A DNA stretch of 64,000 nucleotides from Owenia fusiformis (taxonomy: Eukaryota; Annelida; Polychaeta; Sabellida; Oweniidae), in the NCBI GenBank assembly GCA_903813345.2, contig CAIIXF020000006.1, forward strand, positions 21,397,936 through 21,461,935, in the 5' to 3' direction. The notes below the pieces were generated by a model. It saw only the letters and a program-made list of their open reading frames with translations. It searched no databases and was not told the DNA's origin. The position numbers and the translations under genes were made by a program. Position 1 is the first letter of the stretch, and each line of letters begins with the position of its first letter. Below, one piece after another: positions 1 to 64,000 of the stretch.

Positions 1-362
1 AAGAAGTATCACATTGAGACCTATTTATGCATATTACAATGACCTAGTTCTATACTACCATACATGGCATTTTTTCTTTACCACGATCAACGATCTTTCC
101 CATATCTCGAATGTATTGCCAAGGGGGAGGGGATTCATTTCAAGATAGAAAATCAAAAACAAAAAAGTGACCAGAACGGTGAAAAACTTCATGATTTTGA
201 TCTACGTATGTTGACATCATATAACACAGCGGGTCCAGGGGGCCCATCTCCCCCACCTTTTTAGGCCAAAATCATCTAAATGCGGGCCTTGAATTTTCAA
301 AATTTCATATTTTCCCCTTGTTATCTCCTGGATCCACCAGTGTATGAATCAGAACAGAAAAG

Positions 363-421
363 GGAGCCATTTTAGCTCAGTTCAGTCTTTGGAACCTGGG
401 TTCGATTCCCACACGGGGCAT
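363..421 (+). repeat. Truncated tRNA-derived SINE head
   Basis: An A-box-like TTAGCTCAGTTC at about 373 is followed by a perfect B-box core, GGTTCGATTCCC, at about 402, and a GGGGCA end at about 415. The two boxes are too close for an intact tRNA because the anticodon arm is largely missing, and the flanking acceptor bases pair poorly. This is how the tRNA-related head of an old SINE, or a tRNA pseudogene, looks. The bases after it (to about 520) could be the SINE body, but no second copy is visible in the window to define it. Confidence 0.5.
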
Positions 422-3400
422 TGAATTAAGCACACTTTCTATCATTTCTGTATCTGGCTTGTAACGGCTATGCTCGTTAGTTAGTCATTCCTCTGGGGCA
501 CCCTCAAGTCATATGAGTATATCCTGCATTATTTATTCATGGCCATGGATATATTTTTTACAAACAAAAAGTTAAGAACTTGTGATTATTTGATGCAACA
601 ATTCCAATCACACATACTCTAATGAACCAAACATCATTTTTAACCCTACAGCCATTAGCGCTAGATGAACAACACTGAGAAACCTATGCAAATGTATTCA
701 AAGCAGGAGGTAAAATCGATAAGAAAGTGTTCTGAATTAGTAACTATGGAATAGATTGTCCCTATCTATTCTGTAAGTCATTCTGAAAAACAGGTTGATT
801 CATATCGGGCTGAATCAGTGTTTTCAGTTTATATCTCTATGAATAGTAAACACATCGTTACCTATCAATACCTTAGTTTTAAAAAAAAGTATTACTAAGT
901 TACATTTTATCCGGAATTATATCATACAGAGTTTAGGCCACGCTGACCTGGAGAGTGGTAAGACTGATGATAAAATTCCTAAAATCAATGCCGCAATTCC
1001 CTTAAAGGGTGACGCATATCGTTTAGCAAATCGAACGCTCGTTTCTGGTGTTGCTCACCGTTTAGTATAAAAGGCCCGATCCCGGAATAATACTCAAGGG
1101 TTCACAGGTTCGATGTCGTTGTGTCAACACCTCTAACTGTTATATAGCCTAAGTATATTATAGATCGTCACACATTTATAAAAGGGTGATTTTTATTTTG
1201 ACAAATCAATTCCAAATTTATGGGTGAAGTTTCAGGATCTTCTATTTGTGTATAATGAGGAAAAATTGGCATCTACATTTCCCCATAACGTAATAGCACA
1301 CAGCTTGGCATATGAAATATCCTACAAATGAAACAAAGCAGTTCTAATACAAGGATTTGTATTGGCTGTTGTACATGTACTGTTTGAAGGCAATCACTCT
1401 ATGGATAACGTTTTCAAAATCATTATAAACGGATTACTTTATCTCAAAGACAATTTCAATAAACTGGATTTTACAGAACTCCCCTTATTTCTTAAAAATG
1501 GACTGATCCAGTTGATTCGCCTGGAGCCGCCATATTGTTTTTATACGGGATGCTTATCGTCACCCTTTAATACAAATTACGTATGGTAGTTCGGCATATG
1601 ACAGAATTAACATGAACTCTACATATATTACTCCTGTTTTGATGCTTTTGGTAATTACTTTTATCAAGTTGTCGTTTACTTCCAAATTTATCATGGAAAA
1701 CCTAGTGCAAAATACTATAAAGATGTCATACTGTTACTGTACGTACTCTATCCTATTTTGTCTCCAAAAACGATCAACAATATGTAATCGTTGTCTCCGT
1801 CTTGATTTCATTGCATACGTTATCTAGCGATTGGTATACATAATATGTAACAGCAAGAAGAAGCTCGGCAGTAACAATGTGTTAAAAGGACGAGTCTCGG
1901 TTCGGGGAAAAGTCTCCTGGGCTAATGATATGAAATATCAAAATTGTCCAAAGCAGGGGTAACGTGCAGAAGACTGATGAACTTCGTTCTCCAAACAGAG
2001 ACTAGTATTTTCTTTTATTTGTTTTTAAATGTTGATTGGGAAGGAGACAACCATTTGGTGTACCAGGTATTTGGGTATTTTTCATAGCAAGACAGTATAT
2101 AGATAGGTCATGTCATGAATTTGGGTCAGATCTAGACCGTGGGGTTTGCGTACTATTATTTATAACTCTTCGTTTTATCTGGGTCTTCTAAACACAAGTG
2201 AATGGGATCAAGGAGATATTAATATTCTTGTTTCATGTCGTATCAAATGGTACAGCTATTACAGAGATTTCCCAACGCACTTATAGCGTGTTTATAAATC
2301 CCTTTTGTTTTTATCACTTATAAAGTGTGTATTACGTGATCATTTGTTGCGAAGCTCTATTCTTCATAAAGTGACCATCGGTAGCGTCGTTTATAAGTGA
2401 GTAAATCCTTATCCTGTTTAGCAGTTATTGTTATTGGTAGGGAATCATATTGATACTTGACATTAGAATTGATCGATAAAATATACATTTCTGTACGTAT
2501 TAGTGGTTTAGTACATCCTTTTGCGAAACGTAAAGTTTTGATTCACTTTAATATACTATTCACATATAGCTAGGCAAGTTGTGTCCGATTCCAGCCAATC
2601 CGAACAGAGTATTCACATAATGAACAGTGTGTGGAATATCAATAACACATGCAAGGTCACTGCTGCACGGTCATGCAAAGGTTTGGAAACAACACCTTCA
2701 TGGTATGATTCAGCGAACAATGCATTGAGTCTTGGGCTTAAATCCTTTAATAACGTATAGCAATACGCATAGTACATAAGTATGCTTTCACTTATGAGCG
2801 AAATATGGCGTTAATATCTTAACACATACGTCATGTCTATGTAAAGGATTTTCCCAAGTGGAGCGAGATTTTCCAATTTGTTGGACAAAGTCATATGATG
2901 TGATCTATAATGGGGCTACTATGTTGCAACATAACACATGAATGTCATTTACTATGTAGTGCCTCATTGCATCTAATATAAGTATTTGATATATAAAGCT
3001 GTAGCTTTCTTATAAAGTGTACTAATTCCACTCGGTAATATTAATAGGATTCCTAAATTTAGGTTAAGATATTATTTCCCTTCAATGATCTATTATACAT
3101 TGATATCGATTAACGTCTAGCATCAAATTTCATCATTAAAAGAAGCGATATTTCAATAAAAATAACTCACAACATTTTCCAACTGAAAGCCAAAGTGCAT
3201 TTTGTGGCTTTCATATTGGAGCATGATTTAATAAATGACGTCAATAATGTGACTTATCGCATCACTACTGCAATTCAATGGAGGAAATATTAGTGCAACC
3301 ATTTCTAATTAATCAAATCATATTCATTCATTGATTTGTTCTTGTATATTCAATCATGCATTTTACCATGTACTTCAGAGTGCATTTGGTAAATGGTATT

Positions 3401-4915
3401 ATTATTTGGGTTCACAGAGTGAGCCTTCATTTTTTGCAGGTTGTTATGGCATCCTAAAGATCAACCTCTCACTAATAAAAATAAATCCAACTTTTGAGTC
3501 GAGGTTATAGTACGTCTACTCTTGCTTAAAGACCATGGACCCTCTTCCCCTCAACAGGTTGTAAAGTAGATGGGGGGGGGCAGGTACTTGGAGCAATATT
3601 TTCAAAGTTAGAGAATGCTACGTTGATATATCTTGCTTAGGATCCTAGGTTACTATATTCGATATCAGTTGACACTATGTTTTGGTATTGCGGGCCCTTA
3701 TTTCCTTTTTACTGATGATACTTTAAATATTTAATTTCCAACGTCTCCTCTTTTGCCACTGGAGATAATCTACTAGTGGAGACATTAGATCAAAAGACCA
3801 TAGTCTCCTATTATTGGCGATAGAGAAGGAATTGATCATTCCGTTGGTATCGGTGACATTTGTAAACATTGGTGGCAGGAGCGGGATTCAAATTTTTTAG
3901 GTGATATAAATCATATACCATTTATTGATATCAGATATTCTTGGCAGAATGATATTTACTGGTGGCTCAGGTGGCATTCATCTTATCCTACATCAAATAT
4001 AAAAGCTCTAATACTAAGAGTGCATAACATTATATTGCACAGGGGAAATATGTATTAATGCCAAGAGCTCTTCTACTTCTATTTTTTCCATTAACCTTAT
4101 TAAAGCCAGGATTTATGATCAAGATTTACTTTGTAAATACAAGAAATCCCATAATCAGACCTAGCATTGTGATTGTTAGTACCATGGCTGATATTGAATG
4201 TTCTACCTGATGGCCAATACTTTAGTAAGTAAATACCATGGCATAGTTACCAAGACAAAGTGTTGTCAGCCCCTCCTCGGGTTGGCACAGCTGCGTACAA
4301 ATCAATACAGTAGGGTTAACAGCGCTAGTTAATTAAAATCTTTATCCAAATACTGACAACAATGTCTTTAACGACTACCAACACAAATTGCAACAGATTC
4401 TAAAAGAAAAAATAGTCTAAGCCATCTGGTTTATAGATTTTTGGTTTTGCAACTGAACCCGAGTTGTGAGTCCCAGACTAATTTCCTTTCCGGGACATTC
4501 CCTATGCACTTCCACATGTCAAGTATAATGTCAGTTCAATCAATAATCACTTTAAGAACTCCATTGGGAGAGAGAAGTTTTAGGGTTTCCATGATATCTA
4601 CCCTGCTGATCTTAGCAATTCTCATATGAGAAGCAAACTTTTATTTTAATATCAAGAAAATAAAGGTATATAACAACAATAAAATATATCAAAGACATTT
4701 ACAAAACTAAACCAAATCGAAAGTTTTAGTTGGTGTTCGTTGCCATATTGCAAATTGAAAATGGCGGCAAGTGTGTCCATGGTCTTCGCCGGTTTAAGAG
4801 GCCCACGATATATCCCAATGGCAGTGAAGCAGTTCATTAGTCACACCTGGGAAGACATGCTTTGTTTGTTTGTGCTTGAGACCTTGCTCAGTGACTTAAA
4901 TATGTGCACACAATA
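422..4915. other. Gene-free AT-rich interval
   Basis: No ORF here resembles a protein or shows paired splice signals. The only structures seen are a loose inverted pair of CACTTATA/TATAAGTG around 2279-2398 and a poly-G run near 3571. Short ORFs are no longer than chance would give in DNA of this composition. Confidence 0.6.
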
Positions 4916-5160
4916 AGTGCCAAAGCCAAAGGACCTAAAATTGTTAAACAGTAAGACAAAGAAAACATCTAAGAATACACCAGTAATGAGAAAAACAAAT
5001 CCCAACTATCTCAAACCATGATCTAAAGTGAAAAGGGTCTAATACCCCTCCTCCCACCATGTTTTATATGTCTCTGAGTGCATGTACCATTATCACAATC
5101 CAAGACTACTACACAAAGGGATATTTCATTGATACTGAAGTCATAACAACCCGGACGAGG
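4916..5160. repeat. Dispersed repeat, copy 1 of 2
   Basis: This stretch matches 59290-59500 in the same orientation: CCAAAGGACC / AAAGGACCAAA, then AAGACAAAGAAAACATC, ACACCA.TAATGAGAAAAACAAA and a C-rich TACCCCTCC.CCC segment, all in the same order. Reading frames in both copies are interrupted, so the similarity comes from an old interspersed repeat and not from a shared gene. Its boundaries and class are unknown. Confidence 0.55.
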
Positions 5161-7188
5161 AGAGTGGTTATAAGAAGTATGCATAAGCATGCTTTTGCCA
5201 ATTTTATACAAGTTACTGCATTTCTACCTAAGAAGATCAGACCGGAAGTAATATAATATCCCAAAATAATCGATCCCTCTAACCAGAGGAGATGGTAATT
5301 CTCAAGATGATTGTTAATCAATGGATGCTCTGGATCTGGATGTCCAACATTATATTATCAAATGATTGCTTATGATAATATAAGAATGGACGTATCATCG
5401 GTTATCATTTTATGCATATGATGGTGACCTTCCCAGGAAATAGCATTACAACATTATTTATTTGAGTATTTATCCTTCTCTTGTCTGTCAGGGGTATAAC
5501 AGTGCAGCTAAAATCTCGAGGAATATTTAACAACAAGTATAAGCTGTATAATATAGCTCGTTAAAAATGTCAATTGTTTCGTACAAATCAAGAGCTATCA
5601 GGAATAGCACAAGGTCACCTTTTCTGGTAGTTGTGAGATACTTGAGTCTAATCAACATTCTATATCATCTCTGTGATGCCACATTCCATTATCAATGACA
5701 TTTACAGTTGTTAGCATGTAATTTGGAAATGGTAATATCACACAATAAATATGTCAAATATGACAGAATCTATTCAGTTCTCAGAGAATTCTTTCTAGAA
5801 TAATGTTACTTCCAATATGGGTATAAATGCATTGAAAATAGCTTATTCAAGGCACATTGTGTCATCATTATTCACCACTGTATGTAGGTTCTGTTCCTAT
5901 CCCTTCCTTATATGAAGGCATATACGATATGTGACAATCATAGGCAAAGTGAAAAGTACTATTGAGGTCAATAAAGAAGATATTACTTCCCCTCGGCCTA
6001 TGGTGGCAATTTCGACATCTGTCAATTCTATCATTTTATTGACAAAGTACAAGATAGCCATATACTTGTGTTAGTATGAGAACGATAAATCGAATTTGGA
6101 TCCTTGAAGCACTTCAGTGATCATTGCCACCAGATGCACTATAACAATATCGATGTTTTCGGATAACTCAACTCTTGACAGTTTTTACAATTCTATATGC
6201 TGGTGTATGTCATACTTGTGGAGTGCCTCGTACAGCTAGTATATAAGCTGCATATACATAGCTGTTGTGAGATACTTGAGTATTTAGTATGCATATTTTT
6301 CCATCTTAAAATGTTCAATGCTTTTGAATTAATTAATTTATCGGAAATGGTACAAAAAATCCATACGGTATTTTTAATTGCCTTAAACATAAAAATGTCC
6401 TGGAACCATTTAACTGGATTTTATATTTAAAATAATCAAAACAAAACAAAATAGTCAAATTGGACAAACTTGTTGAAGTAAAAATTGTCTTTTACAATAT
6501 TGAAAATTATAAGAACAAGAAATTACTGATACTCCAAGATCTTCGACTTCCAATTAAGTTGAAGTTGGAGCAACTAAAACCTTGTGCATCAAGATGAAGA
6601 TAAAAAGATAAAGAAACCAATAAGCAACGCATCCACCATCCTAAGATGACGTGGGAAATACAAAATGCTTCCTTCAATCTATTAATCACGACATATCAAG
6701 AATAATGTTATGTAATAATTGAATGAATAAATCGAATTGTAAGATGAAAACTTTTCAGGGAACAGCATCTAACTGCATCCCATTTTATGAACCATGATTA
6801 TAGCATACTATATAGTATAAAACAAGTGTTTGGTGACATTGCGCACTAGTGAATCATTAATATTTTATTTCTAGGAAATCCAAAAGCTACAGGGACACAC
6901 TTTATGTGTAAGACTCATGGGGATAGGTACATTAGAAATATAGAACTTTCCTCAACATGTATTGTTCATCCTGGCGCCAGATAAATTAATTTTTTGTTTA
7001 GTAAAATAAAGAGTATTGGTTGTTAAGTCTTTACAGCTGCTTTATTCTCAAACCGGTAGCAGAATATGTTATTTCTATACAACAATACGAATTTATTTTT
7101 TCTTATACAATGCTTTTTTAAGAAGAACTTCATCAATGTTTTGCTGAAGATAATCGATTCAGCCACTATGAATGATGGCAGTCTTGTG
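5161..7188. other. Gene-free interval
   Basis: No supported gene. The 17-mer GTTGTGAGATACTTGAG occurs twice, near 5628 and 6263, which suggests fragments of a shared repeat. Otherwise nothing organised is seen before the tandem array. Confidence 0.55.
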
Positions 7189-8432
7189 AAGTACTGTATT
7201 CATTATTAAACACAGAGACGCTTAATGCACACTTTTTGTGTTCAACTTCACATCCACACACAACTTATAATGAATACCTGAAGTACTGTATCCATTAAGG
7301 AACATAGAGACGCTTAATGCACACTTTTTGTGTTCAACTTCACATCCACACACAACTTATAATGAATACCTGAAGTACTGTATCCATTAAGGAACATAGA
7401 GACGCTTAATGCACACTTTTTGTGTTCAACTTCACATCCACACACAACTTATAATGAATACCTGAAGTACTGTATCCATTAAGGAACATAGAGACGCTTA
7501 ATGCACACTTTTTGTGTTCAACTTCACATCCACACACAACTTATAATGAATACCTGAAGTACTGTATCCATTAAGGAACATAGAGACGCTTAATGCACAC
7601 TTTTTGTGTTCAACTTCACATCCACACACAACTTATAATGAATACCTGAAGTACTGTATCCATTAAGGAACATAGAGACGCTTAATGCACACTTTTTGTG
7701 TTCAACTTCACATCCACACACAACTTATAATGAATACCTGAAGTACTGTATCCATTAAGGAACATAGAGACCCCGGGATAGAGACGCTTAATACACACTT
7801 TTTGTGTTCACATTCACATCCACAACCAAGTTATAATGAGTACCTGAAGTACTGTATCCATTAAGGAACACAGAGACGCTTAATGCACACTTTTTGTGTT
7901 CAACTTCACATCCACAACCAAGTTATAATGAGTACCTGAAGTACTGTATCCATTAAGGAACATAGAGACCCCAGGATAGAGACGCTTAATGCACACTTTT
8001 TGTGTTCACATTCACATCCACAACCAAGTTATAATGAGTACCTGAAGTACTGTATCCATTAAGGAACATAGAGACCCCAGGATAGAGACGCTTAATGCAC
8101 ACTTTTTGTGTTCACATTCACATCCACAACCAAGTTATAATGAGTACCTGAAGAACTGTATCCATTAAAGAACATAGAGACCCCGGTAGAGACGTTTAAT
8201 GCACACGTTTTGTGAATGCGTTCACATTCACGCAAAACTTATAATGAGTACCTGAAGTCATCATGATATACCATGACATCTCATTTCTTCTCAGCCTGAA
8301 ACAGAAAGATGCTATGAGTATCAGAATGACCTGAAGTACTGCATCCATTATGAAACATAGAGACCCGGGATAAAGACGCTTAATGCACACGTTTTGTGAA
8401 TGCCTTCACATTCACAAAAAACTTGTAATGAG
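7189..8432. repeat. 92-bp tandem array (satellite-like)
   Basis: A unit beginning GAAGTACTGTATCCATTAAG and ending ATAATGAATACCT repeats with an exact 92-bp period from about 7189. The first six units are nearly identical. From about 7760 on, units carry a 15-16 bp insertion (GACCCC.GGATAGA), making them about 108 bp, with more point differences. A 73-bp foreign segment (8258-8330) interrupts the array before a last unit ending near 8432. Recent homogenisation on the left and decay on the right suggest unequal crossing-over active at the left end. Confidence 0.95.
8258..8330 (+). repeat. Dispersed repeat inserted in the tandem array
   Basis: TCATCATGATA.ACCATGACATCTCATTT.TTCTCAGCC, followed by AAACAGAAAGAT and GAGTATCAGAATG, recurs at 17202-17288 (with 16 extra bases in the middle) and partially at 19231-19270. 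Here it lies between two array units, so it either inserted into the array or was captured with it. Confidence 0.7.
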
Positions 8433-9204
8433 TAATCAAATCACTTTAAGGTAAGATTCCCATAACTGATACATGAATAATGTAAGTAACTTTTGCATCA
8501 AATAATTAATTCTTGCAGATTTAGGCGAATTATATGTTCCCAAAATGTGGACGGCTATTTGAAAATTCCCAATACGATGATAAAGAGTAAGACGTTGGGC
8601 AACACGGGAGCTCCAGAGGCAACATGTCATTCTAAATTCATATATTGATTCTATTTGTATGATTTTACAAAGACAACAAAATCAATTTCCTTCTGCGTTT
8701 ATCTGTTAACTTTACCAGACATGTTTTCATCAAAATTGAATCTCAACGGACACGATGTCATATGAATAGATCTATAACGTAAACCAATTACTTGCAATTA
8801 TACCCTATTTATATGGAACACAAATACATCTTGTTTCCGTGAATCTTCCGACTCCTGATGAGAATACGAGTATATTCACATTTCGGAACGCAGGCAGCAG
8901 TCTATTGCTAATACGATTATATAAATTACTAATATGAACGAACAAATGATAATCCAGAAAGAAAGGTTTGAACTTGAACAGATTGCTAATTTTGGTTGTG
9001 TTGAACAACACAACAAGTGACCATCCCATATACATGATATATCTCTACATCATACACCAATTACAATATCATATTGTGAAGGTGAACAGTGCAGGGAGTG
9101 ATTGATAAATGAGAGACTTATTGTGCAATTATAGCGCATCCCATTTTATGAATAATATACTTTGGGAATGAATGACATTGATTGATTATAGGGATCCTTT
9201 TCTG
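8433..9204. other. Gene-free interval
   Basis: AT-rich DNA without recognisable coding or repeat structure. The 76-codon minus-strand ORF at 8805-9035 has no familiar motif. Confidence 0.5.
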
Positions 9205-9770
9205 ATCTTTATTATCCCATCGAACGACGTTCGGAGGGATATAGGGAACGCCTCCGTCCGTCCGTCTGTCTGTCCGTCCGTCCAGGCAATAACTCAAATA
9301 CTGTTGGCCCGATTTTGTTCATATTTTGTATACGTATACCCTATGGGGGTAGACGTTCTGCTCGATTTTCAAAATGGCCGCTCATCGTCGATTTTACAGT
9401 AATTTAGGTGCAATATGTAAAACTGTAATGGCAATATGTTTTAAATGTAAAAAATTATATAGGACATTAATAAAGCTAGAAATGTAGATATTAAAGAAGC
9501 ACATGGCAGCTATCTTGAAAAATGGCGGCCTTTACTCGTTATTTTACGATTTTTGCTGTAACTCGAAAAGTAGTGGAGCGATTTTGTTCATATTTGGTAT
9601 GTGAATACTATAAGCATGGCACACTGTCTAATGACACTTTTGGTAGAAAGTGGCCATTTTGAAAAATGGCTGCCATTTTTGCTATATACTTTGTTTGTAA
9701 AAATACCAGCCATGGCTGTTCGGTTGGATTTGCTTCGCTTTGGCGTTGCTGTTGTCTAGTTTGAATTCTG
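9205..9770. mobile_element. Pearl/HINE-like non-autonomous element
   Basis: It opens with a hairpin (ATCCC.TCGAACGACGTTCGG.GGGAT, about 9215-9240), then a (CCGT/CTGT)n microsatellite at about 9252-9287. The interior repeats the motif 'AAAATGGC(C/G)GC' three times (about 9370, 9520, 9664) and the phrase 'CGATTTTGTTCATATTT' twice (9310 and 9571), so it is a degenerate two-copy core. Hairpin, microsatellite and core repeats are the order known for pearl/HINE elements of bivalves. The 3' end, near GTTGTCTAGTT at about 9750-9760, is not certain. No coding capacity. Confidence 0.6.
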
Positions 9771-9780
9771 CCAATATCCT

Positions 9781-9810
9781 CTAGGTAGATCGATTTTGAT
9801 ATCTACCTAG
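9781..9810. repeat. Perfect 10-bp hairpin
   Basis: CTAGGTAGAT and ATCTACCTAG form a perfect inverted repeat with a 10-bp spacer just downstream of the pearl-like element. It may be the element's terminal hairpin or an unrelated small palindrome. Confidence 0.6.
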
Positions 9811-11891
9811 TGTGATGTGTATAATTTGCGTCATGTGATGAATATCAATGCCCTTAGCGTCCACTTCAGACTTTTATTGATATATCCCTGCTTTGTCTAA
9901 AGATATACTTTTGATGTGTGAATCGAAGGCATATAATCAATGAGAACAAGGCCAACCATTCATTAGACAGTAGACGTTACTCTGAATCTAAGAAATCAAC
10001 AATTTGTTGGAAAGACAACTGTTATGTAGTCTGGCCCATCACATTTCATTGCTGGGTCGTTGTTGAGTCTTATAAGCACACAGTTAAGGCATGGACAGCT
10101 TTATAGTCTGTAATTTTAATTTAATAAAGCCATACAAGTGAATCTAATGCTACCGATTAAGTCTTGTAAAATCAAAATAATTCTCTTCGCATCGCCTTTT
10201 GAAGACTTACATGTTACATTTTTAATTCAATGTAGAGTTTGATAAATTGGACCATTGATTAGTTATACAATCATTTATTGCTGACCTTAATCGTGGTTTT
10301 GCCAATATTCCGAAGACGGATCTTTTTTGTATCGGACATTTGAAATAATATGACAATAAATAGCTAAGTTATGATCTGTATTGGTATGATATATACTAGT
10401 ATATGAATGTTCTTCAAACAATAAGTTCTTATGTGAGAGTTTGATATTGTTACTTTGTACACTAGACCATTGTTTTGAGATATTGGAGTTTGTTTGTGAC
10501 TTGCTATTATTGCTTTTAGTATGCTCACTTAATAATCACCATTTGTCTTGAAAAATGTAAGTTAGTACCGTGATATATGTGACTGTTGAACTTCGTTTAA
10601 ACTTTAAACCATCAAACATTTTTATCCAAACCTTTGGGCCTCATTTTCCTCAATAGTCAACGATGCAAGGATGAGTTCTGATAAAGTCCAAAATACTACA
10701 GTATAGCAATTCTCCTGATCATTTACCAGTTCATAGAAAAGTTAAAAGCGTTAACATACTTGGCAGCACTTTTATGGGTTTTGAGACTGGTCTTTTGAAT
10801 CTGTCCCACATCATTTTCATGAGATTGATTGTCTTATCTTGTATGAGTACTAGTATTCACAACTATTTTAAAATGTATAAATGAAATGTCCTATGATTTT
10901 GAGGTTTTTGATGGTGATGGTGGTTTTCTGAATGGTGGGGAGGGTGGTGTTAGAAACTGTATCTTTGAATGATACTTTTAGGATACTGGATCTTGTTTCC
11001 TTGTTACAGGTTATACTGTTAAGTATTCATTTTCTCTTTGTTCATTTCAAGATACACTTTTGTCTTTAATATTATGACGCTTGTGTTTACTTGTTTAATG
11101 AATTGATACTAAAATATTGAACGGCTTTCCGGACTTTTGGGTTTCCGTTGGAGAAATGAAAAAAATAATAAAAACAGTACGTCATCAAAGTACAATGACC
11201 TTTCGTTGAGCATTGATAACATGCATCAATATAATCTCTATATTGCCATAATCAAACATCTTCAGCTTCCAAGGTGTAATAACACCTTATTTAATCAAAT
11301 AAGTAGGCTAGTTGGGTACTTCAGGTTAAATTTTCATCTGAAAAAATACTTGCATCATTTAGTTGCAGTATAGGCGGGATTAAAGGCATTCATGCAATCA
11401 AATTTACCACATTCAGAAGAAACTATGACGTATATAAAATCCCCTTGGAAGATTTCTATTCTTACCCATTGAGTGATTATGACCTTACATTTCCAAGACC
11501 AAAAATGAACTGTAACGACGCATCAAACTAATATTGTTCGTTCAATATCCTATAATTTATTTAAACAAGAACATTTTAAAGACAGAGATAAGTTGAAGTC
11601 TCTTTTCAAACTGGTCAGTAGGCTCATTCTAGATGATGCATGGAACACTTTCACACAATATAAATATCGCAGAAAGCAACACCTTGTTCGGTTGTGATAA
11701 TTTCTTAAGTTATTTACCCATTCCTCCGTCAATAGATAAATATTATACCTTTTGGTGATCTTTTAATCCTCTTATTTTTGCGTCATTACCGAATGATATG
11801 ACAGAGACGCAATGACCTTGATCATTATTCAAGATGCACCCGGTACCTTCTTTCCTCAAGGAAATTTTGTATTATCATTGTTTCAGTAACC
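9811..11891. other. Gene-free interval
   Basis: No supported exon, repeat or RNA gene. Several AT-rich ORFs of 60-80 codons are present on both strands without motifs or splice context. Confidence 0.5.
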
Positions 11892-12627
11892 AGACAACTC
11901 GTCCCCTAGCATAGACAACTCATTCCCTGGACGAATCATCCTTTGGCCTGTTTGTGTAGCTTAATGTTATATTATCAATTCATATTTGATATTCAAATGA
12001 TTTTGAAATGTTTTGGTTATGAATATGATCAGTTTTAAGTTTCAAAAACATATATTACATGAACAAAGACTTTCTGTATGGGAAATCTGTAAAATTGTTA
12101 AAATTTATTAAAAAATTATGATATTGCCAAGGAGATAATCAACCAATTAATCTGTGATTTGTTTTGTAAATATTTACTTTTGATTTACTTTTAATATACA
12201 ATTTCAATATTATATTAACATTGATTGAAGAAGCTCCTTTGATGTCATAAATATGTTTGTTGTTCATAACACAAATATTCTTTGATCCAAAGATTATTTT
12301 TCTGCAGCATTCATGGATGAAGTTACTAAAGCTCACGTTTCCAAGTTATGCAGAAAGAAAACTTTATTTTTTTGTCATGTTAGCTGACAAGTGACGAGAG
12401 CTTTACTGGCATCGTTTGACTGATATCAAATAAGTATTTTCATAATTTTGTGTCAATAAAGTGAAAAATAATATTTATTTTTTATATCTATTTAATATTT
12501 CTTTTCCCAAAAAACTTTGCAATTTAGCTTCATGTAACAAAGGGTGAGTTGTCCAGGGTATGAGTTGTCTAGGGGATGAGTTGTGATGAGACAGTAGATG
12601 ACTTGTCTAATGGATGAGTTGTCCATT
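11892..12627. mobile_element. Putative DNA transposon with subterminal repeats
   Basis: The left end (11892-11940) carries about three direct copies of a motif related to GACAACTCATCCC. The right end (12542-12627) carries five copies of the same motif in inverted orientation, as ATGAGTTGTC. Phased short repeats inverted at the two ends of a 0.7-kb AT-rich segment fit transposase-binding subterminal repeats of a non-autonomous element. Exact termini and a target duplication could not be fixed, and there is no coding capacity. Confidence 0.5.
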
Positions 12628-15109
12628 GCTCCATTCACATTGAAAGGGTCGTCCTTATTTTTTAAATATGATATATATGATAATACAATATATATGGAAA
12701 ACAAAACATCGTGAACCATTTATAAATTATAAGCTTAGCTCACACTAGACGAGATGATAAACAGACGATAAACGATATCATTAATCACTGTTGACACGCA
12801 AATCGACCTTGAGAAAATGCAAGTATTTGTAATACAGATGTCCAACAACTAATGCTGATGAGACATGTTTATCTATAAATACAAATAACAGAACTCGTTA
12901 TCCTACTAATCACGATTTAAATGCAAATGCTGAAAGCTGAAGCTAGAATTATTACAGTATCATGCAAATTTTGATCTCACGAGAAATGCTCAGAAAATTA
13001 TCATTGGCTAACTTGTGTGTTTCAGTTAAGATATACTGAACATTTGGAATGTTGTTTATGATTTCAGCTCTGTAGAATTAGAAGTCATGAGCCCATACGA
13101 TGCCAAATTAAGAAACGGATGTAAGTAACTACAGCAAATTTATTCCATTGCCTCCACAACTAAGAAGGGTACCCAATGACAATATCATTTAGACAATGAT
13201 AAATGTTTTACACCTACACTCCTCCCAAAATCGTATTTTTGTCATTCCAACAAATCACCATTTTTTATACCCTTCATCCTCATGTACAACTTAAAAACTT
13301 AGAATTGCCTCCCTACCATTGCATTGATCACAGATGTGTCCAAATATTTACTCATTCGTCGTTGATGAATACGATGATCGGAGTGTTAATTAGAAACCAC
13401 TGGGTGTAACATTGAAAATACGAGCAGCACAAATCCTTTAACATCTAGTCTCAAACCCATGCATTTTTAGTTAATTCATATATTTGCCAAATCAATAATA
13501 AAAATGCGATCGACTTGGTATCAAACTATAAATAAGTGTTAAAAACAAGAATACATCATTTAATTTATATCGGTAACCACACCTAATTTAATCAATGTAT
13601 AAGAAATCGTGAAAGTTAAATAACAAGTTGCAAAACATAAACACTTCATAACGTCGAACCGTATGTCAATCTAATTATACCCTGCTACGTAAAACAATAT
13701 TATCATCGATATACATGAGACTATAATCGCCATATCGACCTTATTGGGTTGACATGTCTAGATGATTAATTATAGACGAGGATTCGACGTTGCAATTAGA
13801 ACTATCATAAACTACTGTTGGGGGTGTTTCTTCGATACCTATGATATTAATCACTCCTGTTAGGTGTATTTTAACTAAACAATTTAATCAATGAAGGTTA
13901 TGTACAGGGAGGATTAGGGTTTATCGCGAGGGATATATCTATATCAAAGGACCACAGGGACAGAGGGGATATATAGATATTTTCCGAGGGAGACTTATTC
14001 CCGGTTGTTATCTTCAACAAACCATACAAGTTTGAGATTCAAAATTATATTCATACCATTGAGTATGTCCTTCGGACATCTGGACAAATTTAGTTAATTG
14101 GGGAGTTGAGGATTTCTGAATGACGACTTGTCTTACAAAAATACGTAAGACAAACCCTTATTGAAGATTTCAGAACAATACAATCAGAAAATACACAGAT
14201 TAGCTTAACATCTTTAAAGGAATGCCCACTCAAATCTTTTTACAGCCAACAACCAACATCCAATATCCCAAATATTGCATTCAATAAAATACATCCAAAA
14301 TAAGTCGTAGCAGTCAAAACAATGATAGAAGCGAAGCTTCACGATTAAAACCTGCAATCAAACGATTATTTGAACAGGTAATTGAAAACATGGAACACTT
14401 GCATCAGACACAGACTAAAGATAATTATCTGACATACAACACCATTTACTGAATACAGTACCTTGATATGACTACAAAAGACATGCCGATACACTCCTTA
14501 TACCCTGTAATTGATCCCGGGAAAAATGTTTGCCTGAATGGTCCACAAACCTTTATGATTGCATGTTTCTCTACTGTTCAAATATGACTTCAATTACGGA
14601 TTCCGACATTTCGAGAACCGAATATTGATCGCCTTGTAATTTGCACATAATTATCTCAAATGAAACGAAGACATCTACTCGCGCTAATGAGAAGACAGAT
14701 ATCTTCAGTACAGTTGTAGGCCAGAGGGGATGTTATTAGGGATGTTAAGATGTTTAAGACTGTAGAAGATGTGTAGGAGTTGATAACATACCTGTACCAG
14801 AGGACATATATTGTCTCTATATAATATTTCAAAGTCAAAAGGATATGGTCCCAAAAGTTTTGCTTTGAGACAGTATATTTCATTTAAAGCAAAATATGAG
14901 TACTTTAAATAAAGAAAAATACTTATATTGGGAAATATAAATCATATTGACTCTGGTCGAAGCTGATTCTGAAAATATTCCCACTGAGACGTTCAGCTCA
15001 ATCAAGCATAACCAAACAGTCATCACTTCAACATGTCCCATCCATCACAAGCCTAACATTCGTACAAAGAGGAAGCTCCACTAGTATCACTGAATCAGCA
15101 CTTACTTAC
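12628..15109. other. Gene-free interval
   Basis: No supported gene. Around 13925-13985 the phrases GGGATATATCTATATC and GGGGATATATAGATATT form an imperfect inverted pair with GAGGGA motifs outside, possibly a small decayed MITE. The rest is featureless. Confidence 0.5.
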
Positions 15110-15520
15110 CTGAGTGGTTGATTGGATACACCACATCACGTGACCCAATTGTCACGTGGTTCCTGTTTTGATTAGTTTTCTCAGTCATACTTACTTAAAG
15201 ACGTCGTCAAAAGTTCAGTGAAAGTGCATAATCCATTTCATAAATCCATATCCGTTTCATAATTCCACAAGCGGTGATTAACTTATTAAAAAGGATATCC
15301 CCACTCTATGATAATCTTAGCGTACTTTCTGATGAAATTTTCCTCGCTAAATATCCACAGAGAGCGCGTGTTTCCAGCGAGGCCGGGAAGACTAAGGTTT
15401 GTGGCTCTTTTGGTGAGATTCCTCAGCGAATTCTCCTTGCTCCCTCTCTCGTCCCCGCCACTCGAATCTGCAGAGAAGTTGGCCATCCTGGAAAGCATTA
15501 AAAACAATGGTTAGGTTTGT
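15110..15520. promoter_or_regulatory. Promoter-like block with paired E-boxes and GC-rich segment
   Basis: CACGTGAC at 15137-15144 and GTCACGTG at 15151-15158 form a perfect inverted pair around a 6-bp spacer. The left one is a TCACGTGA (bHLH-Zip type) site, and CCAAT and ATTGG boxes lie beside it. The following 15350-15500 segment is clearly GC-richer and CpG-containing than its surroundings and leads to ACAATGGTTAGG at about 15506. Frames are open on both strands, as expected for GC-rich DNA, so the coding direction cannot be read. It could be a promoter with a first exon or a repeat fragment. Confidence 0.35.
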
Positions 15521-16862
15521 CATTTTGGGTGTCGTAAGCCCGGGTCGAAAGACGAGAGACACTATAGAGCACATGGGTATGCATATTGAGTCCTGTTGGC
15601 TATACATGCTTTTTGATGTGACAAGAACATAACAGAACAGATTGACTCAATGTTGAGGTAAATAAAATCTACATGGCGAAATGATATCTAAAATACAACA
15701 TTATGTAATAGTAGAATTCATGAATGGATTTACAAATGGAAGAAATGGCGCCATTGCTTCATGATAATGATTCTGGACTTTGTATTTATGTATTTAGGAG
15801 TATACCTTTAGTCTTTGGTACCATTATTGGTGTAAACATGGCATAAGTTAATGATATTCTAGGATATAAGGTGTCAGTTGAGATTAGGTCTACATGTGCT
15901 CCAGAATTATTTGCAATATTGATCTGATTCCGACTTGTAAAGGTCAAACGTAGACTGGTTTGGATTTTCAATGAGACATACAGTTCGTAATTCCATAATT
16001 ATATTATTGGCGTAATACCAATAAATGTCAATTATGTCACATCAAATGTCGTTTATGTCATATCAACTGAAATATATTTCAATTTTATATAAACTTCAAC
16101 TTCAACGAGAGTATAAACTTATATAATTAAGCATCGCATCTATTAATTCCTTTACACATGTTTTCCTGTGCCATTAATGACATATTATTGAAAATTACAC
16201 AATTACAATAATTAAACATTCAGAGGCTAGAGACTAGTTCTGTTGTGGCTACAATGGTCTGATCTTGAAAAATAACATTATGTTTGTGCCATACAAAAAA
16301 TGTTTGTGGTTTTAGAATGTGATTGTGGTCTCTGGATGTTTTATAATGGAGGAAGTTTTCCATTTCCATCCCTGTTTTAACACTTTTTGGTATTTCCCTT
16401 CAACACTTGTCTTCGGATATTGTGTTTGCACTATGCACTTGATACATGCGTAATTTTCAATTTCTAAAATAATGACTCTTTAAAAATGGCCCAAAATACA
16501 AACGATCTATATAACATTACATGGGAGAACACTCCACAAATGTAATCGAAAATTATTTTATTCTGACACCTACAATTATCCCAACTTGATAAAGTACTAA
16601 TAGAGAATAGTAGAATATATATGATAAAGAGGATGATAGAAACATAATTATCCAAAAGAACGCTTATGCGCCACCAAAGCAGTACAGAGTATGCTATATT
16701 GCAGAATGAACGAAATTACATCATGACATACTAAGAGATGCTAATCGATTTGTGTCATTGTGCATCAACAAAGCTGGATTATTGAATAATTGTGCATTGA
16801 CGAGCATACATTAGCAGAATACAAACCGTACCATCGATTGGCATTGGCACTATGTATATACC
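15521..16862. other. Gene-free interval
   Basis: No exon with supported splice sites and no recognisable repeat. Near 16016-16065 the phrase AATGTC.(A/T)TTATGTCA.ATCAA is repeated twice in tandem. Confidence 0.45.
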
Positions 16863-16945
16863 TACCCTGCGCGCAGAGTCTAGTTTTAAACTACGAAGAC
16901 GAAGCTATCTATCTAAGAAGTGAAGTCGAACGAATGCAAAGGGTA
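16863..16945 (+). mobile_element. 83-bp MITE-like repeat, copy 1 of 3
   Basis: This compact unit begins TACCCTGC and ends GCAAAGGGTA, giving short complementary termini. It contains GCAGAGTCTAGTT, a TAGTTTTAAACTA palindrome and AAGAAGTGAAGTCGAACGAATG. Near-identical units lie at 53097-53178 and 54201-54284, each ending at the same bases, so the unit boundaries are real. It has no coding capacity. It could be a very short TIR element or a mobile structured-RNA gene. Confidence 0.75.
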
Positions 16946-17201
16946 GCAATGCAACCTTAGGTGAACACGGTTCTCTGTTATCCATATACAACGCAATTAT
17001 ATGTAAAAATGGAGAAAGGGAAAGACTAATGACGACCTGGGGGATCGGGGAAACGAGTATGGGAATAAATATAATCTTGGATGAGGAAAAGTTTTACATC
17101 CTACTGAATAATAAAATGGAAGATGGATTGAGAGGGTGGGGCAACACCTTGGTAGGAAAAAATATGGGAGACTTTGTAATTGGCAAAATGCTGACATCGA
17201 G

Positions 17202-17288
17202 TCATCATGATAAACCATGACATCTCATTTTTTCTCAGCCCTGGGATCATGTTTCAGGTGAAATAGAAAGATATGGGTATCAGAATGG
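17202..17288 (+). repeat. Dispersed repeat, fuller copy
   Basis: The same family as the segment inside the 7.2-8.4 kb array, with an additional GGGATCATGTTTCAGGTG segment in the middle. The copy at 8258 looks like a deletion derivative of this form. Confidence 0.7.
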
Positions 17289-17558
17289 CATCGAGTTGAG
17301 AATCTTCTTCTTAGGGGCGGGGGGGGGGGGCAACGGGATATAGTTGTTGTGACAACTTAACTCTTCCAACACATGGCCTTACTTAAACTACCACGAACAC
17401 AGAGTTGGGTTCATTAACCAACCAATCAAATCTAAGTTGATGTGGCATTAGCATCCTGCACTAGCATTACTGCAAATCATGGTGCTCTGTTGAAGCAACG
17501 AGACAATTAAGTTCATCCCTAAACATGCCTTCCAAAGGATGATAATCATGTTCATACA

Positions 17559-18000
17559 TGATTGTACAGTACGTCACATACAAAGGTGTATTAATGCAAC
17601 TGTAATGACCATACTGTCAGAGAGTGTATTCATGTATTGTTGTTATCGAGATCTTGGTGGTTTGTTGATTGTACAGTAGGTCACATACAAAAGTGTATTG
17701 ATGCAACTGTAATGAGCATACTGTCAGAGAGTGTATTCATTGTACTCTATTGTTGTTATCGAGATCTTGGTTGTTTGTTGATGTACAATAGGTCACATAC
17801 GAAAAAGAACTGATGAAACTGTGATGAGCATACTGTCAGAGAGTGTATTCATTGTACTCTATTGTTGTTATCGAGATCTTGGTGGTTTTTTGATTGTACA
17901 ATAGGTCACATACAAAAGTGAACTAATGAAACTGTAATGAGCATACTGTCAGAGAGTGTATTCACTGTATTGTTGTTATCGAGATCTTGGTGGTTTGTTG
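17559..18000. repeat. About 110-bp tandem array, four units
   Basis: Units start near 17559, 17667, 17780 and 17892 with GAT(T)GTACA(G/A)TA.GTCACATAC. Each contains CATACTGTCAGAGAGTGTATTCA and ends TTGTTGTTATCGAGATCTTGG. Spacing varies from 108 to 113 bp through a small TTGTACTCTA insertion present in the middle units only. Confidence 0.95.
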
Positions 18001-21000
18001 TCCTAGCTGTGACTGGCTGTGCTCTTATATATTTGATTTACTCGCTGTGTTTTGTCATTGTATTTTGAGCTTTCTTAGCTTCTTTTACCACCTTTGCCCA
18101 AATCAGAGGCGTAGCGAAGATCCAAGAATAGACATATCTATTCCAGCATAGAATACAAGGTACAAAATTCCAGGTACCGCGTGACACAAAAAACCACCAC
18201 TCACATAATGTTTCATAAGTTTTGTGTCTGAAGATATTCTGACTTGTGTTTTCACACATTACAATATCAATCTATGACTAGATTAGCTTACCTAGATGCA
18301 CATTTATGAGCATCAGATAAATAAGTATGTGCATTCTCCTCCATAAATCTTGCAACTAAATAGACACCATGTTAACGTCATTTTTTGTTTTAATTTATTT
18401 CGTTCCTTTATTGCCAAACTTTTGGAGGGGAATGTACATCATATTGAGTTTTTTCAGCTGATTGACGTGTATCAAGGTTCAAGTGACCTTCTGAGTAGTT
18501 ATAAAATCAATACCTTTCGTTTTGCATCAATGAACATGGTATCTCCTTTCATATTTGAAAGATTCAACAGACGTAAATCATTGAATATGAAACAACATAG
18601 ACATCCGTTATTACGGCCTTTCTTCAGTTGAATGATTGATAGATCTAGCTATATTTTTGATATTTCTATTCATTCAAGATTAAATGGCATTACTGTAGCA
18701 TGTGCAGATGTTGTCTTAAGTGGTAAAGCATTGATGATAGCAACGATTACAGATAAATCTTGGTTTCATAAGAATTTATGTATATTCATGGTTTACATGG
18801 TGACCCATAAGTAGGAGATCAAGATCGTACTTCTGGATCACCCTGTATACACACTGAAAAACCCACGACTTCAAGTTGAACAAGAAAATGCTAGAACTGA
18901 GTTGATTCAAACGTCAACACATCAGGTTTTCACGAAGCATCAATCTATCAAGAATATCGATCGATAGGTTGTAGCTCCGATAATAAGTACTAAACATGAA
19001 ATTGCGATAGTGCAGAATCGTCATTGCCTTAAAAACGATAGAAACGGATATTAGATGAAGTTTCAATGTTTGGAGACCACATGTCCAATCAATTTGATGA
19101 AACTGCATTATCATCGTTTCTCATCCGAATCCCATAGCTTGTTCATGGTCTCTCTCTCTCTCTCTCTGTGTAATAGTTACTGAGAAGAACAGTGAATACT
19201 ACAGAATGTAGGTAGGTATCATTCAATATAAATCATGACATCTTATTTCTTCCAAGCCATTATATATCATGGTATTATTTCTTGGATTTGGTGATCCAAG
19301 CGACGCAGACTGGAAGTCACTTGTTAATCATCGCATCAAGATCGGGCTGATATCAAAGAACATGTCTCATAATATCAGAGCATGTTCCTAGTGCAAGAGA
19401 GAAGTGATGATTATTAGAATAGAAGCTCGTGGCAACCCTTGTATTGAAACGCAACGCGAACCTGATAAATTATATCAAAAACCAAGCAAAGCACGATTTT
19501 AATTTACAAATACGTAAGCACAAGTTCAAAAAGGGAAGACAAGAGAGCGTTACAAAACACAGTAAGTAAGGAAAACAAACAATCAGAATATTTAACACCC
19601 CCTTGACACCCAAAACCTCAATCACCATTTTCGAACCGAAGTCGTCACACCGTTTCTTGAAAAGACTCATATTTTAAATCTACATATCAATCAAGCTATC
19701 ATGACTTGACTAGTTGATCTACATATCTACCTATCCGATATATGAACGTATAGGTGGAGAATTAACGACAAAGAAATGAAGAAATCGTGATTTTGCTCAA
19801 ATTGCTTGATTTACGGATCATGAGTTACAATTAATGCTAATGTCGGCGAAATATATGGGGTTCACACCTAGTTCGATGATAAGTAGGGATGAATGTAGTG
19901 TTGTGACAGACATAGGGCATCCTGTCACGTCTTTGTACATGGGGAACAAATGGGTAAATTGAGTGTCTATGACGTCTGGGTTATTTTTGAAAACATGAAA
20001 TGATGAAAATAAACGTGTCGATATTAAGAAAGCACAAAGTGCAACATTTAGGACGCCACACATGTCCAATATTCAAACCTTAAACATGTCATGCACTCGG
20101 GCATGCACTCTGACATTAGGATGACAATGAAGTCAATTTATTTGTTGAAGGAGGAGAAAAACAAATATCAAGAAATTTGTCTAATCATTTTCCCAGTTTA
20201 AGAGAGCTAAGCCACAACCATAGGGCTCTTTTAGAAACAACGCGATCGCTTTCAACTGGGTTTAAACACCTGAGGTAGGAACGACTGAAACCTTGTGAAT
20301 CAAAATGCAGAAACCACGGGCTACTTCAGTTCATACTGTTCCAAAGCACACTGCATCAAGAGACATTATAAGATAATATATTCTATGAAAATGACTTAAT
20401 CTGTCTCCATAATACGAAACAATACAATCAATACTAATATTGAGTATAAATGTATGTATAAATTGCAATCCAAACGCGTCCTACCTTTACAGTAGTGTCA
20501 CATAAACAATGAAACATAATGATAACTTAACATACGTAATAATACGTATGTAATAATAACAACTTTATTCATTATAATGGACAACGATGGCTTGAACCCT
20601 ATTCGAAACCACTTCTCTGAACATATAAGGTGAAGGGGCTTTTAGCGCTATGATTGTGATTGCGATTATGAAGGACCTACACTCATAACGCTTACTAGTA
20701 TATGATCATTAATTATCTTATTCAGAAACCAAATGAGAGGTGACTGTGTCATACCATAACATATTGCAATGGTGTATATAGGACATCAACGAGTTAATGA
20801 TATAGTTCCTGTTTCCCTGACATTGTAGTCTGGAATGTATACGGCGTAACAGATGGCTAAAGTGTTTTCATAAGTGTATGATGGAATGATGATTCATTGT
20901 GAAATATCCAACTGGTTTGTCAAAAGACAATTAAGAAAACAGAAGATACATCATACTCACACAACTTTGCTTAAAATAATCAGAAGATGCAGATGTAAAA

Positions 21001-22489
21001 ATTACAATTACTATCCCTACATGCAGCCAGCCTACCTTGCAAATGCCTCCATGTCGGATAATTCAGGATACCTCTACTGCTAAAGTAAAACTCTAGATAC
21101 AATGTCTCTACATATGCTTAATGTATGGTCTAAGACTATGATCTGGCATTTAGACATCGTTCCCGTTAGCGTTTATTTCCATCAAATATCTATCCTTAAA
21201 CACTGATGTAATATGACTTCAATGATACTAGTCTGTTCTCTTGTAATTATTATTCCCCATTTAATATTATTGTTCCAGTCTGTCAGTCTGTTTGTGGATT
21301 ATCGTTCAGAATTAGTGTATTCCTTATGGTGACGTTAATTTCTATTTTATCGTAAATGTTTATAACAATTATAGCCCATCATCTGGGATGAACAATCCTC
21401 AAAGGTGGGGGAAATGTCACGAAATCCAAAAAATCCTCGGTTCAAGTAACTGTGTATTAACGTCCAGTGTTCGGTTCGATTATCAATAAAGCTGCATTCA
21501 AAATACCTCTGAGGATATTATTGATCGTCTATGCGCATGCGTGATGGATATCAATGGTAAAATATTGAGCATCCAAAGCTTATTATGCATACATTCCGTT
21601 GCACATGCATAATTTATATCTCCTACAGTTCAATTTAAATACACCAACTTAGTCTCGAAGCAAATCATATTAAGGTTCAATTGATATTTGTGTTTTAGTT
21701 TCAGAATTACAAACATGCCCCAGTTGGCATCGCCATGTTCATGGAGACAAAGTGCTGGCTTTGTATGTATGTAATATGTAGTTAGTAAATCGATTAATTT
21801 AGGTTATTCCATCTTATAAGATGTCGAATGTAAGTCCTTTTGCAGTATACTCAACCCATTGATTCTTTTCTAGGGAGAGGGGAGCCAAATCATGAAAGCT
21901 AACAGCAAAAGAGACGTAATGTAAAATAGGACTGCAGTCTATTAAAAACCTTCTATGATTATATTTAAATGATCTAGACATGAAATGCAATTGTAAACGA
22001 TGAAAGAGCAATACAAAACAAAGTTATCATAACCAGAGTGAACAAAGATGTTCCAATAAGTGGATATTGATATCTCGAAGTGGATATCTCGAAGTAATAA
22101 TAGGTAAAAAACAGTAAAACCTACATGTTAAAACATGTATATTGAAACCTGCATATTATATTTATATCTATTTTTCTAGATTGCATTTGACTCCATATAA
22201 TTGTTAACTGATAGAATGTAAATCAATACATACACGTATATAACATCTGGGAAATAGTCATAACCTTATGCTGCGTCGTCATCAATCTTCCCAATTATTG
22301 ACACAACAATGTTTCAGTATGAATGAAATGCCTCGTGTTCCTAGATTTTGTGGTAATTGTTACTGAATGTTGGGGAAGGGGGGGGGGGTAGACATTGTTC
22401 CTTTCCGATTGTACTTTTAAATGATCTAATTTTCTAGCTGCGTTTCAGTATTCGTGCTTACATACTAGTATAGTATTTACATCATAGTA
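18001..22489. other. Gene-free interval
   Basis: No gene can be supported in this 4.5-kb stretch. It contains a short (TC)n microsatellite at about 19149-19167, a partial copy of the dispersed repeat at 19231-19270, and a palindrome ACATACGTA/TACGTATGT near 20531-20552. The 93-codon ORF at 18350-18631 is long for this composition but has no motif, no flanking splice signals and no Kozak context. Confidence 0.5.
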
Positions 22490-24368
22490 CAGTGGCGTAG
22501 CCAGGATTTGGTGACCGGGGGTTCTATTTTTATGTTATTCACAAATCTCCAACCCCCCTTCTGTATAATGTAATTTGTACAATTACACTCCCTCCAAAAG
22601 TTTGGTAATCCTAACTACCCCATTGGATTATGTATTAAAGCATCTTTAAGTTTGAATTCTTATTTGCATAATTTGTAAAGAAAAAACTATTTTGGGAGGG
22701 GAAATATAATTCATTTCAATACCTTCATTAAAGGCAGAATCTGATCTATAGGGGGTGATAAAATTACAAGCAACATGTATATTTAGTTTTCCTGGAATAA
22801 AGTATGCACTCTTGTGATTTTTAGAAAATAGACATGACAAGGAATGACACGAGAAAAAAATGATTTTCAAAAATGACATTTTAGCTTTGCAACTTTAATG
22901 TTCACAAAGTAAAATAAACAGGCAACGTGCAAAAAAGTCAGACAACTTATAATTAATTTTCTGCATCGAAATATACTTCGGTGAATCTTTTACTGAATAC
23001 ATATCCTGAAATCTGATTTGCCCCGAATCCACCATTATTTCGACTGATTTCTGGAAGACCCTGGAGCATGATTTGTTTTCAAGGAATATCAACTATTTCG
23101 CACAATTTATTCTTTAACTTAAGCTACTTCATCTAGGACAAAATAAATCACCTCATGCAATAGCTTATCATAATTTTTCAGGAAATTTGTTGGAAGCCAG
23201 TTCGGATCAAATGCAAGGAAAACATATTGAAATTGATGCAAACACCCTATACTCCGAAAGATCGTTCTTCTATGATAACTTTTCACAACGTTTAATTACA
23301 CGAAGGCTTTATAAACTATCCGGGATAGTCGTATTACTAATGAAAATATCTATTATTCAAATAAGTGGGTCTCGGTTATGCTTTGTTTTAAAAAGTTAAA
23401 AATATTTCTTTGGACGTCATCGGAGCTCAGTGGTAAGTCCCCCAGAGCAGATCAACCGCAATTGATAATAAAAATGTTTTAGTGGATAAAATTATACATA
23501 AATACAAGCACTGTTATTTTGTTAAGTTCAGACGGCTTGATAACAAATTAGGCCTTCATTATTTGAAGATTAATACCATATAATTTTTCAATGTTTTTTT
23601 TATTATATTCGCTAAACATATCATGACATTAACATGAAAATGGAGAGCAAGTAAACTGGAACGATAACAATTTGAATTCTATACAATCTCTTAGATGAGT
23701 GGAGTGTATCTGGAAAAAAATTGATTGATTTTTCTTTGGAAAGTGATTGATAAATAAATACTGAACAAATGAAAGAATGAATGAATTCGAACAAATGCTT
23801 GTGTTTATAAATGATATACGCTTTTAAATAATTCATTTCACAACGTTTTTAATTCGGGGACTTGCCAGCCCCAGGGACGCCCCAAGAAATATTTTAAATT
23901 TTAATCGAAATAAAACAAAACAGAGATGTACACATTTGAAAGAACATGTGTTTCATCAATATTCCGACTATTCCAGATATTTATTCGCCAATGTTGTAAA
24001 AATCATTCGGAGTATGGGACGTCTGCATTGTTTTCAATAACTTCGTATTGGACCAGAACTGGCTTAAAACAAAATTCCTACAAAGGACTGATTTAGCCAT
24101 TGCCCAAGATGGGTTATTTTGTCCGAGATGAAGCATGCTAAACGTTTTGAGGGAAGTGTAACTTCACTATGACATGTTTTTAAGAAAATAATACTCTCGT
24201 GTTCACCATAACAAATATCAATTCATTTACTGCTCATATATGTAGTTTTCAAATAGCACAGTAATTTAATGATTCTGGTTATATGCATTTTTCCGCAAAA
24301 TGATATTTTGGGAAATCCTGACCGGGGGTTCGTTCGAACCCACCGAACCCCCGCTGGCTACGGCTATG
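22490..24368. mobile_element. Complete CAGTGGCGTAGCC-type DNA transposon, non-autonomous
   Basis: The left end reads CAGTGGCGTAGCCAGG, followed by TGACCGGGGGTTC. The right end is its inverted counterpart, GACCGGGGGTTC...GCTGGCTACGGCTATG, although the GGGGGTTC part there is embedded in a secondary palindrome. The bases TAGTA flank both sides (22485-22489 and 24369-24373), a 5-bp target duplication. The 1.88-kb interior is AT-rich with no transposase ORF, so it must have been moved in trans. Fragments with the same terminus lie at 51615, 52617-52860 and 55913. Confidence 0.8.
22728..22773 (-). repeat. Conserved about 46-bp motif, copy 1 of 3
   Basis: Read on the minus strand: CTTGTAATTTTATCACCCC, CTATAGATC.GATTCTGCC, then TTTAA. 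It matches 41934-41980 and 31454-31499 at nearly every position, although those copies sit in unrelated surroundings. Here it lies inside the CAGTGGCG element. Confidence 0.7.
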
Positions 24369-24719
24369 TAGTATAGTGTAATAAATGATGATAAATATAC
24401 GAGAGGTGATCAGGAATTTCTGGACCGTTGGCTCTATTTTTGCCATTTCTTATCCTTTCTTAGGGATTTTTCCACACAATATAACCCAAATATATAGGAT
24501 CACACCATGAAGATTTCATTGTTCTATGACATCATTATCCTTTTATTTTTGTTACCATGATAACCGGTGACTCTACAAGGTGGGGCTCAGAAAAATACCA
24601 AATTTGAAAAATCAACAATAATTTTCTATGATGTTTGGACACTGTATTCATTGCTGAATATGCGATATATAGGTTGTATTATTTCATTTATTGTGTTCAT
24701 TAATGTTCATAGTAACAGT

Positions 24720-24986
24720 TCTGTCATTATTCTTCCATCAATTCTAATCCTTCAAAGTAGTTACCAGCATTTTGTAAGCTATTTGTTGTGCATTTTACCC
24801 AGTCCTGAAAGACATGATACCGTCTTTGCCTACTTTGTAACATTGGTGTGTGAGATCCCAACTGTCCTTAAAGTGGATACCTCGTAATTTGTACTTCGCT
24901 GTGGGGAGGAGATAGAAATCACAGCCAGCTAAATCTGGGGAATATGGTGCGTGTGGTACACGGCTACAACCGATGGAATCGATCAC
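24720..24986 (-). pseudogene. Mariner transposase C-terminal fragment
   Basis: The minus-strand frame from 24986 contains PHAPYSPDLAGCDFYLLP followed by KYKLRGIHFKD. This is the mariner signature around the last catalytic Asp of the DD34D triad, and both Asp residues of the motif are kept. The frame breaks after FRTG (24795). In a shifted frame it continues as WVKCTTNSLQNAGNYFEG and a stop, matching the usual mariner C-terminus (W..C...GNYFE). The first two catalytic Asp residues and the DNA-binding region are absent. Confidence 0.9.
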
Positions 24987-24997
24987 ATTTTGTAGGC

Positions 24998-25105
24998 AAA
25001 GATGGTCTGTTTCATGTCTTTCAGGAGTGGGTGAAAAGCCACAACAAATGCTTACAAAATGCTGGTAACTACTTTTATTTGGAGGATTAGAATTGATGGA
25101 AGAAT
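24998..25105 (+). pseudogene. Second, inverted mariner transposase C-terminus
   Basis: The plus strand contains VGKDGLFHVFQEWVKSHNK, then CLQNAGNYF, the mirror copy of the C-terminal end in the left arm. Homology to the left copy starts abruptly near 24998, so the DLAGCD catalytic segment is not duplicated. A 3-bp insertion near the end and later stops show decay independent of the left arm. Confidence 0.8.
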
Positions 25106-25436
25106 ATTGACAGTTACAGTGAACATAAATGAATATACTTAATGAAATAATAGAACCTATTACAGTATGTCACATATTCAGCAATGAGTACAGTGTCCAA
25201 ACACCATAGAAAATTACTGTTCATTTATCAAATTCGGTATTTTTCTGAGCTCCACCTTGTTGCGTCACTGATTAGCATGGTAACTAAAATAAATGGATGA
25301 TGATGTCATAGAACAATGAAATCTTCATGGTGTGATTATATATATTTGGGTTATAATGTGTGAAAAATCACTAAGATAGGATAAAAAATGGCAAAAATAG
25401 AGCCAACGGTCCAAAAATTCCTGATCACCCCTCGTA

Positions 25437-26922
25437 TCGCACATTAACTAGAGATATGATTTCCGATATTAACTTCGTATTATATATATTAAAGTCGAGG
25501 AATTATGTGGGATAATTTGTATTGTTGCAGCAGAGTGAATATTAAGTTCAATTTACATTCAATATGAAGTTGTTTGCCATGTATAAAAAAGGCATTCAAT
25601 GTTCACGAGTCAAATTGATAGACTTCCATATTGTCTTGTAACATAAAAACGCATGTTCAAAATAATTATAATTAACTGAATGATTACATCATTGTATCTC
25701 TATTATTAATATCAATTAAACATTTGCATGTTATGATATGATCACGTGAAATACCGATGATGTAAAATTCGCGAACAATATGAATCAATTATAAATGAAA
25801 CGTTAAGAAGATATCAAACAACACTCGCGTCACTCATTCGCTGTTTAAATAATATTTGGAAATTCATTTTTCACACATATCCTTAGAATTAATTTATCCA
25901 TGATAACAATTAAATGGGTTGTTTCGTCATGACGTGGGAGGGGGAGGGTCACAAGGGATTGATGGGATGTCAATGCAAGTCAGGTCTAAGACACTAAAAA
26001 CAAATCCTCGAGAATGAGATGCAATACTAGTTGATATACAACTTATGAAACTTCTTGTTGTTTTCAAATGCCGACCATCTATGCGTTCGGTTTTATAATA
26101 CGAAAACGGAACATGACAAAAAGCTTACATATGCAGTATAATCATACAAACCATATGGAATATGCATAGGAATAAATTATTAAGTTACCAGCATAATAAT
26201 GAAATTATTAAAGCAAACAGCAGTCCGTGCTTATTCAACCATGCTTTCTCATATCGTAATGAAAGGCTTATAGAAAATATGATATCAAGAAATGGAATTA
26301 ATTATAATGAAGTGAACTCACTCCCCTAAAATTCAATCGATAGAATAATATTTTGTCAGTTTAATTGTTATGTCAAATATCAAGTTTCTAAGTTGTGAGA
26401 ATATCATCATTTTCAAGCAGACATTGCAAATGTAACGCAATACCACATCCTCTTACACGTTCATTAACTTTCTCACATATGCCCAACAAGTCATTTGCTC
26501 GCTCACTCACGGTACGTCTGTCTATGTCTGTGTAAGTGTCTGTGTTAGTGTCAGTGTTTGTGTCTGTGTCTGTCACTGCTTCTGTTTATGCTACACTCAC
26601 TCTACAATCACTATCTTCTTCACTATATCTCCACTCATCCGTACATCAATTCATTTTCTCACTCATTCAAAATCGCACTCACTCAATACCTCACCAAGTC
26701 AATGGACTCATTTATTTATTTATTTTATCACTCAACCATAAAAAAATATTTGAAACACATCGACTTTAATAACAAGTACCTATTTACAAATTTTAAATCT
26801 AGATATATACACGACTCTAAGTGCTATTTTTTCCCTTGTATTTTGAGTTACCTGGTAATATATTAACTAAGAGATACATCAGCCTCGCATATATCATACT
26901 TTAAGGATCAAACATAATACAA
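25437..26922. other. Gene-free interval with a TGTCTG-type microsatellite
   Basis: No gene supported. At about 26515-26580 a degenerate hexanucleotide run (TGTCTG/TGTCAG/TGTTAG) produces a spurious Thr-Asp/Asn repeat ORF on the minus strand. A CACTCA-rich segment follows to about 26700. Confidence 0.6.
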
Positions 26923-27859
26923 TAGCGGAATCAATTGGTGAATGATCTTGCGTTTTCATACTAAAGTTTGTTTTTGAGTTTTTTCTTGAAGTTTTATGTA
27001 TTTAAAGTTATTTAAGAGACAGGGCCCTTTTTCTAAAGCCCTTTTTAGAGAAATAATTGAGATTCCAGAGGATACCTGTTATTTCTGCTTTTTAACACAA
27101 TTTTAATAGAAAATTCAAATTCCAAACTCCTTATCTCACTTTAATTCACCAATGGAGAATGGGAATTGAGCAACGAAACTTGGCACAATGTTAGATCCTA
27201 GGATAAACTCTTATCTCAGGGCTTGGATTTTTTGTGATATCTTATATTTGTCTAGCAACCACATAGCAACCGCCTAAAATAACATATTTTACAATATAAA
27301 TCCACTATTTGCTAGGATGCTATGAGACCATTACAAAAAAGTATTCTTATCCTAGAATACAACAATTTTAACATATTTACTGAAGTGACATCATCATGTT
27401 GCATAGCAACAACATGGCAACAGGTTACAATGCCCATTTTGACATTGGCAGACCATATATCTATTATATGTTCACTGCCTTTGGATCTCTTCCACATTAT
27501 TTCTTAACATATAGCAAATGTATTGATCCAGTTATATCTGACCATTTTCCCTAGCAACGGCTTGAAATAAAGGTTAAATTTGCTTAGCAACGACCCAGCA
27601 ACATCTTAAAATAACAATGTTTCTCATAAGAATTTCACTATATATCCACTATATGACTTGAAGAAAATCAATATACATGTATATGTCTTTTGTAATTTAT
27701 AAAGCTTTACAGTTGCTCACTTAAAAATCTTTAGTCTCTTGTGTAAAGCATGATGGGACATTTCTTGTCTTACATATATCAAATTGCAATTCATGTTTCA
27801 GTTATAATTCATCACATTGATACTTGATACATTTTCAGCATTGATACCCCTAAAATAAT

Positions 27860-28790
27860 ACTTTACTTTGGTAAATTGCTTCAATTTCCTTTACAGGTGC
27901 ATAGTTCGATGCAGTAGAATGCACCATGGCATTAGCAGTTCACTTTGCAGTCACATTTGGTGCATCCACATTTAATTATGACGTTACATGCTATGGATGC
28001 TTGGGCAATATTGTCAATCTGGGCACCCACAATCCTGATGGGCTCCTAAACCATCCCCATAGGCTTGGTGAAGGAAAAACTGGATCCTCTATATACCACT
28101 GCCCCCATACATGTGCTTCTTGTCAAAGGGGCACCTGTAAGATCATTACATAAGTCCCATTGCTTGAAAACTGTCACCTTGCTATGATGGTAAAATCCAG
28201 ATGTGGTATCAGTTCCAGTAAGGATGTGGAACATTGGCAGCGCACACGATCTTTGTGGTCCTAGTGCTCAAGCAAATTCATAAATTGGAATGTAGTGTTA
28301 GTTTAGTAGTATTGAGATTTGTCTCTCTGTTTGTAGGCTGGTAAACCAGGATAATAAACCTCTCAATTGTGCCCATAACTTCTGTTGTTGTTACGGTTGA
28401 TGGGCGATCTACTAGAGTCAAAAGGACAAGCAAATTTATAAATTGGAATGTAGTGGTAGTTTTGAAAATGCTACATAGATCTGTAGCTCAGAGGCACAGG
28501 CTATTAGGCTATCACAACATTACTGTCCACTGATCTTATCATAAATGTCCTGCAACCTTTTCCGACACCATGAGACACATCCAAAAACATATGTGTATCT
28601 GCCTCTTCCTTGGAGCAGGGACTATTTATGGCATAATTAACAGGATTACTGATGCACTCTCCTTCAATTGTTGAGACTAAGACTCTGTCGTCTGCCATAA
28701 TATGTCTTGTAACAGTTGCTAGTAGTGCAAAGAACTCTATCTTGTTGTCATTGTTTCTTAGAAATCCTATCCTAACACCAAACTACCAAG
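27860..28790 (-). pseudogene. Transposon-linked PIN/XPG-like, Cys-rich protein remnant (left arm)
   Basis: Minus-strand segments in order: GFLRNNDNKIEFFALLA (about 28765-28710), VLVSTIEGE, EEADTHMFLDVSHGVG and MIRSVDSNVVIA (28504-28698), then a rearranged stretch, then ALPMFHILTGTDTTSG (about 28234-28190), and finally a Cys-rich tail IIKCGCTKCDC...CTCKGN. These match a protein family common in transposable elements of marine invertebrates, with conserved EADT, DTD and TGCDT acidic motifs resembling PIN/XPG-type nuclease sites (functional assignment inferred). Stops, frameshifts and D-to-N in the DTD motif make it inactive. Confidence 0.75.
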
Positions 28791-28983
28791 CAATTGGCAC
28801 AATTCCTACATTCTTCAGCATCTCAAGTGGTAGAGCTTGAAACTTTAATCAGTAAAATATCGTGTCTTGATTTAAATTCTATATACTAGACGTATTTTGA
28901 ACACACCCTGCTGGGATACATAAACCCCATATGCTGGGTTCAGTGGAATATTACTATCCAAATGTGAAAAGTTAACAATGTCA

Positions 28984-29760
28984 TGAGGCAGATACATATA
29001 TAATTTTGTCGGAAAAGGTTGCAGGACATTTATGATAAGATCATTGGACAGAAATATTATTGCAATAGCCTTAGCCTGTGCCTCTGAGCTACAGATTGAG
29101 GTCTATGTAGCATTTTCAAAATGCAAAATGTATCGCTTCATTCCAGTTCATGAGATTGCTAGAGCACTAGGACTACAAAGATCATGTGCGCTGCCAATGT
29201 TCCACATCCTTACTGGAACTGACACCACATCTGGACTTTACCATCACAGCAAGGTGACAGTTTTCAAGCAATGTAACTTATGTAACAGGTGTCCTTTTGA
29301 CTCTAGTAGATCGCCCATCAACCGTAACAACAACAGAAGTTATGGGCGCAATTGAGAGGTTCATTATCCTGGTTTACCAGCCTACAAACAGCGAGACAAA
29401 TCTCAATACCATGCACAGGGACATGTTCCCTCATGACAGATGGATCCTGGTAGTTTACCTCCAATATGTGATGCAGCACTCTGTAATAATGTCATGCTCC
29501 AAGGAGCACATGTATGGGGGCAATGGCATATAGTGGATCCAGTTCTTCCTTCAGCAAACCTATTGGGATGGTTTGGGAGAGCATCAGGATTGTGCATACC
29601 CAGATGGACAATACTGTCGCAAGCATTCGAGGCATGTAAAGTCGTAATTAAATGTGGATGCACCAAATGTGACTGCAAAGGGAACTGCAAATGCCATGAC
29701 GCATTCTACTGCACCGAAACTATGCAATTGCAAAGGAAATTGTAGCAATTAACCCAAATA
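28984..29760 (+). pseudogene. Same protein remnant, inverted second copy (right arm)
   Basis: The plus strand encodes MIRSLDRNIIAIALACASEL, then YVAFSKCKMYRFIPVHEIAR, ALPMFHILTGTDTTSGLYHH (29032-29280), a frameshift, and then from 29440 DPGSLPPICDAALCNN, HVWGQWHIVDPVLPSA and the tail KCGCTKCDCKGNCKCHDAFY. This order is that of the intact family: acidic core, then a PP.SDAL-type segment, HVWGQ, then a Cys-rich zinc-binding-like C-terminus. The second Asp of the DTD motif is Asn here too. The upstream EADT part is missing because homology stops near the loop. Confidence 0.75.
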
Positions 29761-30752
29761 GAGTATTATCTTAGGGGTACTAATGCTGAAAATGTAACAA
29801 GGATAAATACGATGAATATTTTGTGTTTACTTTATCTCAGAACTGAAACATGAATTGCATGACTTTTGCAGTTTGATAAACATAAGACAAGAAATGTCCC
29901 ATCATGCTTTACACAAGGGACTACAGATTTTTGAGTGTGCAGCAACAAAGCTTTATAAATGAAAAGACATACATATTGCATAATAGTGAATATATAGTGA
30001 GATTTTTATGAGAAACATTGCTATTTTAAGCTGTTGCTAGGTCATTGCTAGGCAAATTTAAGCATTATTTTAAGCCGTTGCTCGGAAGTTGCTAGGGAAA
30101 ATGGTCAGGCATAACTGCATCATTTATGCTTAAATACAATTTCTGTATGTTAAGAAATAATGTGGAAGGGATCAAAAAGCATACAAGTGAGCATATAATA
30201 GGAATATGGTGTGTAAATGTCAAAATGGGCATTGTAACCTGTTGCCATGTTGTTGCTATGCAACATGGTGATGTCACTTCTGTAAATATGTTTGAATTGT
30301 TGTATTAGGATAAGAAGACTTTTTGTAATGGTCTTATAGCATCCTAGCATATATTAAGTGGATTTATATTGTAAAATGTGTTATTTTAGATGGTCGCTAT
30401 GTGGTTGCTAGGCAAATGTATGATTTCACAAAAGATCAAACCCTTCAGATTATAGCTTATCTTAGGGTCCAACTTTGTGCCAAGTTTGGTTGCTCAACTT
30501 CCATTCTCCATTTGTGAATTATAGTGAGATAGGGAGTTTGAAATTTGAATTTTCTGTTCACATTGTGTTAAAAAGCAGTAATAATGGGTATCCTCTGTAA
30601 TCTCAATTATTTTTCTAAAAAGGGTTTTATAAAAAGGGCCCTGTCTCTAAAATGTCTTGAAATACATAGAACAATAGGAAAAAATTCCAAAACAAACTTT
30701 AGTATGAAAACGCAAGGTCCCTATGGGGGCCTTGCACCAATTGATTCCACTA

Positions 30753-33222
30753 CAAGGTGATTTAGCACAATACACCAAGTAAAGATAACATTAATATTAG
30801 TCTACGTTATATATTTTAGTTTATCCCACGGCCAACACCATTGCTAAATCAACAATAATAAGCCGATTACTCTTCTTTTTTATTACAATGTGAACTTTTT
30901 TTTAATGTGGGAGTCAGGATCTGACAGCGAGGGTATAAAGTAAATTTTGAAAATCTATTTGAGCTCATTTTTAAAAGTGAGACCGATCTGCTGGTGAATC
31001 GATTGTGTAAATTACGGATTCGAACTCACAATGGTATTTTGCCTAAACGCTGAGCAAGTTGTTATGATAATCTAGTTAGATCTATGGAAAACACGTCAAT
31101 CACAAAAGCACAAAGCACAAGGCATTTTATAAGGGACAATGTCCTATTGCTATTGTAATCAAATCTTCTAAGGTTGATCACTTATAACCATAAATTAGGT
31201 TTGATTATGTTCGTACATTGTACTATGTTCCATGGAAAATATTATTTGTCTAAAACTGTTCAATGCTTTGTGTTGGCATCTGACCCTGGCAGTGTCATCA
31301 CAAGCCTAAGATAATTATACATACATATTTTTATCTTTCACATTTTCACTCAGTCACCCCGTTTATTATTTGAGACGATTTAAACATCTTTTTCCATTTT
31401 CCCCATGATGTCACCTAGATGGTCAGGAATACATTGATAGGTCAATTATTCATGTTGCTGCAATCTTATCACCCCCATAGATCTGATTCTACCTTTAATT
31501 CATGTATATTATATATCTGATACATCAATGCTGGTACATCGTATTCATGTGATGCCTTAATTCTAGTATAGTATATATTTGATGCATTATTGGATTGTGT
31601 TGTTCTCGACCCTCATCAATAAAATATGAGGCTTAAAAATAAGCAGCAGTATTCTAGAACAGGGATGCTATATGGCTGTAAGTATTAGCGATCAATATTG
31701 CATCTGAACCACGACTGGCTATCCCGTTTATTAAGTTTCCTAGTTGCTTTGTTTTAACATATGAAATAGAAAAATGTAGGGGTTCAAAGCAAGTTGAGAA
31801 ATTGGACATGATGCCAACAATACGAATTGTAAAGACCCCTATTAATAAACTTTAGCAGATCATTAATTGAAATATCAAAGAATATCTATCTATATTTGCT
31901 TTACCAACGGACATAGAACCATAGGCATATATACATGTAGAATACATATATGTACATTGATAAATGATAGATAGATATATCTGTTGATCGAACAGTCAGC
32001 TGTACTTCACATACTGTCATTTTTGTGAATGTGAAGAAAATCAGTAGACTGGTATTTTTCATGGTATTATCTAGGTTGGAACATACGTTTGAGGTCGCAA
32101 TGTGTCTTTAATCTAAGTTTAGATAGGAATATGGCACTCATGGCACTAGGTGAGTATGTTAGCCATACAAATATGAGAGACATAATCCTTTATTATCAAA
32201 ACTGAGTGTAAAAAGGGTACATTTTGAAGGGTGATTTAATATTCAGGCGCAGTGATATTTGATGAAGGGGGGTATTGTAACATCACATCACGTGACCTAG
32301 ACTAACATCAACCAATCAAGAGTGTAGGTCATCTATAAACACTGTCTTATCTAAGAACTAAGATGTTGAACATTCCTTTACATTGTTAGCTTAGGTAATG
32401 GGTTCTTTATAGGGCTAGGCAACATGGCGATGTTGTATAAATAAAAATGTTGCCGTTTATAATAATGCTGAAGTAAAGTCGAATACAATTACACGATGCA
32501 TAGCATGCGTTACATGAATACGATCAGAATAGTAATTTTCAATTGCCAAGGAATCATACTCAAAATATACCATTAGTAGTTGATGCAACAGACAAACCGC
32601 TTCGAGAATTCAAATAAAGAGTGAAAACTATCCAGACCCGAATTAGGATGCACGTGTATTCATGTTTATAGATTAGCAAAAAGCAAACTTCAATGATATG
32701 TAAATTACTGCACAAACGGCATGGATCACTATGATGATTTATTTTTTACATTGAAGTAAATCCTTATTGCAATTGCATAGCACATAAATTGTTGACATAT
32801 CATAATTATTAGCTCTTGCCATTTGTAAGTTTGTAACACTAGTATTACTAACTGAACATGAAGTATTTATAAAATTCCTAACATTCTGAACATTAATCAA
32901 AAACTATCGTGTCCTTATTCATCAATGTCATCAAAGAAATCTAGGGTTTATTTCACCAATTGTTCACGATCCAGCTTTCAGACTGTATGGCAATTTATCA
33001 GATCTTTACTTTCTTCGGACAGTAGGGTCTTATAAGTATGCCTTCAGGCTAGGTGGTGAGATTAACTCAGCCATTATGTGATTAATATGAAGAAAAATTA
33101 GCATGCCCTTGTTCTAATCCTCAACGTTGCCATCACACAGTGGATGATAAACTACTGTCGTCTTTTGTGCAGGTTCAGACGACCGAAACTGAATACGTTA
33201 AAGAAATAGAGGTTCTTATATG
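30753..33222. other. Gene-free interval
   Basis: No supported gene. It holds one copy of the 46-bp conserved motif (31454-31499). It also has a cluster of promoter-like words at 32288-32443: TCACGTGA at 32288, CCAAT at 32312 and TATAAATA at 32436. No exon can be attached to these. Confidence 0.45.
31454..31499 (+). repeat. Conserved about 46-bp motif, copy 2 of 3
   Basis: GTTGCTGCAATCTTATCACC, CCCATAGATCTGATTCTACC, then TTTAATT: the same block as at 41934-41980, with one missing C and a few substitutions. No other part of the surroundings matches the other copies. Confidence 0.65.
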
Positions 33223-33223
33223 A

Positions 33224-33302
33224 GTACCTGTGCAAGATCGTTTCGACTCGATAAAGAAGAATTATCAAAGCTCATCAAGAATGGACGATATTGCACAGGT
33301 AC
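33224..33302. repeat. Hairpin with perfect 12-bp arms
   Basis: GTACCTGTGCAA (33224-33235) and TTGCACAGGTAC (33291-33302) are exact inverted copies. Imperfect complementarity extends outward (ATGAGTACC/GGTACGAGTA) and inward (GATCGT/ACGAT). It may be a small MITE or an RNA hairpin. Confidence 0.55.
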
Positions 33303-33418
33303 GAGTACAAGAAAGTTGTTCTCATATGACTCTGTATTCTGCCATATTTTCACCATTTTATCATAAAACTGAGTGAAAAATAGTTTCAAATTAATTGATC
33401 TTCATCTTTCAATTGTAA

Positions 33419-33488
33419 TGACGTCATAACAATATTGAAGAAAATACATAGATACACGTGGCAACAAAGCTACATTGTTATGACGTCA
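33419..33488. repeat. Inverted repeat containing two TGACGTCA (CRE) sites
   Basis: TGACGTCATAACAAT (33419-33433) and ATTGTTATGACGTCA (33474-33488) are perfect 15-bp inverted repeats, and each begins with a full CRE palindrome. A CACGTGGC word lies between them, and GTTGCCATG/CATAGCAAC words lie just downstream. It could be a composite regulatory site or the end of a MITE. Confidence 0.6.
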
Positions 33489-35468
33489 CAACTTTGTTTT
33501 GTAGAATTAGCATGGATACTCATAGCAACGGTGTGTCCGTTGCCATGTTGTTAATGTTTATAGACCAGTGATGTCACAAGTAAATCTCATCTTGCACGTG
33601 TGACTTTTTAGGATGAAAGATGGCAATATCTTGCATGGGGTAAAGATGGCTGTATCTTTGTTAGTCATATGAGAAATCAATATATGGCGCGGAATTTAAT
33701 GTATACAAATAGCCGGATGAGGATACATTGATATATAAAAGTTTCAAAAATAAAGAACCATACCATACCATACACAAACGAATGAAATAGGTTTGGTGAA
33801 CCACCCACGGGCGCAAATTAAAGAAATATCGAGACGAGTAATACTATGGTCTGGATAACCCTTATTGCATTCAGTTATATTATAACGAGGTATCTGTCAT
33901 TTGGGATATCCTTAAAATGTACATGAATGGATAACAGTTGCTCATTTAAGATGAATCCATTGATAGTTACACCCCCATCCATACAGCTGGAAGATATCAT
34001 TGGATACCATATCAGAGCCTGTCAATATGTGAATCTTTTTTATTACAATTATTCGCAGATTTTTTAAATCGCCAAACATAAATAGGCGTTGATAGTAATT
34101 CAAAAGGGCGTGTATGTCAGGCAGTTGTAAAAGAAGGCAAAATGTAACAATTGTCAGACTCCTGATACTGTACCCTCATCAAAATTCGGAATTTCCCCTC
34201 ACAACATGATCGGGTTCTCATGGGACCCTATGTTTTCCTTAGAGGTGCTAGTAAATATCAACAATAACATGTGTAATTTGGGAATAATCAAAATGAGGTA
34301 TTGACGATTATTCTGTTTTTTTTTTAGAAGAGACGAGGTTGAATTCAAATGTGTTGAATCTCAGAATTCAAGGGTTTGGAAAGTTCAGATAGGATATCCA
34401 GATTTGCCTCCATCACAAATTGAGAATGTTGCAAAGTTATCCCATGCCAAAGTAATGTAAAACAAGGGATACAATAATTATACCCTCAATAACTGATATA
34501 ACTTCATCAAAATTATTTAGCAAAAGCAATCGGTGGAGAATTTAATATTGTTCCTGGAGGTACGGGTTCTGGCGATAACATTAATTTTCTATATTGGAGA
34601 TAAATATATTAATAAGTGGAAGAAAGGGGTCCAATATTATCTTTTTTCCTATTCTTATTGAAATCCTCATTCGATATTCGGTTTAAAATGTTAATATTTG
34701 TACTTCTAGTTGTTTTGAAATATTATTGTTTGACATTCAAATGAAATAAAAAACTTACTTTTCCTGCAATCCAGCACTATCAGAATTAATCCAGTTTCTT
34801 GATTATAAATAATCCATCCCAACTCAGATAAAAAATGGTGGTTCTCTACGACATGCCGTGCAAGAATTGTATAGCAATGTTGTCTTTTCTAGGCTTAAGA
34901 ACAGTGGTGTCGAAATTATATTTCACCAAATTCCCAAAGTCCTTTATTATTTAGCAGCTTACATCTTTCCTTGATTAGATTTCTGACTATTAGCGACCGA
35001 GAATGAGGCTAAATTAGATAAACCCCAATATAATTCTATAATTTAAGCTGGATGCTGGTATAATACAAGGGCAAGTATCAAAATTCCTATTGTTTATATA
35101 TAACGATTAATATATGTCAATACTAGAGTTCAAAAGATCCTGGTTGTGTAGAGTTGAAAGAACTCGATAAAGCAAGGAAGTAATCATTTCTAGGTGTATG
35201 TTGAATTATGATGCCATATACTATAGTCATAGGTACTACTGTACATATATATGTTGTACAATCCCTCTCCTATATCTTCCCTCATTGGACCGATTGAGTA
35301 TAAATTATTGGAAAAATGATTGTATTTTGTGCCACGGAATAAACTTTTGAAGGGAAAAATATTGTCAATGGAAATCTATTATTTCTTCACAGGTGTAACG
35401 TTGTAGGAACACCATATTAGCAATATTTTATCGATACTCATCAATATGTCAATAAATATTCTAACACA
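33489..35468. other. Gene-free interval
   Basis: AT-rich sequence with no supported gene or repeat. A TTTTTTTTTAG splice-acceptor-like tract at about 34316-34326 is followed by an open but unremarkable frame, and no matching donor gives a convincing exon. Confidence 0.45.
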
Positions 35469-36110
35469 CAGGGTGTCCCGAAAGTTTGCCCCCCCCCCTA
35501 GGCAGACATATTCCAGTGTCCTCATAGTATATGTCATATATCATTATAAAGCTTATCCAAAGTTACATTGATTTGCCAAGTATCATGGTTTAACTCCCAA
35601 ATGGGAAAAAGTTACAGTCATTTTAAAAGTTAGTGTTTTGTCAAAATAAAGTTCAATTTTACACCACATTACTAGTCAATGTGTCCCCCCTTGACCATGT
35701 TAACAGCAGCAATTATTTTCAGATATGACCTTAAAAGCCCTTCAAATAGGAGTGTGGGATTTTATAGCCCTCTTAAAACCTGTTAAGGGACTTAAGAAGA
35801 GTTTCCTTAGAGTTTCTACCCTCACCATTCTCTTTTTCCAACTCAATATCCCTCCGACCCGAAAAGAATTGCTGTTGTTAAGATGGCCCAGGAGGACACA
35901 TTGACTAGTGATTTGATGTAAAATTGAATTAATTTTGACCAAACACTAAATTTTGAAATGCTTGTAATTTTTTCACATTTGAGAGTTGAACCATGATACT
36001 TGGCGAATCAATGTAACTTTGGATATGCTTTCAAATGATATATAACACATACTATGACGACACTGGTATATGTCTGCCTAGGGGGGGGGGCATACTTTCG
36101 GGACACCCTG
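35469..36110. mobile_element. Fold-back element made of two Tc1/IS630-like 3' ends
   Basis: The left terminus CAGGGTGTCCCGAAAGT and right terminus ACTTTCGGGACACCCTG are inverted copies with a C- or G-run just inside each. TA follows the right end (36111-36112), while the left flank is CA, probably a mutated TA. The arms pair over about 245 bp (35469-35716 with 35864-36110) around a loop of about 147 bp. Coding remnants of a transposase C-terminus point outward in the arms. Confidence 0.85.
35672..35840 (-). pseudogene. Tc1/IS630-like transposase C-terminal remnant
   Basis: Minus-strand reading gives LTGFKRAIKSHTPI (35784-35742) and, after a frame change, KIIAAVNMVKGGHID and a stop at 35674. 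This ending resembles the usual C-terminus of this superfamily, where a helix is followed by (N)GGHIE and a stop. The right arm carries a matching IAVVKMAQ...GHID remnant on the plus strand. No catalytic region remains. Confidence 0.65.
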
Positions 36111-36303
36111 TACATAATTCTTAATCAAATTGTAGAATAAGGGTAGATTGTCGATTATCCTTAAATAACATAATATCTATAATGGACATTGTGTTAGTCA
36201 TGAAGATGTAAAAACCACAATGATTATGGATAATGTTTTGTATACATCTTTAGTCAACAAACTTTTCAGTGTAAAGTCATACACATTCAAATACGTATTT
36301 ACA

Positions 36304-36512
36304 TTAAAGGCCAACTATACTTGATATTTAAAGCTTAACAGATCGAAACTATTTTTGATAATTTATTGTAAGCTTTGATGTGGTCCGTTTTAGCTGTTTT
36401 GGTGTCGAAGGAAAGATAAAGTGCTTATCAATCCATTGGACATATTATGAAATTCAAATGTAAGTCATTATTTTGCACAAAAATGTTGAAAATACGCAAA
36501 GTGGGCCTTTAA
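36304..36512. mobile_element. 209-bp TTAA-flanked MITE
   Basis: It begins TTAAAGGCCAACT and ends AGTGGGCCTTTAA, so complementary termini abut TTAA on both sides, the target preferred by piggyBac-type elements. The interior is AT-rich and non-coding. Confidence 0.6.
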
Positions 36513-36995
36513 TATGGTTATAGATACTTTAATAGAAATAACTTTTGATGTCTATATTGAAAGGATTTTATGTGGTCCCTCTGCTTTCATATCTGATAGA
36601 CACTACGAGCAGTTTCTTCGAACACTAGGCCCACGAGGAGCTTGCTATCCCATTCAGTTCCCTTGGGATGAAACAAACCTATACATTACTCAATCTATTA
36701 AACTCTGGCTTGAAGATCGCAGATGGTTTTAAGCAAACAAGGGATTTCGAGTCCATTTATTCCAATAGCTGATATACAGAGCTTTACATCAAAGCTAGCG
36801 CTTAAAACATCATTTATAAGGGAGTCATCTGTCTGGAAATTAGTTTTAACACATACACCAGCAGTTTATTGCATGTAACCATAATAACTTATATTATTGT
36901 ACGGATCAATAGCGAGAGCATACTTAACTATGTACTCTGAAATTATATATTCATCCTATGGCCATATTCAGATGTTAGAATAACCCAAGCTCTAA

Positions 36996-37500
36996 AATAT
37001 TGGCAACATTTGACGCAATTTCGTTTTTTCATTCCACTACTACACCGCCTCAATAAGTTTGGCAACATTTGACTATTGCGCAATTCCGTTCTTTCATTCC
37101 AGTTTGGCAATTTCGTTTCACTGCTACACCGCCTCAATAAGTTTGGCAACATTTGACTATTACGCAATTTCGTTCTTTCATTCCACTACTACACACCCTC
37201 AATAGGTTTGGCAATTGCGTTCTTTCATTCCAGTTTGGCTATTTCGTTCCACTACTACACCGCCTCAATAAGTTTGGCAACATTTGACTATTACGCAATT
37301 TCGTTCTTTCATTCCACTACTACACCCCCTCAATAAGTTTGACAATTTCGTTCCACTACTACACCGCCTCAATAAGTTTGGCAACATTTGACTATTACGC
37401 AATTTCGTTCTTTCATTACACTACTACACCAACTCAATAGGTTTGGTAATTGCGTTCTTTCATACCAATACTACACCAACTTTTTAATAAGTTTTGCAAC
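36996..37500. repeat. Irregular tandem array, about 66-bp unit
   Basis: CCACTACTACACCGCCTCAA followed by TAAGTTTGGCAACATTTGAC, then TATTACGCAATTTCG and TTCTTTCATT repeats about eight times. Several shorter units lack the middle section, giving a mixed 30/66-bp pattern. The short ORFs here (minus 36943-37167, plus 37388-37630) are products of the repeat. Confidence 0.9.
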
Positions 37501-37822
37501 CAGAAGATCCATTTGGAAGGCACGTGAAAGCCTTTTTAGATTTTTGATGTTGATGTTGTTCCTAAATAACAATAAGTCGGACATAAATCACTTTGGTGCA
37601 TTTGTTAAATCGCCAAACAAAGAAAACTGACTCTAGCAAGTGGTCCCGAAAGGGAATTCGAACTGTCAGTTTGACAAACTTATGGACAAGAGTGTATCAT
37701 GTCAGGCTGTAGCACCTTCGAGGAACTTAAATGTCAGTACAATTACGAGGAGATTGTTTCCTATTTCAGGCAGAAGAAGTACCTATAGAGAGGTTAATAG
37801 CCACAGCAACTTTATATATGTA

Positions 37823-38420
37823 CAGGGTGGGTCAAAAAACCAATAACCGAGTTTAAAGATGAATGATTCATATGATATGTGTTAAACCATGCCATGTATT
37901 ATATATCATTTTAAAGATAAATCATTTCCTAACCAAATAACACCATCCAATTGAAAAAACTTGGAGTTTGAGACAAAAATTGATACCAGGGGTGCAGTGA
38001 GCGACCAAAAATCAAAATTCCCAAATTTCCCTCCATATTGCAGTCACTCAATATGCTTGACTGAATCATCATACATTTATTTAAGAATAATACACAATTT
38101 ATAATTTATTAAAAATAGTTCAGTATTATTGCTAAATTTTGCCCTATACTTGTATAAATGTACCTCTTTTGTAGGTACCAAGGTTCAAATTTCCCTCCAT
38201 TTTCCACAATTTGGAAATCCGCAGTAAATAATTTCTTGGTCGCTCATGACACCCCTGGTGTCAATTTTAGCCACACATGAAAACAAGGGTTTTTCAATCA
38301 GATGGTGTCATATTTTAGGAAATGATTTATCTTTAAAATGATATGCAAAACATGGCATGGTTTAACATTATATCATATGATATTCATCCTAAACTTGTGT
38401 ATTGTTTTTTGACGCGGTTT
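37823..38420. mobile_element. Fold-back element with CAGGGTGGGTC terminus
   Basis: The left end CAGGGTGGGTCAAAAAACCA is preceded by TA (37821-37822). The right end GTTTTTTGACGCGGTTT is its decayed inverted counterpart and is followed by TA. The arms of about 210-220 bp pair through AAACCATGCCATG/CATGGCATGGTTT, AAATCATTTCCTA and AGGGGTG..GAGCGACCAA. The loop of about 150-180 bp is AT-rich and non-coding. The terminal words resemble the other CAGGGTG elements here. Confidence 0.8.
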
Positions 38421-39804
38421 TACAAGAAAAACGAAGACAGCCCGTTTGAAATGCATAGACAATCTTATGTTCTTAAATATCGACGAAAATCTATTTGATT
38501 TAGTCAAGCCCAAGAATATGTGTCCTATAGTTCAATTATGAGTATGACATTTGGCTATTTAAAACGTCTACTCTGTTCTATATTATATAAGATGGTACAT
38601 TGTAGGTTTCTGTAGTATCTAGCAATCTCTTTCTCGGCTACATATTACCAACATCTTTCAATTCGATGTAACAATCCGCCATGCAGCCTACAGCCTCTGC
38701 CTCAATAGTTATATCTCCGTTAACCCTGACTTAATGTGTAACATAGTGCGAGGATGCACTTCTGTCATAGGAGGGGAGTTTGTTACAAAATTATATACAA
38801 AATTACTATCACGACATCTATCTTAGATTAGTGTTTTATAACGTATTTGTTAGGTGATTTCTAAGCTGCATATTCGAAATAAAGTAAAGGCCGTAGTTCA
38901 GAGATGCATTGCATCATTTACGCGCATGAAATGATTGATGATGTTTTACCTCACAGAACACCAGAATCTCAAAGGCACTCAAAAGAAAGCAATAACCCGC
39001 TGTTTCACCTGACACACATGTATACAACTTGTTAATTTCTGGACCTATTTAGGCATAGGAATGATAGAGAGCAATCTTTGAAAATGTCACACAATTTAGA
39101 TATGTTTTGCTAAAATTGAATTCAAAGGTTCATTCAAGGGAAATCCATTAATTTAAATGATGCGTTCTTGTCTCAATAAATGGCGTAATATGTCTACCCG
39201 GACCCTGTAGTATAAAATAGTTAAATAACAATTCATTATAGATTTTACCTAAAGAAGCAGATTTTAAATATGCTTGATTATAATTCCAACTACAACGAAT
39301 GCGTATGTATGATTGCCCATTGTCATTGAAATGGAAACCAATTGATTTTAACTAAACTGTACCCATCATGTGCAAGGGAATATGACAAGATGTACGATTA
39401 CATTGATCTGACCTAATTATGGGTTATAATTATAATCCGGTTGAATGAATATGTGAGTGAGAATAACTACTTTTGATACGAGACTCGAAGGAATTCCTAT
39501 CATTTAATACACATCCAGCATTTTAACGGTATAACGCCTTGTAAATTACACTCAGTACTCAGGGGATCTTTACCCAAGAAATTTCCCATCAACTAATTTG
39601 ACATACATTGGGTAGCTGTATAGAAAGCCATTATCAGATAATAGATTATAGATAAAATAAGATTAAATGTCGACTTATAGTAGACGATCTCCCCAGATTC
39701 ATAAAGTGACCTTAAGGCGAGGGTTAATAAATCTGCAGTTTACTATAATTCGATCGTTGTAAAAAAGTTGGATAGAGGTCGTAAAACGTAAGCTTTGCCA
39801 GAGA
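38421..39804. other. Gene-free interval upstream of the CXC locus
   Basis: No supported exon or repeat. AT-rich sequence leads to the promoter-like region of the downstream locus. Confidence 0.45.
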
Positions 39805-39900
39805 ACGCCAATCAGTCAAGATGTTACGAGATGCGCACTCGTTGTTTTAACAATTAATTCATTATAAAGATGGCGTCGGTAAACTTGGTTACGTGACTAG
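39805..39900 (+). promoter_or_regulatory. Candidate promoter of the CXC-motif locus
   Basis: GCCAATCAG at about 39807 is a CCAAT box. GATGCGCACTC at about 39829 resembles an NRF1 half-site. AAGATGGCGTC at about 39867 matches the YY1 consensus often found just downstream of TATA-less transcription starts, and TTACGTGAC follows at about 39889. No TATA box is seen. The order and the consensus splice donor about 125 bp downstream suggest a start near 39850-39870. Confidence 0.45.
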
Positions 39901-39996
39901 TTTTCTGCTCTTTCAAGAATTTGCGGGATTTTGAATTGGGATAACAAGAGCCATTTGTTGAGGGTTCAACGGAGGAAACCTTCAACTTTTATCATG
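39860..39996 (+). other. First exon (mostly 5' UTR) of the CXC-motif locus
   Basis: The exon ends TTTATCATG|GTAAGTGAG, a perfect U1 match. An ATG occupies the last three bases (39994-39996), but joining it to either copy of the next exon soon gives a stop when the main acceptors are used. The true start codon may therefore lie further downstream. The 5' boundary is inferred from the YY1-like motif. Confidence 0.4.
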
Positions 39997-40671
39997 GTAA
40001 GTGAGTTCATTATGTTACTCATGTTGTATTAAAGTTTTGGAGCTGTTGGTTGTATATTTGAAGACGAAAATGCGAATTTAATGAAGCCCCTGAGTTTTTG
40101 AAGTATTTTCACAGTACATTTGCTAAGCTTGTAAATTCGTATATTAACATCATGTAAGCTAAGATTTTGTACTTCTTCTTCAAGATAAAAGAATAAATTA
40201 ACGTTAAATGATATATCTTTTACATCAAGAGGTCAGATTAATCCGTTTACACGAAATGAAAATCTTCCGATTTACAACTTTTTTTCGAAATGTGTCCTCC
40301 ATTTTTCGATTTTTTGCCCTTATTTTCTCTTTATTCCCGTATTTGCTGCGAAAGTTATGATCACATTTACAATAAAACTAACATATTTTTTTATTTTGTA
40401 TCTTATTATTGCCACGATTGTGTCACATCACTTCAGAAATGGATTCATAGACGAAGTTTTATTTTCCCATTGAAATAACATGTAGGTGCTGGACAGCTAC
40501 TCGGATAAATAAATATTATGAAAAAATGTCCTGAGCTAAACCATTATCAAAGGTGCACTATTTGTCTAAGTCAATAGGTGTAATGAGTTATGTTGTGTTG
40601 TTTTACTGGTATATCATTGTATGTCAATCAATACATGTATAGATGTCTATAAATGGTGTCATTATTTTTAG

Positions 40672-40765
40672 GGTTCTCAGTCAAGTGCGGTATAAAGCAG
40701 TGCTGTAGTTGAATCCCTCCAGAAAAGATATGCTTTGAATGAAGGATGCAATAAGTTACTATCAG
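40672..40765 (+). other. Leader exon, copy a
   Basis: The acceptor TTATTTTTAG|GGTTCTC and the donor ATCAG|GTAAAC bound 94 nt containing TATAAAGCAGTGCTGTAGTT and GAATCCCTCCAGAAAAGATA. Stops occur in the frames entered from exon 1, so it looks untranslated. A downstream copy exists at 41184. Confidence 0.35.
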
Positions 40766-41183
40766 GTAAACTATGTTGTTTTATATAAAAAATAGTATCA
40801 CTATTGGAGCTTTTGGAGCTCCCTGCGCTCGCCTGACTATGGACCTGAATAGGATGTGTCTTCTAATGGTTTGCTTGTGGCATTTTTGAATAGGGTTCAC
40901 ATAAATACACATTTTAGATTTACATTTACAGAATACATTTTACATTTTTTACATTTTATTAACCGTAAAAAGTGTGCATATTATACCAGCTTCAACAGTT
41001 ACAGGTTTTTGCCTTGATAACATACAGTTGTACATTGTCAAACATAGGTGCACTATTTGTTTGTCTTAGTGAATAGGTATATTGAGGCATTTTGTGTTGA
41101 TTTACTGGTATATCATTGTCTGTCAATTAATACATCACAGATTCACATGTATAGGATTCTATGATTTTTTTCATTATTTGTAG

Positions 41184-41258
41184 GGTTAAAGTAGCGCAGT
41201 AGAAAGTATAAAGCAGTGCTGTAGTTGAATCGCTCCAGAGAAGATATATGCTATGAAG
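41184..41258 (+). other. Leader exon, copy b
   Basis: The acceptor TTATTTGTAG|GGTTAAAG and the donor CTATGAAG|GTACTA bound 75 nt homologous to copy a. Both splice sites survive the duplication. Two adjacent similar exons could be alternatives in the transcript. The reading frame entered from the exon-1 ATG stops at once. Confidence 0.35.
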
Positions 41259-41540
41259 GTACTATATAAACATAAAAACTTACAATTGTGTAAACTATGG
41301 TGTTTTATATCAAAAATAGGCTAGTATATCATCAATATTATTAATATTTTGATATAAGGATTCATAAAAATGTTATCTATGATGCTTTGTGATTATCGCA
41401 AAGTTAGTAAGCTAATAAGCAATGTTGTTGATGCCATTAGATACAATCGTATGTACCGTTTTGAAAAAGTTGCCATCCACAATAGGGTGTTTCATCCTTG
41501 CTGCAAGCAGCAAAGGTATTTTACAAGTATTTAGGCATAA

Positions 41541-42450
41541 ATGAAGTCTTTTGAAGAAGGATTGGGTGTTTCACTTTTTGATTTTATTTTGGATCAAGAT
41601 GGAGTTTTGCCCAGTTGGTCTCCTGGTAGAGGAAAGCAAGCACAAACAATTTCAGTCAAATCCGTTGATGTTTAGACCTCCCCTTCCACATTTTCTGACA
41701 CCCATTCACTACCATGTTAATAATTGTTTGAATATTGCAGAAAGTATCAATTTCATCATGTTTGAGACCCATGTTCTACCAAAGGCATTACAGTGATTTG
41801 CATCAAATTCATTTGAAATGTTGTTCAGTATGCTTTTGATCCATGCACTTCACCAATTTATAACATATTGTGAATCTTTTTGGAGATATTGTATTTCATA
41901 TTGTAAGGAATAGATTGGTTAAAAGTTAAAAGTTGCTTGTAATTTTGTCACCCCCTATAGATCTGATTCTTCCTTTAAGCATTGATTTATAAGAATGTGC
42001 TATATCATTAACGTTAACCTGCATCAGTTTTTAGCAAGAATCAGGTATTGATATCATGAATTCGAGAGTACCTATGATCCCCAAAATTAAAGATGCATCA
42101 GCTTAGGCTATCAGATTCCACCTTTTAAAAGTTCAGGACCCTACATTTTCTAATTGTGTAGTTATGGCACCCTCAAAATGGCAAAACTCCATTGTGCATG
42201 AAGCAATTTGAAGTTTGGTAGAACATAGGTCTCAAATATGATGAAAATGACAGATTATTAAGTTATTAATATGGTAGTGAATAGACGTCAGAAAGTGTGG
42301 TAGGGGGAGGTCTAAACATCAACAGATTTGACTGAAATCTTTGTGTTTACTGTCCTCTTTCAGGAGGTCAACTGGGCTATACTCCATCCATTGATCTTGA
42401 AAAAAAGTCAAAAAATGAAATAACCTAATCCTCAAGCTCCTCAAATTCAT
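41541..42450. mobile_element. 0.9-kb fold-back element within an intron
   Basis: The left arm (about 41541-41805) and right arm (about 42193-42450) are inverted copies. Among many shared blocks are GGATTGGGTGTTTCA with its complement GAAATAACCTAATCC, AGATGGAGTTTTGCC, GATGTTTAGACCTCCCC and GAGACC.ATGTTCTACCAAA. The loop of about 390 bp contains the conserved 46-bp motif. The terminal inverted repeats are imperfect and no target duplication was found. The apparent 81-codon ORF in the left arm has no known motif. Confidence 0.8.
41934..41980 (+). repeat. Conserved about 46-bp motif, copy 3 of 3
   Basis: GCTTGTAATTTTGTCACCCC, CTATAGATCTGATTCTTCC, TTTAAGC. It lies in the loop of the fold-back element and matches 22728-22773 (inverted) and 31454-31499. 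Confidence 0.7.
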
Positions 42451-42593
42451 TAGAAGCATATTCTCTGATTCTAGGCCTATTTGAAAAGAATTCATCAAAG
42501 TGTAGCAATTATAGGCACTTAGCAGTTAATCTGAAAACATGCTATGGGCTGATGTGAAAAAATCATTCTACCCTGGTGTTATTTTTATTCCAG

Positions 42594-42669
42594 GAATATG
42601 AGAAGGACTTCTGCAAAATACCTGGCAAGTTTTATCCACCCTAGTGAGACACTAACATGCAAGAAAATG
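42594..42669 (+). CDS. Short coding exon A of the CXC-motif locus
   Basis: The acceptor TTTTTATTCCAG|GAATATG and the donor AAAATG|GTGAGT enclose 76 nt. A frame with an internal ATG (42598-42600) reads MRRTSAKYLASFIHPSE, then TLTCKKM, and ends in phase 0. That is the phase needed to join the CXC exon at 44990, so this ATG is a possible start. A homologous exon lies 1.2 kb downstream. The peptide is not recognised. Confidence 0.4.
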
Positions 42670-43304
42670 GTGAGTTAGGGTAATATGCAATATTAAATAT
42701 GATATTTAATAAATAAAGATTCCTATATCATTCTACTGGGAATATAGAAAAGCATGAGGGCATGGACTAACCCATACACAAAATCTGGAAGGTAAAGCAT
42801 GAGTGCATTATCAGAATGGGTTAGTACATGCACAAATGCTTTCATTTCCATTCAAACATGACCATGCTCTAATTGAATTTCTCGACCAGTCAGAATGTAG
42901 CATAGCCATTAACGAATGTTCTCTATTTCTCCATAGATGCACAACCGTGCATTATTCAATCATTCGGGTGTCTCTATATTGTGACGTCACACCTATGAAT
43001 GGCGATAATAACAGCAACTATGGGTATTTTATGAACCCCAATCCTTGAATACGACACAGAAATTCAACTTTTATGTTCGATACTTTATTTCAGGCAGAGT
43101 ATATCTTAGCCTTGGTTAACCATTGAATTGAAAATTAAAGGCTTAAAGTCAGTTTATTATTGAATATGGGGGCTATTTAGTGTGATTCAAATGTCATCAT
43201 ATACTTTGTTTCTTTTTTATGAATTATAAATATTTTCACTGAAATTGTTGATTTTAATGAGGATTGTTAGAACTTGAAGACTATTGATCCAAATGGCATA
43301 AATA

Positions 43305-43640
43305 CAGGGTGTCAAATAAATTTATTCTCCCCTCATAAGCTTAAACACCAACACAATGTTGCATAACTTTTTTGTCTGCATGGTCATTGTATACAGACTG
43401 TGTTATATGAAAACAAGTGGTGCAGATATCATGTGCGCAAGATGGGATATTAATGGTCATTTTTGAATGTGAATTTGTGATATTTCATAAACCAAGCAAG
43501 GCATGCTGGGTACCCGATCATAGTCACTCATTTGTAGAAAATACTTAATTTTGTTTTGCGTTCAATTTATGTGCACCTCGCAGTTGCACACTTGATATCC
43601 ACACTGCTTGTTTTCATATAGCACAGTCTCCATAGAGATT
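43305..43640. mobile_element. Partial CAGGGTG-type element
   Basis: TA (43303-43304) precedes CAGGGTGTCAAATAAATTTA, the terminus type shared with other elements in this window. Inside, GACTGTGTTATATGAAAACA at about 43397 and its inverted copy TGTTTTCATATAGCACAGTC at about 43608, with ATATCA/TGATAT further in, show a partial fold-back. No matching right terminus was found. Confidence 0.5.
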
Positions 43641-43810
43641 AATTGTTCTTCTGAATATACATGTAAGCCATCATGGAAAAACTCCACAAGAAGTTTCAGA
43701 TTAGTAGTCCAACCTTCTGTCCCGGCAATAACTTTTTACCTATTGGCCCAATTTTGATTTTATTCTTTCCGTACCATTTTAGGCAATTTAGTTTTATTCT
43801 TTTTTTCCAG

Positions 43811-43890
43811 GAATATGAGATGGAGTTCGTTCTTTACAATACCTGGCAAGTTTTATCAACCCCAATGAGACACTACCATGCAAGAAAATG
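43811..43890 (+). CDS. Duplicated coding exon B (homologue of exon A)
   Basis: The acceptor TTTTTTCCAG|GAATATG and the donor AAAATG|GTGAGT bound 80 nt. The frame equivalent to exon A gives YLASFINPNETLPCKKM, with four amino-acid changes, but a 4-nt length difference near the 5' end puts a TGA upstream in that frame. Spliced after exon A in phase 0, the exon would instead be read in a different frame. It may be an alternative, a decayed copy or a non-coding exon. Confidence 0.35.
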
Positions 43891-44273
43891 GTGAGTTTAA
43901 ATAATATGCAGTCTTGTATGTATTGAAAATAGAGCTGAAATGATAATGATAGCCTAGTTTCAATCTGGTTGATTTGATTAAAATACACATTTTCATTGAA
44001 TCAAGATCTGGTTAAATATTAATGTAGCCATTATTAATTTAATCTTCTATGTAGTATTTTCTACATACATTTCAAGGCAAAATATTGGATGGATTAATCT
44101 AAGCTGATTACTTATTTGTTACCATTTGCCACTTTACTGGAAAAGTGAGGAATTAAGTGTTCTGCAGAATACAGCATTTTATATTCATCAATAGATTTTA
44201 TTAAAATGGTGAATGAAATTATAATGAAATAGAATTAATATACACTGTATTTATGAATTTAGATTTTGTTTTT

Positions 44274-44985
44274 AGCTCACATGGTGAGCTTTTGCAATCA
44301 CTCACTTGTCCGTCTGTCTCTCCGTGTGTCCATCCGTGCGTCCGTCTGTCAACAATAGTGGCACGTTTTAAAACCTCTGTCGATAGAATTCCCGTTTTAA
44401 GTTATTTCTGTTCAACATCAATACAGAAAACCCCCCTATGACTCCTGGTTCAAAAGCTCGCCTATTCTCGCCATTTTTGTCTCGCAAAATTCACTTTTGA
44501 CCCATTTCCTAGCTCTACAAATAATTTCAGGTGTCTTACAGTGTAAAAATCCTTGTCAATGTAAAGATTAGTTGTATGAAATAATTTTGTTACAATAAAT
44601 CAGCAAAAAATTATATCCATTTTTTTTATTTTCAGCCATTTTAGTTAACATTGATTTGTCCATTTGACTTGCGAAATCCACTTTTCTGTCAACAATAGTG
44701 GCATTTTTTAAAACATCTTTCAATAGGATTCTGTTCAACATCAATACAGAAAACTCTTCTATGACTCCTGGTTCAAAAGCTCACCAATTTTCAAAATGGC
44801 CGCTATTTTTTTCCGCAAAATTCACTTTTGACCCATTTCCTAGCTTTACAAATAATTTCAGGTGTCCTGCATTGTAAAAATCCATGTCAATGTGAAAAGT
44901 AGTTGTATGAAATAATTTTGTTACAAATAATCGGCAAAAAATTGTATCAGTTTTTTTTTATTTTCAGCCATTTTAGTTAACATTG
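44274..44985. mobile_element. Pearl/HINE-like element with two core repeats
   Basis: The hairpin AGCTCACATGGTGAGCT (44274-44290) is followed by a GTCCGTCTGTC-type microsatellite (about 44309-44350). Two direct core repeats of about 300 bp follow, 44349-44655 and 44689-44985. Each starts GTCAACAATAGTGGCA, contains AAAACTC.TCTATGACTCCTG-type sequence and ends TTTTATTTTCAGCCATTTTA, then GTTAACATTG. The second core ends exactly before the CXC exon and supplies its polypyrimidine tract. Confidence 0.75.
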
Positions 44986-44989
44986 CAAG

Positions 44990-45126
44990 ACAAGGAGATG
45001 CAAATGTAACAGCTTCAATAAAGAATGTGGACCTGGATGTAAGTGCAAAGATTGTAAAAATCCTAAAGGATCTTGTACTTTACAAGTCGATTTCCAGTCT
45101 GATTCATCATCGTCTGAAGATGAAAG
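44990..45126 (+). CDS. Exon encoding a CXC-type Cys-rich motif
   Basis: From an acceptor at ACATTGCAAG|ACAAGG the frame reads TRRCKCNSFNKECGPGCKC, KDCKNPKGSC, then TLQVDF and an acidic SDSSSSEDER tail, ending at GAAAG|GTACAT. The CxC...C...CxCxxCxNP spacing resembles a tesmin/TSO1-type CXC zinc-binding module, though only one half is present. Such modules occur in chromatin and cell-cycle regulators and in transposon-encoded proteins. Without splicing the frame runs to a stop at 45193. Splicing joins it in phase to 48699. TE origin versus host gene is open. Confidence 0.5.
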
Positions 45127-45222
45127 GTACATTCTGATTCGGAAAATGATGACCTCCCAACAGAATAATGAATATATTGACTATAGCAAATAGAATGTAG
45201 ATGAAAAAAACTTTGAGACCAA

Positions 45223-45505
45223 CATGGCATATATTTACATCATTACATATAACAGTCCATGGATGCAAACTGATACCTGGACTACATGTATTCATATTCA
45301 CATACAATTCCATACATTTATGAGAAGAAGTTACTTAAGAGTAGTGTAAATACACTATAGGCCATCCAAAGATTGGATAATAAGCTGTTGATAACATTAA
45401 TATGTACATAAAGTGATTTTACACAGACAAGGCATATTTTTATATCATTGCATGGGAAACAGTCCAAAGATGCAAACCCTAACACCTGGAATATTCACAT
45501 AATTT
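45223..45505. repeat. Local direct duplication
   Basis: 45226-45308 and 45430-45503 share GGCATAT.TTTA.ATCATT.CAT, AACAGTCCA..GATGCAAAC, ACCTGGA.TA and ATTCACATA in the same order. An old duplication of about 80 bp, about 200 bp apart, in the putative intron. Confidence 0.6.
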
Positions 45506-45700
45506 ATCACTATTTGATACTTTGGACTTCCAAAAATATATAGATCATGATATATAGAGTAGGCCCAAGTACAAGCAATACCAGTAGTAGTTCACCATAT
45601 CTTATACTTTATGGTAGAGAAAAATGACAATGGTAACAATTTAAAATGCTTTAAAATGTATATGCTACAACAAAATATACTAGTCTCCATCCACTTTTTA

Positions 45701-47835
45701 TGTCACCACCAAAAGTGGTGACATATTGTTATGGTCTCCGTTTTTTTGCGACGGCGGTTGGTGGTTGGCGTCCGGCGGTTGGTGGTTGGCGTCCGGCGGT
45801 TGGCGTCTGTAACAATTTCTTACAACTTCCTATAACTTAACAAATACTGTTTAGACTGACTTCAATTTTTTTCTAAATCATCTACATGTTCTCAGAAGTT
45901 CAAATCTGACTTTAGATTTGACATTTGACCTTCAATGACCTTCTCAAGGTCAAAAAGGTCTTTTTTCAACTTGCTTCACATTGAATAAATTTTTTTTCAA
46001 AATCATCTACATGTTCTCAGAAATTCAAATCTGACTTTAGATTTGACATTTGACCTTCAAATCTGACTTTAGATTTGACATTTGACCTTCAATGACCTTC
46101 TCAAGGTCAAAAAAGGTCAAAAAGGTCTGTTTTCAACTTGCTTCAAATTGACTAAATTTTTCTTTCAAAATCATCTACGTGTTCTCAGAAATTCAAATCT
46201 GACTTAAGATTTGACATTTGACCTTCAATGACCTTCTCAAGGTCAAAAAAGGTCAAAAAGGTCTGTTTTCAACTTGCTTCAAATTGACTAAACAATTTTT
46301 TCAAAATCATCTATGTGTTCTCAGAAATTCAAATCTGACTTTAGATTTGACTTAAGATTTGACATTTGACCTTCAATGACCTTCTCAAAGTCAAAAAAGG
46401 TCAAAAAGGTCTTTTTTCAAATTGCTTCAAATTGACTAAATTCTTTTTTCAAAATCATCTACATGTTCTCAGAAATTCAAATCTGACTTTAGATTTGACA
46501 ATTGACCTTCAATGACCTTCTCAAGGTCAAAAAAGGTCAAAATGGTCTGTTTTCAACTTGCTTCAAATTGACTAAATTTTTTTTTCAAAATCATCTACGT
46601 GTTCTCAGAAATTCAAATCTGACTTAAGATTTGACTTAAGATTTGACATTTGACCTTCAATGACCTTCTCAAGGTCAAAAAAGGTCTGTTTTCAACTTGC
46701 TTCAAATTGACTAAAAAAAATTTTCAAAATCATCTACGTGTTCTCAGAAATTCAAATCTGACTTTAGATTTGACTTAAGATTTGACATTTGACCTTCAAT
46801 GACCTTCTCAAAGTCAAAAAAGGTCAAAAAGGTCTTTTTTCAACTTGCTTCAAATTGACTAAATTTTTTTTTCAAAATCATCTACGTGTTCTCAGAAATT
46901 CAAATCTGACTTAAGATTTGACATTTGACCTTCAATGACCTTTTCAAGGTCAAAAAAGGTCAAAAAGGTCTGTTTTCAACTTGCTTCAAATTGACTAAAA
47001 AAAATTTTCAAAATCATCTACGTGTTCTCAGAAATTCAAATCTGACTTTAGATTTGATTTAAGATTTGACATTTGACCTTCAATGACCTTCTCAAAGTCA
47101 AAAAAGGTCAAAAAGGTCTTTTTTCAACTTGCTTCAAATTGACTAAATTTTTTTTTCAAAATCATCTACATGTTCTCAGAAATTCAAATATGACTTTAGA
47201 TTTGACATTTGACCTTCAATGACCTTCTCAAGGTAAAAAAAGGTCAAAAAGGTCTTTTTTCAACTTGCTTCAAATTGACTAATTTTTTTTTTCAAAATCA
47301 TCTACATGTTCTCAGAAATTCAAATCTGACTTAAGATTTGACATTTGACCTTAAATGACCTTCTCAAGGTCAAAAAGGTCAAAAAGGTCTGTTTTCAACT
47401 TGCTTCAAATTGACTAAAAAAAATTTTCAAAATCATCTACGTGTTCTCAGAAATTCAAATCTGACTTTAGATTTGACTTAAGATTTGACATTTGACCTTC
47501 AATGACCTTCTCAAAGTAAAAAAAGGACAAAAAGGTAATTTTTCATCTTGCTTCAAATTGACTAATTTTTTTTTCAAAATCATCTACATGTTCTCAGAAA
47601 TTCAAATCTGACTTTAGATTTGACATTTGACCTTTAATGACCTTCTCAAGGTCAAAAAAGGTCAAAAAGGTCTGTTTTCAACTTGCTTCAAATTGACCAA
47701 ATTTTTTTTTTCAAAATTATCTACATCTTTTCAGAAGTTCAAATTTGACTTTACAAGTTCTCAGAAATTCAAATCTGACTTAAGTTTGAACTCATAATAT
47801 TGTGAGCAACTAGGTGGTGACATTTTGTCATGTTA
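45701..47835. mobile_element. Large pearl/HINE-like element with about 14-unit core array
   Basis: TGTCACCACC.AAA.GTGGTGACA forms a 5' hairpin (45701-45723). Its terminal word returns inverted as GGTGGTGACA at 47813-47822. A GGCGGTTGGTGGTTGGCGTC repeat follows the hairpin, then about 14 direct units of about 137-150 bp (45880-47770). Each has AAATCATCTAC.TGTTCTCAG, an AAATCTGACTTTAGATTT mini-palindrome, TGACCTTCAATGACCTTCTC and AAGGTCAAAAA runs. Extra TTTGACTTAAGA insertions distinguish alternating units, so the array may have expanded as dimers. Confidence 0.9.
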
Positions 47836-48186
47836 ATGCCTTGTTAGTATGTATTTTGTAGTGTACTAAAAATTTTACAGTTATATGAAATTAAGTTTGA
47901 CAAAGTGCACAATTTCAAATATTTCATTTGAACAAAATATGCTGGCCTCTATTTAGTAGTAAATTGTGTTTGTTATTCATTCAGCTTATTTATTGTGTTT
48001 ATCGTGTAAAATTTTATTTTAAAAGTAAAAATGAAAAACATAAGGATAATGATATGCATATCAAAGCAATAGAATTCTTTCAGTGTGCCACTTAATAGCT
48101 TAACTTGTAAAAAGAAAGGACATATTGCACATTATCCTACACTAACATTAAAAATGAAATTGACATCTATTGACAAAAATAATAAC

Positions 48187-48290
48187 TGGGAGATATCGCC
48201 AATATATACTCCAGAAAACAAATATGCGAACTGCAGAGGATATTGTGGCGATATACTCCAGAAAAACCAATATGCGGAAGATATTGTGAC
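48187..48290. repeat. Short direct duplication
   Basis: ATATACTCCAGAAAA.CAAATATGCG occurs at about 48204 and again, slightly changed, at about 48251. This explains the small ORF across it; no protein is recognised. Confidence 0.5.
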
Positions 48291-48698
48291 TATTTAAATT
48301 GAACTATTTGACCAGAAATTTGTTTTTCAATGATATAATACATTTAGTACCCTACTAGTAAGAGTGTAAGATAATAGGAACATCCTATGATTTATTCAGA
48401 ATATCATATTATCTACTCTTTGATATTGTTATATACACTAGGGACAGTATTATTTATTTTGAATATATTTATTCATATGTATAGATATTAGTATGTAGTG
48501 CACATATGTGGAGATCTGGATGTTGCTCAGGAACAAGACACTTTAAGCCTGATACAGAAACAGTATTAGTTTTTTGTTCAAATATTAGTATAAAAATATG
48601 TAGTTGTGTATGCTGTCCATTTTAAATAGTTAACAATAGATAAGAAATAATATTTTTATTACCAATAATATATTTTTCTTGTTTATTATTTCTTTAAG

Positions 48699-48764
48699 GC
48701 AGTTTCCCAAGTTAACAGTGTGGAAAATCAAAGCAAGACTAATGTCATGAATGTGTAAATAAAC
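48699..48764 (+). CDS. Terminal exon of the CXC-motif locus
   Basis: After the acceptor TTATTTCTTTAAG, the exon completes an AG|G arginine codon from the CXC exon and reads QFPKLTVWKIKARLMS, then TGA at 48748-48750. An AATAAA signal follows within 10 bp. Phase match, acceptor, stop and polyadenylation signal together support a real 3' end, but no transcript evidence is available and the intron would span the 2.1-kb pearl element. Confidence 0.4.
48758..48763 (+). terminator. Polyadenylation signal AATAAA
   Basis: A canonical hexamer lies directly downstream of the stop codon of the terminal exon. The 3' UTR would be very short, with cleavage expected around 48775-48790 near an A-rich run. 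Confidence 0.45.
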
Positions 48765-48790
48765 ACTGAATTTTTTAAAAGAAAAAAATT

Positions 48791-49418
48791 AAAAACAATA
48801 CTTTTGGCATAGATTTGTACAAGAGTATCCAAGATTAAGTGGAAATTAACTTTTCCCAGAGAAAACTCAATATCTAGTCATATACATATAAAAAGCTTAT
48901 TGTTCAGGTCTGAATATTTATTTTGTCCACCTCTAATAATGCCCAAATACAGGCATAAAATATTGGATTTCATTATTGACTTTCAAGTTTGGAAAATTCC
49001 CTGATTTCATTCATACAGTAATTCCATATGCCCGGAAACATGATTGTATAAAACATGAAGCACCTCTTTTATAGTTCAATGTAAGATAATTCCATATGAA
49101 ACTGCTTCAGAAATCATTAACATATACATCAAAAGGTAATATCATCGTGATTGTAAGGCAAACATGCCTTGTCACTTGTCATATAAATAGCTTTCAATGG
49201 TACCTATTATCACCACGTTTTTTTCAAAAATAATATTCACTATTTTCATTAAATATGTAAAAATAAAACAGGAAATTTCCTGTGGGCATTTTTGGGGTTA
49301 TTTTAATGAAAATATCAGAGATAGTCCTATCATATTGCAACATTGAGTTTGTGCACACTGGGTTTCCGATATTATTTATTTATCCGGGTGGTCTTTCTGT
49401 ACTTTAAAAATCAGATAA
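48791..49418. other. Gene-free interval
   Basis: AT-rich sequence with no gene or repeat seen. Confidence 0.45.
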
Positions 49419-49815
49419 CCGGAAGCGAGCGAACGAAGCTTCAAAACATTAAGCGTGTATTCTACTGTATTTTCATCACCAAATAACTTAAAAGTAGCAA
49501 TTTAGACGTACTTTTGGACGCTCTTTCGATCTAGGTAGGTGAAAACATTCACAAACTTGTCAATCGACCTGAAAATGAGCAATTTCTTTGTCGAAAAAAA
49601 TGCCTCAATTCAACTCCTTTTCTCGACTTTAAATATCGATAGAGTTAAAATAATTTGCTTCAAAGCACAAGATAGCTCCATTCCAAGTCGACTGACAACG
49701 TTATTAATAATCATACATGCTGTCATTCATTCATAATTAGTGGATTTTGGATGCGTACACTTCCGGGTTAATCCAAAGTTGACAAAATCAAATTCACTTC
49801 CGGAAATGCGCAGTG
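49419..49815. promoter_or_regulatory. ETS/NRF1-like site cluster
   Basis: CCGGAAG at 49419 and ACTTCCGG at 49759 and 49796 are ETS-family core sites, rare by chance in DNA this AT-rich. TGCGCAG at 49807 is an NRF1-like half-site. Such clusters mark TATA-less housekeeping promoters. No first exon with a convincing donor could be tied to it on either strand. Confidence 0.35.
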
Positions 49816-49994
49816 GGCCAAAATTGGTCGTAACATCTTGACTGCAATACCAGTATCAGCATTTCAAGCAATGGTACATGATATTTATGCACGTTTTTCG
49901 CAGGAAAATGTTTTTTTCGATTTGGTAACCTTGCACCAGTCTCTCATCTTCTCCTCCCCATTCTCCCATTAATACATTGCATGTATATATATAT

Positions 49995-50103
49995 AAGGAG
50001 GAGGAGGAAGGAGAGAAGGGGGGCAGGGTGATGAGGAGGGGAAAAGGAGGTGGAGGAGGAGTTAATGTGGATTAGGGGAGGAGGGTGAGGAGGGGGGGGG
50101 GCG
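49995..50103 (+). repeat. Purine-rich GGA tract
   Basis: About 105 bases are almost entirely A and G on the plus strand, made of GGAGGA-type repeats, a GGGGGG run and a final run of ten G. It follows an ATATAT stretch. It is a good candidate for triplex or G-quadruplex structure and a common assembly trouble spot. Confidence 0.85.
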
Positions 50104-50726
50104 TGGCTTCATTCAAGACTAAATGAGGCGAGACCATTTTCTAATATCCTCATCATAGCGTGTACAACAAAACACATGTTTCTGTCAACTAAAATAAAAC
50201 ATGCTAAAGCACAGTCACAAGAAACTCGATTATTATATCGTAAAGGAGAACTGGGAGCTTGTAGCTATGTCAAACATTATATTATATTCCTAGCCTTATA
50301 ATACTTTTGTACCTCAATTTGAAATACATCTAAAAAGCTCCCAGCCTTCATTTCTTATTTATGATATTCTTGATGTTATTAAGAGGAACGAATATGTTCT
50401 GTAAAACTGAAAAAGGCTTAATGTCAAGCCAGATCTTATTATGAAGTAATCGACTTCTGTTCTTAAGACTACTGTACCGTATTAACAAGGCGGGACAAAA
50501 AGGTACTAAATGTAAAGAATGGGTATCGATATGGCGAACTTTTTGAACACACGTTTCTCTTAAACCAGTTATCAAAAATTTCTGAAAATCTTACAAATTG
50601 TCAATATAATGACCATCTTTTGAATGGTAACAATATAATTTGAAATAGATATACATACTTTCATCTATATTGTTTTAAAAAACACATCAAACACTTGTTT
50701 TGTTATGATGGTATGATGTTTCCAGA

Positions 50727-51013
50727 GTGAAATAAAACATCTTTCCGAACCTTCCGAACATGTTTAGGTCTCTCAATATTGTAATTGTACAAAGGAAATT
50801 TTGGTTGATTTTAAAAAAGTATCTTGTTAATGAAATAAAAGATTTTCTTGATTTTTATCTATTTTGGGGGGATTTTGTTTTAATTTTTTGAATACTTTTT
50901 TAAAATCAACCCAAAATTCCATTGTATAACTTTAATATTGAGAGGTCTAAAAACATGTTGTATATTCTATTTTGTTCCAACAAGGTTCGGAAAGACATTT
51001 TATTTCATTTTCA
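50727..51013. mobile_element. Small fold-back element
   Basis: GAAATAAAACATCTTTCCGA (left) and its inverted partner ending TCGGAAAGACATTTTATTTC (right) bound the element. The arms continue with AACATGTTTAGGTCTCTCAA/TTGAGAGGTCTAAAAACATG and AATTTTGGTTGATTTTAAAA/TTTTAAAATCAACCCAAAAT. The loop is about 70 bp. Non-coding, and no target duplication was identified. Confidence 0.8.
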
Positions 51014-51614
51014 AGAATTGGTAGAAATGAGCAAAAACAATTGCACTAAAAAAACAATTTTTTTAACAAAAACAGTTATATAAGATATTTCTAAATGATT
51101 TTCGCATTAAATTTACATAAAATACCATGTTTTTTACAGAATGTTTTCAATGATTGGTTGAAGAGAAAAACATTGTTGAATTCAGTTCTCCATACCGATA
51201 CCTATCCTTTAAGGCATCGTAAGTGATACTGAACCCCAGCGCGCTAAGCGTTGCCTTTAAGCTTCCTGTAGCAAATCTCGCAGCTCTTCCAAGCTGGGAG
51301 ACTGTTTGATTCCGTTTTAAGCTCGAAGCAGGGGATTTCAAGAATTTCCTGGGGTTTAAGGAAGATGATATGAGTTTTGATTGTACATACAATTAGTTCC
51401 AGTTTGTGGGATAAGACTAATATTCCCATATTATAACTATTTTATATTAGGTTTAATATGGCTAATGAGAAAAGGAACAATAAACGATCACAGAGGCGAA
51501 TGCTCGTTATTTTAACTACAGCGAGACGCTTGATTTCTGTTACTCATCCGTTATTCAATAGACAAGACTTCAATTTGCTTTGAACTTATACAGCACATTT
51601 TCACTGAATCACAT
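51014..51614. other. Gene-free interval with one unexplained ORF region
   Basis: 51180-51420 is somewhat GC-richer than its flanks and is open on the minus strand for 81 codons (residues include SPASSLKRNQTVSQLGRAAR). It has no recognised motif and overlapping frames are also open, so no gene is called. Confidence 0.3.
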
Positions 51615-51830
51615 CATAGGCGTAGCCACAGGGGGGGGGGGGGGGGGTGCGATGGATGGCGGGGGGGGGGGGGGGGGTAACCATAACGAATACAAATATA
51701 AGCTTCTAGCTCAATTTTTGTAAAATTCAAGATAAATCTTATTTTTGGCCTGTTTATGCCTGACGGAAACCGATTTTTTGGGCGTGCCCCTGCACAAATA
51801 GGTTGCCCTCGAGTCCCTTCTACGTCCTCA
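51615..51830 (+). mobile_element. Truncated GGCGTAGCC-type element
   Basis: CATAGGCGTAGCCA begins a terminus like that of the 22490 element, followed by two G-runs of 17-18. The inner AAGCTTCTAGCTCAATTTTT and TTCAAGATAAATCTT match the interior of the short copy at 52617-52860. No right terminus is visible. Confidence 0.6.
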
Positions 51831-52315
51831 TTCTACATTTCCCTTGTATGACCATTACTGAGCATAAAGTAAAATGAAAGTGCAGCAATATGTCAATAAA
51901 TAATTAGGGAGTGAGACACTTAGATAAACTGACACCATCCTTACACTTTCTTATTAAGGGTAAGGGTGTTGGTTTGAAAGTGCTACCTTTTATCAAACAT
52001 GCAGAAAATATCTACATCCGTCCGAGATATATTAAAGGATGTTAGGTAATCTTTTCCCTGAGAACATAGTTTATCTAATATCATAAATGTCTGAATCAAT
52101 TTTCCTGAAAGTGTGCAGCAAGGCGAACATTCAGGCAACTAAGGGCAGCTTTGATCACATTAAACAGTTAATGGTGCACTTTCCAGAGACTAACAAAATT
52201 GACATTTTAATGAAGGTCAAAAGTTGCTTTCATGAACAACCTTTACCAGTGACTTCCACATTTTTAGAATTGAGACGAGGGTTGATTGAAGTTTATTTCC
52301 AATTTCCAACAAATA

Positions 52316-52380
52316 CAGGGTCGGCTAATAAAAATTAGAACACTTTCACAAGACAAAATCGTATGGAATAACTTGCGATA
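52316..52380 (+). mobile_element. Isolated CAGGGT transposon end
   Basis: TA (52314-52315) precedes CAGGGTCGGCTAATAAAAAT and TAGAACA. This is the inverted match of the right terminus at 59262-59284 (GTTCCAATTTTTATTGGCCC, ACCCTG). No partner end was found downstream, so the element is probably truncated. Confidence 0.5.
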
Positions 52381-52616
52381 AGCTAGTTATTAAGCTTGTT
52401 ATTATGGTCTTACTAGTGGTTATTATTGAGTAATGGTACAGGTATTCGATATGGTATTGCAGCTTACACTTAAGTAATGGTACACGTATCCTTGGATTTT
52501 AGGCCCGAATACCGAGGTTTATTTTTTTAATTATCGTGTATTATTATTTTGTGTTAATATTAGTTAACCATCTAACTATTGGCATGATATGATAACCTTG
52601 TTATATTAATATAGCG

Positions 52617-52860
52617 CATAGGCGTAGCCAGGGGGATGTGATGTGTGCGATCGCACCCCCCCCCCCTCCATAACCAATGAAAATAGATATATTAGATAGA
52701 AGAAAAAAGTCTTAAAATGCTTTTTATATGAAGCTTCTAGCTCGATTTTGAACGAAGTTGCACCAATTTTTGTAAAATTCAAAACAAATCTTCAAAAACA
52801 TTTTTTATGCCACGATCGCACCCCCCCCCCTCCCCCGACTGAAAGCTGGCTACGCCACTG
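52617..52860. mobile_element. Short GGCGTAGCC MITE
   Basis: The left end CATAGGCGTAGCCAGG and right end GCTGGCTACGCCACTG are inverted copies bounding 244 bp. Inside each end lies a GCGATCGCACCCCCC block. It is a deletion derivative of the same class as the 22490-24368 element. No clear target duplication was found. Confidence 0.75.
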
Positions 52861-53096
52861 TAACGTGTAATCAATACGTTACATTTTGTATGTTCAATTT
52901 GTATACTAAAAACTGTTATTAATCCACAAATTTAGATGAAGACAAGATAAAAATTCGAATCAAGAATGAAAAGGTGTCTAAGTATATAAATCTTAAGGGT
53001 AATGCATATTTGAATTAAACAGAGGCGGGTTAATTTATATTGTGCTATGAATTACGCTATTATTCAAAATTGCAGCTAAAGATGCCTGTTTTATGA
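52861..53096. other. Gene-free spacer
   Basis: AT-rich, nothing recognised before the second 83-bp repeat. Confidence 0.4.
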
Positions 53097-53178
53097 TACC
53101 CTGCGTGCAGAGTCTAGTTAAACTACACTAAGACGAAGCTCTCTTTTAAGAAGTGAAGTCAAACGAATGCAAAGGGTA
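53097..53178 (+). mobile_element. 83-bp MITE-like repeat, copy 2 of 3
   Basis: TACCCTGCGTGCAGAGTCTA at the start and AACGAATGCAAAGGGTA at the end match copies 1 and 3. A small deletion in the TAGTTTTAAAC palindrome and a few substitutions are the main differences. Confidence 0.75.
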
Positions 53179-54013
53179 GTTTTATGAAAAATATCACGGA
53201 AGATGTATTCTAGATATCAGTAGTATTCTCAGAAATTTATTATCCGAAACGGATAACATCTGGCCACTCAGACAAACAATCGCAGACATAGGCTAAGCTT
53301 GTTTATTTAACAGTTAGATTTGTTGACTTACCGATCCGTATTTCAATCTCCGGGAAGACGTTCTTTTCACTTTGTATTTGCGTGCAGTGTAATATGAGTT
53401 GATACTTTTGTTCAAAAATGTACTTTTAATGGCCATTTTATGCCTTTTATTTTCAAATTATGTTTTGTTTTGATGTCAATGTGAAAAGTCAAGAAACGTC
53501 AACCCCGACTTTTAATAAAAAAATGTTGGTTAATCACTTATGGCAAATCACAAGGTTGATCGTTGATCGTGGAAGGCTATCAATATCAGGTGTATATCGC
53601 ATAGAAAATAAATATAGCTAATTTTTCGCACTGATGTGATGATGACTATTCTGTCGAATCGGGTAGATATTTCTCAGTTTTATTCCGATAATAAAACTAT
53701 TCATTTCTATCAATTTTACAAACGGGGTCCTTTGAATGCACATTAAAACTATGAAAGTATTTATTGGGCGTACATACTCGTTCTGTCATGTTACTTACAT
53801 TTCATTTGCAAGTTGTCCACATATTAATCCGGCGTTTTGTTTAATCAAATTTCCCGCCCCTTGAGGTTTCCGACTGTAAAATTTAATATTTAATACTAAC
53901 CAATGCATCAGTTAATATTTTCAGAATACAAATTTTCCATTTTTATTTCTCTGATAGATAAAGTCTCATTTTGAATCTGTTCGTGTATTAAAGAGTATGC
54001 TTTTATAATGCCG
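53179..54013. other. Gene-free interval
   Basis: AT-rich DNA with no supported exon or repeat. Confidence 0.45.
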
Positions 54014-54143
54014 TGGTCACATTTGCTCAGATTTTCAGCACCGGCGCCCGGCCGATGAGTATTTTGTTCAAAATTGTATTCAATTCTGAACAAAATACTC
54101 AATCGGCCGGGCGCCGTAATGAAAATCGGAGCAAATGTTACCA
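54014..54143. mobile_element. 130-bp near-perfect palindromic MITE
   Basis: TGGTCACATTTGCTC and GAGCAAATGTTACCA are the outer ends. Inside, GGCGCCCGGCCGAT.GAGTAT and ATACTC.ATCGGCCGGGCGCC pair, then TTTTGTTCA/TGAACAAAA around a tiny loop. The GC-rich SfiI-like CGGCC block stands out in AT-rich DNA. The overlapping ORFs on the two strands are mirror images of this palindrome and are not genes. Confidence 0.85.
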
Positions 54144-54200
54144 AGTCATAACTGATGAAAAATCGAATGAGAACATGAACATGGATAATAGGGGCACTAT

Positions 54201-54284
54201 TACGCTGCATGCAGAGTCTAATTATAAACTACGAGAAGACGAAACTCTCATTTAAGAAGTGAAGTCGAACAAATGCAAAGGGTA
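54201..54284 (+). mobile_element. 83-bp MITE-like repeat, copy 3 of 3
   Basis: It begins TACGCTGCATGCAGAGTCTA (one change in the terminus) and ends CAAATGCAAAGGGTA. It sits only about 60 bp from the palindromic MITE. Confidence 0.75.
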
Positions 54285-54557
54285 GGGTACTATATAGGGG
54301 ATCATATAAAAGCACGATCTATTTCACAACGCCTTTAACTTTTTTCTTCAACTGTTGCCCTTTGTGCACTTCAAAAATAAAATATCTTAATCTGATTTGT
54401 TCCACCTTTCTTTTCGCTCAGTTCTGCAATATTATGTCCATATGTTGTTTAGGATTATGTCATTTGCGAAATAGCTGTAAGACATTATGAGAATGAATAT
54501 GGGAGTTTCCACGATAATGTTGTTCACATGATTTTATACACATACCTGCATAACAGT

Positions 54558-55242
54558 CGGAGACAGAAGTCTTAATATTGTCCAATAAAAAAATAAGAAT
54601 CTAACATTTAATGATAACAAAAGGATTAATTACTTAGTTCTCTTTGTTTTAGTCTTTGTTTTCTTAAATGCGGAAGTGTACCAACATCACCTAGATTACA
54701 TAAGAGATCATCTAACAGTCTAAAATTGCTTTTAATTGCAAGTTAATGCATTCCGACCAAAATTTGTATACCTGTAATTTGGGGGGGGGGGCGATGTTAC
54801 ATCACATAACCACAACGTTCATATAGAAATATACAATAAGCATGTCCGTATAAAAGCTAAAATTATAAAAACTCATTTCAAAGTCATTCTGTTCATGGAA
54901 GCGTCAAGTTATGAAAAACAATGCTAAACACTCAAACAAATCGACTTGATTACCTTTGAAAACTTCTTGAGAGGAAATGGACAAATGTATTTTTCTTACT
55001 CATTAGAACGTCTGTCTGATTGAAATACTATTTTTTAAATACAAACATAAATGATTTAATCTTGGTCAGAAGTCTGAACATTGTCCAACAAAATAATAAG
55101 AATCAAACATTTAATGATTACAAAAGGATTAATTGCTATATAGTCTTTGTCTTAGTCTTTGTTTTTCTAACGGCGGAAGTGTACCAACATCACCTTGATT
55201 ACAGAAGAGATCATCTAACTGTCTAAAATTGCTTTTAATTCC
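54558..55242 (+). repeat. Direct duplication (about 180-bp units, about 500 bp apart)
   Basis: 54558-54738 and 55060-55242 share AGAAGTCT.AA.ATTGTCCAA, AACATTTAATGAT.ACAAAAG, GTTTTAGTCTTTGTTTT-type sequence and GCGGAAGTGTACCAACATCA. Both keep an open frame ending VFVFL.AEVYQHHLDY.RDH and LTV, then a stop. This is compatible with duplicated coding exons, but no protein family is recognised. Confidence 0.75.
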
Positions 55243-55912
55243 CGGGTTTTAATTACATTTTATGTATAGACTTTTTTGCCTCTATCCTCATTTTTAAACC
55301 TGTTTCTGTTTGCTTATTTAACAATTGTGATAAATTATTCAGTTAGTGTCGAAATCAAGACAATTTTCTACATTATAGTCCCCTCCTCTTGCACTGACTA
55401 AATATTAAAATAAGCCAGTCTGATTGCGAATTTACAAATCCTGTAAAAGTAGCTCCAAACCGCCTTTTAATCAGAGAAAACAATACGTTAATTCATCTGA
55501 TTGCGAAAATACGAATCAACCTGATTATCTGATCTCTATGCTATTTGATTCGTGCACTATCTACAAGTCAGTCGGGCAAGGGTGAAATTATTTCATTTGA
55601 ATACAGAAATAAATATCAGAACCCCTCTAGCATAATTATTCGGAAGAAATTCATACAAAAAATAAGGTACACAACTGATGAAGGGTCGCACACAATGCAC
55701 GCACCCCTCTCCTCCTCCTCCGTGTTTGCCCACACACGACCATATTTGACAATTTTTCTAAAAGCGTTTTTCCCGGGAATATAGGTGTAGCGGTTGCCAG
55801 AAGTCGCACAGCTTGGGAGTCAGGGTATCCTGATCCATGCCTCAACGCCTGACAGGTCTGATATTTAGAGGGGGCTCAAGAATTATTAGGGGGCGGGGTA
55901 AACGTGAAAGTC
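55243..55912. other. Gene-free interval
   Basis: No supported gene. A CTCCTCCTCC run near 55709 and unremarkable ORFs on both strands. Confidence 0.4.
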
Positions 55913-55960
55913 CATAGGCGTAGCCAGGAGGGGGGGGGGGGTGCGATGGGTGCGATAACA
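55913..55960 (+). mobile_element. Fragment of GGCGTAGCC-type terminus
   Basis: CATAGGCGTAGCCAGGAGGG, followed by a G-run and GTGCGATGGGTGCGATAAC. The same terminus as at 51615 and 52617; the rest of the element is missing or unrecognisable. Confidence 0.55.
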
Positions 55961-57414
55961 ATAGGCTTTATATATGCTTTAATGTTTTATTTATCATGAT
56001 GCTTTTATGTAGGCTATTAATTACAGTTCTTTTTGCAATATAAAACTGGTATGTTTATGCAAATTCCGATTGGACTAATATAAAGGGATATTGTTTCATT
56101 ATGTGGACTTGAGAAAGTCCGACATACTCATTGCTTTCAACCCAAAACTTAAAATAGGAAGTTATCAAGATCCCAAGAACACGATCGCTACTTAAACAAT
56201 ACGTTTGTAAAATCCCGGCGATCGAAATGCAATCAAACTTTCGCAATCAGGTGCCTAATTAGTCTTTTGATCTCTAAAGCTTTACGACTGAACGTTTCAA
56301 TGAACTCGTGAGAAGCAAACGCAATCATCATATAAACATTTTTCTAGTAAATCTAAAATAGAGTAAAACCCAGGGAAAAAGATCGCGTGTTCATAGGAAT
56401 TAGGCATATTTCAATTTTGAAATAGCAAAAGTCAGTCTGGAAGAATTTTTCAAGCATTCCCTGCTTCGATGTGTTTTTATTGCAAGGGCCGTTTAGCGCC
56501 GATATGAATTCATTATAGGGCATTAGGGTTGTGCTTTATTTGTTTTATTTATATAAATGTTAAAAAATGTGTACGACACTTTAATGAATTATTTTTAGGG
56601 TTACAATGCATATTTGACTTTTCCCTCTAAACGTTTAAAATTCATCTTTATACTTTTCTTAGTTTGCTTCAATAAAATTAACATTGGATCCCAGACAGTT
56701 ATCAAATTCTCAGACATTTGATTAATATAGATATTTGTACTTCCTTTGACCAGTGGTGCTGGTGTGACTGAGATTCGAATCTAATCTGTTTCATTTTTAT
56801 GTAAATTGAGAGGAATAAAGTTTTATTTTAAGCGTTTTAACAATCTTAACGTTTGGCGTGCAGCTCAACTTAATACACAATCAAAGGTCAAATACAGAAA
56901 TAAGAACATGCCTTTTATTTGTTATTCAAGCTCGAGCAATATCCCCGTTATAAAACCAAAATAACTGCGGTTAGGTACCATATCTTGATTACAGTAAAGA
57001 CAGGCCATCTCATTCTGGTATGCCAGAGCCACTCTTATCTGCCGATTGTGGAAGGATAAAGACAAAGGGGTCGCGGCTATCGCAATGAGGCCATCTTATT
57101 TCTAGGAATTATTTCTGCCTCTCATTCCTTAAACCGGCTTCGTTAAACAGTGCCAAAATATATAAGTCGGAGCCAAAAACAAACTATTTTTATATTTAAA
57201 TCCCCTCACCTTGTCAATGTCTATGCCTGCATCTGGTTTTCCCACCTTTGGAAGGGAGCCAATATACACATAGATTACTTACTGGCCATGGACGGGGGGG
57301 GGGGCACAGAAACGAACATTCTGGGGTCATAAGGGATACTTGGGGAAGGGGGGGGGGTGGTGGTGAATAGTGAAGTCCGGGAGTGAAGTTAAGGGGTACT
57401 GAAATCTTTCTTTT
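55961..57414. other. Gene-free interval
   Basis: No supported gene. G-runs occur near 57295 and 57348. Confidence 0.45.
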
Positions 57415-57690
57415 GATATTTAGTGCTTGAATGGAGACTTGTTTCCACTCCCCGCATTCTAGTAGAATTTAAATATTTGATCCAAAGGAGTTATTTTAAA
57501 TCAAACTTGCATTCCGATTAATTAACACTCCAATGATTGTACTGCTTCACTATTGTCTAAGATAATTATAATGAATTCATGGGACACTATAGTCTTCCTT
57601 TTAAACTTTAGTGGTTGGATGGAGACTTGTTTCCCCACCCCGTACACTAGTAAATTTGTAAATTTTAAATATTTGATTTAGGGAGGTATT
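57415..57690. repeat. Local direct duplication
   Basis: TTTAGTG.TTGAATGGAGACTT, GTTTCC.C.CCCCG, CTAGTA and TTTAAATATTTGAT occur at 57418-57482 and again at 57607-57677. An old duplication, non-coding. Confidence 0.65.
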
Positions 57691-59058
57691 TGCAATCCAA
57701 CTCTGATGATGCAAGACTAATCAGCCAAGACTAAATTATGAACTTATTATCATTTAGACTATTGAGTTCATTAAATTATAATTCCATAGATATCATATTT
57801 AATCCTGTCAACACAATAATGGTATTAATTGGCATGATATGTAGTCAGAGACGGTTTAAAAATTTGTTTAGATTAATGATAGTATTAGGAAAAATCCTAA
57901 CTCAAAGTTTTTGTTCTCTCGCAATCCAGAGCAAACCACTCGCCGGGCAAGCATTCTTTAAAAACGTGAAGTTTTGACCATGTTGAGCAGTTTTGAAAAT
58001 TGTCCAATTTGAACCATCGCCTTGTATATTTCTGTAACTGCCCCCCCCCTTGACACTCGAGTGTAAGAATCCTTTCCACACTGTCAATGGTTTTACAAAA
58101 TAGTTCATGTCAGGAAGGGGGAGGGTTGAGTGTGGAGAACAATCACTGACTGCGATTTGTATGATTGAACATTATACACTTATCATAAATTCGTAAAGAA
58201 TAGTTTTAAAATAAACAGCTTGTTTTATGTTATGATTGGAGTGATGTATGCATAGAAGAATGACACTGGTTTTGAAATATCTTAATTATCCCATTGAATG
58301 AAGCCATCCGTCCCTCTGTCCATTCTTAACTCATACTAGTGGACTGATTTGATTTAAAGGAGAAGTCTCGGTGTAGAACGTGTACACACTAATGGGAACG
58401 AATTTTACTCATTTCTATTTAGGATTCGTTCATATACTAGCGGGGCTTTAGAGCATTTACAAACGCACGAATTGTATTGTTTTAAGGCAACTTTTATGAC
58501 ATATAATCATTATATTTAAAGCTGATTAATTTTAGATTATATTCGGTTCAATTTTACAAATAATGAATAGTATTACAGTATATCGAAAAATGTACAATGA
58601 TTTACATTAAATTGCGCAGACTGCAAACAATGTACATGGTTGGCGAATTTGCATGCGCGTTCTTGATAATAAGAATTAAAGGTTGAACTTAAAAATCAAA
58701 CATTTTCTTATTTAAACATAATAAATCTTTAAATCAAGAAAATAAAAATAAGATTGATGATTGAACTTTTCATAGTCAACTGCGACTTTGTCGACGCATG
58801 TTTATTTACTTAGCTAATTAGATATGTAAAATTGTTAATGGCCGCAACGGATAATACGTACATGTAAGCTGTTCGGATAAGACATTTCTATATGATTAAT
58901 AACAAATCCCGGGCAGAATTTTATTCAACAGTAACTGATCTTATTAGTTATTATTCAATTTGGATAATAAATCTATTATCTCGTCGTATTGATGTTTATT
59001 ATATAGTGTTTCTCGTTGTGTTTTCTGTTTGTTCAATTGTCCTTTTTTGAAGTTAAAT
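57691..59058. other. Gene-free interval
   Basis: AT-rich sequence. The small ORFs near 57738-58108 are mutual antisense shadows without motifs. Confidence 0.45.
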
Positions 59059-59284
59059 CCACCAAAATTCAGATAATGGTAAAATGATTATTAGTGAAAA
59101 TGTTGAAGATAAATATACAGATCATGACCATGAAATAATCATACATTCATACTTTTATCTTAAGCATTTTCACAAATAATCATTTTACCATTATCTGAAT
59201 ATTTGTGGACTGAACTGTAATAATAAAGAAAATTGAATAAATATTCCAATTTCAAAATGTTCCAATTTTTATTGGCCCACCCTG
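59059..59284. mobile_element. Partial CAGGGTG-family element with internal hairpin
   Basis: The right terminus ATTGGCCCACCCTG is followed by TA (59285-59286). Inside, ATTCAGATAATGGTAAAATG (about 59069) and CATTTTACCATTATCTGAAT (about 59181) are exact inverted copies whose pairing extends through GATTATT.GTGAAAATG. The left terminus is absent, so the element is truncated. Confidence 0.65.
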
Positions 59285-59289
59285 TATGT

Positions 59290-59500
59290 AGTAGGAGTGC
59301 CAAATAGAAAGGACCAAAAATCGTTACAGAATACGGTAAGAAAACAAAAACATCAAAGAGTACACCACTCATAAGGAAAACAAACCCCGACTATCCTATA
59401 CCATATTCTTACGGAAAAAGAAACAATGTCTAGTACCCCCTCCCCCGCTATTCAAGTATCATAATCACAAGTTGAGACTTCAACACCAAGGAATTGTTTA
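59290..59500. repeat. Dispersed repeat, copy 2 of 2
   Basis: Matches 4916-5160 in order and orientation. A 70-codon minus-strand frame (59160-59372) crosses its start; the corresponding frame in copy 1 is interrupted. Confidence 0.55.
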
Positions 59501-59549
59501 ATTCCTACCCGGGAATTCCTATAACACATAATAGCCACTATAACCTGTA

Positions 59550-60030
59550 CAGGGTGGGCAAAAAGCGTCCTCATTTTTAATTTTGATGTAACATTTTTGA
59601 AACTGCATGGCTAAAACTTGGAAGATTATGCAGAAATCAATTTTTCAATTTTTTTTGTTCCTAAGGTGGGATTAACAAATTACTGGCTTACTGGCTTGTA
59701 GTTTATATATATAGCATTACTCTGAGTCTTAAAGAACAATGAAGAAACGGGTTCTTCAATGTGTAAGCTCAATCAAGCACCATACTGATCTTTTTTGCCA
59801 CAAATAAGATCTCAGAATAGCTTTCACATTTAAATATATTTTTCCATATCATTGTTTTCTCCGTGTACCTTTACTATTCAAAAATCCGCAGAGACCTAAT
59901 TTATCCCACTTCAGGGACAATTGTAAAATTGATTTCTGAATATCCTGCCAAAATCTTATAGAATGCCATGTGTATTATCAAAAAAAGGTATATCGAAATA
60001 AGAAATGTGGACGTTTTTTGGCCCACCCTG
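59550..60030. mobile_element. Fold-back CAGGGTGGGC element
   Basis: The left end CAGGGTGGGCAAAAAGCGTC follows TA (59548-59549). The right end GACGTTTTTTGGCCCACCCTG is its inverted copy. Inside, CAGAAATCAATTTTTCAATT pairs with AATTGTAAAATTGATTTCTG, and AAGGTGGGATTAA with TTATCCCACTT. 481 bp, non-coding. The right flank is TT where TA is expected. Confidence 0.85.
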
Positions 60031-61167
60031 TTTACATGTTATATTGATTTTGATAAAAGAACAAAAAAGTGAAATCCTATTTTCATCAAATGTCACACAT
60101 AATTTCTTCTTATGAAAATAGCTACATGACTGCACAAGTTGTCGGCTATTACCATCGATGGATTCCTTGGGGGTGAACCAAGGAGCGACGTGGAACTATT
60201 GAAAAGACCCGCTGTCTTATCTAGCGACCAATTAATCATCTAGATAGGATGTAGTTCTCTAAAACATTTTGACACTTGTCGATGGTCACTGAGTTTTCTT
60301 AAGCAATTTTGACACATGTAACCTATGATATATAGTCGACTGCAGTTATACACGATTTTCCTGGCTGTCCTGACTCATCGATCTTAGATTTGCTAGGATG
60401 ATCGTTTTCTGTTTGATAAAGACTGCATTAAAGATACAATATCATTAAATGAAATATAATACAAAACAATATTAACAATTTACAATACATTACAATTACA
60501 TAACAACACAAAACAACAGATCAACAATATACTTGTACATGAATGTTCCGATCAATAACTGTAAAATTGTATTAACCCTTTCATTGCATTCTTAATGCTT
60601 CTAGGATCGAGCCATGAAATAAAAGATGTGTATTTTAAAATGGAAATACTGGAATAAATTTTGTAATGAAGTACCTCGGGGAACATTGCGAGTGATTTTT
60701 TATATCATAAGAATCATATTTTTATGTTTTATGAAATATGAGCCTAGGTCTCCGCGACATTTTTGGCGTAGTGTATATTAATAATGCATTTCAGTTTAGA
60801 GTATTTGTGTTACCCATAAATTATAGGGTGACCTCTAAACATGTGATAATTAAAGCGAAAACGAATTTTCGAGTTGAATTTGACTACCCTGTTATAACGA
60901 TGTCGTTATTTTTGTTTTAAATTGTGTTTATTGACCGACGAGCAAGTACATATTACAATAAACAAGTCAGAATATTAGACAACACGTACAGGTATATACC
61001 AACAAGTGGTTTCGGTTATATTCATTAACATAAGCATATTTTCTTAAGTTTTCAGGCGTGAGTAAAAATGATGAACTGGTGCACATTCAGCGACCTAACT
61101 TTCCGCCTAACTTAGTCACTGAAATTGAAAATAAATATACCAATGCAAAACAACGACGTCGGTATAC
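60031..61167. other. Gene-free interval (intron or 3' side of the minus-strand gene)
   Basis: No downstream exon of the 61-kb gene could be recognised. An A/C-rich ATACAATAC-type stretch lies at about 60460-60530. Confidence 0.4.
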
Positions 61168-61694
61168 CTGCGATAGCCGCCGATCTCATGTTGTTTGTAC
61201 GGAGAGGGATAGTAGGCAGATATAGTTCGGGTAGAGATGGGTGCTGGTCCATCCGGATGACATCCATGCGCCTGTTCAGATAGACTTCCTTCACCATCAA
61301 TGTTCAAATCGTCCGGCGAATCAGGGAACAAATGATCATCTTCAAAGCATACACGCTTTCCACTTCCGCTTGAAAGTTTAGCTTCCAAAGGTGCACGTAT
61401 ATCACGTTCCACATCTGTGGTTCTGACAACTTCAGACAACTCTAGGTCAATATGTTTAGCAAAATGTTCCCCACTCCCCGTAGAGAAATATTTCTGGCTC
61501 GGCCTCAAATCACTTTCTCGAGTTTGTGCGGGAAGTGTCTTCCAACATTTTTGTTGAAATGCCTGACGTTTTTGTTTACCTCCTACGCTTAGAAAAGCTG
61601 AATAAGCATCATCAAATCTCTGCTCAAGAACCTGACTTCGACCAGGGTTCCTTTTCCTGGATGTCGTACCAAATGCTGCACGTCCACCAAGCAT
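61168..61694 (-). CDS. First coding exon of an unrecognised protein
   Basis: From ATG at 61694 (context AAAAATGC) the minus strand is open for about 175 codons to a strong donor, CTATCGCAG|GTATACC, at 61168/61167. Reading on past the donor meets a stop soon after. The product is hydrophilic. It has a basic start (MLGGRAAFGTTSRKRNPGRS), a short FDDAYSAFLS helix-like segment, then Ser/Asp/Glu-rich low-complexity sequence (SPDDLNIDGEGS), as in the disordered N-terminus of a nuclear or regulatory protein. GC content is visibly above its flanks. No signal peptide or membrane segment, and no family recognised. Downstream exons lie outside what could be identified. Confidence 0.65.
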
Positions 61695-64000
61695 TTTTCT
61701 AATTTCTCATAGAACTGAAGTCATATAATGTATGAACCCCTTGTTGAACGCTACGTCCGATTTGATCTCGTCGAAATAACCTACCGGTATTAACTAATAC
61801 AGGAAATTGTAGATCTAGTGAATATTCATCAGAAGTTATGAGAAACCTATTTCCGAACAGTCAGGTATGTATTGTCATTGACTAATGAAGACCCTGGTAT
61901 TGTAAATCGCTATTCTTATTTGATGAACAAATCTTGATTGAAGATATATTTGTTGACCAGTGTCCATGTAGACTTATGACATGGAATGAGATTTTCAACG
62001 TGATTATCAATGTTAAATCCCACTTAATAGTCTTACAAATCAATTTTAATTATGATAGATCCTCGGTTGAATTCGCTAGTTGTCATCTTGTGAAAAACGT
62101 AATTAGGTAAATCACGTGCTGACTTTACAGATTGTAATCTAATAATGGAAGTTTACTGTCATTCAAGTTATCAAACCATTTGTAATAGTCTATCAAAGTA
62201 TTGGTATATTTTATATAATCGACGATTTATTTTATCATATTCTAATTATACTAATCACGTTATGAAATTCGTGGTACGAAAATGATTTACTTTTGGAAGA
62301 TCGTCTTTTCCAAACTCGCTTCTGCGCTTATCACCTCACCTATGATATCATACTCAACCAACGCCTAACATCTGACTCAAAAATATGTCCTATATATGGC
62401 TTATTTGATTTTAGAATTGTATATCCAGTCTCAGACATTCCAATGACAGATCCGATGCCAACTTCCGAGTTTGACCTTGATCTCAAGTTTTGCAAATCTT
62501 TCTCCAATTTTATGTTTCTATATCCAGAAATTAACTGGTGAAATTAATGATGTCATTTTCCCTAGTAAATCATCCTCATCCAGCGACTATGGCTATCATC
62601 TGCGTATTTATTAAGGTACTCTTCTAAGTTAAATTTATAAGGTTATTTCTGGTTCGCGTTACTCCATAGATATATTATTCTCTATCTCATAGCACATGGG
62701 AATCTAAGTGCTCTATGACATATAATTCTGGTTCATCCCGACTAATAACAATTCCAGAAAAGTCGAATTGATACCATGTCACACCTTAGGTATAATTACA
62801 AAAGTCACCAAAACGTATTTCCCCATATGTGTTGGTTATCATTTCCATACGCCTTCCCTACTTGACTGTTGCGAAGTATACTTTCTACTTTTCGTCGCTA
62901 CGTATTGTTAAGTGCGCAATACTATGGGATAAACGTTTATATAATGTCTGGTGATGATATCCGCATTCCATCATTAACACGATTCAAGACGACTTGTTTC
63001 GAATTGAATATCGGAACACATTCCATCTTGCACCTTGATTCATCTTCAAGTACTTTAAAGGGTTACGTGTAAACACACTCGTATCTTGCTAATGTTCCGT
63101 GTAAGGAATACCAAAATGCTCACACACGGTGTCCAACCCAAACGCGCTAACATGCACGACGGGGCGTTTCATTACTGAAACTAAACAAAGAAATGCTCCG
63201 GAGCAGGAAAAATGGCGAGCGGGAATGTAGATATATAGTAGATATGGCTAGAAATTAGCTTGACTTTCCTTCTCAGGAAGAGAAAGAAAGGATCTATTAA
63301 ACCCCTTGGCATCAAAAGAAGATTAATTCACATATTTCTAAAATTGTGTCCAAAATCGACGGAGCGTTTCAAGGAAAACAAGTGAGAACAAGTTATGGAT
63401 TTTGGACTGGGATTTTAGCAAATGAGAATATACGAGTTTGTGATATACTACTTTGACAGAAAGATTGACGTTTTCATATAAATATTAGTTTAATTCGTAA
63501 TTTGTGGTCAATTCGTCAACTTCAGATTCGTTCGATCTACACTACGGAGCTTTGATCAAGCAAATAACAGTTTACCACCAGGAGTTGAATAAATAAAAGA
63601 TCTTTGCTCAGGGTATTGTTCATCGAATGGTACATTATGTGTCACCATAACGTATGATATGTAAGAGAAACGAGTGAACCAATACCACGGGATACTAGAG
63701 TATCCGCGTATATTGAGTATGACCGGTTCTTAGGCTACGAATATGACCTGTTTTGGAAAGTCATGAGAGGCACAGCTGCTTAAAAATGGAAAATAAAGGT
63801 TAACTTCTATATTATCCTTTTTGAAATTGTGTTTGTTGAATATAGTTTATGCTGTATTTAATAGTAATGTAACAAAAAAATGTTAAACATGAGCTATTTT
63901 AGCAATGTAACTGTTCATAATGGAATATCAATCAGAAAGTACAGATTTCTGGCCTTAGAGCCAAATCATTAATATCACAGTAGAAAAAACAAATCCCAAA
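61695..64000. other. Upstream region of the minus-strand exon, no further gene seen
   Basis: 61695-61760 should contain the 5' UTR or promoter of the exon at 61168-61694; no TATA box is evident. The rest is AT-rich. A GC-richer patch at 63130-63230 contains GCTCCGGAGC and AAAAATGGCGAGCGG (YY1-like), possibly another promoter, but no exon could be attached to it. Confidence 0.4.

Follow-up and report, generated by a model that had tools for sequence, protein, structure and literature searches.

Palindromic transposons built from two 3′ ends occur as dispersed families in the genome of the annelid Owenia fusiformis

How did three palindromes, each apparently built from two outward-facing copies of a transposon's 3′ end, come to lie in one stretch of an annelid genome, and why should the 3′ end be the one that is doubled? 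The stretch analysed here – hereafter the window – comprises 64,000 nucleotides of the Owenia fusiformis assembly GCA_903813345.2 (contig CAIIXF020000006.1, positions 21,397,936 to 21,461,935). The palindromes are related to a mariner element (M1), a PIN-like/Cys-rich element (PIN) and an IS630/Tc1-like element, and could be accidents of this locus or inserted copies of elements that were already palindromic.

BLAST self-comparison of the window recovers all three as inverted pairs (E 1e-148 to 0, far beyond chance), at the positions where a preliminary description had placed them. The arms of M1 lie at 24397-24833 and 24992-25437 (86% identity) and those of PIN, with additional inner pieces, at 26944-28122 and 29500-30719 (82%); the IS630-like segment 35468-36111 aligns inverted on itself at 80%. 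That description had called the three unrelated; PIN is indeed separate, but mariner and IS630-like elements belong to one superfamily, so two superfamilies are represented. Its observation that the loop carries coding sequence from one copy only holds for both M1 (24834-24991) and PIN. The features of the region are:

24398..24399, no strand: left TA target-site duplication of M1 (TA on both sides in 16 of 17 copies)
24400..25434, no strand: M1 mariner 3′-end inverted dimer, flanked TA/TA (self-comparison and family copies)
24400..24833, minus strand: M1 long copy, with terminal inverted repeat (TIR), 3′ UTR and C-terminal coding (self-comparison; tblastn on the M1 consensus)
24834..24991, minus strand: M1 loop, upstream coding of the long copy only (PYSPDLA region)
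24992..25434, plus strand: M1 short arm, the second 3′ end, inverted (self-comparison; amino acids 330-352 matched on the consensus)
26923..30752, no strand: PIN-like/Cys-rich 3′-end inverted dimer, with CAA target-site duplication at 26920-26922 and 30753-30755
28305..28426, no strand: insert in the PIN dimer, an inverted copy of 29290-29409 (97.5%), private to the window copy
28568..29006, no strand: PIN dimer loop, with upstream coding of the minus-strand copy
35469..36110, no strand: IS630/Tc1-like dimer with ends CAGGGTGTCCCGAAAG, flanked CA/TA, one base mutated
37831..38413, no strand: additional palindrome, one end of the TACAGGG type; by eye, probably a Tc1-like dimer as well

Five more palindromes are present in the window, at 37831-38413, 41558-42432, 50757-50959, 54008-54149 and 59028-59241, the first of which resembles by eye, in end and arm sequence, a palindrome at 4071-5196 of locus L080. 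Self-comparison also shows tandem arrays at 7187-8434, 17559-18000, 37000-37500 and 45857-47789.

The identity of the arms was examined by protein comparison. For the mariners, the query was a 355-residue protein assembled by joining both exon frames of a full-length element, L072 (C9:300200-302700), in which HTH_48 and Transposase_1 both exceed the Pfam cut-off. It matches by tblastn the consensus of M1 (E 6e-19) and that of M2 (E 9e-37), a family elsewhere in the genome (L065, L066, L067 and L069) that was reached by protein search from M1. The M1 long copy with its loop corresponds to residues 279-352 and the short arm to residues 330-352; the two sides of the M2 dimer correspond to residues 176-354 and 282-354. 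The 5′ and 3′ ends of L072 itself share 53 bp, followed by a further 83 bp (86%) at an offset of about 107 bp. For PIN, the two copies match residues 598-850 and 593-863 of an 870-residue frame of L096. This related protein has EEAD, TVDSD and TGSDT motifs by eye, which may point to an XPG/PIN nuclease domain, and two CXC matches below the Pfam cut-off; the PIN element has no Pfam domain over the cut-off. From these predicted proteins, the arms of M1 and PIN are firmly assigned as C-terminal transposase coding, 3′ UTR and TIR. The arms of the IS630-like dimer share only a short frame ending GGHID-stop, with no Pfam transposase match; a similar ending, GGHLE or GGHVE, terminates three DUF4817 elements of this genome (L083, L091 and L092), which hints that these arms too may be transposase 3′ ends. 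The earlier assignment of all arms as 3′ ends is thus firm for M1 and PIN and weak for the IS630-like dimer.

All three palindromes have numerous counterparts elsewhere. M1 matches end to end at 27 other places, and nearly so at one more, among the best 40 of 475 candidates; the IS630-like dimer does so at 39 others, at 94-96% identity, among the best 40 of 1354; and for PIN the best 40 of 293 were scored, these three candidate totals being rough first-look counts. Other copies were aligned with the window copy for M1 (16), the IS630-like dimer (20) and PIN (11). TA flanks both sides of M1 in all but one copy, whose right side was missed by the search pattern, and both sides of the IS630-like dimer in 19 of 21, the window copy having CA/TA; the 3-bp flanks of PIN are equal in all 11 readable copies of 12 examined. 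The flanking sequences differ between the copies of each family, except that the IS630-like copies L028 and L029 have flanks in common and therefore count as one insertion.

The internal junctions are also shared. In the aligned M1 copies the right boundary is the same in 17 of 17 and the left in 14, the other three having local deletions. The IS630-like junction is identical in 21 of 21 copies, and the PIN junction in 10 of 10, a count that leaves aside L041, where the fetched piece ends early, and L046. The latter is a shorter PIN dimer of about 2.3 kb, palindromic over its whole length and without a loop. The ~120-bp PIN insert at 28305-28426 occurs in the window copy and in none of the 11 others compared, and is a later, private, template-switch-like event. 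Because junction and structure are shared while each copy has its own target-site duplication, the dimer itself has transposed, which is the outcome that the preliminary description had proposed reading from many copies with one junction, here accompanied by differing flanks. The palindromes are mobilisable, as it had held, on the evidence of both the duplications and the common junctions; they were not formed at this locus. The window palindromes are ordinary inserted copies rather than local accidents, and all three derive from dimers that predate the spread of their families.

Divergence between arms suggests how old each dimer was when it spread. Identity between the two arms of the M1 consensus is 97.5% over 441 bp, with individual copies 86-95% like the consensus. 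In M2 there is one fixed left/right difference in 476 bp (four copies), or two in 480-base stretches taken to 4 bases past the junction (five copies); counter to such near-identity, the left arms of a further M2 subgroup (five places, L103 among them) are only 86-88% like the right arm of the query. The IS630-like copies are 95-99% like their consensus, in which the arms differ at 20 of 249 positions (8%), and the PIN consensus arms have 94 differences in 1161 positions and 77 gap columns, corresponding to 6-8% plus gaps (86-90% identity). On these figures, the arms of M1 and M2 were nearly identical when the families spread; those of the IS630-like dimer had diverged already, as those of PIN probably had, and these two dimers either are older than their last spread or were built from different copies. 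The symmetry earlier ascribed to all of the palindromes was thus near-perfect at the time of spread for M1 and M2, but is not shown to have been so for the IS630-like and PIN dimers.

M2 is the family in which the rearrangement can be compared with the ends that preceded it. Among the best 40 of 179 candidates are eight dimers that match over their full length, a ninth that has an internal deletion and a tenth interrupted by about 24 kb of inserted sequence, together with four copies that have a different, natural 5′ end (L109-L112). L109, L110 and L111 retain N-terminal coding (amino acids 2-168, 2-161 and 3-200) and are missing the middle of the gene, and L112 has coding for amino acids 229-354 only; the 3′ end of L111 is missing its outermost 61 bases. 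M2-line elements with natural ends have TIRs about 190 bp long. Over this length, the left end of the M2 dimer is 84.2, 81.1, 83.1 and 79.4% identical to the 5′ ends of L109, L110, L111 and L112, respectively, and 92.7, 94.3, 94.7 and 93.7% identical to their 3′ ends. Because the left end of the dimer is closer to the parental 3′ than to the parental 5′ ends, the 5′ end of M2 has been replaced by an inverted 3′ end, and the replacement that had been proposed for all three window elements is here seen directly. L062, considered as a single-ended M2 parent, was dropped when it proved to be half of the dimer split by the 24-kb insertion.

In L065 and L067 the sequence at the M2 junction is CTTCTTAG-TG-TAGCCAG, from which L066 and L069 deviate slightly. 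In the parental-type copies the short side runs on as TTCTTAG-CTTCGGG (L110 and L112; TTCTTTG in L109), and the long side reads ACAGAG-TAGCCAG in L111. The junction therefore corresponds either to a 2-nt microhomology, AG, with one substitution, or to a 2-nt filler, and looks like end joining. In L072, an intact relative, the reading frame is interrupted at YYSKV|LRRNL in the manner of an intron; the M2 dimers have this interruption at the identical site, so what was copied was DNA.

The doubled-3′ form arose at least three times, since M1, M2 and PIN have different junctions and parents; formation was recurrent, as had been suggested earlier. The M2 dimers are about 93% like the 3′ ends of parental-type M2 copies and only about half identical in protein to M1, so the M2 dimer was formed after the M1 and M2 lines had split. 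Our searches for parents of the M1, IS630-like and PIN dimers yielded relatives only, with about 47-49% protein identity to M1 and about 45% to PIN. Twelve candidate M1 parents from a search with the C-terminal protein were M1 dimers or fragments, distant relatives (L058 and L061) or pieces of M2 (L062 and L065), and L072, found through HTH_48 matches, is an intact relative rather than a parent. The other half of L097 was sought and nothing useful was found there. The expected 3′ ends of 13 DUF4817 elements share no match longer than 23 bases with the IS630-like arms, although some of the stretches compared may miss the end; the first 13 bases of the IS630-like end, TACAGGGTGTCCC, also occur in L092.

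Two other groups of mariners were encountered. L070 is bounded by 192-bp TIRs (99%), and its near-identical copies, with frames of 243 and 137 amino acids, are numerous. L098-L102 and L105 are elements of about 1.05 kb, which we designate M3, with TIRs of 160-196 bp and C-terminal coding only; these could represent either a further 3′ dimer, joined within the UTR, or a product of deletion.

We consider it probable that the palindromes are non-autonomous transposons, each combining two 3′ ends of one parent family that face outward, and that they were born in gap repair and mobilised as MITE-like families. Before each family spread, an element would have lost its 5′ part, and an inverted second 3′ end would have become linked to internal sequence of its gene. 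This would most likely have happened during repair of an excision gap (or of a broken fork) in which the strand due to copy the 5′ end instead anneals to the similar 3′ TIR and copies from there, with closure by end joining; long, similar TIRs would provide the second annealing place. The dimer retains two valid TIRs and would thus be movable by the transposase of intact relatives, of which those with long open frames, such as L072, could be the suppliers. It could then spread as a MITE-like family, reaching ten copies for M2 and probably hundreds for M1, PIN and the IS630-like dimer.

Gap repair with template switching and a paired insertion and deletion both fit the observations, including the sequence of the M2 junction, which is compatible with either. 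The dimers could have a composite origin, in which two copies inserted close together in head-to-head orientation, or one within the other, and had their genes fused by a deletion, after which the whole transposed as a unit. The same structure and the same end-joining junction would be expected, near-identical arms would need merely two recent copies, and two different copies would account for the consensus arm differences of the IS630-like and PIN dimers, but two hits are needed for every family, and in M2 the two copies would have to be alike to one fixed difference in 476 bp; none of the observations contradicts this course directly, and we regard this course of events as possible but rather unlikely. 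It is improbable that we are dealing instead with ordinary elements that have naturally long TIRs and internal deletions: natural TIRs of about 190 bp do occur in the M2 line, and the M3 elements are short, have long TIRs and contain a single C-terminal part, but C-terminal coding is present in both arms of M1, M2 and PIN, and the M2 left end is of the 3′ type when set against the parental 5′ end; for the IS630-like and M3 elements such an origin may still apply. Palindromes are a known type of read chimera, to which these would belong, but an assembly artefact is scarcely credible for sequences found at many places with different flanks, matching target-site duplications and a common junction.

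It has to be asked why 3′ ends are doubled. The three firm families are all of the 3′ type, for which chance alone gives 1 in 8. Among 150 scored HTH_48 matches (the best 150 of 585), none lies within 5 kb of an opposite-strand match, as would 5′-5′ dimers, but this is a weak test, since the matches come mostly from one young family. The activity of engineered Mos1 elements exceeded that of the natural form 26-fold with two right ends and fell 50-fold below it with two left ends (PMC4505599), and the same source describes Mboumar-9 as preferring its left end. A stronger, Mos1-like 3′ repeat as a simple reason is nevertheless weakened: the outer 33 bp of both M2 ends are identical in L109, with one difference in L110 and two in L112, and since they are the same in L109, repeat strength alone is not a good reason in M2. 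As piggyBat is described as needing both of its ends, with symmetrised ends working with a changed transposase (PMC11707139), symmetric ends do not seem to be better in general. We offer only tentatively the suggestion that 3′-3′ dimers are a favoured, convergent outcome, either through better mobilisation or as 5′-5′ dimers would express an N-terminal DNA-binding fragment and so repress the transposase on which they depend; the question is now directly testable.

The abundance of the form was gauged in ten arbitrary 10-kb stretches, taken at the same coordinate on ten chromosomes. These contain five palindromes that extend over 500 bp or more and have arms of roughly 200 bp or longer, and the window has four such, by a size threshold that was set after the palindromes had been seen. 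One of the five has a transposase remnant, by eye. The L080 palindrome (4071-5196) looks like a Tc1-type 3′ dimer by eye only, with no Pfam match, and the blastx match in L081 was to a non-transposase frame and is apparently another palindrome.

These elements show a route from a transposon to a symmetric, mobile, hairpin-capable element, and in M2, where dimers and parental-type copies are found in one genome, the sequences reveal which end was lost, which was duplicated and what the junction looks like. Our literature search found no report of the same 3′-3′ form in several families of one genome, although absence is not thereby proved. M1, with its TA target duplication and relation to mariner transposase, and M2, related to mariner transposase by tblastn, are both like Tc1/mariner non-autonomous elements, and the long inverted arms with internal sequence seen by self-comparison and tblastn are like those of foldback or extended-TIR elements. 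The 3-bp duplication of the PIN element agrees with AcademX transposons, described as having a 3-4 bp target-site duplication and a nuclease (PMC10045372), which makes it a candidate member only.

Several known systems share parts of this organization. Aphid mariner MITEs attributed to abortive gap repair, mostly with microhomology at the breakpoints and possibly moved by relatives (PMC5490172), are likewise non-autonomous derivatives, but as described there they are internal deletions that keep both natural ends. A Bari1 variant of D. rhopaloa, a Tc1-like element with two identical long TIRs (PMC4877112), resembles the dimers in having such ends within a Tc1-mariner element, but is described as putatively autonomous, its gene not replaced. 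The engineered Mos1 transposons also have two right ends, but were made in the laboratory (PMC4505599). In Galileo, a Drosophila element of the P superfamily, internal sequence has been copied inverted beside the other TIR, giving TIR1-F1-F1-TIR2, and the longest TIRs are reported in copies without a transposase ORF (PMC3573991); some D. willistoni copies have even incorporated the last part of the transposase ORF into their TIRs (PMC4168063). TIRs are thus known to be extended by internal sequence, and these D. willistoni copies have the kind of structure found here. However, according to these accounts, Galileo in D. mojavensis mostly recruits the 5′-side F1 region and is one family of varied copies, whereas in O. 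fusiformis several families each have one fixed 3′-3′ form in many copies.
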